Assembly (NCBI GenBank): GCA_921293015.1
Contig: OV121082.1
Location: 49,620,971-49,684,970, forward strand
DNA length: 64,000 nucleotides
Direction of reading: 5' to 3'
DNA from: Phorcus lineatus
Taxonomy: Eukaryota; Mollusca; Gastropoda; Trochida; Trochidae
In this document: positions 1 through 64,000 of the stretch, in pieces
Layout of the letters: every line of letters begins with the position of its first letter
Position numbering within the stretch: the stretch's first letter is position 1
Notes under the pieces: generated by a model
Database searches by the model: none
What the model was told of the DNA's origin: nothing
The model's input: only the letters and a program-made list of their open reading frames with translations
Made by a program: the position numbers and the translations under genes

Positions 1-1342
1 GTGAATAATTGGCGAAAAAAATCAAAACAAAGTAACTATTTGTCAATCCGGGATCAGGACGAGATAATTTTTATTGTCATTTACTAAAGTGAATCTATCA
101 TTAATTATGGCTCAGATTGTTGGTGCCCTTTTCTCTGTAAGACTGGTAAATACATGTACGTTAACAATTACTGCAAGGTTTGTATACATCATTTTTCAAG
201 TCATTCTTATTCTTATCCATTCGTAATTAGAAATCCCATATCGGAACTATCGGGACGCATGATGTACGAGGTGAACCCCTTGTCGATGACTTTGAAATAA
301 TGAAAATATTAAATCAATTTTCGATTGTATCATCATGAGATTATACCTTAAAATTTTACTGATGAATAGTCAACTCAAATGCGAGACATACTAAACCTGA
401 CCCCAAAAAAACAGTTTAAAACACCCTATCATCAAGGTAACCCTTTTAGTTAAACTTTATAACTAGTGACTAGTATATCCTTCATGTATTCCCTTTTTAT
501 AACTATCAGTGATATTTTAAAATTATGGCAAACGTGTCTTAAATTTCTGAAAAATGATTGTGTCTTTGTTAAATGTCAACTTGGTGTTCAATTATGCTCT
601 TAAAAAGTTGGATAACTATATGTGAATTGTATCAATATTAAAAGTGCATTGATTTTACAGTTGTTTAATCCAGGTTCAATTTACTGCCAAATATAAAAAA
701 AACCAAACCCTCAAACCCCTATCTGCCATAGATAAGAAATTTCAAATAGTTAGGAATTGAGTAATAGTGACGAAAATTAAAAAAATATCCACACAAGTCG
801 TAACCTAACTTTTAAAAATATCGACAGAAATATTGTGAAGTTTGTAGTGTCCAAGCTTACAAGTTAAATGTAAACAACTGCATAATACCAGAGCACCAGA
901 ATTGTTTATCTAATTTTGTGAAAGGTGAGGGAAATAAAAACTAAAAAAGATTTCACTTTACAAAGATTTATATATTTTTTCTCATATCTCATATGGTAGT
1001 TCAGTTGTAGAACGATTTGTTTAAAACGACATTCTCACACGCGTATCCGGTTGGGTAATTCGCGCGTGTAAGGAAACCGCGCGCGTAGGATGCAGCGCAG
1101 AAAAAAACACCGCTGAGTAGAGAGCGCGCTGATTGAGTTTTACGACTCTCGCGGGGCCTCGCTAATAAAACACTGGAAGTTAAAAATTAAAGTTGTTGAC
1201 CCCCTTTAATTTAGAAAGAATCTGTTGGCATTGAATTTGAGTTGATTGAAGGCAGGCCAAGATTCTTATTGCAAAGGGAGGTTAAGGGTTTGGAAGAAAC
1301 AACTCAAGATGTGGTTGGTTGATTATTTTTTGTGTGTTTCAG
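1..1342 (+). other. PDI intron or upstream sequence
   Basis: AT-rich, with no supported exon. It contains a CpG-dense block at about 1020-1165 that contrasts with the surroundings (see findings). The splice acceptor for the first visible PDI exon is at 1341-1342. Confidence 0.5.
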
Positions 1343-1521
1343 ATGCACCATGGTGTGGACACTGCAAACAGCTTGCACCAATCTGGGATGAACTGGGTGA
1401 AAAATTCAAGGATAACGACAAAATTGTTATCGCTAAGATGGATTCCACAGCTAATGAATTGGAAGAAGTTAAGATCCAAAGCTTCCCAACAATAAAGTAC
1501 TTCCCTGCTGGCAGTGATGAG
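1343..1521 (+). CDS. P4HB: PDI exon: a' domain with CGHC active site
   Basis: Acceptor tttcag precedes 1343 and donor GAG|GTAAGA follows 1521. The exon starts in phase 1, so the split first codon would be the Tyr of the usual YAPWCGHC if the upstream exon ends in T. It ends in phase 0. Both active-site cysteines are present. Confidence 0.95.
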
Positions 1522-3898
1522 GTAAGATAACAAAAATATAGATTTGAAGTATTTTTGGAAGTATTATTGCAGTGCTGCTCCTTAGAATACACCCTCTCGT
1601 GTTATTAACTTCTCATAATTGGACAATTATTGAACAAAATGTAACTCACAATATTTTAACAGATTAACTCACTTTTCAGATAGAAATGATACAAGAAAAG
1701 GATTATGATGTATATTCATCAAAGAGGACATTATGTTTGATAATTGTGTATTTAGTTTTAACATGGAATAACAGTTATGTATTATTATTTTTATTTCTTT
1801 CCTTTGCTAGGTTTATTTACTGAATTTTCTTTTCTTCAGATTGTTGACTACAATGGTGATAGAACATTAGAAGGATTCACCAAATTTTTAGAGAGCGGTG
1901 GCAAAGAGGGTGCTGGTCCATCTGACGAGGTAAATTTTGTGTTTGGTTTCTTTACATGTGCTGTGCTACTCGCCTCTGTTCTCTTGCTAGTGTGATCACC
2001 TTGTTCAGGTGAACGTTATGTATTGAAATCTTAGGCACAGATTTCCACCTGATCAGTAGGATAAATAGCTGTCCGCACGACAATCAATCGCAGGTGGATT
2101 TCAGTGAGTAGTTAAAAAAGAGGGACCATTGATCTAATCTTACTTTGGATTTTTGATAAACAGTCAATATGTGGCAGGGCCTGTGTAAATTGTATGTAGG
2201 ACTGTTAGATTGTTGAAAACACCAGCCCATCTTGTAAGTTAATACCAAAATATTTCAAACCCAAACCTCGTCTGTTAGTTATGCATATAAAAATTGATGA
2301 AATATCGCAACCTTTGGAAAGAATGATATATATATTTATCAGTATAAACACAAGTTGTTTGATGTCAATTTGCTTTGTACTGTCCCATTTGTTAAAAAGA
2401 AATGTCTGCTTATGTATGTTGATTTTTTTATATTTATTTTTGTAGAGATTTTCTCTCTGAAAAATCGTATTCATTTTATATTTTCCTATTAAAGATTCAT
2501 AAAAAGTTTTTTCCTTTTTTTTTTCTTTAAAAAATTTCAAAAGAGTTATGAGAGGCATTGACATTTTCATTGCGTCTAAGCATCGACCACCTATCGTCAA
2601 CGGATTTGAATAAAAGCAAGACTAATTCTAAAATCTTGAAATAAATTTTTGGCACACATAAAATATTTGATATGTTAAGTCTATTGTTATTGTAGCATTT
2701 GTGTATTCCAAAAAAGATAAGATTTTAGATCTTTCTACTTAAAATTATAATTTTGTTATCAAGTGTCCCATATAATTGGAAGACCTAAGATGCATCAAGA
2801 ACTTAATGTTCACATGTCATGAAAGTAAATTTTACTTACTAGTAGTGGTTGCCAGAAGTTCTTGTGGTTATGTTTCGTTAGCCCCAAATAAAAGATCCCG
2901 CCTAGGGCTCATCAACTTTGTCTGCAGTAGAGAAATGTTCTGCACACAGTAAGGTTTGGGTTCAATGCTACACTGAATTTCAGTGTAGTACCACCCATGG
3001 TTTGTTGGTTCAAGCTGATGCTTGCAGGTTTCACAGCAATGCATAGCCACAATCGTGTCACAGGCTTTCTCCATGCAATAATACCATCAGCCGCCATATA
3101 GATGAAATACTGTGTAAGACGGCTTTGAAAACCCAAATGACCTCACTTCATCACCTAAAAGATTAACATCTTATGCTATCTCATGGAATATATATCTGTC
3201 CGTTGTTGACATGGGTTCTTCAGGAAAATGATAACTACTTAAATTGTGGGTACACCAGTTACACACTTGGCTGTATAAAAAAAATTAATTTCCAAGGTAT
3301 AACTACTTGAGCTGATGTTGATTTCGAGGCCGACACAAAGCATTAAAAGTATTAACCCCAATTCTTAATGACTAAATTTGACAGATGATCTTTATAACTT
3401 ACTTATTGGACAACAAGGAATCTGTTCCTTAACATTTTTTTCCTGGACCTGTAATTTCAAGGCTCTCTTAGCATTAGATAGTCGTAAGTACCATAATATA
3501 TTAAACATTGGCTTACGACTGTCTTAGCACTAAGAGTTTAGAAAATCTTGGCTATGGGCTTTACATTATGTTGAGTCGTAGAGCAAGGCACCATCCACGT
3601 AATCAGCATTACAAATTGGAACCTGAAGACAGGAAGTACAGCTCTATACAGTTTTGGAAGCCCCAAATATCTCCCCCAAAAGTACAACTTCTTTGTACCC
3701 ATATTTGAAGTGCCTTGCAATGGACATTGGGCTTAAGATTATCACAGCTGTCACTAAGAGTAACGGGTGGTATGTTTATGGTTTAGGTTAAATTAAAAGC
3801 TTTTCTTCTCAATATTTATTCTGAATTATTTTTGTTCACAGGAAGAGGAAGAAGAGGAGGAAGAAGATGATGATGATGTTCCCCGTGACGAACTTTAA
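1343..3898 (+). CDS. P4HB: Protein disulfide isomerase (P4HB/PDIA1 type), 3' part, three exons
   Basis: ER-lumen thiol-disulfide oxidoreductase that forms and rearranges disulfides in secretory proteins and, in animals, is also the beta subunit of prolyl 4-hydroxylase. Coding exons 1343-1521, 1840-1929 and 3842-3898 join in frame. The first gives the a' thioredoxin domain with active site APWCGHCKQ followed by the family sequence [10 protein letters not shown] and the cis-proline segment [10 protein letters not shown]. The second gives the end of the domain ([19 protein letters not shown]). The third gives an acidic tail of Glu and Asp ending in RDEL and TAA. The gene is 5' partial: the a, b and b' domains are upstream of the window, and I found no further exon in bases 1-1342. 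The paralogues PDIA3 or PDIA4 are less likely given the acidic tail and match to P4HB. Confidence 0.95.
1840..1929 (+). CDS. P4HB: PDI exon: end of a' domain
   Basis: Thirty codons, phase 0 at both ends, between ttttcttcag and GAG|GTAAAT. It encodes the last helix of the thioredoxin fold ([13 protein letters not shown]) and the start of the acidic linker. Confidence 0.95.
2889..3150 (+). mobile_element. SINE family 1, degenerate copy in PDI intron
   Basis: Recognised by the shared core: CAACTTTGTCTGCAGTAGAG, then CTACACTGAATTTCAGTG, the CCACCCATGG block, GCAATGCATAGCCACAAT, CTTTCTCC, and a tail ending near CCTCAC. The tRNA-like head is degraded. It sits in the last PDI intron in the gene's orientation. 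Confidence 0.8.
3842..3898 (+). CDS. P4HB: PDI last coding exon: acidic tail and RDEL
   Basis: After the acceptor ttgttcacag, eight Glu and four Asp codons lead to VPRDEL and TAA (3896-3898). RDEL is a functional variant of the KDEL receptor signal. The acidic run is the low-affinity calcium-binding C-terminus typical of PDIs, here shorter than in vertebrate P4HB. Confidence 0.95.
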   Translation, partial: EEEEEEEEDDDDVPRDEL

Positions 3899-4945
3899 TC
3901 TGTGTGCACCTTAGGATTATCAATCTCGGCAGTAGGGGGCGCCACCTGCTTGCTGGCTGTTTAAAATCATGTCATATTCATCTTCACTAACATTCATCAT
4001 GTCTCAATATTGGTCATTTCGTCTGCTGCTGCTGCTGTTTGTGAAATCTGCCACTGTGTGTGTAGACTTGTCAATTTATTACGTCTAACTTTATAGATCT
4101 ATAAGATACCCCAAATCTTCCCTTCTGCACTTAAATGTGTTAAAGTCATCATGTAAAACTGACTGTAGCTGAAACAAATCAGTGTAAAGAGATATAATTA
4201 TATTATCTGTTCTAAAATGGCGTCAGTCTGACAACAATTCTTACTGCAAGGACATGAAATTGCTGTTCAACATTTTACTTTGGTTAAGGCATTTTACTGA
4301 GGTATAGTAAAGGAATTCCTGTCTTGTTTTTCTTCCCTGAGTTTTAGTTTCGGTTTAGTTTTACATGGTTCTATCCATGACTTCCATAGACTTGTACACT
4401 CTGCACAGTAGGGAAGATTTCTCTGGTAGGTTAGTCTTTGGTGCGAGATGCAAGAGAGCAGCATGTGTGATTAATTTAGAAAGAAAAGGAACATTCCTTC
4501 GTTAAAGTTCGTTAGAATTCTTGACTTTGAACTAATTTCAAATCTTGATCAGGGAGTACCAAGAGCATCTTTATTTTTGAAGGCTATTCTAAGTTATATG
4601 TGCTTCATATTTTAAGTACTATTTTATGCCTTTAGTTTTGTTTTTAGTTATGTGTTAATTTTGTAAATATACTTGAACAGGCGGGAGAGGTCTTAGCTGT
4701 ATATCCTTGTCTCCATTGAAATCGTGTTGAATTATGCCAGTTACTCGAAGTCTCAAACATTTCCTTTATTATTAAAATCAAGTCATAATAGCTTCTAGAA
4801 ATTTACAGGTTATATATTTATGAAATTGAACTATTTAAATCGAGTCATGGTCATGAGAAACCATCCTATATAAGTTAACATACATATGCTCATTTTTTTG
4901 TATAATTAAGATTTGAAAAAATAAATAATTTAAGTGTACCAAGTT
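3899..4945 (+). other. PDI 3' UTR with polyadenylation signal
   Basis: Non-coding sequence after the PDI stop. A short (CTG) run lies near 4023-4038. AATAAA at about 4920-4925 is followed by a GT-rich stretch from about 4938, so cleavage probably falls near 4940-4950. The 3' end is predicted, not demonstrated. Confidence 0.6.
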
Positions 4946-7470
4946 TGTGTTTATTTGCTTTAATATTGATTGCTGAATTAGACTTAAACAGTTGTAGAAC
5001 TGATGACATTCTCTCCTCAGAGCTAGCTTGTCAAAAAATCCTACTCTAACCTCTATTTGAATACAAGCCCTTCTCTGGATAGAAAAGAGAAACAGCTTGT
5101 TGGATGCAAATCAGATTTGTTGTGCAATCAGTGATGCCATTTCAAAAGTTTGAATTCAAAATGCCTGCCATTGCCATATGATTCTGTGAAAACTTATGCA
5201 GTCTGTTTGCTATGCAATTTTTGGCCACTAAGGGAATCTGACGGAAGTCTGAGAAATACTTGTATTCAAGCAAAGAATACTGTGGGATTTCATTACTTGA
5301 GCTTCGTCTATTGATGAATACCTGTGAATGAACTGATTGGAGTCTTGTGAAGATTTCTACAGTCAACTGCTTTTCCTGTTGGTGCCTTCCTTTTATACAG
5401 GGGGCGCGATAGTGCATTGGTTAAAACGTTGGGCTTCAGACCAAACTTTGTCTGCAGTAGAGAACTGTTCAACATGCAGTAAGGTTTGAAATACTCTTGA
5501 AAGGAGCACTAAACCCCAACTCTCCTCACCCACCTTGTGTTATACACTATTAATGAAATAAGTTATGGCAATGCTCAGATGAGAGATGTGAGCATCTGCA
5601 TGCCGATATCTTAATGGGTTAGAGTAACCACCTGATTTGTAAAAGGCAATATTGACAAGATCCAGAGAGTGTTGGACTTGTATGAACACCAGAGTAGTGA
5701 TGATGTAAACATTTCAAGACGCGATACATACCGAGACACAATACGTATCAATATTATCTTATTTTGTCTTATTTGGTTTGGATTTTTAGGCTTAATGAAG
5801 TTTTCAAGTAAACAATATTTATCATGATAGAAACAACATATTGCAACACTATTGCTGGATTTGAATTGTGCATAATTTAATGCATGCAGGATGGAACCAA
5901 TCTGCAAAAAGACAACAAATTTTGCACACTGTAAATTCAATAATTTATTTCCATGGAGACAATTAACATACATTCAACTTTCATTTAAGGAAGAGTACAA
6001 CCTTGAGTAATTAGAAGAAACAACATTTAAAGGTTTACTCAAATAAGTGCAACTACACTTGTTGTAATCAACTTTTTAAATTCTTTTGAACTGTTTTACG
6101 TAATTAACAAGGACCTTAAAATCTTAATTAAAATGACGTGGTAATGACAGAAGTTTATAAATCTGCTTCTCAATAGAACTTGAGTTGATGACTGATATAT
6201 TTTCATCAAATGGGAGTATCCCTTTAAATTTTGTCTCTACCAAATCAGGCCTTATATTTCTCTCCCTTCAATGTATTGCACATGTTTCATTATTCATATC
6301 AATATGTGATGGACTCCATAACTCTGTCTTACACAAATGTTTTCACATCCTTTTTATACAATATGGCCTGCTTTCAATGAAAAACTATTTCACAGATACA
6401 AGATTGGTCTTGTAAGCATCAAGTCAGTATTATAACCGATACAGCCAAAGAAATATTCTTTTTATATTTTGTTACTTCAGAATAAGTGTCTTTCTCCAGA
6501 TTGTAAATTGAAAGGTCATTGATTAAAAATTATTAAATGTAATATGCCCAAGAATAATTTTCAGTAAATTGATTCAGATTAACATATTTCATATAAATCA
6601 AAATGTTTTGAAAATATAATGCATGATAATCACTGATTAAATTGCTGTTAGGCAAATGGACATAAAGTAACCCCACTTTGAACATTTCCAATGGTTGTGC
6701 TATATTTAGTTAAACAAGAAACCCACTATCACATATCGGCAGAATATATCTTGCAAGGGTACAGATAAGAGGAGCATTGCATGTAATTTCTTTGTATTAA
6801 GGACAGTGTAGCACTTTGTTAAGGGAAATTAGGGAATCTTGCAAAAAAGAAAAAGAAATGTTATGAACTGTAAGACAATTGTTTTTATCAATAAATTTTT
6901 TTTAAAATGAACGTTTCAAGTTTGTTTCAGCTACGCAAATTCATCTCCCAAATTTGAATGATTGGAGGTGCTTACACTGAAATGGCCATTTGTATTTTCA
7001 CTGAAACTTGGTAGCTTATTCTTAACTTGAGTATTGAGAAATTTTACCCTCTACAGAAAATATGCTCTGCATAAATAAATACTAATTGGGGTCAAGTTTC
7101 AACTAATAAAAAATCCAAAAGGGGTGCCTCAGTATCATTCATGGGATAATATATCTCATGATCAATTTAAGGTCGGGTCAATATTGTGAGTCTGTTAAAA
7201 CTATGATTTTTGTTCTTGCTCCCTAAAGCATAAATTTTCTGATAAATGTCATACTTTGATCAACTAATCTTGCAGTAAGAATATATTAGATTTATATAAA
7301 AAGCCATGATAATGGAATTATCACTTTTGGTTGTTGAAATACTCTAATGATAGACTTGATATAGGAAGTTGACCTCCTTCATCAAGGAAAGTGAGAAGAG
7401 TGATCTTAAGTCCTATACATGCTAACGGTAACGATGCAGAGTTTATTTATATAACGCTGCATTCATGAAT
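4946..7470. other. Intergenic spacer, tail-to-tail PDI / C12orf4
   Basis: AT-rich sequence between the 3' ends of two convergent genes. It holds a deleted SINE copy at 5400-5531. AATAAA on the minus strand lies about 25 bases past the C12orf4 stop (about 7442-7447) and could serve that gene. No other coding signal was seen. Confidence 0.6.
5400..5531 (+). mobile_element. SINE family 1, internally deleted copy
   Basis: The head (GGGGCGCGATAGTGCATTGG, related to the tRNA A box) and the CTTTGTCTGCAGTAGAGAAC block join directly to the 3' end (GAAATACTCTTGAAAGGAGC, then CTAAACCCCAACTCTCCTC). The middle of the element is missing. Confidence 0.75.
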
Positions 7471-7578
7471 CTATGATGTGCTGTGTGTGGGTCCTGACTT
7501 GACGACAAGAGGATTTGACAATCGGAATATACTTGGCAGCATTCCACTGATGTTTGCAAACATTTCCTCAGATAAACC
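7471..7578 (-). CDS. C12orf4: C12orf4 last exon
   Basis: Acceptor cttgttgcag. Encodes [20 protein letters not shown] then NPLVVKSG and stop TAG at 7471-7473. A nearby minus-strand AATAAA suggests a short 3' UTR. Confidence 0.92.
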   Translation of the reverse strand, partial: GLSEEMFANISGMLPSIFRLSNPLVVKSGPTHSTS

Positions 7579-10500
7579 CTGCAACAAGAAAACAGAAGAT
7601 GGTATAATGTGACATATCCCTCTGGTCCTACACAGTCTTCATACATTCATCACAAATTTTACCTTAGTTCTGGAATATAATTATTTTGTTTCTTTTCTTG
7701 AATTCAATAGATTGTGGAAACACATCACTTATCTTGGAGTGTCGAAATAATACTGTGTTTATTTCTGGCATCTTGCTGAAAATTATCATTTTGATGCTCA
7801 TCTGGTATGGTAACAAAATAAAGTATTTATTTATTTTCATTGACTGAACAAAGTTGAAGGGGTAGCGTACAGCACACAGGATGAAAGATTTGGAACTGAT
7901 ACTGGGTTGAAAGAGTCTAATATGTTATACAACTACCGGTAATACTCATGTAAGCCAGTCTGATTAAAATCGATCGTGTTCCGAGGAATAAAAGTTTCAA
8001 AATATTGACTCTACCGAGATTCGAACTCTATCTGTCTAGGCTATCCTCTCCACAACGGTCTGACCGCAGCCTTACATATACTCAGCTAACCAATCACAAA
8101 GTGTGCGACAAAAGCATTCGGTATCAGTAGCTAGGGGCAAGTAACTTCCATTTACCATTCGTTAACCTTTCCGCTATCCTTATCTTAAACGCGATGATGT
8201 GATTGATTCGCTAATGACTAGGTTTTGTCTGCGCTAAACTGGTGTCAGCACGTACGAGCAGTGAGGCTGCCTTCAGACCGTTGTGGAGAGGAAAGCCCCC
8301 CCGCTAGAGTCATTTAAAAAAAATTTAAATTCCTCGGAACACGGTTGATTTTAATCAGACTGCATGTAAACTGGACATTTGAAACAGCCTGTTTTAATTG
8401 AAATCTATCAAATATATATATATATATTTAATTTGGATTTTAGAATTAATTATGTAAGATTAGTCATATTTTTTTAATTCATATCATCAAAAATAGCATT
8501 TTGCGACAAATCAAAGCTAAACAAAAGATCACGAAAAACAGAAAGTCCCTTTTGATACTGATGTGATAGTAACATCCTTTCAGAAAACAAGTTTGAAGTT
8601 TGTTGAAGTTTTATGTAATTCTATATTTTCTGTAAAAAGAAAAGTTACATATTTACTGCAAACCAGGTGACACATCATACGGCATGTCATAAAAGACATT
8701 AGTATTCTTTATGTAAGTAAATCTATATATAAGATTGTATTCCATCTAATTTAATGTATTTATTTAGACATACCGACTTATTTCGGACAAGAAGTTAATG
8801 TCTCAAAATATCTACATAATTGAGTATGATTTAAGGGTTCCATCACTCCTTTAGACTACAGAACGATATGGAGTTTCATGTTGATTTAACTGGCTGCCTG
8901 AAACCTCAGAGCAGTGAGTTGACCTCAGATACTCACCGATGGGACGAGGAACTGTATAGTGCGGGACTGCTGACTACTGTAGGTCGCCATCTCTATCATG
9001 AAGCCTTTCACACACTTGAACAGAAGCTCTGCACGCTTCATGCACCATGGTATTGTCATCTCCTGCAATCAGATCATCAGTGCAAAGAATATAGGGAGAA
9101 TTTTGAGTATCAAAAGGAGGAAACTGTTACTTGCTAAATTGTGCCTAATTTTCTTTACGTGATCCAATTTTGTTGGTATAATCTATCCCCAAAATTAATA
9201 TTTCACTATTTTCACACTGATTCAATTTCCATAGAGTGTAAATGTTATGAATATAATTTCTGTGCAACAATAAATTTATAACCTTCCTGACAATGTAAGG
9301 GGGGTAACTCTAGACAAAGGGCACATAACCCATCTCAAAAACCTACTAAACTTTGGCAAGAGAAACTCCCATTGATAAAATGTAACTTTGAACTAAAGAA
9401 ATCCTTTACATTGATTTTCAAGGATAGCCTTTCTTAGGCAATTGATCAAGCCTGGTTTGCAACATGTTAGATGTGATTCTGACAAATTGGATGCTTAAAA
9501 TACCTTTACACTAATGAATCCGGTAGATGTTATTCAATAATGCATATTTGCCCTCTCTGATTTTCAATAATAAGCGCTAACTGTTCAAACAAAATTTTTG
9601 AGATTATGACAAATCCATGACATATTCAATTTGACAACCGCAGTGTCAGGAGACTTTATCCCTATTCATTGTTTAAACATTCGAGTTTTATTAAGTTTTC
9701 ATCTCGCCACAATCTCTTCACATAATGATTGTATCACCTTAACACTAAAATGTTGAGAATATGCATAGATATACAAAAATGTGAAAAGGTTTATAACCCT
9801 TACTGAACCAACCCAATAATTATCTTGTATGAACATGTATGTATGAAGGATAGAGAAACAAAGTGATGTTTTTAAAGTTGCCTTCAAAAACGCCAATTAA
9901 TTCATTGGAAAGTAAGGTATACAGAGTTGCAAAACAATATTCCATTTTCATTTTAATGAGTGAGTATGTATATGTACCTCTCCCATCTCGTGTGCCAGAA
10001 GAAGTGGAATGGTCAAGGTGTGAATGTTGTATCTGAAGCAGAGTTTGATGATGTTTCTGATGCTGAGGATGACGGCATGGCGTGACGTCATATCAGATGA
10101 TCTGATTGTGTCGTCACAGACAAGATGAAAGACGCAGTGGACCTCCGACAGATTGGAATGACGAGTGATGTAAAAATCTCCAACTTGAAGTTTGTTTCCA
10201 GGCGTTTTGTCCTGATAAGATGGTAAAGAATATTGTTCAAAATCCTATAAGGAATTCAATAGTTCAAATAAATACTTAAGGACGAATGTAATATAAAATA
10301 TTATCATTTTCATTAGCTTTTTTTAATTACTGTTTCTTTTTGTCTCAACATCAATTCACAAAACTTCATGGTTGAATGTAGCGTCCTCATCAGCAAATAG
10401 TAGAAACTGACAGCAGTAAACTGATTATTCTATTAAGTGCAGCTACAGAAGGCTGGAGAGCAGGCACAGACAAATTGATGAAATGCAGCAAAGCTTGGAT

Positions 10501-13500
10501 TAGCCAGTGATAGAGACTTGCACAAATTATGCCTATAGGGAAAGTTGAAAGTTTTGAATAAGCAAGACAACTGCTACCTGACTATCACTGGATCCACTTC
10601 CCGAGCTCTTGATGCTGATCTCGTCGGCATCCTCCGCCAGTTTCCTGGCTGCTCGCACATCACTGTTACGTGTCACTTCCTGTTCAATCTTCATCATCTG
10701 ATGCTCGATGTCAGGGAAGTGGAAGTCTGTCGACTGCTCACACACTCTTGCAAAATCTGGGTAGAAAAGTTTAGAATTGATTTCAGGTTGGCTGCTACAT
10801 CGACAATTGATCACCTGAAATATTCTGCTGAAAACTATTTCTGATTGTCTCTTTGGAGGGAGTACAATTTGTATAAGAAGTAAAATATTCATTGCATGTT
10901 CATTAGACGTCATTTGGTGTATCTTTGTACATACATAACTTCATACAAACATAGACTTTGTAAATTGGGCACCCACGACACTCATGATTTAAGAAAAGCA
11001 TATGCCAATATTCTGGTATTTCTGGCATACATAGTATGATATGACTTCTCATAGAATTAATTTTCTTTATATAAAACTGTTGCCATAGCTACAAAGCTGA
11101 TATTGAATGGAAATCGAACCCATTGTGACATTTCAAACCATTACCTCTCTTGATGCCGGTGTAGGAGTTGAGACGATTGTCCACAAGCAGAATGAGACCA
11201 CAGAGGGAGTCAGAGTAGAGAGACATGGCGGTCTGTAGTCGCTGCGGTTCCGGAATCATCACGCCGCTGTATTCAAGATAGAACAAGAAGGTCAATATTT
11301 GATACTGAATTATACATTTATGGTTTCTGGAAATATTAATAGAATAATCAACAGGATGCAAGGAATTATGGTTTATCTGTCCCGAGTGGATTGTTGTGAT
11401 TAATTCCGAGCTTTAGCTTTTGAAGTCTCATTGACACGTGTACTGCTAGAATAAATAGAATGATTTTCTGGCAGCCAATTAGATCTTGAGTTATTTATAG
11501 AAAAACTGTAATTCCAAAGACCATTATGACTTTATGATAAACTTTAATACTCGACAAGTGTCCGCTTGGGTGAGAAGTAAGAAGAAGTTGCTCTGAATAC
11601 CTACCATCATCTTTAACCCATGAGTCATTTGCATTGACTGTTATTGACTATAAAAGGTGCTGTGGCACCTTCTTTATTAGCTATACTTTTTTTCTTTAGC
11701 TATTACTTTACTCTGTATTTAATTAAGAATGCAAAAAAGCTTATTGCATGACCAGATTATCCGCAGTTGTTACGTACAGCATTTTAAAGCGAACACCTTT
11801 TATTATTCAGAATAGCTTTACCAAACCATTTCTACTCGTTCAGACAGAGAGGTGTTGTGACATTAATTCTATAATACGTTTCCGCAACTTATTGGAGCAA
11901 GAAAAGATGCTACTGCCCTCTACAGGTGACCTATTGATACACAAGGGATCCTCTAAATAATCTGTTAGGAGTTCATCATAAGATCCTCACGTTTGAATTT
12001 TTGTTTCTGCATGATCAATGATCATCTTCACCTTCTGATATGTTCACAGGCATCTTTACCTACCCTATTGTGTGAGGTTTGTGTCGACAAAGGTCAAGGA
12101 CATCAGTGCAGAGCAGACGCAGATTATGAGTTGTCTTCATCTGTGCACCTGCGGACAATAATTGATGAGTAGTTAAACAGTGGTGAAGTACAAGTAACTT
12201 GGTTTCGATGCATTGACAACACACGTCACACTTGATCCATTTTCCACAAAATTATAATCATATTAGCCTTTCTACAACCGAACCTTACATACCACGCAAT
12301 GATGTAAGTGCTTGTATATGGCATAACAGTGGAAAGTTTGGTAATAAAACAAAACACTTATGATAAATCCTCTGCCTAAATGATTGTCTTAATATCAGTT
12401 GCCCTGATGTTTCATCTGCTGTACCTGTATGTTAACTCGTTAGTAATCTTAACTTCCCACGGTATCAGGTGAGGTGAGGTGATTTGGGGTTCATGCTACT
12501 TTCAAGAGTATTTTACTTTTATCCTGGCTGCTAGTATAATTGCAGGGAGAAAACTTGCATAACTATTTTGGCTATGCAATCCGGTGAAAACTAGACAGAC
12601 AGACAGTCAGATAGTTTATTAGGGTCTTACCACATATAAACTGTAAATTTACATAAAACATTTTCTTTATAAATATATATATGTGCCACTCTAAAAGAGT
12701 TATGAGAGACTTGTACATTTATAAAAATATATATATATATAACAGGACATTAAAGTTAAAAGTATAAATAATACTATACATAAACATGACAGTGATTAAA
12801 AAGAGTAAAAGATGTCACATAAGGAATGAACACAATTTAAAAGATGATTATGTAAAAAGGAGATTGCGGAGGCGCTTGAGTATATAAAAACAGGTCCTGG
12901 CAGTGATAGACATTAAATGGTCATTTCTTAAAAATTGCTGTTAACTTGGCAGTCAGTGGCCACGAATGAAAACTATGAGCATTAGATGGAACCAGCAAAC
13001 CATGGGTGGTACTGTACTGAAATTCAGTGTAGCATTGCACCCAAACTTTACTGCATGTAGAACAAATCTCTCCTGCAGACAAAGTTGCTGAGCCCCTGGC
13101 GGGATTCATTATCATGTTAACTCAATCAACATATTGAAAACAAACTGTGAAGACCTAAAAGCACTACACATTCATATTCTATATTTTTTCACCAACCAAG
13201 ATGTATAGTGAAAGATTCTTCAAGTCTTGTTGAAGGAGCTTGTCTTTCATCTTCCTCAGCATCTGGCAATGTTGTGGAGAGGTTTCGCAGTCGTTGTCTG
13301 GTAAAATCAAATCAATGAAAATAATAACATACCCATCCATGTAAGAGTGCTTTACCTTTAAAGGTGACATATGAATTTGTTTTAGGAAGAAACCTATATG
13401 TAACTCCAAATCCCAATCTCTTATATTTACAAACTCTAAAGTAATTTTAAAACTGTCATCTAAAACAAGTTGTAGGACATATAAGCTTAAAATCATACAC

Positions 13501-16500
13501 GACTTTTTATAGGGATTTTACAAATATTGCCAAAAAACCCACTGTCAGTTAATATTTAGCAATCAATCTTTCACCGTGTTTGTAAATTTGAATTTGAACA
13601 AGTATTATTTTGTTTCTATTTCCGTGAATACACAAGGGATTGCTTGTTCAAATACACCATAATCAATGTAAGCAAGGAAAGACAACTCACAGGTAGGCCG
13701 GTGCTCCCGTGTTAGATGCAGTGTCCTCGTGCACTTTCATCACCCACTCTCGGTATTCTCGCTTCTGTGTCTCGTGCACATTGCTCAGTTCACTTGCCCA
13801 CTTGCTGTTGATTAGCTGTAAATAAACAAGGTTATTATGTTTAACGATCTCTCTTGGATGAGATAGGTGACTATGATTAAGTCTGTCTATTATAGAAAAA
13901 TCCATGCATGCCCTACGACATTTACCCCACAATAAGAATCTGATCCCTTTTTTTTAAGATATGTCCATTCTACCTTTCTTCTTTTAGAACCATAACAGTG
14001 AGTGATTTGTTTACTGTGATAAAAAGAAACATTAATTCAATGTGTATTAAAAAAGCAAATAAAGGGAGACAACTCCATAATGTATAAATGTCCATAAGCT
14101 TAAAAACAACCTTAGATGATAATAAAGCACAAGATAAAAAAAAAAAATTAATTTCTCTAAAAATAAGAAATATCTATCTTTCAAATTCTTATCAAACTAC
14201 AAATAACACAAAATTTAAAAAAATTTAATAAGAGAAAGAATTATCTTATGAAGTTAACAGTTTCATGAAGGTCTTGTATTTAGAAGAGGGGTTATTTTCA
14301 ATTGCTCCCATTTCTCAGTACTCATCTTATGAATGTTAATTAAAAATTCATTGTAGGGATCCGAGTCTCCTATCTCATACACAAGTCTCGATTTCTGATT
14401 AAACCACCTGTTCCTGGAAATTACCTAGTATGAGCCCACATGAGCAGGGAATACAAGGTTTATGATCCTCTAACAGTGACGTCTATGTGAAGTTTTATCC
14501 AGCAATATCTCAAGTACCCCGATATCAACCATGAAGGAATCACATAAGTCATATTCAATTCATAAAGTAGGGTATAATCCATTTTGAGCATGTACTACAC
14601 ACAAATGCAAATGCAAATGAAGAAAACAAAATAAATATGTTTGGGTGAAGAATTTCGCCGGAAATGTTTAATCTGTACGAATACAAGTTTTTTCATTTGC
14701 ATTTTCTAGAACTGTGCTCACAAAGTGTAATATTCCCTACGGTTTTTGAATTATACATTAAAAGAATCTGATTACCTGTGTATTTTCAAAGTGTCTCTGT
14801 GCCAAGGTGTTGATATCGTCATCTGCGTAAGTTATTCCAACGTTCTTCAGAGCCAACCCCATCTCTTCTTGCTGTCTATATTGAACAACAATTAGTTATA
14901 TATAATGACAAAATTCTTACTGTGCATCAATTTATTTATATGTCATAGATTTCAATATTTAAGATCTTTGCATATTTTGTACCTCTTAACAATCAAAATA
15001 TTTGTACAGTGTCATATCATATTGTTAAATGTTGAGTTAAAATTTAATACACTGATCCACATTACATAATAACATTTACATTTATTTCTTTTCATTTCCC
15101 ATTTTTGGGAAATATACAACCGCACAATGACATCAATCAAAATTGAGCAATATTGGCACTATTTTTATAAAGCTATAAGTAACAATTAATTGACAGCTAA
15201 AACATTAGGTTAGAGATATCACAGTAACAAGAACAATGTTATATGGAAGTACGGAAGCTGCTGAAAAATATTTCCCCTATTATGTCTTTAGGCAGGGTCA
15301 AATATGCTATTCAATAATACACTTGCCCAAAAGGGATCCCTACAGTCAAGTTTCCTAACATTACTCCTTACGGGAGCAAAGTCGATAAAGATTTGAGGGT
15401 GGACAAAATGTATTAATGTAAACCCTTACGTTTACCAAGCCAACTGTGAAAAGTTTTTATGGAAAATGACTACCACAATCACAAGGGACCAGATGTACCA
15501 AGTTTGATCTCCTAGTTGCAGGTACCTGCCCACAAGCTTTTCAGTTTTTGGGATGTCGCAGTTCTGGAGATGATGAAACTTTGAAAAATTTACAGGTGAA
15601 GGATGCCGGACCAAAGCCCATGAGAAAAGCTCAGAACACATAACTTAAAATATTTAGCTCATTGGCATTTATCATCATTTAAGAAGTGTTTAGTATGTTC
15701 GGAAAGAAAAGTTGGACGAATTCAGGACTTTTTAGAAATATGTTTTGCCAAAATAATCCTTACTTTACATCTAGATGTTCAAGGTCCTTGTCTCTCTGAT
15801 CAGTAAGATCTTCGACAGCAAGAGCATATGTATGTTCGAGATTGAGCAGCGTTTCCAGCGCTGGAGAGTGGATCAGCGTGTGATAAACATCGGAGAACAT
15901 CTGGTCGTTCGTCACTTCTGCAGGTTTTGCATAATCTTTCACTTCCTGTTGAAAAGAGAATTAGTTAGAATTAGCACAGATGACTTATATATACCATGGC
16001 CTACAATGGTAAATTCATTCATCAAAACCAAAATAAAATAATTCCTATAAATTTGGCAATAAGTTAATCAAAGAATAATGAAGGAGTTCCTCATCGGGTC
16101 AGTGACAACAGATCATGAGGAGGCAAGACAGAAATTTACAAAAGACTTAAATATATGATAGACATGTGTCAGTTTCGTAACGTTTATACACTTTGTGACT
16201 GAGTTAAAAGTAGAACAAAGATTTACTGACAGATACCATTGACTACTGCATAGAGGGGGTATAACTAAGCTACAGTAGAAAGACTCTTTTGATGTAAAAT
16301 GCTTTTGATCAAAGGATCACATTTTAGATTAAGGTTTTTCATTAGGCCAAATGCTGACCTGAGTGAATGCTTTGGTCCAGCGCTTGACAAGATCATCCTC
16401 CGAGACTTGACCCTTTTTGACCCTATCAATGGCTTCCTCCGCCACTGTGTCACTCAAGTGGTGACTCTCCCGCTCAGCAAACTCTGACAGTGACTGTTTC

Positions 16501-18420
16501 AGTTCTTAAATAATCAGAGAATGAATTTCATTAAATTACAATGATTTGTGTCTTGTCAGCATCCAGCTGTCAGTTATACGAGGTATTTGGCCTGAAGATG
16601 ATCATGGTGATGGAAGGAGCACTGTGGATTCAAATACGCTGATGGAGCAAGATGGGTGATTTGTGTATAACCTGAACCTGAGTTTGTTATTAAAAATTTC
16701 TCATTTTGCAAATGTTGTATGACCGATTACCTAGTGTTATAATCTTCTTATCTTCCAAACTATTCATGTTCATCTGAGAAAGTTAAAATAAAAGTCTCAT
16801 CTTGGCAAGGCAAACATGTATGCAAGCCAGGCATGATTATAATTTTCAAAAAATAGGTGATTGCCAAGCCTTGAATATTTCAAACAATGGTACCCTTTCC
16901 ATTTTTGTATGACTTGTTTCAAAACTGCACTACACATAAGACGCATGTAATCTCTTGATCTGAAGCAACAGTTGTAAACACATTTTGACTGCATAGGACA
17001 CTTATAGGCATTAGTGGATCCAGAGGGGAGGTGCAGGGGTGCACAATGTTAAGCGTCTGATTTCTTGCACATAATAAAAGTATACAAGGAAAGTGTTGGG
17101 GAGGTAACTAAAATAGTAAACATTCACAAACAAAAATCAAAATTATTCGCGTAATAATTAACTAAATAGAAACTGAAAAGGAAATCTTGTATCTGCCCCT
17201 GTTTAGGAATGCATGTACTGTGAATAAACTGGCCGGTCTGATTCTAAATCTTACATCATCTCCTATCAAGGGTTAGAAAGATATCAAACTACATCTAATA
17301 CCCAGGCATCCTGGCTCATAAATAAAAGAACATCTTAGACAGTTACTTTCCAAAAACTTTTTAGACTAAGTTCAAACATGTTTGATATTTTTCCAATGCT
17401 TTTAACTACTTTCATAAGACATACAGCACTTTTGACCACCTTTAAAGTTCAAGATTTGCTTGCCATAATAAGACAGTAACTTATGCTATGTCTCCCTTGG
17501 AGTTGCCTGTTTCAATTACTTTATGACCTCAGATGAATTATACATATACATCAACAATTCAGAAAACAATAATTACAGCTTAGTTATGATAATATTGAAC
17601 ATTTAAAGCTCTTTGTTTATGATGTTTAATGCCTCTAAATCAACAGCTAGACATTTAGGAGATGTAATGACAAGAAATATATGGATAACAACTTCTTTAT
17701 TCTATATTTAGGAGCTGTTAATGTCCACAATAAACTAAATCAAAACTCCAGAAACAGAACAAAATCGCTCTATAGCTAATCTGTCATCACATGATACATG
17801 TTCCATATGTTAAGACAAACAAAAAATTTAATTCAAGAAGCAGACTCAGGGCTTTAACAAATCTCAGATAATTATTCTCATTGTTCATTGAATTGGCATA
17901 CAGATAAAAGCTAGGTACAGTTTTCACTTATTCTGGTGAAGACAAAATAGCTTCTTAAGGCTTGTATGCTTGGAGTGACTATGATTGGAGCCATAAGGTC
18001 ACTAAATTTACAAAATAGTGGAAGACAATGTTTAAGTATGTGCAAAGACTTTAGCTAGGGCCTACGCTTCTGGAGAAAGAGATGACAATGGATCTGCAGG
18101 GCATGCCATCCAATTGATAAACAGAAAAGAGTCTAAATCATGGACCATATTTTCAACCAATGTGTAAAGAATATTGTCAACAGTTCACAAAATAATCAGT
18201 ATGAAATTATGATAATTTGTGAGAAAATATTCAGTATAAATAACCCACTATACTCACCATCTTCAACAAAGCAGGGCAAGTTATGTGCATTGATGAGTCT
18301 ACCAGCAAACTCACTAACTGATGTTTCAAGAGGAATGGTCACAGGAACAGTCATTGTCCACTTCATATCCTTACTTCGAAATGTAAACACAAACTCCTTT
18401 TCTCGACTGTGTGACTTCAT
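7471..18420 (-). CDS. C12orf4: C12orf4 homologue (DUF2362), complete, 12 coding exons
   Basis: Orthologue of the vertebrate protein C12orf4, a cytoplasmic protein of the DUF2362 family. In mammals it has been tied to mast-cell degranulation and, when mutated, to recessive intellectual disability; its biochemistry is unclear. Twelve minus-strand exons have GT-AG borders and consistent phases, giving about 556 residues against about 552 in human from memory. Recognisable family stretches include [16 protein letters not shown] near the N-terminus, [47 protein letters not shown], the [20 protein letters not shown] junction, [11 protein letters not shown], and [19 protein letters not shown] at the C-terminus. 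I chose ATG 18420 because it starts the conserved N-terminus and an acceptor (ttgcag) lies just upstream, implying a separate 5' UTR exon. No break or missing segment is evident. Confidence 0.93.
7956..8362. mobile_element. MITE with long terminal inverted repeats (Mutator-like?)
   Basis: A 407-bp element whose ends are inverted copies over about 100 bases: CAGTCTGATTAAAATC, then CGTGTTCCGAGGAAT, then CCTCTCCACAACGGTCTGA. It is flanked by CATGTAAGC (7947-7955) and CATGTAAAC (8363-8371), a 9-bp target duplication with one mismatch. Long TIRs plus 9-bp duplications fit a non-autonomous Mutator-like element; no coding capacity. It lies in intron 11 of C12orf4. Confidence 0.75.
8937..9062 (-). 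CDS. C12orf4: C12orf4 coding exon 11
   Basis: Acceptor gattgcag, donor ATCG|GTGAGT; 42 codons, phase 0. Encodes [20 protein letters not shown] then FMIEMA and [10 protein letters not shown]. An opposite-strand open frame over the same bases is a shadow. Confidence 0.93.
9978..10211 (-). CDS. C12orf4: C12orf4 coding exon 10
   Basis: Acceptor ttatcag, donor GAG|GTACAT; 234 bases, phase 0. Encodes [20 protein letters not shown] and [20 protein letters not shown], one of the most family-like parts of the protein. Confidence 0.93.
10578..10756 (-). CDS. C12orf4: C12orf4 coding exon 9
   Basis: Acceptor tctacccag, donor CAG|GTAGCA; 179 bases, phase 1 to 0. Encodes [20 protein letters not shown] and ends in a Ser/Gly-rich stretch ([10 protein letters not shown]), probably a flexible loop. 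Confidence 0.92.
11145..11266 (-). CDS. C12orf4: C12orf4 coding exon 8
   Basis: Acceptor gaatacag, donor AGAG|GTAATG; 122 bases, phase 2 to 1. Encodes [20 protein letters not shown] and a hydrophobic strand [20 protein letters not shown]. Confidence 0.92.
12064..12148 (-). CDS. C12orf4: C12orf4 coding exon 7
   Basis: Acceptor gtccgcag; the donor ATAGG|GTAGGT is the one that keeps frame with exon 8. 85 bases, phase 1 to 2. Encodes [19 protein letters not shown]. Confidence 0.9.
12468..13112 (-). mobile_element. SINE family 1 copy split by a nested insertion
   Basis: On the minus strand the 5' half (13112 to about 12967, with CAACTTTGTCTGCAGGAGAG and CTGAATTTCAGT blocks) and the 3' half (about 12593 to 12468, with TTTCTCCCTGCAAT, TACTAGCAGCC and CCCCAAATCACCTCACC) are separated by 373 bp. 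The break is in the middle of the SINE core. It lies in intron 6 of C12orf4. Confidence 0.8.
12594..12966 (-). mobile_element. Retroelement-like insertion inside SINE, 9-bp target duplication
   Basis: TGAAAACTA occurs at 12585-12593 and again at 12967-12975, directly flanking this segment. Read on the minus strand the insert is AT-rich and ends CCTAATAAACTATCTGACTG followed by a short (TGTC)n run, resembling the 3' UTR and microsatellite tail of a 5'-truncated non-LTR retrotransposon. No reverse transcriptase coding is present, so the class is inference. Confidence 0.65.
13197..13297 (-). CDS. C12orf4: C12orf4 coding exon 6
   Basis: Acceptor ttaccag, donor CTTG|GTTGGT; 101 bases, phase 2 to 1. 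Ends with the family stretch ESFTIHLG, whose last codon is split. Confidence 0.88.
13691..13815 (-). CDS. C12orf4: C12orf4 coding exon 5
   Basis: Acceptor tttacag, donor CCT|GTGAGT; 125 bases, phase 0 to 2. Encodes [20 protein letters not shown] followed by [11 protein letters not shown]. Confidence 0.92.
14777..14875 (-). CDS. C12orf4: C12orf4 coding exon 4
   Basis: Acceptor tatag, donor CAG|GTAATC. Encodes [19 protein letters not shown] then [10 protein letters not shown]. The reading frame needs 100 bases, so one edge as I count it may be off by one; I do not claim a frameshift. Confidence 0.85.
15764..15945 (-). CDS. C12orf4: C12orf4 coding exon 3
   Basis: Acceptor tttcaacag, donor AAA|GTAAGG; 182 bases, phase 0 to 2. 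Encodes [11 protein letters not shown] through the helical segment [20 protein letters not shown]. Confidence 0.92.
16359..16504 (-). CDS. C12orf4: C12orf4 coding exon 2
   Basis: Acceptor tatttaag, donor CAG|GTCAGC; 146 bases, phase 1 to 0. Encodes a charged helical stretch with [19 protein letters not shown] and RWTKAF. Confidence 0.9.
18258..18420 (-). CDS. C12orf4: C12orf4 coding exon 1
   Basis: Starts [14 protein letters not shown] and ends in CFVEDG|, donor GGTGAGTA, phase 1. The exon probably begins at about 18435 after the acceptor tttgcag, so a few 5' UTR bases precede the ATG and another UTR exon lies upstream. Confidence 0.92.
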
Positions 18421-18435
18421 TGTGACCACAATTTC

Positions 18436-19858
18436 TGCAAATTACAAAACATTTTAAATGAATTTGTTTCTACTGCAAAATGTGATTATTCTTTTAGAGG
18501 AAAAAAAGTTAAAATTCTTGTTTCTACAGAGATACGACATACAACATTGGAAGTTTCCTCATGGAGAGAAGCCCCATTGGCCGCATGTTCTGTTCACAGT
18601 TTAGGGCATACAAAACCAAGTCAGTAACTGACCAATCACATCATTTCATTTAGAAGAAGGATGGCGAAGATGCTGAACAAATGGTTCAAAGGAGTTACTT
18701 GCCCCTAGTTACTGACACTGAATGCTTTTACCAGAGGCCTTGTGATTTGTTAGTTGAGCTTAAATCAGAACATCTGACCATCGGATCAGCTGTAAAGACG
18801 AAACTTGCAAGGGAAAAGGTTCGTATCCCGGTAGAGACTATGTTTGAAATTTATTCATTTGAACATGATCAATTTTAATCAGTCTGTGTCATACTGTGAC
18901 TATCATAGCCTAAACTACCTAATAAAATCACACAATGAAAGTTTATCAAATCAATTTTAGAAGAGTTATATTAGTTGAAAGATAATTCATGACATACAGT
19001 CATTTCCCAAACAATCAGCTACTGATTAACAGCATTTAGGTTTAACATGAAACTCTGTTACATGTTTATGCAGATTACAGAGTCCAGAAATGACAACAGG
19101 TTTAAACGGAAATCACATCTTAGAAAATTCTGATATTTAGCAACATTTAGTTCATCACAACACTTCTCTTTATTGACAACATTGACAGACACCTTCATGT
19201 GTGGGGGGTAACAATAAATTCAATGATGATGAATACCAATCAAAATTATCAAAGATGTGACAGCATTTGAATATAGAAGCTAAAGGGTTTATCTTTCAAT
19301 CTGATTGTCAATTGAATTTAGATGTTCCGTTTGTATTGTCTTAGAAGAGATTATCATTTTCAAATGACACCATAAATGGACATTTACATCAATACTAAGA
19401 TGCAAAAGCTGGTAAATAGCAACCTTAGAAAATTGATAAATAAGAAGTCATCTAAAATTTAGATATGTCGATCATAAAATAAATCAATTGAGATGGCTCT
19501 ACAATAATTGGGTATGAGAACACTACTAATCCCTGCCTCACACAGCAATATAATGAGCTTGATGATGATCATGAGTCAAAATAGGCTAATCAAAGTGACA
19601 TATCTTATAAAATTACAACTATGTATAACAGTAGAATTCCATCATAACCGAAAGATAGTAAAACCGAACATTATATCAAAAAGACAAATAAATGACAACC
19701 TCAGATATTTGATTGCTAATGAGGCAACCGAGCGAAACTGTCACATTTAGATGCACACAAACACGGAAATGGGTGGTTTGTTATGGGCGCTGACATGTTG
19801 TACACAGAATGCTGGGTAAAATCAAAGGAAGTAGGTCAGAGGTCACCCACGGACTGCG
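18436..19858. promoter_or_regulatory. Probable divergent promoter region between C12orf4 and the WKK-repeat gene
   Basis: The two genes are head-to-head: C12orf4 ATG at 18420 (minus) and the next ATG at 19859 (plus). A 5' UTR exon of C12orf4 probably lies here. The sequence becomes richer in C+G near 19780-19910. I see no convincing TATA box, so the promoter assignment rests on gene arrangement only. Confidence 0.35.
18595..18886 (+). mobile_element. Second copy of the long-TIR MITE family, one end lost
   Basis: Matches the reverse complement of 7956-8362 through CCAATCACATCAT, GGAGTTACTTGCCCCTAG, TGAATGCTTTT, TTGTGATTTGTTAG, the CCGGTAGAGACTATG region and the terminus TTTTAATCAGTCTG. The other terminus is degraded or absent. 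It lies just upstream of C12orf4 coding exon 1. Confidence 0.7.
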
Positions 19859-19910
19859 ATGGAGGAAAGTCGGTCACCGACGGGTGAGCAACGTGCCCCC
19901 GTCCCACAAG
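19859..19910 (+). CDS. WKK gene exon 1 (start codon exon)
   Basis: ATG then EESRSPTGEQRAPVPQ, donor CAAG|GTAAGA, phase 1. An alternative strong donor (CGG|GTGAGC, exon end 19883) is also phase 1. The frame continues in exon 2 with no stop. The upstream UTR extent is unknown. Confidence 0.65.
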
Positions 19911-22900
19911 GTAAGAACATCATCATAATTTGTTATACGCCGAGGAATAAGCTCAGATTGTTATTTTCTATCGATCCACCTAATTATGATGACATTCGTT
20001 GCTTTTCCTAAGAGTTTGAAGTGTTTGTTTGTGGCAGACATGCCGAACGTACTTGTGTCCGCTTTGTTCCAGAAATAGGTCACTGTCTCCGTGAATAACT
20101 AATGTGAACATTTTACCATATTACACCGTTATAATACGTTATCACTCATATGGAGGGACTTGTGTCGGCCAGTACTGGCTAGTGACAGTCCACAGTATGG
20201 TGGATACGGCCCATACTGCAACAGTCCCCATCACATTCGCCTGAGTCTGGGAAGCTAGGTCATAGAATGAAGTGGGTCACCGAGGCAGAGCCTTCAAGGT
20301 GGGGTGTATTGCCAACTAACGTGTCACGAAGTTCAGGCTTATTTCGTGCCTTTTTGCCGTTATTCTCTTTGTGAACAGCTTAAGATTGAATTTCATTAGA
20401 TTTTCTCAATGTATGACCTATGTCTCAACTATTGTAAGAACTGTCATCAACTTGGATTGCTAACCGGGACATTCTAAGTTTGACCTGTTTAGTGTTTGAC
20501 ATTGATCGTGTTGCTCTAGTCGGACCGTCGATTGACATCATTACAGTGGCCGCGGCAACATAGCCTATAACGGCAACCATGTCAGCCTGACCCCCAATAA
20601 AATGGCAAAATTTTCCTTTTTGTCGGGTCATAATATCGTTCATTGTGCACTGACTTAACTGAGGGATTTGGCCAAGTACTCTTGCAGAGACCTACTTTTC
20701 TTAGTGTCAGTAAATAGGTTATTTATTTGGCCCACATATTGTATCACTTGACTCTGCCATATATATGTATTTTGATTATCTACATCAAATTTTGCAGTAA
20801 AAGTTTTTTTTTTATATGGATTTTTTTTGTCATTATAAGGAAACCTAGAAAAAATTTCTGGATATAAATGCAAATTAGCAATGAATTCGCACTTTATGAT
20901 TATATTTTATTCCACATATGTACTATCAAAAGATGTTATTTTATGACATTTTTGTACCTTCTATGTCCTTGGACACTGGACAGAGTGATTCAACGATGTC
21001 AGACACTGTTTTCATATGACTCAACTGTTAGTCACTCGACAACAGACCCTATCCTGTCGGAAGTGTTAAAAAAGATTCGTTCCTCATTTTTTATCATATT
21101 TTGTAAGATTATTTTGTATTACAGTAATACCTTATTTTCATAATAATGTTCATGCAAATGTCTTTTAAAATGATGTTAATAATGATCATAAGTTTCATTT
21201 TAATATTTTGGTCAAAGTCCAGCGTATCATAAACTTTTGGTAAATGAACTTATGTTTTTGTTATTTTGATATTTCATTAAAGTTTTGACATTTACAGTAA
21301 AAGTAGTATAGAAGAAAAGATTTATGTCTTTTCATTATATTGTATAATACATTTCATTGTATTATATGAAATATTATATGATGATATACAAAATACCCTG
21401 GTTCATCACCCTGGATGGATATTTAACCAAATTTCGCTCTTTTGTTGCAATCATATTGCAACTTTTTTAATCTACTCTATTTCGAAGTCTGTATGCTTTT
21501 AGTTCAGTTTTAAGCATGATACCTTAAAAAAATCCTGTCTTATTTCATTCACTCGGAATATACATATGTATGTAATTTTAAGAATTGAAATTGAAATAAA
21601 GATAAAAATAAAGTGATAATTATCCTACTTTTCTCTTTCATTGTCCAGTGGTGATATGGAAGAAGAATGAAAACGATGTCAATAACAGGACTGCACTCAC
21701 TACAACAGACATGCAACACGAGGGGCGTAGCCCCGCCCACTCACCGCAGTCGGACGACGTCAGGGATGGACCTCTCCTTATCGCAACACCAACCTCGCCC
21801 CAAGGTTGGTACTTTGCTGATCATGTTAACTTTTATTCATCGATCTGATGACAAATCATTCAAAGACCACCAAAACTTTACTGATTGTCTAAACTTTAGA
21901 GCTCATCCATTATGAGTTGTCCGATTCTCGAGAGTAATACAGTCTGATGTACCGTCTTTGTAGCAGTTTCACAATAGCCGCCAGGCGAGGGATGACACTA
22001 GTACAAAGATGGTACATCAGACCGAATATCCCCCAGGGAGAAGCATATTAATCTTACCTCATTTACAATGACGTCTTTGATAGGTATTCTAGAAGTTGAT
22101 GAGATGAACAATTAGGACAAATGTTATTGATATCCAACTTCTTTATTCTGTGAAAGCTACATTTCAATATAGATTCTAATGATAGGATCTATGTCGAAAC
22201 GTAGCTTCCAACAAATGAAGAAGTTGCTTCATAAACATTTTCCTTATCATTTATTTACAATGAGGCAAATGTTTTGACTGTTGACACTTAGTTAGCTTTC
22301 ACCGCTTATATGGCCTTGACCCTAAACATAAACAAAATTTAGTTGTCCGTTTCGACTGAAATGTTATTGGTCATGTTCCATGCTAATTCACTCTTAAAAG
22401 TTCTTTAAACCATGTCATCTAAATTCAATTGTGTGTGCAAGTAAAGAAATGTAAAAATACGTTTCAGATGAGGCAGATATGTTGGAAAAACAAGTCTGTA
22501 ATTAATATTCATGAAAACAGCTGATCGTACTAATGTTTACTCGGAACATTGTGTTCATTGTTACGTTATGACATTTAATCCTAATGTGACCCCATGAGGA
22601 GCTGTTACTATGGCAGTGGGGAACATGAAATTTGTATACCATGAGATAGATTGTCACGGGGTACATAAGATTGTATCGACCATCAGCCAATCAAAATCAA
22701 TTTTTTTATAACCTATTGGTGTAATTAATTGAATAGAATTTAGAACTCTGTGTCAAAACAACTTTTTAACCATATTTCGATTAACAATTCCTACATTTCT
22801 GGTGTGTTACCTAGTGTCACTCTGGCTTTAACTTGAATTTTTTAAGGAAATATGATGAAATGTTTTTTTGAGTCGTGCATTGGGTTGATACAAAGATAAA

Positions 22901-25900
22901 AGATTTAGGGTTATGGGACCCGTCTTCATTAGTATTGAGTAGGTCCATGGTATGCTTTCAGATGAACAGTGACACTTGTATAGGTCAGGCTGATATCAGC
23001 CATATTTGTTTCCACTAGTTTATTTGTAACTCAAGATTCTGAAATAAAATCTAATCAGTTTTGAAATTTGGATGCTAATTTGCTCCTCATGTTTTGAATA
23101 GTTTTGTGTCAATAAATTTTATATCTTTGCCATCAAAATCCAATGATTTATCAATGAAATTGCAATTGTTTTGGAAACTTTTTCCATTTTTGTTATGAAA
23201 ATTAATCAAGTATAAGGTGTACTTGCATAACTTTTGGTTTCTATAAATATATAGGTGATAGGGGTTTAGGTCATGTCCGGGTTATGTCCTGGTAACCATA
23301 TAGGTCTTATCTTGTGTACAGAAGAGTAAGTATCAGTGATATATGTGACAGAATAGGATCCAGATATTTCAAAACTTCCTTGTTGCTGCACCCAAGAAGT
23401 TTATTATGTCTGTTCTTGAAAGCTGTTTTGTGTAAACACCCCCCAGGAATACAAACATGGTTAGAAGTCAAATATCTTTGTGACATGACATAAAAACAAT
23501 GCTAAGTCTGGTCTTAAGTAATGGGTTCACATTGACAAAGCAATGCCCAAGTTATCTCTGGTCTTACTTAAGAACAGGAACAGAAAGTTTTTTGGGTTTA
23601 TCCTTTGTATTTCATTTATCCTTATTATTTCCCTCCACTCCCCCCTCCCCCCCCCTCCACCCTTCCCCTCCCTTGCACCTCCTCCTCCCCTCCCCTTCCC
23701 CCCTTCACTTCCACCCTTCACTTCCACCCTCTTCTGTTCAGGTCTGATCCATCGCTTTCCTTGTGCAAGTTAGTGCAACTTAATCTTGATGGAAAGTAAG
23801 ACATGGTACCGTTTTATTACATTGAGTGTAACTCTGTTCTATCAGTCAAATATGAAATTGTTTGTCGCTTTATCGCTACTCCAGTGATGCAATCAAAATA
23901 ATGATATACTGGTAACGCTAATTAGAGTTCTGCTATTTCTGCAAATACACAGCTGAATGTTGCCAGTTTCAACAAAATACACCAATACAAATCTAATGAT
24001 AAATAGATTTTATGTTTTCCTTTAATGACAAATAACATGTTTAGTCTCATCTTGTGAAGGAGAACAGTTAATATTTCCGATTTATAAAATAAAAATGGTA
24101 TTTGTCAAGAAATACATATACCCTATATTTATTCCCAAAACTACTTTGAATCACTTAACATAATAAGTTAATTGTTTCTGCATCTGTCATATGAGATTAT
24201 TACAATTTTAGATTTGGTATGGAAAAAAGGGGGAAGTCGGGGAGACACCAACCTTGTGAGGGTGACGATGGTGGCCCCCCAGGACAGCGGGTTATGGAAG
24301 AAGAATATCGTCAGTGTGGCGGACACTGTTCCCCAAGAGAGCAAACTGTTTGTACACAAGAATTCTGCCAGTAGCCTTGGGAGAAACATGGTGGAATCGA
24401 GGAGAGAAGAACACACCTGGAAGAACAGTATGGGTGACGTGGACAGCAGTGTGACTGACATCCATCAACAGGAACACCCAGTGTGGAAGAAACGTGGTAG
24501 TGTAGAGCACAGTTCAGACTCTCGGCATGAACATTTTATGTGGAAAAAATCTGTGAGGTACAGCACGGAAAGTGCCGAAGCTCATTCAGAAACAAGTCCT
24601 TTAGGGTCACCGCAGCGTGACCTTCCTGACCGACCTCTTCTCAACTCATCCTCAAGGTCACCCCAAGGTCAGTTTACATGGATCATTCTTTAAAGAAAAT
24701 ATATTGCCGTAACTTCTCTGAAGTAACAACCTGAAGCAAGGAAAGGAAATGACCTTGAAAGTTCAATGTCATTTAACTGAAATTCAGTCACTTGTAGTTT
24801 TGTAGATTAATTGATAATATTCCAAATATTTATCATTCCAAATATTTTATGAGATGCTTTGTTAACAATTAAGTATATGATATGGAAATATAAAATGACA
24901 TTTCAATATTAATGTTACCTTGTGCTGTTTAAACTCTCAATCCATTATTATTTTGACATATCTTCAAAGCATGAAAATTAATGCATCATCTCTTTGCTAT
25001 GCAGATGCGTCAAACTCCAGAAGTAGTAGTGGCAATGTTGAAAACTGGGATGTTGGACGTAAGTTCTCATTATTTCTTTGTTCTTTGTCTCTCTTCGTTG
25101 TTTTAAATTTTTGAACTGCAGTAATAATGTGTAAAAGATATTGGTTTATCATCCAAAACTGTGTTACACAGGAGTTATCGCTTGTAGAAGATCTAGCAAT
25201 ATCTCCTAGGAGATATCGTTTTGACAGTAGATTTTGAACAATGCCCTGTTACAGTCAAGTTCATGACATCGCAGTTGTTTTACATCATCAGACAATGACA
25301 TCATAATGCTTTGACATCATAAACATGACGAGGTCACAGTGCTATGACATCACCGTACTGGGAGTCTTGGAGTAGTACAGTGTTTTGAAATATACATTTT
25401 TCACGGAATCTAAAGGAAAAATGATTTTGGATGATAAATAGAATCTCACCCTTGTGTCTTCTTATATCAAATATATCAACACTTGTTGATAAAAGTAAAA
25501 ATGTTTGTAACTTTTATCAAGCCTCGGATATTTGTAACTTTTATCAACTCATGTTGATATATTTGGTATCAGAAGACACTTGGGTGAGATTCTCTATGTA
25601 TATTATATCAAGATTTTGATACTGTGAATGAAACTAAAGAAATCATTTATGATCATAATGGTTAGTTAATCAAAAACTCAAAAGTAGTAGCGGCAATGTT
25701 GGGCGTAAGTTTTTTATATATTTTTAGTTACGTTTCTCTTTCGTTGTTTGAAACTTTTGAAAAGCAATACTAATATGTAACAAAATTTGATGTTTGTATA
25801 TACATAAGTATGTATGTGTGTGTATAGATATATATACATTCATTTTTATAACTGATTAATTAATTAGCCATCAGAATGGTTAGTTAATCAGTTAAATCAA

Positions 25901-28900
25901 CTGTTTAAACTCTCCATTAATAGTTATTAGTGTGAATGATTTGCCTCTAAAAGCAAATTTTGCTCTTACATCAGCAAATGACAGTTATGAAATATACAAA
26001 TAGCTTAATATGAATAATTTTGTTTTAAGGTAGAACTAAACAATACAAGAAATTAAATTTTAGATGAAAATTGGAGCCAATGTTCTTTAACATGAGATTC
26101 TATTCTACAATATTCAAATATTTCAAGAGTTGTCATGTGCAGGTTTTCAAACATGAATTATTCAACTTTGTGTTCTGTCATACAAAGAAACCTGTCCTTA
26201 TAGCACAAAGAGGTCTTTCTTTTCCATTTGATCAGGCTCCTCGGATCCTGGGTTTGATGTCAATTTTTCATGTTTTGCGAACACAGATACAGCAAATTTA
26301 GAAAAGAGGTGTTGAAATTGTTGGTAAGGATGAGAGCAGTCATGTTTCAAAGAGGACAGATTTTTTCTTTTGTACTTCATCTTGATAAATGTTTGCAGAA
26401 GCCAGATGTCTTCACTTTGTCTGGTTGAAGTCGGGAAATAATTTGGTGAATGTATTGGTGGTCGCAGGAATAAGCTTCTGAAGTGACCAATGAAATGCAA
26501 TCTAGCCAATCTAGTGAGGTTTTGTAGCTCGTTGTTTGCGTGAACACTTGGTCGGAAGTCTTCAAGTGACAGGTTGTAAATTAACATATATGACCGGGTA
26601 TAAGCTGAGAATTTGATACCAGAAATCGGGGGACAAAGAGGGGGGTACATAAGAATTGCAAGATTTGAGAGATTCCTAGCTCATCACTATTAAAAGATCA
26701 GACGAGCTCATGGCATGGCCTGTCATCAAGGATCCGTTGTCTGTAAACTCGCCAGAACTGATGAATCCCAAAGCCTGAAATTTTATGGGAATGTAACATT
26801 GACCTTGGAAGCAAAGTTTGAAGTTTGGGTCCTCACAATTCTGATAATATTATCTTTGTAGGATCAGGACTATATTTGTAAGATTTTATTTTCCTACCCT
26901 CAAAAGAAAGGACTTGCAAGGGGTGAATAGTTAACCCTGTTAAAGGCTATGATTGTAATCAAATACCAATGTTCGTGAACATTAAAATGTGTCCAATTTC
27001 ATGCTTGTATCATCAAAAATAAGAAGATACAACAATTTGTAACAACATGTACTAACTTAGTGTCAATCTTTGCAGGTCTTTGCCGCATAACCAAAAACTG
27101 ACCACATTCTGATTCATGTGTATTGGTGATCAGAACCATAGGTCTCCATGTATTCTCTCACAAATATTTATATGGCACATTGAGCAAGAGCTGTATAATT
27201 AAAAAGTGTAAATACTAATTGTAAGTCAGGATTTAGGTTGGAGGTAAGTGAGTTGTTTGATGGGGGGGGCGGGAGCATGGAGTAGAGGTTAAGAATTTCG
27301 GCTTCAGATTAAAAGGTCCGTGGTTCGAATCCTGCCAGGGGCTCGACAACTTTGTCTGCGGTAGAGAACTGTTCTACACTAGTCCAATGCTACACTGAAT
27401 TTCAGTGCGGTACCACCCATGGTTTGCTAGTTCCAGCCAATGCTCGCAGGTTTCACCGCAATGCATAGCCACAATGGTGTTGCAGGTTTTTTGCCTGCAG
27501 TGATACTAACAGCCGCGATATAAGTGAAATACCCTTGAAAGCGGCAATAAACCCCATATCACCTCACCCCTACTCACTAGGTTATGTTCTTGTTTTGGTT
27601 AAATTTATTTAACTGAGTTAGTCCTTACACCTTGAAAAAGATGAGAGACACTGTACCATAGCTTATACAGGAGCTGTATTTTTTTATTTCTCTTTAAATC
27701 TTTCAAAGATCTTCGCACTCTGTGAGCTGAAAAATTCAAGGATCAGGTTCTGTGCAAGTTTCAGCATCAATGAAAGAATAACTATGTATCTGGCAGAGTA
27801 AAGGTTAATCTTGTTGAATTGTTAAGAAGTGTGCAACTTTTCAGCCAACTTTCTTGCAAGCATCATTGAGCATCAAAGCAGTCTTGATGTGAATTTGCTT
27901 TGTCCAATTTGTTCATGTGTCTTCATTATACATGTGCTGGTATTCTGTAGGAAATATTGATATTAGGGTTCCATCATTCAAGCAATCAATGTGCTCTAAG
28001 ACTCTGATTAACATTTTACCTACCGGTACTCATATTTCACTCCATTATTTGATTTTACCTGGATATTACATGTAATGACTCCTTTTGATATTTTTTTAAT
28101 AGTGTTTCAATGTCAAATTTGTTCCTTGCCTGGACAAAAATTACTTCAAAAGTTTGCAAGCTGATTTAAGTGTCTTATATTATTTGCTCTTCATTAACTC
28201 ACTTCCTGCTGGAGGCAACAAATGTTGCTATACATATATATGCAATATCATATTACTAATGCAAGTAGAAGATTGCATCCCTTCAATGCATTTAAGGTCA
28301 AGATTGAAATTCAAACCAAATCAGGTGCCATGTAATTTTTGAAATTATATTACACTTAAATTGGTTTCCCTTTTGGTGCGCAAAGCAATATAACTGATAA
28401 CATGGTTTGATTTCACTACACTAAGGTCATGCACTAAGTGCCCGTCAGGTTATGTTAAGATCAACTTTAAATGTCAATGATGCATTTCTGAAACGGTAAT
28501 TTCGAACGAAGCGAAATGTTTTACAGCACTTCAGAAGCGATCATTTAAATGCAATTTCCTGCAAGCTTCTCATGTTCAAAGATATATTGTCATGCATTAA
28601 ACATATCGTCCATTTGATCCTGCATCCTTGATTTGATCCTCATGCCCTAATAAATCAAAGCAGGTATTATGAAATATTATAGATTCATAAATGATAGCAA
28701 TAACATGAGATTCATGCTGTGTTTGGTCCTCGGGCAATAAAAGAGATCGCAACAATCAATAGTTACTTGCATTGACACATTGTTGCAGTGAACTGGAACT
28801 ATTTTACTGGGGAGATCGAGTCTGATACATGTTTATGTGTCGGTATACATGGTATGACAAATTGCCAGGATGGTTTTATTGGATTTGATAATGGCAACAG

Positions 28901-31900
28901 GAAACTAATGGATGTCTGTATAATTTCAAACTGATAAGAGCCTATTTTTTCAAGTTGTTGAGATCGGATGTGAATCTTTATAAATGAAATAATCCAAGAA
29001 TTGCTCGACTCACTTAAACGGTTTGTTGACTAATCTTTCTGTTGCTAGAGTGTTAAGGATCAGTTATGACTTTTGATTTTAAAAAAAATTTTTTTTGGAA
29101 GGATGAAATTACTTTTAAGCTTTATAATTAGTCTTCTACTTGACAGTTATTGACAATTTTTATGTACCTTGCATTTTTATGCAACTTTACCAATTAAAAA
29201 AGTTTATTAGAATTCAGCTCTGTTTTCTTAAGAGTCTTTTAGTGTGATTTTTGGTTTGTTTTCTTTCGCATGAAAGACATTTTGCAGTGATTTTTTTTCT
29301 ATTGTCCAGGGATGAGCTAGTTTATTGGTAATTGTTAAAAGATCGAGGTTGTTAAGCACATGCAGTTAGTATCATTTTCAGCCTAATGAACAATTGAATC
29401 AATTATTTTAAAGATCACTAAGCGTTTAGTAAGCTCTGCTCTAATAAAGATAGTCGGGTTTAACTTCACCAAGACTATAGTGAATGCCAAGTTAATGTAG
29501 GTTTCAAATAACATGAATCTGATTAAAAAGATTTTTTCCTTTCAAATTTGTTCACCAACAATTGCAGAGTAAATATACATTGAATATAATTTATGCAAGA
29601 ATGTTGTTGCAGATTATTGTTGTGGTGATAAATATAGATTTCCGCAAGTTCTGATTTATCATGTTGTCTCACTTGAAACTGATCGAGGTATATGATAATG
29701 CAATCTATTTTGGTTATCAGTCATAGTGCTGATGGATTACTCTTTTATAGTTGATTTTTTCGATTTTATTGATATTTAGTTGAAGTTGAAACAAGGATCT
29801 TTGCTATTTTTTCAATTATCTGATGCTATTTGGTCATTGAATAGTTCAGTAAATTTATGAAGAACAATTTCTAGTGAAAGTGTGTGCCGTAGGAGAATTA
29901 CCTTGTTTATGAAATTGCATTGTTACTTTGGAAAAATATAATAAGTTGTAAATTTTGCACAAAGCACTGAAATCACTGACAATGTGAAACCAACGTGCTG
30001 TCTTGTCATGGAGTCTTTTCTCCCAGATCTGTCCTCTCTCTTTGAATGTTTTTCATCCAACTGCTAACTCACTGACATATTGTTGAAAGCATGTTAAACC
30101 CAATAACTCACTCACTGTAAGACTAACTATGCGATGATGTTGTTATTAAATAATAACTCATTATGGTCTTAAGTACAAGTACAATTGGAAATTCTTTTTG
30201 TGCCACAGTGCATTGTCAGTTCAAGAATTGTTCTATCCTTGTGATGCTCAGTGCCAAGCAAGGAAGCAGCAACTCCCATCTTTTACCATCTTTGATATGC
30301 GAAAACTGGGAGTCAAACCATGGCCGCACGAGCGAAGAGTGAACACTCTTCAAACTGAGCTACTTACCCAAACAAGATGATATAAGCTTTGATAAACTTT
30401 TGTTCTAAGCAAGAAGCAGAATGTATACCATGTAGAAGAGGCAGAAAAAGGCAGACATCATCGTCCAGTCATGAATACAAAGCAACAATGCAATGACATT
30501 GATGACATCACAATGTCAGGACCTCACTGCACTTCAGGTTTAATGGAAGTGCGGACAGTGCTAAGAGATTTGTGTATGATACGATGGCGGGTGAAATACC
30601 GGAATCTATCATTGAAAATAAACCATGTTATCAGTCACTAGTGAAAATAACATTGGAAGATGTTGGTTCTTGACAAATACAATGCCATGACCGCACTACA
30701 CTCTAGGTCAAATGGAAGTGTGTGACAGTGCCAAGAGATTTGTTTATTGAGACTTATTGGAGAGCTATTCTTAAAGTTATTAACATACGGCAAGCCGGTG
30801 ATTCTCTCCATCACATTCACAATCCAGGTTGTTATTTAAGACTTCAATATCCTCCACCGTAATACATCCAGTTCGTTAATTAACAACTATGAAAGTAAAG
30901 TTTATAAGAATGCACCTAGTGACACTGTTACAGGATCTAATTTGAAAGAGGGATCTTATTAAGGAACTGCCTGCATTTATTGTTACACCGTATCACATGC
31001 TTTGAGGCATGCCTATGAAACTACTTTATATTTTCATCACCATTTCAGGAACTGCATGCTTGTTTTATAACACCATTTTGCCCTGTCATTGCAGCTAATT
31101 ATGTATTAACATGTTTTAGGGAAGTTGTCTTTGATGAATTAGCACATACATCCTACTCATGTTTGTAATATGATCCAGGAAAGAACGTATTATTGCACCA
31201 GTGATAGTTTGTGATTGGAAGACAAATTACTAGTTAACATAGTTCATACCTTCAATTGAATCATATTATAAGTATAATGTTAAGCATTACATGCATTACG
31301 CAATTATCGGTAGATTATTTTTTTATTTATTTTTGCAATTTGGGGTGTATATGCTTTTACCCCTATCTATCACAACATATAAATCTTAACGTTTCAAATG
31401 TTTGTTTATATTACATCACTAACACTTTTGAATTTCAATTAAACTAGATTAAACTAAATTATTTAGCTTAAACCATTCAAGAAACTTTAAATGAATTATA
31501 GCACTCAAAACACTCTTGTTGAGCTTAGTGTACATATTTGAGAGTGTACATATTTGTAAAATATGTATCACAATCAATGAAATTAGGTGATATTACTAGG
31601 TTTAATGATCTTTTATTCAATGCTATTGTGTACTTTTAAATAGGTAAGAAATACTTCTTGTTTTAAGTCGTCAGAAACACTTTGTTTCCTTTGAGTTTTG
31701 CATTTTCAAAGTCTATCATTTTCAAAACCTGTTATACAAAACCTATATTGACCTAGAAACTACACTGTTCTAAGTACAGAATTTACAAGGGCCCTTTTTT
31801 TAATTTGCTTTGAAAATAAACTTTTAATGCTGATGATTTAAAAGATGTCTCCAAAGAGCTATAATGAATATCTGTCCAATAAATTTTATGTCTGGTAAAA

Positions 31901-34900
31901 AATTTGAATAGAGTCTTCATTTCATCCACACAAAAATAAAATCTATTTCACAATATCCCTGACTTCATTGGTTTAAGTCATGTAGCAAATATTTCTGGAA
32001 TCTATTCTTGAAGAAATATCCACAGGTTTATAACATTCTCAGCTGGGTCAATGAAGTGGCGGTATAGGGCACTGGCTTAATCAGCAGGCTAGAGCCTCTC
32101 TTGTTTCCCAGGTGTTAAATCACTGGTTATATCACACTTCAATATTATTTGCCTCTATGCTGGCTTGTTTATGTAGCAATATTCAAGTTAACTGCTCAGT
32201 TAAGTGTTTGTAAACATATATAATATTTGTGATTCTTCATCGATGTAATTTTATTCTGCTCATATAATATTTATAATCAGGCTGTTCAGGAGTTATGTTT
32301 TGGTTTTGGGTGCAGGGCAAGATGTATAGAAGCTGAAAGGATAAAGAATTAGTTGACCTTTAAGGCCAGATATGCTTGTGACATGGGTTGATGTCCATCA
32401 CCTTTATACTTTCAAATTACGACTGCTCCTGCAGAACTACTGTACCCAAAACCTGAATTTTTTTAAAGGTACGTTGCACATAGGGTATAAATATTTTTAC
32501 ATTTGGTCCTTCCTACCATCAAATATGTGTGTGGCAGTTATGATCCCTATAAACCTTTGGTATCCCCCCTTCCAATTGTATGGTAGGTTCATATTTTCAG
32601 AATGGAATATTGCCTCATGAAGTTCCCTTTTTATTGACTTGGGTCCCCTAGATGTTCATATCGTGCGGTTAAGTGCTGGTAAGGTGTACTGCAAGCGTCT
32701 ATCATACTTTCATTTTGTGTGGGCATACCTTGACCAATGCAGAGTCTCAATCTGTAAATTTGGTATCTAAACAAACTATCACAGAGACATAGACAATAGC
32801 TTATAATTGTCATATAAGTCAACCTTAAATATGATTAACAATGCAATACTTAATGAGCTGCAAAACACATGGTTACATTTTTTATTCTAAAAGTAAATGA
32901 TTTTCTGTCAACATAATATAAATTGTCATTTCTTGCCAGGCAATTTTTCAATGCACTGCAAGTTTTTATATATATATATATCAGTCAAATCTTGCCTCCA
33001 GGATAATTCTAGTTTTGCCTTTTTCAAGCACAGGAGTGGTTTCCAGGTCTTTGACCGATGTCAGTCAGGGATAGTAGATATGCACCGTCATTTATTTGTC
33101 TATAATGAACCCCGGCTCCAGCTTGAACAAGAAATTGGAAGACCACTCCTTTCTTGCTTCTAACCAGTTTCAGAGGCTGCTACATGTAGCATTTGCATCA
33201 TGCAGACATTTATAGTGGGAGTTACGTGAGAAGTGACAGCTTTCCAGGAGTGGAACTTTGACGCTTTGTTACTTCAGACAAGGTTTTGCTCGTAATCAAA
33301 TGGAAAACATGAACCTTCTGTTGCCCTGATTATTTGGTGCCAGCATCAGCAGCCTCAGTGGGCTTTAGCTCTCGGGGAGTTAGGAGATGATGTGGCCGGA
33401 TACTTATTTCTTTATTCTCTATTGATAATTAACCTGGAAATTTGAATTGATTAGTGCCTTCCGTTTTGGAGTGGCTAAAGATAGGAATTATATGAAGTTT
33501 CTGGAAGTGTCATAGTACTAATGATGCCCACATCTTATATTGCATAGATTTTATTGTATATTCAGGCGATGTAATTTACACTTCATGAGTTGAACTTTAT
33601 GAATAGTGTCATTTCATTGAGAAGTAGGGGTGAAAATGTACGCTTGAGCTTCGATTCGGTGCGTATTGCGGTACAGGACCCTCGGTTTGGTACATTTTTG
33701 TTTCGGTAAGAACCAATAGTCGCCATATTTTTGTTTGAACCAGATCTTGAAAGTCGCATCATTCAAACACTATTGTTGAGAGTTAAAGATGAAACTAAAT
33801 AGTTCCAAATGTTAACTTCCGGGAAAATGGCTACAGGTATCGTTACCACTTCGAAACTTGAAAATGTTTAATGATGATAAATGAATAAATTTTAATCATT
33901 GACTTTTTGAATAGATATAATTGTTTTTTAAAGTTATTAAAATGATATTTTGGACACAAATTAAATATGAGGTACGAACTGAAAATCCATGTTAATGTAC
34001 GGTGCACCAAACCGAACGTAAAATACTGCGGTTTAACTACTGTACAGTTGTGAACCATTTAGAAGAGAAGTTCTGACTTGCTGAAGAGTATAATGTTAAT
34101 ATTATTTAGTTCAGTAGAGAGACAGTGTGAAGGTACAAAGTTATGATTCTGATTGAAAACCAGATAATGACGATTTTTGATTCGTCAAACATAATTTGGG
34201 AAACTTATCTGATGCAGAGAGAAGACTTAAACTAGACCAACTACTGCAGGTATTGGGAAAGACACCTGTGATTATGGGCCATTTTTAGGACTTTTAGTTA
34301 TTTTCAGAATTTTAAACGGGCCATTCCCCTTTGTAGCAATAATAAGATTTGTAATTTTACTGGACCATATATTCATCCAATGTGCAAAATGGCCAATGGC
34401 CCCTACCTTTCCCAATCCCTAAACTAAATTATATACGAGATGTATATTTTGTGTAAATATCAGAGTGTTACACTGTCATCCAGTGGCCTAAAATCAGTTA
34501 TTAGTTTCTACGGGCTGAAAGGGTTAAAGATTAGAGAAGGTAAAAAAACATCATGTATTTTAAAGAGCCACTTTGTGAGTTGTTGGAGTCATATATGCAA
34601 AACGTAATCAATGGTGTCATTTTATCACGAAGTATTGACTGTTACCAAAAAGTAACATTTTAAAGCTTGTTGGTTTTTTCAGTGACGATATGAAGGTAGA
34701 ACGTCGCAATTATGATCGAAAAACGGACAGTGGCGCACGTCAAATAGTCAAATGTAATTTTTTATTCTTATCTAAAACAGCCAGGAGGGCAGTTAGGAGT
34801 TGATAGTGTTTGTTAGGTTATATAACTAGTATCCATGAATATTGAACTTGATATCTACACCTCTGTGCATTTATAAGACTGTTTTTAGATTTTCATGGAA

Positions 34901-37482
34901 AACCAGTATTTATCATATATATGTCTTTTGGACCTGAAAAGTTAAGATGTTTTGATTTAATATCACCACATATGACATTTAGGTTCGTATCAAAGATAAA
35001 TAATATGTTATGAAAATCACGGAGTGGCTTCTTTAAGCCTCATAATTAGATAGATATAAGATGTTAATGAGGTGGTCGCTGTTGAGTTTCATATAGATTT
35101 GACCTATAACACTTAAGACTCCCTGAAGTACTCGAGTACGTGATTGTTCGTTCATTTTATTAGGTCTCAATATGTTCAATGTAGGTATCACAATTGTACA
35201 GCTATAATTTAGTATTATTGTGTCCCAGATTTTGAACTTAAGTGTCTATTGAAATGTGAACTTTTAAATAAAGCCAAGTTCACATGTAATGAACATCAAA
35301 CAAAACATGTTAAACCTTTAACTTAACATATTTTCTTTGTCATGAACAATTAACTTTATTGTTATGTTAAAGTTTTCCCACACATTTCACCTTCTAAAGT
35401 AGTAGGCATTTACGCTGAAACATCCTGTATTATTATTAGGAAGCTGTTTTTAGGGAATCCCTTTTTAAAAAAAAACCTTTAACATAATTGTGAAAATTTA
35501 TTACAAACTTTTTGAAAGTATGTGTCGATGACAAGATTTCTTGTCACCTGAGAAATTTTGTTTGAAAAAGGAAACAATTTTATATTTTAGACATCAATAA
35601 TTTTTTAATTTTGGTGAAAAAGTTGATCTATAAATCTAAATCTTTTTATAAGTTATAATTAGTTGTCTGGTTTTGCAAAGTGATTTATGCATTAAATTTG
35701 GAAATATTTAATTAATTTTATCCTGTATAAAAAAACTTACTCACTTGGATGGATTGTCAGAAACGTGTACTTATAATATTTGCAAGGTGTGAAACGTTTC
35801 AGTACCTGACATCTGAATATATCTAAATCAACTTAATGAGCACCTACCTCTGTACAGCTTCAAGGGACATATATAGCAGTTCCTGTCTCGCTAAAACTTT
35901 GTGTTAACTGTAAATCAATATTCAAATGAAATTTTGTGGTGTCTGTTGTAATCTTAAAGTCTATTTATGAGGAGGTTTGGTGATTTAATGGCCAACATGC
36001 CCCCTAGTGTACAGGTGCTCTAAATCAAGTTTGATAAAAAATATATTACACTTAAGACTTTTCGATTTTCCACAGAGTCAAGTTGAAACAATTTGCATAT
36101 TCTGTTTCATAGCCAATCACTGATAGATTATAGTTATGATATTGTGACAAGTTCTATTTACATTATGCTTAATTGGCGCCAAACTTTCAAATATCATCCA
36201 AATCAAATACCCCTTTTAGAACCCCTTGTATAATGTTGGTGATTGCTCTTTCTGCTGATAACAGTAGATTCAATTCTAGTTGTTAAGTTTGTCTTATGCA
36301 GTATTATGAATAGACATTTAATGTATTAAACGTTTTTGTTTGATAATGGCAAAGCTGATCATCAATTATATATATATATATATTTATTTAACGAGTTAAT
36401 GATTAAGTATATTTAACGAGTTAATGATTAAGTATAAAACGAACGAAAGCGATTTTAATATCAAATCATTAACGAGTTTAATAATCATAGTATTAAATGG
36501 AAGGAAGTTTAATATTCTGTTTGATACTTGACCTCAGTAATCAAGCATGATTGCCGAAAGTGTACTGAAGAAACATATCCGCGACTTGGCTGCCATTGTG
36601 ACGGCGGTGCTAACATTGTGACGTCACAACCACACAATATTGTGATGTCATACGTGCAGCGGTATTACACTAGTGTAATATTGCCATATAAATATTACAC
36701 TGCTGTATTTTACAAGGGAGAGTAATAATTTATTTTTTTTGTTTCCAAGAATTTATATCATCCAACAAAGGTTAAAAAAAAATTTCTTATCCGGCATAGT
36801 TACATAAATACGTACTTGAAGATTGTTACTATTAAAGTTAACTCATACTTTTGCACTGATGCTAAAACAGTTCTTAAGAAATTAACAATCCATATCACTT
36901 GGTCTTTATCCTTTCTTTATCTCTACATCTTCAAAAATTGCCTCTTGAAAAAACCCAAATACTTAGGTTCTTTGCGCAGAACAACCTACACACTAAGTTA
37001 TCTAAGTACCGTCTATTCTCATCAAACGTAAGTTAATTTTTGTTTTTTTCAACAGGACCATGATTATCTTTCAAACACTCATTGTTAATTGTTAGCAATT
37101 GCAGTTATGTCTTTGAAGAGCATGTAGAAAATAAGAAGTGATAAACATAAGGAAGAAAAGATTTTTAGGATAAAATCTTTATGAAGAGATTCAAGACATT
37201 TTTTACTAAAACCCTAAAACGTTGTGAATCTCACGAGACAGAAGCTGTTATCCAAAAACTCTTGTCTTACTGATTGCAGTCACATCAGTTTTTAGTTTCA
37301 AGACGAAACTACAATTTAAGCTTTATTTTCAGGCTGGTCTCAAGATTATTCAAACTCCAAGCTCGCGGCAACTTCGTCTGAATATGACGACTCAAAGGTA
37401 CCCGGTGAAACTCCTGAACGCCCGAGCTCGGGGAATGGATATCTCCCGGTGAATGTGTCCAGTCCAAGTATACCTAGTCCAG
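19859..37482 (+). CDS. Unrecognised gene encoding WKK-repeat, Ser-rich protein; 5' part, five exons
   Basis: I do not recognise this gene. Five exons with GT-AG borders (19859-19910, 21649-21804, 24212-24667, 25005-25058, 37333-37482) join through phase-1 introns into 289 codons, open at the 3' side. No signal peptide, membrane segment or known fold is visible. The sequence is rich in Ser, Pro, Gln, Asp, Glu and basic residues, so probably disordered. A short motif, hydrophobic then Trp-Lys-Lys, recurs at Trp 21, 73, 98, 139, 161 and 180, with a degenerate copy (FVHKN) near 118. Within exon 3 the spacing is 19-25 residues. Basic-Ser motifs such as KKRGSV and KKSVRYS look like kinase sites. 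A cytoskeletal, scaffold or signalling protein is possible but not shown. Further exons should lie downstream. Confidence 0.75.
21649..21804 (+). CDS. WKK gene exon 2
   Basis: Acceptor ctttcattgtccag, donor CCCCAAG|GTTGGT; 52 codons, phase 1 at both ends. Starts VVIWKKNEND and ends GPLLIATPTSPQ. Open across the whole exon in the frame set by exon 1. Confidence 0.75.
21941..22022. repeat. Short foldback repeat, about 22-bp arms
   Basis: AGTCTGATGTACCGTCTTTG at 21941 is mirrored by CAAAGATGGTACATCAGACC ending at 22022, with one mismatch. Loop of about 39 bases. In intron 2 of the WKK gene. Confidence 0.6.
22135..22226. repeat. Foldback repeat, about 42-bp arms
   Basis: CAACTTCTTTATT, GAAAGCTAC and the following bases pair with GTAGCTTCC and AAATGAAGAAGTTG. 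A single-sided relative (CAACTTCTTTATTCTATA) occurs at about 17690. Confidence 0.55.
23628..23735 (+). repeat. Pyrimidine-rich low-complexity tract
   Basis: About 108 bases of almost only C and T on the plus strand, with a direct repeat of CTTCACTTCCACCC. Open frames across it are low-complexity artefacts. Confidence 0.8.
24212..24667 (+). CDS. WKK gene exon 3, main repeat exon
   Basis: Acceptor tacaattttag, donor CCCCAAG|GTCAGT; 152 codons, phase 1 at both ends. Contains DLVWKKGGS, SGLWKKNIVS, KLFVHKNSAS, EHTWKNSMG, HPVWKKRGSV and HFMWKKSVRYS, then a tail RPLLNSSSRSPQ resembling that of exon 2. A 456-base open exon in AT-rich DNA is strong coding evidence. Confidence 0.85.
25005..25058 (+). 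CDS. WKK gene exon 4 (small)
   Basis: Acceptor gctatgcag, donor GGAC|GTAAGT; 18 codons, phase 1 at both ends, encoding DASNSRSSSGNVENWDVG. It retains a single Trp and no KK. A decayed copy lies 670 bases downstream. Confidence 0.7.
25441..25592. repeat. Foldback element with about 55-bp arms
   Basis: GAATCTCACCCTTGTGTCTT and on to TATATCAACA at the left is mirrored by TGTTGATATATTTGG then AAGACACTTGGGTGAGATTC at the right. The loop contains two copies of TTTGTAACTTTTATCAA. It lies between exon 4 and its decayed copy. Confidence 0.7.
25676..25800 (+). pseudogene. Decayed duplicate of WKK gene exon 4
   Basis: AAAGTAGTAGCGGCAATGTTG followed by GCGTAAGTTT matches exon 4 and its donor, then TTTCTCTTTCGTTGTTT matches the flanking intron. 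About 16 coding bases are deleted and no acceptor AG with a pyrimidine tract precedes it, so it is unlikely to be spliced in. Confidence 0.65.
27262..27570 (+). mobile_element. SINE family 1, near full length
   Basis: tRNA-like head with B box GGTTCGAATCC, then GCCAGGGGCTCGACAACTTT, the TCTGCGGTAGAGAACTG block, CTGAATTTCAGTGC, GCAATGCATAGCCACAATGG, AGCCGCGATATAAGTGAAAT and the tail CCCCATATCACCTCACCCC. Confidence 0.85.
30201..30374 (-). mobile_element. SINE family 2 (tRNA-derived), minus-strand copy
   Basis: On the minus strand: AGTAGCTCAGTTTGAAGAGT (A-box-like), GGTTTGACTCCC (B box), then the body AAAAGATGGGAGTTGCTGCT and TCCTTGCTTGGCACTGAGCA. The same body is seen at 40357 and 60648. Confidence 0.75.
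33625..34058. mobile_element. Possible hAT-like MITE
   Basis: Begins TAGGGGTGAAAATGTACG, with GGTGCGTATTGCGGTACAGG and GGACCCTCGGTTTGGTAC inside, and ends with the roughly inverted GTACAGTTGTGAACC. This TAGGGGTG...GGTTTGGTAC style is typical of old hAT-type MITEs in animals. The termini are degraded and no clear target duplication was found. Confidence 0.45.
34247..34420. mobile_element. Short-TIR MITE, copy A
   Basis: CAGGTATTGGGAAAG at the left and CTTTCCCAATCCCT at the right are inverted repeats. The interior (GGGCCATTCCCCTTTGTAGC, then GTGCAAAATGGCCAATGGCC) matches the copy at 45368. It is longer than copy B because the GGGCCATT segment is partly duplicated. Confidence 0.65.
36387..36436 (+). 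repeat. Two 25-bp tandem units
   Basis: TTTAACGAGTTAATGATTAA and the following GTATA occur twice in a row after a (TA)n run. An inverted piece (AATCATTAACGAGTTT) follows at about 36464. Confidence 0.75.
37333..37482 (+). CDS. WKK gene exon 5
   Basis: Acceptor ctttattttcag, donor TCCAG|GTAGGT; 50 codons, phase 1 at both ends. Starts RWSQDYSNSKL and ends NVSSPSIPSPG. It is richer in C+G than its flanks. The 12.3-kb intron before it means intermediate exons could have been missed. Confidence 0.7.
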
Positions 37483-40356
37483 GTAGGTCCTCACAGTTGT
37501 CCTCTTTTAGTTGCAGGTCGACCCTCCTACAGATGGTGCTCATTGTTCCCTTCTTACATAATGTCATTATGAGGATAAAGATTTGGTGATATGACCGCAG
37601 TGGAGAACCAATTATAATAACAGTTATTTGGTGGTTTTCCACCAGTTTTACTCTGATACTTGACCAGAGATAAGTGCCTTTCAATGCATAGGAATGAAGT
37701 ACAAAATCCTTCTAATGCATGCAACAATGGTACTTACGGTTCCCTTCTCTGTTCCTGACATTAAGAAGATAGAGAGGTGATTCTACTGCAGTAGAGAACT
37801 AATTTGAAAGTGCATGCTCTGAAGTGTACACCGTTTCTCAGTTGCTTTTTAACCAGTTTTAGACAATAATTGACAATCACAAACTGCCCCTCTTCTATAG
37901 TGAGGATCACACAAGGGTCATAAATTGGTGATGTTTGGATAATCACAACTCTTTATGCCCAATGAAAGTTGATATTTGATACATAATCATTGTAATCATT
38001 ATCAGGTACACTAATATCAAAATTTATGTCAATAATTGTAAATATTTTTGGAGCTATGTTAAGTCTGTGTTGTTTCTCAAAGAGTACACTCTGCCTGCCT
38101 CTTGAAACAACTGATTGGTCCAATCTGTAGTTGTAAGAGGAGACAAGGAATTATGGGTTATCAACTCCTCTAGTTTATTCAAGAAAATAACTGTAAAATA
38201 TGAAGGCGATCATCATTTACTAAACTGAACTTTATAATTCTTTATACTACCAACTTATTAATCACCTCAAACAGTTTATACTTTACAAAATTCATACTTT
38301 TCGTATGCGGTTTGAAAAAAACTGGGACAGGAATTACAATAGATGTGACATTATTATTAACACGTCTCCAGCACGTTTCCAGTGCTAATATACATGACAC
38401 CACCCACGTAGGGTGAAGATATGGGAGACATATGGTAGCTGGCAGTGTGTTATAAATGAATTATCCACTTTATCCACTTGTCTTTAATAGACCGACATTC
38501 AGCTCTGTTTGATGGTGCCCCTCTCTTCATCAGCGATGTTAAATATCACAACCCACGCAGATACTGGTGTCAGCGAGTTTAGCTTAGATATGGCACGTTT
38601 TGACCTGACCTGCATGATATTAACATACATTTACAGGATGTTGGAATCGACCTTTTTGTCACAATGACATGATATATGTTCTTTTATACATCAGCAGGAA
38701 TTTTTAAGTGCATACCTTGGAACATTTCCATGACTATAATGTCTGTGTCATATTATCTGCACCTATAATCAATAGGCCACTAAGTTGTATGGTGTTATAA
38801 ATGAATCATGTACTGTTGGCAGATTGATATTATCCTAATATAGGGTAATGAGGTTATATGGAGAGTATCAATACTTTGAAAGAGTAAAGCGAGAAGACTT
38901 CTGAAATTGATATATCAATGGTAGCTAATGGTTTTGGAACATTATCACCTGTCATTAAGCCATTATCATTGTATATGATGGCGTCACATATGCCAAACTT
39001 TTCAAATGGTGTCTTTTTGATTGCTGGAAAATATCATTTTAATGCTAATCAGTTCAGCAAATTGAAAATATAAAGGTATGAATTTGTAATTCCAATTTTA
39101 AAAAAACACCTTACAATAACAGGCTTCAATTAGAGCAACATATGTTTTTTTAACTTGCCTTAAGCAGATAAAAGATAAACTTGAGTTGATGGTGACTGAA
39201 AATTAATTAATTAGTTTTTAAGTAAATGGTATGTGTGATCTCAGCTTCAGCACATAGTATAATGGGGTTGTTTTATTTAATTAAAAACAAATAATTGGCA
39301 TGAATTTACAAAAAATACAATCAAATACAATATCATGAATATCATGGAATGTCTCTCAACCTATGAAGAAAAAATGATGAAATTCTTTACGAATAAGCAA
39401 CTTCCTTGTTGTAGATAATCTTGCATTGTTTTAAGGCAATTTGGAAGGTACCAAAAGCAATAATAAAACATGATCTTCCTTCATCATTATTTCCTCCTTT
39501 AAAAAAGTTCTCAATGCTTATCTTAGAGTTCTGTAGAAACATTTATTGTCACCCAGCAGAGAAAGGGTTAACTATCAGTTTGAGATGTACTGATAAATCT
39601 ATGCCTCATATTCTGTGCAACGGAGTGTCGTTTGTTTTATCAAAGATTGAAGGAGTCACGTTTTCTGGGTTTTTGTAATGTTAGATTTACTTGAAGTCAT
39701 AAACTGACATATGTAGGTCAGTTACCTATGGTTTATATCTTCTGTGTCATAAATATGAATAATGAGTCTGTGATTTGAAATAAATTGAAATATGATGTTT
39801 GTTTTGAATTATTTCATTATGTTTTTTAACAATATGATGATAAGATGTTTATACAAATTGATATCCTTGAATTTGTTTTTGATACATTTCTTTTAATGTG
39901 TTTTTGTCTGTAATTATTTGGAATAATTATTTTCAAAAAACCTGACTTGTATTAGTTTTTACAAGATTTAAAGTAACACTCTGAGATTAGAAATTAGAAA
40001 ATTTGTTTTGAATTTTCAAAATCATATTTAGAAAAAGATTTTCTCAGTGAGGATATTTCAGAAATGGAGAAATAAATCGAAGAAATTGGAGTAATGTGCA
40101 TCAATGCTATATCAACTTTCACACTTACTATATATATGGGTCATTCTCAAAAAATGGAGTCATTTGGTGGATGCCTTAACAAAATATATATGCGCACAAT
40201 TTTGATCAAAGTGAAATAAACAAATGCTCTTTAAGGAAACACAAGAGGAAGCAGCTGAAGAAAGCACAACTTATAAGAAAAAAGTCTAAATGTTCCATGA
40301 TTTCTTTTAAACCAATGAATAAGTGTCACAAAAGAATGTATCCTACAAACTGAAAT

Positions 40357-40595
40357 TCTTCAGTAGCTCAGTTGGTAGAGTGTCTGCTCTTCACCGGGAA
40401 AACTGCGGTTTGATTCCTGACCGCATCATACGAAAAGACGTTGAAAGATGGAAGTTGTTGCTTCCTTGCTTGGCGCTCAGCATCAAAAGGATAGAACATT
40501 GCTTGAATTTGCGCTGCATGTGGCTCCAGGGTGACAAGGGCACAGATAGAGTTTCTGACTTGCTATGTAATGAGGACAATAAAGGGTTTATTTTA
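40357..40595 (+). mobile_element. SINE family 2 (tRNA-derived), plus-strand copy
   Basis: Head TAGCTCAGTTGGTAGAGTGT (A box) and GGTTTGATTCC (B box, 40407-40417) resemble a tRNA. The body AGATGGAAGTTGTTGCTTCC then TTGCTTGGCGCTCAGCATCA is shared with copies at 30201 and 60648. It is not a functional tRNA gene because a long unrelated body follows. Confidence 0.8.
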
Positions 40596-43500
40596 AGGAA
40601 ACAACAATAAAAACCCATTGTAAGTGAGGGGCAAACAACACTGGGAGCCTCACTTTCTTATGTTCACAAGTTTACTTAAACTTTTACTTTTGATCAATCA
40701 AAATAAAATTGTTAGATAGAAGCATGTAGACATTGTAACCCTAAGTATAGATGCAGCGTCCGAAGTCGGGGTAAGACAGGACTGAAGTCTCAAAATCTGA
40801 CTAAAAACGTGGAACTTTAGAAATACAACAATTACTTTTACCTAAGATTAATGATTAATATACTGGACAAAAATAGAATATTTGAAAATTCTTCAAATTG
40901 TTAATAATGATGTAGTTTACACTCAACATATGATGAAATATTTATCCTAAAATTGACAATATCCCTTACTTCTTTTGTCCAGTATATAAGGTTCTAAATG
41001 ATGGTAGTCAATTCATAAAATGGATTGAGTTTACCTAACTCTGTAAAGATACAGGACAAAGTAAGACGAGACGGGACACAAGCCAAGATATCACATGAAA
41101 TATTTCATAGCCAATCTCAGATTAATAAAAGGATTCTCTGTCAGTAGAAGAAATGATGTGAAACTCTGTCAACAATACAATTGATGTAAACATGAATTAG
41201 TGAGAACAGTGATGCCATTCTATATTTCATGATCAACTTCAGCCTCATAAATAATTGTCGGAATAAACCTTATCATGTAAACAGAAACTCTGCAGACAAA
41301 GAAGACAAAGCTTGCTTCAGGTAGAGACACAACTGAAGATGCCACTCCATATATTTTATGTTTAACTTCAATGAAAGAAATGATTGTTTGTCAATACAAC
41401 AAAAGTGTCCCTTATTCTGCAAGCAAACAAAGGAATGAAGCACTTGGGAATCAACAACTGAATACTTGCATCAGGGGTAGGAAACACTCTTTTCTTGCTG
41501 TACATACACTGTGATGTTGACACAAACTGTCAAAAGATGCACTCGAACAGTGCAACTGCACTTCGATCTTCTAAACACTGAAGGGATGTTGACTTTTGGG
41601 CTGTAAGCTCTATGTTTTGGGCCATCTTATGTAATAAAGATGGAAACTGTGGTAGAGAATCTCACAGAAGTGTATATTCTGAAATAAGATATATACAAAC
41701 AAGTTTACTCAACCAGTGTTTATATATTTAGTATCAGAAGAAATCGGTTGGAGAATTAATTTATCATCCAGAATAATTCTTTATTGCATTTGAAAATAAC
41801 AATGAACAAGCACTGCCATTAAACTTAACCAATGTGGTGACGTCATTGCATTGTGATGTCATGTTTATGACATCATGGTATTATGTCATTACTTCATGAT
41901 GTAACTGCCTTGTGATATCATGTCAATGGTCATGGCAGGGAAAAGTACAAAACCTGATGTTAGAACTTTATCTCTTGGGACACCTCTCTCGATAGTGATG
42001 TTTCTTGTGAAACATTGTTTTTGATGAGAATAGATGCACTTATAAGTACAACTGAATTAAATTTTCTAAACATTTAAGGGAATATACTCTTTTTCTGCTA
42101 CTCATGAAATATGTTTTCATTTCTATCTTCACCAATGGGTTAAGTGAAGATTGTTCTATTTATCCCTTTTTTATGATTCCTGAAAATTAGGCTCTCAGAA
42201 TGGTCTGTTCATAGCAATCAAACAGTTTTAGTGTTAAACTGTTATGATATATGCTTGAAAATCCCAAATGGCAAAGTGTCATTTTCTCAGTTGGAAAATG
42301 GAAGTAAAGAACTCGAACCAGTTGTGACAAATCGGCAATATCTACTGCTCGTCATCAAGCCTCATTTCATGCACCGTGATAATGTGAGAGAACGTCACTT
42401 CCTTATGTTTACCCTTTCTTGTTTTGTGTAGCTTAGATAATAGATGAACGTACTCTATAAATACAAGGAATGATATTGGGAAATATACTTTCAAATATTA
42501 CCAATATTATACATCCTGACCTTTTGTTCAGTTTTTGTTATTGCTTGTATAAGTAACACTAGAATTAGATTTCTTTCTCAGTTTTTAGATTTGCTTTTGA
42601 TTGAGTGATACATTATTTACAAATTTCCTCAAATTCAACATTATATGATGCATAGTGCTTTTTAACAGTGTGAGATGTTTTCTATAATTGAATATAATGA
42701 ATCAATTATTTGCAACAGTATTCGGCTGATGGGTTTGTTAACGTTTGAAGCAATGGAATTGCAAGATTTTGCCTCAAAGAGATGTTTTTCTCCAATAAGA
42801 AACGGATTTTGTGTTGTAAATTTGCGGCCAGATAATAGGTTTTGAAAATCAATTTAGGAATGTAATAATGTATTACCGTGTAGGTCTGCAGGCTAATGAG
42901 CTTGAGAATCTTTTAGTTGAGTTTTCACCAGTTTCTTTGGGAATTAATTCTTACATTCTTTATTGAGCTTGTAACAGCATGAAATATAACTGATGCAATG
43001 TCCAACGAAAGCAATTCAGTTGCACATTGGTACAGTTATCTGAATTGAGAAAAGGATGTCACAACTTTAATAGATATTTGTGCTTACATATATTTAGAAG
43101 AATCCTTATGCTGAAGAGTTATCAATGTAAGTTTAGAATCTACTTAAAAGTTACAAGACAACAAAATGGATTTAAATTCACCTGCATAGATATTTAGTCA
43201 ATTATGAAATAGGACTTGGTTTGCATTACTTTGTTCTTATATTTTACTAATTTTAATATGAAGTTTTGAAAACTCTCTGTATAATTTTGCGTAATTTCTT
43301 TTTGGATTTGATACCAAGGATCTTCCTTTGATTATGTTCTTATTCAGGTGATGCATCTTGAAGCAGGAAGTTTTAACTTTAACATTGTTGGAGCTATTAT
43401 ATGTTGTATCAGCCCTTTAACCTCTGGGGAGTATGAGGCTGATCTGTGTTTATTGACGTTGCTTTCAATTTTAATTCCTCAAAAAAAGAGTTAAAAAATG

Positions 43501-45367
43501 ATCCAGAATCAATTTGAAGGGGTTCTTAGAGATAAATGGTAGTACAATTGTTCTATTCGATATTACAAGACTAAAGCTATGCAAGTTTTTAACAGTGTTA
43601 AATGTATACTCTCATCGAACAGTTGTTGAAATACATAATATCACATTTACTGTTTTCAAAATCCTTCCATAGTACTGACTGACATTTAGCTTAGGTATTA
43701 GATGTTCCTTTTATTCAGAGTTTATCCAAAATGTTTAAGTGATGGGAAACAAAAGGAGCCTGTGGCAGGTGTAAGGTTAATCCATTCAGGACTAATGTCA
43801 ATTGGTTATCTGTTTCATGACATTTCTTGTGGCATTCAAGAGAGAATGCTTCACAATTACTGTCTTTGACAATGTAACAAATGCTCTTCCTAATATCAAT
43901 TTTTACCTAATGGCTAAAGCTTCAGGCTACGCTATAATTGAAGTCAATCCATTTCTTATCAATCTGTGTGCATTAGTGACATTTACCCCCACTGTTTTCA
44001 TCATATTTCGAATGTTAATAGACCATCAGATTTCTGTTTTGTATGTAGACCAAAACTTAGAATGATTGACATGTCTTGATTGCTTTGTTTTTATCCTCTA
44101 TTCAGCTATAAACAAAGATTTCTCTGAAGATAAGTAAAGATTTTCTGAAGTTGAAATTGCTTTTTAAAATATGATAGATCAAATGTCTTTGAATTAATGA
44201 TGTTTACATTTTCAGCTTTTAAACTGACAAAATACTGGAAGCTAGGTTGAAGTCAACCTTCCAGAAATAGTTTTTGAAAATTTTGATATAACATCTTATT
44301 CCTCAACTCGTTTATCCATAGTTATAAAGAAATGATCAAATATCAAGCAAAAGCCACGGGTGGCCATTTTTGTGTGAACACCTGTTGATCATTTGAGGTA
44401 GGAAAATGTATTTGCATAGATTAACCAATTATGCTTCTCTTGATGAGAAATTGTCTTGCATTTGGAAAATCTGCTCCTTTAAACTGGACACACCTCAGGA
44501 TGAATCTCAACTTTTTAGAAATCAATTCTGGACATGGGATTATCTGAATTTCCAATGTGAGGCTCCCTCCAAAATTTTATGATAAATATTTATTAAGAAT
44601 AAATTTATGAAAGACAGTGTTAGTCTTGGACATCCTACTAAAGCTCTTCTAAAATCTTGTTGCTACATGAACTACTTTGTTCAACATGTTTATCTTTCAT
44701 TTTGTGAGTGCATGTCAAGTGATATAAACTTTTAACTATGTAAGTAATTTCTTATCCAGCGCCATTATAAGTGTTTGACCTCATGATCCCAAATTCTCCA
44801 CTAGTTGAACCCTGGAGTGAGCGGAACTACAGAGACACTGATTCTATGACTAAAATAACTTCCCTCTCTAACAGCATAGAAATGTTGTTAAGAAATTCTC
44901 CAGGGTGATTGGCATTGTAGCAGAGTAGAATATCTCTTGTGTATATCTCCAACTTCCTGTTATCGCTTACACCTCAAATAGCGCACAATTACGAATCAAT
45001 CACGCCTAGCACTGATTTAGACTCTGTGCGACACAATAATGTGTAATATATTGCTTGATGGCAGGTCACGTTTTGGCCTGGCAGTTGAGGTGGTGTGGGC
45101 TGCACACTGCAACAGGAGATACGGACATTGTTTACGAGTTGTTGTTCAATATTCATGCCTACACTGAAACTATGCTTTATTAAATATTTTATTACTTTTG
45201 TATATATATACAGTGTGGTAATTCATTCTCAAAACACAACCTACTGCAAAAAGCGTGGTTATGTTCACCAAGCAGTGAAGGAAGGGTAATAAATTCCTAG
45301 AAGTGAAAGTGTTGCAGGAATAAGTTTGGTTAATCAAAGAACTAGTATTGTTGGCTTTAGTTCCACC

Positions 45368-45496
45368 CAGGGATTGGGGAAACACCTTTGAATGGGCCAT
45401 TCCCCTTAGTAGCAATGGTAAAATTTCTAATTTTAATGGGCCATTTTTGCAACCATGTGCAAAATGGCCCATGGCCCCTACCTTTCCCAATCCCTG
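45368..45496. mobile_element. Short-TIR MITE, copy B, intact ends
   Basis: A 129-bp element: CAGGGATTGGGGAAA at the left and TTTCCCAATCCCTG at the right. Flanked by TCCACC on both sides, a likely 6-bp target duplication. GGGCCATT and its inverted form recur inside, so the element is nearly palindromic. Confidence 0.7.
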
Positions 45497-46618
45497 TCCA
45501 CCTTTGGCTTTTAGTCCACAATGTTTCTTTTAAGAAAGACTTCTTGGGGAAGAATAAACCCAGTTGTGCTTCCGTAGATATCATAACAAAATAAAGATGA
45601 ACTTCATGTAATAATAGATTATCAAACTTTTTGATTGAATGAGCACCTTTCTTTGTCAAATTGTAAAATCTGAAACAACCAAATTGTTATATTCAGGAAC
45701 TTGCTTAAAATAATCATGAATGAATCATGTATTATGACCACAAAAGGAATGTGATGACATTACTCTTCCTGTAAGATTATTATGACCTCATAGTTCAACA
45801 AGTTTGCTATTTCCCATTGTTGCCAGCATTATTTCTGATTAAGCTGGTGATATGATTTCATGCAGTTGTCAATGAGTGATTCACAATTGTTGTGAATTGT
45901 TTAGTCTAACAATTAGACTCTGAAATGAAAATGTATCAGTTAATGAAAATTTAAAAAAAATATTAAATGAAATGAAAAGGAGACTGCAATTCCTGAAATT
46001 AAGCTCTTGAGTGTTTCATAGACTTGCTTAGGCTTCTTACTTATTTCAGGGTCTGGCCTACAGTCTATGAATTGTTTAATGTTGTCAATCATGACAAGAT
46101 ACATAGTATCGTAGAAAATATATGTTTATGAATAGATTAATATCTCAATATATCTTTTGATGTTATTTTGAATGAAAAGTTTTAATTTTCATTCAGTCTG
46201 TTTTATATGAACAGGTAACAGATTTGCATTTTGAATAAAACAATCTGAATTCCTCTCACATCACAATTTAGTAATACAACAATATTCTCAAATCAGACAT
46301 TTAAATAAGAATAAACTAATTTCAAACTGTAACTCTGTATGAGTCGATAGCAAGGTAAGTTATACGTGTACCTTCAGAGGTCAGATAACAATATACAATG
46401 TGGTTTATGTAAATTCATTGGGCCAAGTTCCACAAACAGTTGTAGACTTGCTAACTGTCTGTAAGTAAATCAACAAACTTTTTTAGCTCATGAATTATTT
46501 GATTACTTTAATCTTGGTGATAGTTCATGTGTAAGTCCTAGTTCATGAAATGAAAATTCATCGATTCTGAATCAACCATTTTGTAATTGTTATCACAGTT
46601 GTGTTCTACGAACTTCGA

Positions 46619-46911
46619 GGGGGCGGGATAGCGCAGTGGTTAGCGCGTTCCGCTTCCGATCAAGAGGTCAGTGGTTCAAATCCTGCCAGGGGCTCGGCAA
46701 CTTTGTCTGCAGTCAGGTTTGGGAGCAAATACACTGAATTTCAGTGCAGTATTACCCATGGTTAGCTAATTCCAGCCAATGTTTCACCGCAATGCATAGC
46801 CACAATGGTGTTGTGGGCTTTCTCCCTGCAATAATACTAGCAGCCGCGATATAAGTGAAATACTCTTGAAAGCGGCGTTAAACCCCAACTCACTCACTCA
46901 CTCACTCACTC
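46619..46911 (+). mobile_element. SINE family 1, full-length copy with (ACTC)n tail
   Basis: A box TAGCGCAGTGG (46629-46639) and B box GGTTCAAATCC (46673-46683) define a tRNA-derived head. Body as in other copies, 3' end AAAGCGGCGTTAAACCCCAA followed by five or more ACTC units. It looks like one of the best-preserved copies. Confidence 0.9.
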
Positions 46912-48340
46912 TATGAACTTGAGACTTAATCTGTTAAAGAGTCAGTGACTTCATCGTCTCAAATGCAGCAAAGTTAGTTTTCCATAGATTCCAAAATTTG
47001 TGTTGTATCTTTTTATCATTGTCTGATCAGATCATGAATTATTTAACATTGTTTTTGTTGTCATTTCACTCGCAGTTTTCAGATAAATAACATTTTCTTT
47101 ATACAGAAGTCAGGAGATCCTTGGACAAGTTCGACAATTGATCGGGTAAAGGTGCTTGAGACACATCTATCTTTTAAAAAGGTCAAAACCTTTTATTTTT
47201 CTCAAATCTGAGACTATCAAGTCTCCTATGGTCCTCAAAAGTCGCAAGTGCGATTTGTGATATTTGATCATTACTTTTGTTATATAGACTAGAGCATGAA
47301 CTATTCATCCTTTGAAAGGCAATATGATATTCTTATTGAAGTTCATATCAAAACCACTGTCTCCCATTAAGGACAGGGGTGGTCTATTGCCACGATTGCC
47401 TGTTAATATGATACTCTTTTTTTTAATAATTTTTTATTTTCAAAAACATTTTACAAAGTTTTTTACAAATTCAGCAGTTGACAATCCAGTACAGCATTCA
47501 ATCAAAGTTCACATGAATAGATTATGACAAGTTGACCAGAATTTATAGAATAGGCTAAAATTACACTCAATTATCACTGATCACTTATTAAGAAAATAAT
47601 GATATAATTTATAAAATAATAATTTCATTCTGGAATATTTTGAATGGTGATTATTTTTTCTTCAGCTTGTTTTTAGATATGAGATTTTTTTATCAAAATA
47701 TGATATATGATACTTTAATTATTCAACACAAACTGACCTAGATATCTGGCATCATGGTCTATTCATAGAGGCAAACTTAAACAATGCTGATTGGCTTGTT
47801 TTGGAAATATAGCGTAGGTGTTAAAGCGGAACGTGATAAAAATAAGGTCACATGTCTCTAGAAAATTTATTGTTCATATAATAAATTTTTACCTAGATAA
47901 TGAACCAACTTTTATATATGACTTCTTTAATTTAACCTATTTTCATCAAATGTCTGAAGACTTGAAGACAAGACAATACAATATTTACAATACGTATGGA
48001 CATATGAATTTGGTTTGGCAAACATTTTCAGCAGGTACCATATTTCCTCTTATAAGCGCCAAGTCGCAAATAAGCGCCAGGCCTGTAATCAGCAATTGAA
48101 GGTAAAGGCAGTGATTTCATTTGAAAAGATTTTTTTCCCAATTATGAATTTATTTGGTCTAAAAATATGAATGTAATGTTGTGAAAGGAGGCAAACCAGT
48201 TCATTATACAGAACAGGCTGTGTCTGGAATCTGTAATTGGTTATTGTGACGTTGTCTGGTTGTTTGACTTGCATTTCCTATTTGGGTGGGTTTCTTTTCA
48301 CTGGTAAGAAAATCATATTTATCATTGATTATGTCTAGTT

Positions 48341-48557
48341 TCTGAAAGTGTTGTTTTTGATATCTAAATTGTAAATAATGTAAATAATCTGAGTAAAATA
48401 AAATTGCCCAAATAAACAATTATGAAGTATTATTGGCCCAAACTAGAACGTGTCTGAAAGTGTTGTTTTTGATATCTAAATTGTAAATAATGTAAATAAT
48501 CTGAGTAAAATAAAATTGTCCAAATACACAATTATGAAGTATTATTGGCCCAAACTT
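48341..48557 (+). repeat. Recent tandem duplication, 112-bp period
   Basis: The segment from TCTGAAAGTGTTGTTTTTGA to TATTATTGGCCCAAACT occurs at 48341 and again at 48453 with only about two substitutions, so the duplication is young. Confidence 0.9.
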
Positions 48558-50238
48558 TAAAATTGTTTGCAAACTGATATTCTTTGCACATGTTTATAAC
48601 CTGCACTTGATTTAATTATGAATTTAAAATTTTTTAAATTGTTGTTCTTCAGTGCACCTACTACTGACAAAGTGTTTTGTTTGGTGATCTTCTTATGTCT
48701 ATGATGGTATTTTATTACCAATATAGTGCGCCATTGAGTTCATTTTTACTTTTGTCAGCATAAGGTCCCATATTTGACGGCTTTAACGTCATACAAAAAT
48801 TGCTTAGGGCGTCACATTAAAGTGAGACAGCGTATGTTTCATAAATTTTTATTTAGCTGAAATAAGAGCCAAGTACCTTCTGTCTTGAGTTCAATACAAA
48901 TATTGTCCCTAAACTTGCTTCTTTATCGAAATCTTTTTTATCTATGAATGTGGGATTTTCAGAGACAACCTTTACTTCTCAATAGATTAACGCTAATGAT
49001 GAAGTTGGACATATGTAGCTCCAGCAACAGTCTCTGTGGCCCGGTAACAGACAGTCTCAAGAGAACTGGCTATTTTCTTGAATTCTTTATGCAATTATTA
49101 TTTATTAGAATTGGTAGTAACAAAATTGTTAAACTCTAAAGTTTGCCTCATGAGTTATTTTAAGTTTGTGCAATTTCGTATTCAAACCCTTGCACTCACT
49201 CGTCTAAAATTCATTTGACACTTCCTCTGGTAATAACCTTCATTTACAACCTAAGGTCAATACTTTTAATATATTCCCAGGGAGTTAAGAGAAAAATCGG
49301 ATTTGTCTGTGCATTAGTTGAAGGATCTGCCTGGATGACCTTAGGAATAACTGGTGATTAACATTTGCGCACTAATGTAATATTTTGTTAATCAAATTCT
49401 TGATGATTTATTAGAATTATGCTGACCTGTTCAAGATCATAATATTGAAAGTATATTTATAAAACAAGCCCAAAAGAATATATGATCATTATAAGACTAA
49501 GTGTAATGGAATATTCCAACTCTTTCAACAGTACCTACCTTTGGGAGAGGTTTTTTAATGATGAAATGTGTGATGATAATGGTATTTTTCTTTTTTATAA
49601 CTATGGTAAAATTCTTAAAATCTTTTATGAAATTGAGACTATTTCCAATTGCTTTTACATGTACATGACATTTTGATAAGCACAACTCAGATCTACTTAT
49701 TTCACTGGTATCTAAGACTTGCATCTAATAGATTTGTACTTTTAATAAGATTGTTTTTGTGTTGACTATTTTAAGCCTAGCAATGTAATTTGACCTTTGT
49801 ATTTAACCAGTAACTTAAATAATTGCTGTTATTTAAGCAGTAGCAGGTCTGGCTCTGTCATAAGTGGGTAGATACGGAGTATGTGGGTGGCATACATAAC
49901 CAGCAGAAGAAAAAATTATCAGGAACCTTTCTGGTGCAGATGTACTTTCTAGAGTTGTCCCACATGAATAATTTAATATAAAATAATTCAAAGGTTAAAC
50001 TGAGAGGAAAGAAGTTTCTAGTTTAAGCTACAATACTCAGCAAATTGAATTTATCACAAGTTTATAATAACGTATTGAAACATTTAATCAGGTCAACAAA
50101 AACATATTGTTGAAAATATTTTTGTAGAATTGCTAATTATGTCACTTGACAATTATGTTTTTAACTGTGAGCTTTTTGCAATATGGGGTGAGGTGTTGTC
50201 CATCATCCAAAGGTCTTTCCATATTGTCAACTTCTCTC

Positions 50239-50487
50239 TGGTTTAGACCCGCCAGGGGCTTGGCACTTTTTATCTGCAGTAGAGAATTGTTCTACACGCA
50301 GTAAGGTTGGGTGCAATGCTACACTGGATTTCAGTGCAGTACCCTCCATGGTTCGCTAGTTCCAGCTGCTGCTTTCTGGTTTCACCGCAATGTTGTTGTG
50401 AGCTTTCTCCCTGCAATAATACTAGCAGCCATGATATAAGTGAAATATTCTTGAAAGCAGCGTTAAAACCCAAATCACCTCACCTCT
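50239..50487 (+). mobile_element. SINE family 1, copy lacking most of the head
   Basis: Begins near CCCGCCAGGGGCTTGGCAC, continues with GCAGTAGAGAATTGTTCTAC and the shared core, has a small deletion after TTTCACCGCAATG, and ends AGCAGCGTTAAAACCCAAAT followed by CACCTCACC. Confidence 0.8.
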
Positions 50488-53400
50488 CGGGAATAGAAAC
50501 AAATGTCTATGACAAATTGAACAAAATTTGTAAGTGCAACAGTAGAAATTCCTGTACTTATTTTGGTCAACTCCCTTGATGGATTTAAACATGGACGCTC
50601 AGAACCAGGCACCACAACCTGCACACACCATACAAACAGCTGACTGAGGGCTGGGTTTGAATACAGAAACGACTCGACCCATAAACATACAAGAATTTGC
50701 ACTAGTGCAGATAGTGCAATCCAAAATATGATAATGTTAAATTCCTCCTCGATTGTTGTAAGTGGGGAGAATGGGATGAAGCGTCAGAGTTTCTGAAGAT
50801 AATGTGATGCCATTTAGTGTTTTTGAAAGGCTTTATCCACAATTTATAATACATTATTAGAGAGAAGATTCAGTATGAGGGTATGGGGCTTTGTGTCATT
50901 AACTCAAACCCTGAAAATGTTGATATCTCGTGTAGACAAACTCTGACCAGCAAGTTTATGATTCTATGTTAGGTTGATGATTATTATCATTACTTAACTT
51001 AATGCAACGTAGGATGAAAAATCATACACAGGTGGTGAGCTTCAGAGCAAATTTGATATCCATTTCTACCTTAGAATACAACCATTGATCAGGAGTTATT
51101 ATTTGTACTGTTCATTTCATAAACATAGGAAGTAAAGTTTTTCTTATTAAATCTCTCAATGCTACCCCAAGTATGTACGGACCAATTAGTTTATACATAA
51201 ATTCTGTTATTAAAAGGTTTTCAGTGCAAAACTTGATAGTAAAGATTTATTTGTTTGTACTTTTTTTATTTTTTCAATGCGACAACTTTTTGGAAATTTT
51301 ATTCTTGAATTGAAATTGTTTGGGTTTCTTTAGTTTTTAATCTTTATGCATGATATACAAACCATTTGTTGACATATTGCAAGAAAGTGGACCAAATTTC
51401 ATTGGCAGCTGTCGATGGCAGTTGATGATTCATTCCAAAAATGGCATCAAAGTCTTAGTTTCATAGATAATCTTTGAACTGTTTGTTTGTAATTCTTTCA
51501 TGTCTGTTACCTGTTGAATTGTCTGAAATTCTTAAAACTGATAACATTATCACAGTCTAGCTATTTCAATTGTGCCAATGTCGGAAGAATTATATAGAAA
51601 CAAGATACACAAAAGTGCTATGGAATGTAGGCAATATGTATTTATATCCAACCCTCCCACCATGCCTATATCTTCAGACTAAGCAATATGAGTGTAAGCT
51701 AAAGACAGGTGTGAGTTATGGGGTTTGCTACATGTGGGTGTGCATTGAGCTCCACGTGCGTATGTGATCGTGGGTGTGGGTGGGAGATTGCACATGTGTG
51801 TTATTTGAAACCGGCTGCAACTAGTTTCAGGTCATGAATTGTGTGCCAGCCGTCCCAGCGCAGTTGCAAACTCCTGATGACACACTTCATTCTCTTTATT
51901 GATCCAAACTGAACTGCAAGGAGTGCATCCTACGTCAATCTACACTGGGTAGTTTTTTCCATATAACGTGATAGGGCATGTATTATCTGTTGATAATGCC
52001 TCGACTGAAACTAAGGCTTTTCATCACACTCTTTGACGTCATGGCTTGCAGTGGAACTAATTTCACCATGGACAAATTGTCAACTAGATTTAAGATTTCT
52101 TTTGAGGAAAATTGTTAATTAGGTGTACTTGATCAACTTTCTTTGAGATAAATGTTTGGGTCAATATTTTTTGTATGACGGAATGCTGGTCTCCCACATA
52201 CAACCTATTTTAGATATAACACATATTTCTGAGGGGAAGCAAAATTCTTTGCACATTTTGCTTCGTCTTTTTATAACTTTGTTTCACACCATCACATTCA
52301 ATGATCCAACTTTTTTTGTCCAAAGGAAACTTTGAACTGCATAAAGACAATAAAAATAGTAATCTAACTTTTAAAAAATGTCTAAAAAAATGAGTAGTTT
52401 TCCTCCCAGTCCAACATAGATTAGAATAAAGCCATGTGATATTTGATTTTAAGACAAAGACTTCAAACTGTAAAAAGTAAGAGAATGTTTGATTGAAATT
52501 ATTATCTTGAATGAAACTTTCTTAAATAATCAGAGAAAACAATACTCCGATGTTTTCTGAATATTACAATTTTGGTTACTCGCCAATTGTATGTTTTGAT
52601 ATAAATCTTTTTATCATAATTTTATCCCCCAAAGAGACAAGTTCTATAGATTATCACTCTTGAAACTGCTACCAAACTTCCTTTCGAGAATTTTGTCTTT
52701 AATCTGAATTATTAAGTGACTGACCATTTGAAGTGCCCTTTTCAAGTGGACTCAATAGAACTATTACATGAAAAATACCTAAAACCTATTGTCAATATAG
52801 AATCTTGTCACAGCATTTGTTAGATTGCTTCACTGACAAGGACAAAGATTTAAGTTTAAGTGTATTATAAAAAAATGAAGGAAATATTGTGAAATGAAGA
52901 AATTGTAGTTGAAAGTTATTACAATTGGCAATAGAAGTTTACAAGAATTTCCAAATCATCCAATCAAATCAGATAATTCTTCATACTAAAGGTTTAGTTG
53001 AAGGTTATGTTAACTTCTTTTGTTGAAGTGATAATTTTAATAAAATGTAGTGTCTGGCGAACTGCCGCGCTACATGACACAAGTCATATATATTTACGAA
53101 GACAGATTGTTAGTGAGGCCAGTCTGGCCTAGCCAATCAGATTGGACTTAAACGAATAGAGAATGTCATCTCACTCTCGTGGGATGTCTCTAACCACGGA
53201 CAATCAGACAATGTTAGAATCGTCCACAATTATTGCAGTCTGGAATCTCGCATTATGCACCAGAAGTTAAATGTCACCTTGCAGACCCATTTGGACATCA
53301 TAACCTTTGACAATTAACTTGCTAATCTAATAAGCTCTGTACCTTTATTGCAAAGTTATTACTGTAATTATTCTTGGTAATAGAAAGTCATCGTTTTTTC

Positions 53401-53950
53401 CCCGAAGTCAAATATATTGTCTCTTGAAAACACTGAAGCAGTAGTTAAAGGAAGACTTAAAGGCACTACAGCACACATTTTCATGCGCAATAGCCATTTT
53501 ATGGTATATATGGGCATAGACACTCATGTTAGCACTATATTGATGCAATAAAATATGCGTTATTCTTTACAATTGGCCTACAATCAATGAATAATATTGT
53601 AACATGACTTCGTTGTATTCTCGATTCTGATTGGTTGATTTGAAAAAATTACCCCATGTTGAATGACAATAAATACCCGCAAATAAGCTAAGGCGAATGA
53701 TACAACATGCTCACTAGTGCATGCCCGACTCAAGTTTTAATTTTCCAGTTTCTTAGAAAATTTGTACCGTGCTCCGATTCTTTTTTAATTTAACTTTATG
53801 TGTGAACTTAGAACAAATGTTGAAATATTGTTTTTCAAGGCAATCCTGAACTTTACCGATTTCATTAACACAGTATTAGCATTGCCGTTGATTTACCATC
53901 AAAACAGTCTGGCTTTTTTGTTTTTCTGGCTATTAGCAAAATCTGGTACG

Positions 53951-54243
53951 ACGACCGCGTTCAGCTTCGGATTAAGAGGTCCGTGGTTTGAATCCCACCA
54001 GGGGCTCGGCAACTTTGTCTGCAGTAGAGGACTGTTCTACACGCAGTCAGGTTTTGGTACAATGCTACACTGAATTTCAGTGCAATACCACCCATGGTTC
54101 GCTAGTTTCAGCCGATGCTTGCAGGTGTCACCACAATGCATAGCCACAATGGTGTTACGAGCTTTCTCCCTGCAATAATACTAGCAGCTGCGATATAAGT
54201 GAAATACTCTTGAAAGCGGCATTAAACCCCATATCACCTCACC
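53951..54243 (+). mobile_element. SINE family 1, near full-length copy
   Basis: Head GACCGCGTTCAGCTTCGG with B box GGTTTGAATCC, the full core, and 3' end GAAAGCGGCATTAAACCCCA followed by TATCACCTCACC. Confidence 0.85.
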
Positions 54244-57200
54244 TGGTTCCACAACCACCCTCTCTGGATCCAAGGTTTCACAGCTATTACATTTAGTAGC
54301 CAGTCTTATTTGAAGTTGAGTTTGTTAACTGCAATGGTTATAGAGAAACACTGTTACTATGTTTCTTGTGTATACCAGAATCAAATGTTCGGACGAGTCT
54401 TCCTAATTCAGTAATGTCATATGATCTAGGAACATGGTGGAAGTTAATCTTATCTAATTAGTGCTCATAACCTTTTGAAATCAGAATGATTAGAATATAC
54501 ATGTTAACTGGATTTTAGATGAGGTGTTTAGAAAATCTTCTTAGTGTGATTCGAGTCAAATTCTTTATTAATCTTGTTACTTAAAGAGTCATCATCGATT
54601 TAATCTTCCTGGAATGTTGCTGATATTAAAAGATTTTAGAAAGCCCTAATTTTTTGGCACAATTATCATTTTTTAAAGTGTTATTCCTATCATTGTCATG
54701 TTATTGTGTAATGTGATGTACAAAATTAAGATCTAGTCATGTGAAAATAAGTTTCCAAAATTCCTAACCTCTAGTATCTCTGACCTATTTAAGAACCAAG
54801 AAAGCAAGTTGCATTTGAAGAGAGCAAAAATTCAATAAAAATGATTAGATAAATGATTTAGAATCTATTATATCTTTGACAAACTTAGATTCTATGAACT
54901 TTCTAAACAGAAGCTGCTGTGACCGAATTTGTTTCATGAAATTCAAGATGTGCTTCACAGCAGTGTAAGGAATTACTCAGTACTATAAATAGCCAGCCAA
55001 TCAAATCGCTTCTCTTTTCTTGTGATGTTAATGGCGAGTGCTTCTAATTGGGCAATGCACACAGTTGGAGTTGAATTAGGAATCACGTTCAGTATTTACA
55101 TTGATGATTTCTCCTGAGGTGTTTTCAGTGCATCATAGTTGGGAATATAATGAAAAGAGATTTTCCATGTCAACTTGTAACTGATTTGAAGGTTATTAAG
55201 CAAAGAGGATTTCATTGACAGGATATTGGTTTTAGTGGTAGTTGGTTCAAGAATCTATCTTGATATGAATATAAGAGTTCTTTTTAAACATCCTTATAAA
55301 TGATTTTGTTAAATAACTTAAACAACAAAACAAATCAAAGTGGCAATTAACCTAGAATGTGAGTTCTTTTTTTAAATTAAGATTTTTACATCAAAAATTG
55401 TTAAGATTATCCAGGAGATCACAGATTTGAGATGTTTTAGGAATCAGATGATTAAAAGAGTTTACCTTAATCAATGTTTAACCATTCCAGAAATAACTTC
55501 CAGGGACCGTGACTTGTTGATAAGGGAATACCATATTTCCTGTAGTTATTTCCCAAGTCCCATTTACACAAAGCCCCCTTAGGATAAGGTGACCTTTCGC
55601 CCCTAAAAAACCCTAAGAAATATGTTTTCACGGCCACTTTCAGGCCTCTAGAGGCGAAAGGGTTAAGTCAGCAGACTCCAAAAATGGAAACTAAGCACCT
55701 GAAGCTTGAACAGAAATAAAAATACAAACCAAGCCAGATGCTTATTTCATAAAAAAGTTTATCCAGATATGGCTTGAGGCATATGATAGAAATTTGGATT
55801 AATATTTCTTTGAGAGATAAAGATTTCATATGATAAGTCTCAAAATGAAAATACTTTCAAAAGTAGAATCATTTACGGGTAAGACTTCTGACTGAATTCC
55901 CATATTATATTCTTTGCTAACGAGTTGCCCATGCACTCAGAATGGTTATGGTGTTAAACTTAACCCTCTGAGAGCTGTGGTTGAGGTAAAAAAACTTACA
56001 TACACACAATTGTTAACCAGTTGTTACTATGTGTGGGTTCTAACTAACAATATTGAGTGTTAGAATAATCCTTTACAAATAAAGTTCTGTTGATGATTGC
56101 AATAGCAATTGCGTAACTGTTAGCATTTATCTTGTACCAATTTGGCAAGTTATTTCGGAGAGCCGAATTCCATTTCTTCCAGCCAAGCTTCAAAATGTCT
56201 GGAATTTATTCAAGAGAACAATAAATAACTCTATTATCTAGGGAAATATTTCAGCAAATAGGATCAAAGCAATTATATCTGTACAGCTGGTAAGAAAATG
56301 GTTTTAGAATAAAACGTGTATAATCAAATATGAAAAGTTATTTATTCTCAATGTTAACAAGCATCTTTGGAGGGGATAGTAGTTAATTTCCCAAACAAAA
56401 CATTGTAAATCTTTGCAATCATTATTTGGGCATGTTAACCTTTTTTTCCAGCCAGCAACGTAAGAAGAAAGCCAAGCATCATTAGTCAGTGACTAACTCT
56501 TAATTATTCCTTTATCAATTAGTTGTAACTCCTGTAAATTAACCATTCAGAAATATTTTAAAAACTGATTCAACAGTCCCAGTTTTAAAGGTGGGTCAGT
56601 AAGAGAATAAATTCAAATGCAAACCTTTGTTTTTGTAAAATGGGCCTAGGACCAAAAGTTTCTAGAAAATATTTGAGCTGGATTCCTTAAGATTTCAATT
56701 ATTATGATAGAAATATTCATTTCATTTAGTATTCATTTTCTATTGAAATAAATTAAAATATGTTTGGATCTACTTCTTACTGTCATTGCTATTAGTGGTT
56801 TGAAAGTTAATTGTATCACACTATCTGTTTAATTGGTCAATATTCAATTATTCTTGGCTTCAGGAAGCAAAACTTGTTGACACGGTAAGGAATACCGAAT
56901 TAATCTCTTGCTAAACTTATATCTCCAATATTTCGTATTCTGAATTATTCATAGACCTGGATGTCATTCCCATTGCATAAAACCTATTTCTGAAATAATT
57001 TATCAATAGTGCTTTTGCGTTTTACGTTGGTGTTAACTTGTTAAAGCTATAAGTAAGTTTGTACATAGTGATATGCCAAAGTTTCATCAATTATGTCTCG
57101 AGGAAAGCTCACATATTGGATTGTGTCTTCTTGTGAGATTGTTTGATTAGGACCAATTAATGTCAGATATATAGATTAAATCAGTATGTATTCAAACGCG

Positions 57201-59195
57201 TGCCAAGGAGAAGAAAGTAACTTTGTTAAGTCTTGTTAACTTTCCATCTTGTTTTCTTTTGTGATTTTTGCCTTTTGCCTTTAGCTATTAGAAGAAAGAC
57301 AAAATTAGATTTTCGAAAAGAATGTTTTATGCTGTTCATTCTTTGGCTTCAATTACATAGTAACCTTGTGGGGAAAAAGTAATTAATGTCTTTTTTAACA
57401 CCTCTGCTGGTTATAAAAACCCTTAAATTTAGTGGTATCACTTTTTCTTCAGAAAGATGGAAAAAATTATCGAATCAGGAAATAAATTAGTAGATATTTC
57501 AAATAGTGATGGGGATAAAAAGTTAATTGTTTCATTTTTCCAGGACCAATTGATCCAATTTCTATAGAATGAAATCAATTATTAAATAGACATTTTCTTT
57601 TCAGGGAAATATTTCTTTAAATTTCAGATGTGTTTTTACCTTTAATTAAGAGATTCTTTGAATGAAAAAAGATTCAATGAAAAAATCATTCTCCTTAACA
57701 ATTTTAAAAATGATTACATTTGTGCATCAAAAATTACATTTGATGGTTTACACTTTAAAGAAAAACTTTTTATTAAGAGATAAACCTTTCTAATTCACCA
57801 ATAAAATCTGGTTCTTTTCTTTCCTGCCAAGAAAAGGTACCAATGCAACCTAACTGCAGAATATGAAAGACATTTGATATGTTAAACTTCGATCATTCTG
57901 AAACTTGATTTTTTTTCTGTCAAGTTCCAATGAAAAAAAATCTGATTCATTTCTTTCATGCCAAGATTATTTATCCATGCAAAAAAATCTGTGCAAATTA
58001 CGTCCAGTTCATGAAAGATGAAAATGCCAGAGAGCCATTTGTCTCGCAACATTTATTGAATGTGGTGACATTATCAAAGAGGTCCAGGATATTGTCTGAT
58101 GCACTCTGGACCTATTTGGAGGATGCAGACAGACATAACCACCATGCCTCAGACCAGGCGATTGTGCAGCTACTCAACTGATAGATGGCAGTTAATCTTG
58201 AGAATGCTCTGCGCATTCTGGGTCAGGACGACACCAGACAGAGGCTTTATTCCAGTCAGTGTGCCCATCTCGCCACTTTACATCACACCGGCTGAATTAT
58301 TACGACCTTCTCATTGTATATGCCCCAAAGAGAATTCTTGTTCAATTCAGGTATTTTCTTGGTCAACATTAGGTTAAAGTCACGAATATGCACATCTATG
58401 CGCCATATTGAATAATTAACTTTTCAAAGTTTTTAAATCTTATTTGACAGAAGTGACTTTGAATTTCAACCAATAAAGCTTAGATGTCATTATAAGAAAA
58501 TCTGATCCCAGAATATATCGGGCAGTTTCGATTTTTGAATAATTCCCGCAGACAAAACATTATTCTTGTCAATTGACTACTAAGAATGGTTTGCACTTAT
58601 GAGTTCAACAGTTATAGTTGATCTCAAATGGGATGTGGCAGTGATTGTTTGAGTAAGTCTAATTTGAGCTGACTTCGTTTCCATTAATTAGACAGATACA
58701 CCTGAAGACATACATGTTGAGTTTACAGAGGTTTCAAATTAGAAATCCAACAAGGGACGGTAGGTCAACTTCACTAATTAGTAGCTGATGAATAGATTAG
58801 TCAAGGTATATTTAATGCAGAAATTTTTCAGTTTGGTATGCCTTTTTGAGTAATATTTTTTGGAATTGATTAAAGTCTCAAAATGACCTCTTCTTCCTTT
58901 GATTCTAACATTTCTGATATAGCAGTTTTAAGGTTAAAATCTTTAAAATACCCTGTAATTGTGTTTCTTTCTCTTTGTGATTTCATCTCAAATCTGAAGA
59001 GTCATCCTTCATTAAGATTCATTTCTCTTGTATAGGTGTATTGCTTCATGTTTTCTGACCAGGAGACTGTCTGCTATTTCTAGGCTAATGGACATGTCAG
59101 TTGGTCAATTGGTCACTTGCACCTTATATTCGACCGACTTTCAAGCTCCACAGCTGGTAGACTAAGCAGCACTCACCGAGACATGTCGCAAAATA

Positions 59196-59857
59196 TTTGA
59201 TTATTCATTAACCCCTGGCATGGCCCATTGCGCTGAAACTCTCTGTGAGACAGGTCCCACCAGATTATGATTATTCTTTAACCCCTGGCCTGGCCCAATG
59301 CGCTGAAACTCTCTGTGAGACAGGTCTCACCAGATTATGATTATTCTTTAACCCCTGGCCTGGCCCATTGTGCTGAAACTCTGTGAGACATGTCTCACCA
59401 GATTATGATTATTCTTTAACCCCTGGCCTGGCCCAATGCGCTGAAACTCTCTGTGAGACAGGTCTCACCAGATTATGATTATTCTTTAACCCCTGGCCTG
59501 GCCCATTGTGCTGAAACTCTGTGAGACATGTCTCACCAGATTATGATTATTCTTTAACCCCTGGCCTGGCCCAATGCGCTGAAACTCTCTGTGAGACAGG
59601 TCTCACCAGATTATGATTATTCTTTAACCCCTGGCCTGGCCCAATGCGCTGAAACTCTCTGTGAGACAGGTCTCACCAGATTATGATTATTCTTTAACCC
59701 CTGGCCTGGCCCATTGTGCTGAAACTCTATGTGAAACATGTCTCACCAGATTATGATTATTCTTTAACCCCTGGCCTGGCCCATTGAGACAGGTCTCACC
59801 AGATTATGATTATTCTTTAACCGCTGGCCTGGCCCAATGCACTGAAACTCTTTATAG
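59196..59857 (+). repeat. Minisatellite, about 70-bp unit, about ten copies
   Basis: Units begin around TTATTCTTTAACCCCTGGCC and end CACCAGATTATGA. The ACCCCTGG anchor occurs at 59211, 59281, 59351, 59419, 59489, 59557, 59627, 59697 and 59767, then as ACCGCTGG at 59820. Periods are 70 or 68 bases, with one shortened unit of 53. Two unit subtypes are intermixed. Confidence 0.95.
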
Positions 59858-60060
59858 ATTATAGACAAAGCTGGCCACGTTTCTGGTAATGTCTGTACCT
59901 GACATGGTAAACAAACAAAATTTATCCTAGGAATGCTGAGAGGGGAACGTCTGATAGGGAGCTGGGAAAGGGAAAAGAGTTCGAACAAAAGATATAGAAT
60001 TTTATTGTCCTCAGTGCAAGTACATTGTTGGAAAATATTTTAGTGTGTAGCACCCAACAG

Positions 60061-60412
60061 TAGAGATGTCATAGTATCGGGACCTCACGGTACGATATGC
60101 GTCATGATACTTAGGTCAAGCAATGCCACTTTAATCATCTTATTTCAATATTTTCTAACAAGTGTAACAACATTTAAACACAGAAACAAGCAAAATTGTT
60201 TATGAATTTCATACTTGGATATTTTAATCAACTTTAATATCAACAGAAACTCTATGTTATCGAGTATTTTTGCAAACTCTAAATTTCTGGATCGATATTC
60301 ACTTAAATTGGAGCGATTTTTAAATTTGTGATTGAGTTAATTGCATCATGTAAGGTATCATTGACTGAACCATGATGATACACCTATTCGTTGGTGTATG
60401 ATGACATCCCTA
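60061..60412. mobile_element. hAT-like MITE
   Basis: TAGAGATGTCATAGTATCG at the left is inverted as GTATGATGACATCCCTA at the right. The flanking 8-mers CCCAACAG and CCAAGCAG agree at six positions, as expected of an old 8-bp hAT target duplication. No coding capacity. Confidence 0.6.
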
Positions 60413-60432
60413 CCAAGCAGCCACAGTTGAAG

Positions 60433-60590
60433 TTCAAGTGATGATCAATCGACCCTTATCATTCTCAGTGCATCACAGGGAAACAAAAACTCAAATATCT
60501 AAAATAATTTGTAGTATACAATGGGAATTGAACTCAAGTCTTCTGCATAATGAGCTGACGCTCAACCTACTGAGCTCCAAATAATCCAGT
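60433..60590 (-). mobile_element. tRNA-like sequence or tRNA-derived SINE fragment
   Basis: On the minus strand GGAGCTCAGTAGGTTGAGCG (A box), a plausible anticodon arm and GAGTTCAATTCCC (B box) resemble a tRNA. Non-tRNA sequence follows, and no clean acceptor stem was found, so it is called as a derived element and not a working tRNA gene. Confidence 0.5.
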
Positions 60591-60647
60591 GAAGATGAAC
60601 CCAGACTATTGCTTCATTAAAAACTTATTTTCAACTGGAAATGAAGC

Positions 60648-60908
60648 TCATTTGGTAGAGTGTCTGCTCTTCACCGGGAAGTGCCATACCACTCATCGAA
60701 GTGTCAATTCCCGGTAGTGTCATACCAAAAGACATTAAAAGATGGGAGTTGTTTCTTCCCTGCTCTACACTCAGCATTATAAGGACAGATCAAAGCTTTG
60801 ACTGGCGCTGCACTGTGGCTGCCGGGTGCATTGTCACCTGTGCACAAAAGAAATTGCAGTAATGTGCTTGTACTGAGGATAATTAAGAGTTATTGTCATC
60901 ATTATGAT
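60648..60908 (+). mobile_element. SINE family 2 (tRNA-derived), third copy
   Basis: Head AGCTCATTTGGTAGAGTGTC then GCTCTTCACCGGGAA and CAATTCCCGG. Body AAAAGATGGGAGTTGTTTCT and the CACTCAGCAT region match the copies at 30201 and 40357. A short insertion in the head separates it from the tRNA pattern. Confidence 0.75.
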
Positions 60909-62532
60909 TTTATTATCGACAGGTCCAGATGAACTCTTTTGTCAGGTCAGTAATAATCTTTGCAATGTTAATATCTACCTTCTGGATAAATTGGAAAGAG
61001 AGAAATGAAACTGAAAAATCTTATCAGTGTAGGAAACTACCGCCCACCCGAACGCCTGAGACGGGTTAATTTTGTTGAGGGCTGGCAAAAATTAAATCTT
61101 ACCTGTCCGATGGTCGGGTTCATTTTGTCATTAAATCCAATCTATGTCAAATTGAATTTCTGCATTGCCATTTGAATAAATATTTTGGACGCAAAAAACT
61201 CTAAAGTGGTTATCAGTTGCGATTCGAGTCGAGTCAATTTCTTTGAGTTTGTGTCAAGTTGATTGCATTCATAAGAAATGCACGTCTATTGGTTAACAAC
61301 AATTAATCAGCCAATCGTAGCAAGGCTTGCAACTGGCTATGGCTGTATAGAATGACAGTACTCGGATGCTAAAAGTTCGTTAAGAACTTAACTTTGAAAC
61401 CATGACTTCGAATATAAATGTATAAATTATGTAAGTAATACCAAATATTTTATTCAGCTATTCAAATAGGGATGTAAAGATATTTACCGACAAGACTTGT
61501 TTTAATAAAATATCGTCATCAACCTGTGTAAATTTCTATTCAAATTTTAAATATTGCATCAGAAATTTATCTTTCTGAAATCAAGTCGGCACAACTGAGA
61601 CGTGCGCTCACTAAATTTAGATGTAACGCTCACAGCTTCAAAGTTACAAAAGCAATGTTGATTTAGAGATCCGAATTAAATATCTGCCATGCTTTTTCTG
61701 TAACAATCTTCAATGTTACTGCACTTAAAAGTCTTAATTTGTTATTTAAGTTGGCTCTTCTGTTCTACCACATATCTCAGTTAAGAAAACTTTATAATTG
61801 CTAATTGGTTTGCATATCTGTTATATACTGACGTTTTACACATGTGGTCTATTGGCCTAGGGTCACTTGTATACAAATAAAATCTGTCTGTCATAGATGT
61901 ATCATGTAATGTAAATTTCTTGGTTTGCCCAGAGAAACAATTAAGTTAACGTATGTCGACAGAATAATTATAAAAAAAAGAGTATGAAAATACTAAAGTC
62001 ATTGGTCGTACTAATTTGAGACACGATGGCATTGTTTCCTACACTGATCTTATGAATAATCATGATTCATTTCAGGTACAATCAGTCACAGAGTTATGGC
62101 CCTTGACTTTTCTATTGGTTTGATCGAAACTTTTTGTGACAGGTCTTCATAATCTTACATAAATATGTATCAAAAACAACATTGAATACTTCATATTAGT
62201 TAAGAGATAAAATAATATCTTTGATGAAAGCAGGTTTTTTGTCTGATAATATTATGATTGCTGATATTTTATACATTAAACTCATTGTGACTCATTAGAA
62301 ACCTTCTCAAAGTTTACCAATACCAAATGTTATGTTGTCATAACAAAATTGATAGAATTCAAGACCTGTACAGTTTTTCAGGTTACATGGATAACTTCAT
62401 TTGAAATATTGATTGAAATTGCACCTGTTACGCATTTAATTATGTGGTTATTTGTGTGGGATGAAATTGTTGACTAATTTTCTGTTGTCTGACCTTCTTT
62501 CAACAGCTAGAATGTCCTCGAAATTTATGACC

Positions 62533-63044
62533 TATATAGAATTGCTTTACATTTGCTTGAGCAACAGTCATGAATATGTTATGCAACACTACTGATAACA
62601 TTTATCTGAATAACATTGATTTATGTAGAATTGCTTTAACTTGAGCATCGATCATGAATATGTTGTTACAACACTACTGAAAATATTTATCTGAAAAATA
62701 TTGATTTCTGTAGAATTGCTTTAACTTGAGCAATGATCATGAATATGTTTTGCAACACTACTGAAAATATTTATCTGAAAAACATTGATTTATGTAGAAT
62801 TGCTTTAACTTGAGCAATGATCATGAATATGTTGTTACAACACTACTGAAAATATTTATCTGAAAAACATTGATTTATGTAGAATTGCTTTAACTTGAGC
62901 AATGATCATGAATATGTTTTGCAACACTACTGAAAATATTTATCTGAAAAACATTGATTTATGTAGAATTGCGTGAACTTGAGCAACGATCATGAATATG
63001 TTTTACAACACTACTGAAAATATTTATCTGAAAAACATTGATTG
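62533..63044 (+). repeat. Minisatellite, 84/85-bp unit, about six copies
   Basis: The anchor CATGAATATGTT recurs at 62569, 62653, 62738, 62822, 62907 and 62991. Each unit carries CAACACTACTGAAAATATTT then ATCTGAAAAACATTGATTTA and GTAGAATTGCTTTAACTTGA. Confidence 0.95.
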
Positions 63045-64000
63045 AATTTCTTTTCACAATAAACCTGACAAAATCACCACAGTGAATTGATTTATTTTGT
63101 ATGCGAGTTATAAATTATAGAAATACAGATAAACTGAAGTTTTTGATGATAACAGTTGGCTAAAAAATTACAGGTGACTGTTAAAATTGTGTATGTGAAG
63201 ATGTGAATAGCCTCCGACCAGCTGACCTAAGTAAACATGATGTGCTTCCCCCTTCACACATAGAATGTTCAAATTAACTATAAATTCTTATCCAAAGAGT
63301 TACAAAAAGCTAGATTTTTAAAATAATTGCTTCTACATTGTGAAAATTTCATGGATAACAGCTAACTTATTGTTATAACATTTTAGAAGAAAGTTTTTAT
63401 CCAGAAAAGTAAGATGTTCTTCTTTGTCAATCCTAATTGCCTTTCAAAAACTTTATTCTTAGAGTGCATTAAAATTCAATTGAAAAGGAAGAAAACATCA
63501 TTTAATCAAGAATGCCATTGTGTATCTATTGATAACTATGAGTGTATCTTTAATAAAAGGCTTCAAAGAAGGAATGTCCTCAATTGAACCCCACTGTGCA
63601 GAGACAGCATACCGTCCTCATAACCAAGTTTTCATTGAGTAACATTTGAGGTAACTAGACTCGGGGGTTTTATTCATCTCTTCATGGATTCGCCTTGCTG
63701 AACATGAAGAAAATCATTTTGAATTTTTTGTTGTTGAATTTCTAAAGAATATGAAGTTTCTTATGCTGAAGAAAGTTGTTCTGAACTCATTGTTATGCAA
63801 CAGACATTTTATCTTGGCCTGTATTTTGGAAACTCTAAGCGCTTAGAGAGTCGTTAATTTCATACATTAGTATTGAACTTATAACTATTTAAATATTATA
63901 AAGGTTTGATAATCAATGAACAACACCTTCGTTATTAAAACACAAACTTTTAGAATATCTGTTATTGATTTTATAAGTGAAAGCTGATAACTATACACGT

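Follow-up and report, generated by a model that had tools for sequence, protein, structure and literature searches.

A repeated Trp-Lys-Lys core in the probable N-terminal region of an NR1-type nuclear receptor of Phorcus lineatus

Exons and the assembled gene model

The window, i.e. the whole stretch of 64,000 nucleotides of Phorcus lineatus DNA that was analysed, holds on its + strand the first five of 11 exons in a gene model assembled by hand, which runs from the ATG at 19859 to C2:49711689 with 1083 codons and a single stop. Two of these five carry seven copies of a segment built on a hydrophobic-Trp-Lys-Lys (W-K-K) core. The remaining exons, encoding a nuclear-receptor DNA-binding domain, hinge and ligand-binding domain, are placed beyond the window, at C2:49701667-49711689. 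The features within the window are as follows.

Exon 1, 19859..19910, + strand: start codon followed by MEESRSPTGEQRAPVPQ; phase-1 end; strong donor (6.5); coding log-odds 10.3 over 17 codons
Exon 2, 21649..21804, + strand: W-K-K copy 1 and the tail SPQSDDVRDGPLLIATPTSPQ; phase 1-1; coding 18.2 over 51 codons; acceptor 4.5, weak donor (1.8)
Exon 3, 24212..24667, + strand: W-K-K copies 2-7 and an exon-2-like tail; phase 1-1; coding 41.3 over 151 codons; weak acceptor (-1.5), donor 3.9
Exon 4, 25005..25058, + strand: DASNSRSSSGNVENWDVG; phase 1-1; weak coding signal, 3.3 over 17 codons
Exon 5, 37333..37482, + strand: WSQDYSNSKLAATSSEYDDSK...SSPSIPSP; phase 1-1; strong donor (7.0); coding 12.3 over 49 codons
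Predicted intron 5, 37483..64000 and on past the window to C2:49701666, + strand: placed from its flanking exons, the gap having been scanned

Both repeat-bearing exons are flanked by AG/GT and are phase 1-1, in agreement with the initial annotation, which had described coding exons with splice signals. The codon-usage and splice-site scan, which covered the window plus 80 kb (joined coordinates) and was trained on 27 kinase sequences with kinase motifs (3 of 30 were dropped, the motif being on neither strand), listed exon 3 under its splice cut-offs as 24472-24667 only, with a different entry phase. For exon 5, codon usage alone does not fix the frame: an alternative at 37333-37448 with entry phase 0 ties with the phase-1 reading (24.1 vs 24.0), and only the phase-1 reading is compatible with exon 4.

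The top three + strand exons of the scan all belong to the nuclear receptor (86405, 89778 and 88553 in joined coordinates), as does another exon at rank 8-9 (80697-80794, joined coordinates), while reading frames revealed the second zinc finger and the terminal exon. The assembled model is a single open frame from the ATG to one stop across 10 junctions, the later junction phases not being independent evidence because splice sites were chosen with the frame in view; splice signals further on include a second-zinc-finger acceptor of 0.3, a hinge donor of 1.8 and a last acceptor of 1.6, all weak. The downstream exons match the Pfam profile of the C4 double zinc-finger DNA-binding domain (zf-C4, PF00105, 5e-29, profile positions 2-70 of 70) and, in the same frame, that of the ligand-binding domain (Hormone_recep, PF00104, 3e-14, profile positions 10-176 of 213). 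The protein, initially annotated as unrecognised, is therefore probably not so, since the same frame was followed into these receptor domains, and the membrane or filament binding once suggested for the repeat becomes unlikely for the same reason. The possibility that the protein falls in a known family with the motif already described held in part: the superfamily is a known one, and a narrow literature search, with most subscription papers outside it, found no description of the W-K-K motif.

The W-K-K repeat and its exons

All seven repeat segments originally reported are present in the order given, copy 1 alone on exon 2 and copies 2-7 on exon 3. The first copy reads PQVVIWKK rather than PQ-GVVIWKK, the G being the final nucleotide of exon 1, which completes the Val codon. 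Six copies have Trp (codon starts at window positions 21657, 24220, 24295, 24418, 24484 and 24541) and the remaining one has Phe instead at 24349. Successive cores are separated by 52, 25, 18, 23, 22 and 19 residues, so that the described tandem spacing of roughly 20 residues applies to copies 2-7 and not to copy 1, which lies 52 residues off on its own exon.

Within the N-terminal 290 residues of the model, W[KR][KRN] occurs six times, a number beyond chance: at least six were reached in none of 200,000 shuffles (maximum 3), and 67 self-similar 9-mer pairs were observed against a shuffled mean of 14.0 (0/2000 shuffles as high, maximum 42). These statistics are after-the-fact descriptions because the motif was picked from the same sequence, but they remain far beyond the shuffles. 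The codons following Trp differ among copies (AAG AAG, AAA AAA and AAG AAA, with AAG AAC for Lys-Asn), so that the cores do not represent a recent repeat of the DNA itself. The DNA pattern TGGAARAARAGY was not commoner than its reversed control (1134 and 1148 vs 1277 and 1225). Trp-Lys is kept in six of the seven copies, against divergence of the adjacent residues and of the codons for Lys; the alignment covered the six Trp copies. The tails of exons 2 and 3, chosen by eye, align with a score of 54, reached in none of 1000 shuffles (maximum 47), and on this similarity exon 3 resembles exon 2 in expanded form, as a copy would.

The Ser/Pro-rich context noted for the repeat is correct, Ser making up 17% of residues in the region. 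Ser does follow Trp, as the initial annotation had pointed out, being found within four residues past the core in five of the six Trp copies, but at an expectation of 0.515 per copy (binomial P ~0.12) this is near composition and unremarkable. Ser/Thr-Pro sites are enriched (11 vs 5.07 expected, P 0.001, one of 16 motifs tested) and basophilic kinase sites are not. The region contains no match to LxxLL, FxxLF/WxxLF, CoRNR, CtBP, Groucho, WRPW, HCF-1, SUMO, 14-3-3 or K-[KR]-x-[KR] patterns, and a single LIR match located away from the W-K-K cores; the cores themselves fit neither LIR nor LxxLL, FxxLF/WxxLF, CoRNR, CtBP, Groucho, HCF-1, 14-3-3 or SUMO. An AlphaFold prediction for exon 3 only, from the single sequence, gave a mean pLDDT of 49.5, which says little on disorder.

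Searches for relatives at thresholds of E up to 10 returned no Pfam family for residues 1-239, or for exon 5 and its read-through searched apart, and no PDB match for the 290-residue N-terminal region; NCBIfam at E up to 1, a weak test given its bacterial and archaeal library, likewise returned none for the N-terminal region. In the same genome, the only match to an exon-3 query was exon 3 itself, and a 289-residue query at E up to 10 gave seven matches, five of them the gene's own exons and two others, weak at E 3.2 and 4.0, that concern exon 4-5 sequence and lie near C2:43.56 Mb, a result that does not prove uniqueness because only the best candidates were scored. Two specific identities were considered and set aside. 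RAD51AP1, which we take to be the head-to-head neighbour of C12orf4/FERRY3 in man, was suggested by synteny with FERRY3, and RAD51_interact (PF15696) lies elsewhere: among 12 candidates scored, the three matches listed are on C37 and C5 (over the cut-off) and C7 (below it), none on C2. Sciellin, ZNF185 and LMO7-LIMCH1 LIM proteins presumably carry an SW-x-K-K-like motif; a six-frame search of the window and 80 kb more found no LIM pattern, though an intron-split domain would escape it, and the Sciellin/LMO7-type reading was dropped because nuclear-receptor domains were found downstream instead.

Probable connection to the receptor and its affinities

The DNA-binding-domain exon has phase-1 entry and no ATG ahead of its zinc finger, and must therefore be preceded by an exon with a phase-1 end; exon 5 offers one, together with a strong donor. 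On the + strand of the 43-kb gap between them, none of the 10 best non-overlapping initial-exon candidates ends in phase 1. The gap also holds a phase 1-1 internal candidate (40372-40530, score 10.0), and exons of about this strength may be real because the real exon 4 scores only 10.6. Strand, order and phase agree between the W-K-K exons and the receptor domains, with weak splice sites and the tied frame of exon 5 on the other side. From phase, and with no better alternative found, we infer that a splice probably joins 37482 to C2:49701667. Intron 5 would span 43 kb, and a phase match would arise by chance in one case in three.

Ranked by score and not by tree, the downstream gene is probably an NR1-type receptor. 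Among solved structures its DNA-binding domain is closest to ROR-gamma (106 bits; best match 7xvn, 1.2e-29), followed by RAR-gamma (98) and NR1D1 (94), whereas its ligand-binding domain, searched minus about 40 last residues, best matches Rev-erb-beta (NR1D2, 2v0v, 1.6e-29), the leading matches by score among the best 60 of 511 being NR1D2, NR1D1 and PPAR-gamma. The receptor thus resembles Rev-erb (NR1D) in its ligand-binding domain and ROR/DHR3 (NR1F) in its DNA-binding domain, the latter being nearer to ROR-gamma and RAR-gamma than to NR1D1. It has three residues more between its two zinc fingers than is usual in NR1 sequences. It is probably not the NR1F orthologue, since another gene of the same genome (locus L059 on C25) has what we take to be an NR1F-like DNA-binding domain. 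In the accessible part of one account, CgNR1CDEF alpha/beta and MgNR1DEF are orphan bivalve NR1 receptors with mixed affinity to NR1C-NR1F (PMC4070562); compared by description, the present receptor mixes groups in a similar way and is perhaps of the same orphan kind as the oyster 'NR1CDEF'. That part of the account mentions no A/B repeat in these receptors, and it describes A/B regions as highly variable and containing AF-1 (PMC4070562).

A possible docking array and its alternatives

The explanation that we favour, with some confidence, is that the W-K-K exons supply an orphan NR1-type receptor with its N-terminal A/B (AF-1) region, 290 of 1083 residues, and that the repeat acts by multivalent docking. 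The region would be disordered, and a short unit with the hydrophobic-Trp-Lys-Lys core would have been multiplied, in part when a symmetric phase-1 exon was duplicated and later by repetition inside exon 3. Each core may serve as a weak, partly redundant docking peptide consisting of an aromatic anchor and a basic flank, several copies cooperating to recruit a transcriptional co-regulator or the transcription machinery, and proline-directed kinases might tune binding at the surrounding Ser/Thr-Pro sites. Repeated docking peptides, as initially proposed, thus remain our best guess for the segments. Activation peptides are usually acidic-aromatic, and the W-K-K cores, unlike these, are basic. 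It is improbable, on our estimate, that they form a novel type of motif by which nuclear receptors dock co-regulators, for activation or repression, distinct from LxxLL, FxxLF/WxxLF and CoRNR boxes; such a motif would perhaps be confined to an orphan receptor found in a single branch of the invertebrates. The N-terminal domain of the androgen receptor (FQNLF, WHTLF, AF-1 Tau-5) offers a parallel, being described as disordered with short aromatic docking motifs (PMC7949100). The N-terminus here would likewise be disordered, with short aromatic motifs, but FxxLF/WxxLF are absent from the W-K-K region and no homology is claimed.

An unknown repeat protein thereby becomes a testable statement about a transcription factor, namely that an orphan NR1 receptor carries an array of similar short cores at its N-terminus. 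If the array docks multivalently, its six to seven copies would provide a natural titration of weak-motif copy number against receptor activity; if it does not, the A/B region would be variable in the ordinary way, and the case would teach that the window stopped short of the recognisable domains.

Several other readings bear on parts of this explanation. That the W-K-K exons form a separate gene between FERRY3 and the receptor, with its 3' end in the 37.5-80.7 kb gap and another first exon for the receptor, gains from the 43-kb length of the gap and from terminal-exon candidates there, five of the 10 best of which enter in phase 1 (best 16.7, at 68696-68811 in joined coordinates). We nevertheless consider it quite improbable, given that the strong donor of exon 5 already matches the phase required by the DNA-binding-domain exon, that the 10 best initial exons of the gap all end in other phases, and that the 16.7 of the best candidate compares with 44.1, on one scale, for the last exon of the receptor. 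Much the same low probability is given to a relict without function, in which a multiplied unit drifts in a poorly constrained region: A/B regions evolve fast and no paralogue was found among the best candidates scored in the same genome, but Trp-Lys persists in six of the seven copies despite diverged neighbours and Lys codons.

A little less unlikely is a basic-aromatic array contacting DNA, RNA or nucleosomes, or a self-association array driving condensates, as Trp beside Lys pairs in multiple copies might suggest; phase separation has been reported for disordered regions of the androgen receptor (PMC10669190). Against this reading, the region is not basic overall (K15 and R19 vs D20 and E19) and residues 1-239 have no Pfam match at E up to 10. 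Nuclear receptors commonly have alternative A/B regions, and the W-K-K exons may, as a lesser but appreciable possibility, be one of several alternative N-termini of this receptor. Large introns and symmetric phase-1 exons would permit skipping without loss of frame, but no right-phase rival first exon was found among the 10 best of the gap. Alternative N-termini would be compatible with the W-K-K exons encoding an A/B region of the receptor, rather than opposed to it.

Exons of the repeat and their probable join to a downstream nuclear receptor

All seven segments of the initial annotation, built on a hydrophobic-Trp-Lys-Lys (W-K-K) core, were found on the plus strand of the window (C2:49620971-49684970 in a 958-Mb genome), and the repeat observation as a whole stands with small corrections to the reading of copy 1, the period and the Ser after Trp. 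Copy 1 reads PQVVIWKK rather than PQ-GVVIWKK, the extra G being part of a split Val codon. In the gene model, exons 2-5 each run from phase 1 to phase 1, so that duplication or skipping would be possible without frame loss.

Exons of the gene model (exons 1-5 in window positions, receptor exons on contig C2)
19859-19910, +, exon 1, the ATG exon
21649-21804, +, exon 2, carries segments
24212-24667, +, exon 3, carries segments
25005-25058, +, exon 4
37333-37482, +, exon 5
C2:49701667-49701764, +, first-zinc-finger exon, listed by the exon scan
C2:49706382-49706532, +, second zinc finger, found by reading frames
Stop at C2:49711689, +, receptor last exon, found by reading frames

An exon scan of the window plus 80 kb downstream, trained on codon usage at kinase loci in this genome, placed first among internal plus-strand exons three that encode portions of a nuclear receptor. 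Because their weak splice sites fail the cut-offs, the scan omitted exon 2 and the complete exon 3, giving 24472-24667 instead. When the five N-terminal exons are put together with the receptor exons, the model comprises 1083 residues and a single stop (C2:49711689); Pfam recognised zf-C4 (5e-29) and Hormone_recep (3e-14) in it. The W-K-K protein thus most probably belongs to a known superfamily, the window ending before its recognisable domains; the earlier interpretation is partly supported, its description of the protein as unrecognised being probably wrong.

Since the DNA-binding-domain exon has a phase-1 entry and no start codon, some exon upstream of it must end in phase 1. Exon 5 does so, with a strong donor (7.0), and this phase is found at the end of none of the 10 top-ranked initial-exon candidates from the intervening 43-kb gap. 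The best rival terminal exon in the gap scored 16.7, vs 44.1 for the receptor last exon. Against the join, half of the 10 best terminal-exon candidates in the gap also have phase-1 entry, a chance phase match has a one-in-three prior, several model splice sites are weak, and codon usage at the exon-5 site is tied between a phase-0 reading (24.1) and a phase-1 reading (24.0). On balance, the predicted splice from exon 5 to the DNA-binding-domain exon is considered likely. Exon 4 scored only 10.6, so that additional weak exons may lie within the gap, a further point against the join.

Among solved structures, the DNA-binding domain was closest to ROR-gamma (106 bits), followed by RAR-gamma (98) and NR1D1 (94), and the ligand-binding domain to NR1D2 (106 bits), NR1D1 (89) and PPAR-gamma (87), the latter ranking being among the best 60 of 511 matches. 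Another gene of the genome, L059 on C25, is presumably NR1F-like. Between the two zinc fingers of the DNA-binding domain (GFFRRALQNVGDPARKKC) there are apparently three more residues than is usual in NR1 sequences; these fall on the dimerisation (D-box) side (C2:49701667-49701764 / C2:49706382-49706532). The modelled hinge is a single long, Ser/Pro-rich exon of 504 codons (C2:49707375-49708888). Mixed NR1C-F affinity, as in the present receptor, is described in passages of an oyster survey for the unplaced CgNR1CDEF alpha/beta and MgNR1DEF (PMC4070562); the present receptor may perhaps be of this kind.

Statistics and origin of the repeat

The N-terminal region (290 residues) contains eight Trp, six of them directly followed by [KR][KRN], a count reached in none of 200,000 shuffles (maximum three). 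Self-similarity of 9-mers was also high (67 pairs vs a shuffled mean of 14.0; 0/2000 as high, maximum 42). Both tests are after-the-fact, since the motif was derived from the same sequence. The claimed period of roughly 20 residues holds for copies 2-7 and fails for copy 1 (core spacings 52, 25, 18, 23, 22 and 19 residues), and Ser after Trp, in five of six copies, is about as expected with 17% Ser (0.515 per copy; P about 0.12).

The Lys-pair codons vary by copy (AAG AAG, AAA AAA, AAG AAA), which counts against a recent expansion at the DNA level. The stretch of exon 2 from Trp to exon end aligned with the terminal part of exon 3, taken from the last Trp onwards, at a score of 55 (0/1000 shuffles, maximum 50), and the tails by themselves, chosen by eye, at 54 (0/1000, maximum 47). 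Each of the two exons has SPQ at its end, where the phase-1 junction lies. The best reading is therefore that exon 3 arose as a duplicate of exon 2, the W-K-K unit having multiplied afterwards. Searches of the same genome with exon-3 and N-terminal-region queries found no second copy of the tandem motif among the best candidates scored.

Possible role of the W-K-K cores

The N-terminal region had no matches in Pfam (residues 1-239), PDB (290 residues) or NCBIfam, and the single-sequence predicted fold of exon 3 had a mean pLDDT of 49.5, which is weak evidence. Nuclear-receptor A/B regions are described as variable and as carrying AF-1 activity (passages of PMC4070562). The androgen receptor, whose FQNLF and WHTLF can interact with its ligand-binding domain (passages of PMC7949100), offers a model of a disordered N-terminus bearing short docking aromatic motifs, and by this analogy the cores are proposed to act as weak, multivalent docking peptides, whose partner would be a co-regulator or the receptor's own surface. 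Ser/Thr-Pro is enriched in the region (11 vs 5.07 expected, P 0.001; 16 motifs were tested), and proline-directed phosphorylation might tune such docking. The cores fit no receptor docking motif among those tried, which included LxxLL, FxxLF/WxxLF and CoRNR, and drift, nucleic-acid contact or condensate formation by the cores are the alternatives; taken alone, docking is a tentative reading, a little more apt to be wrong than right. The locus is of interest for a tandem W-K-K motif in a receptor activation region, a description of which was not found in a limited literature search.

Neighbouring genes and frames

Frames in the window outside the receptor model
1246-1530, +, thioredoxin-domain frame (Pfam 5.6e-16), a probable protein disulfide isomerase
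13687-13953, -, Fy-3 frame of FERRY3/C12orf4 (Pfam 1.2e-8)
15760-15960, -, Fy-3 frame of FERRY3/C12orf4 (Pfam 5.9e-15)

As judged from these two minus-strand Fy-3 frames, the receptor gene and FERRY3 seem to lie head to head. In man, FERRY3 (C12orf4) presumably lies head to head with RAD51AP1, so that its partner differs at this locus. Hairpins with arms 80-85% complementary in introns 2 and 4 (21937-22027, 22135-22226 and 25440-25593) are like small mobile elements. An open plus-strand frame at 46571-46765 resembles repeat-derived frames, which are common in animal genomes, and is probably not a gene. Further exon-like plus-strand candidates lie at C2 about 49729000-49733600 (about 108-112 kb in joined coordinates, the window plus 80 kb downstream), perhaps representing another gene downstream of the receptor; those at 110-112 kb rank among the receptor exons in the scan.
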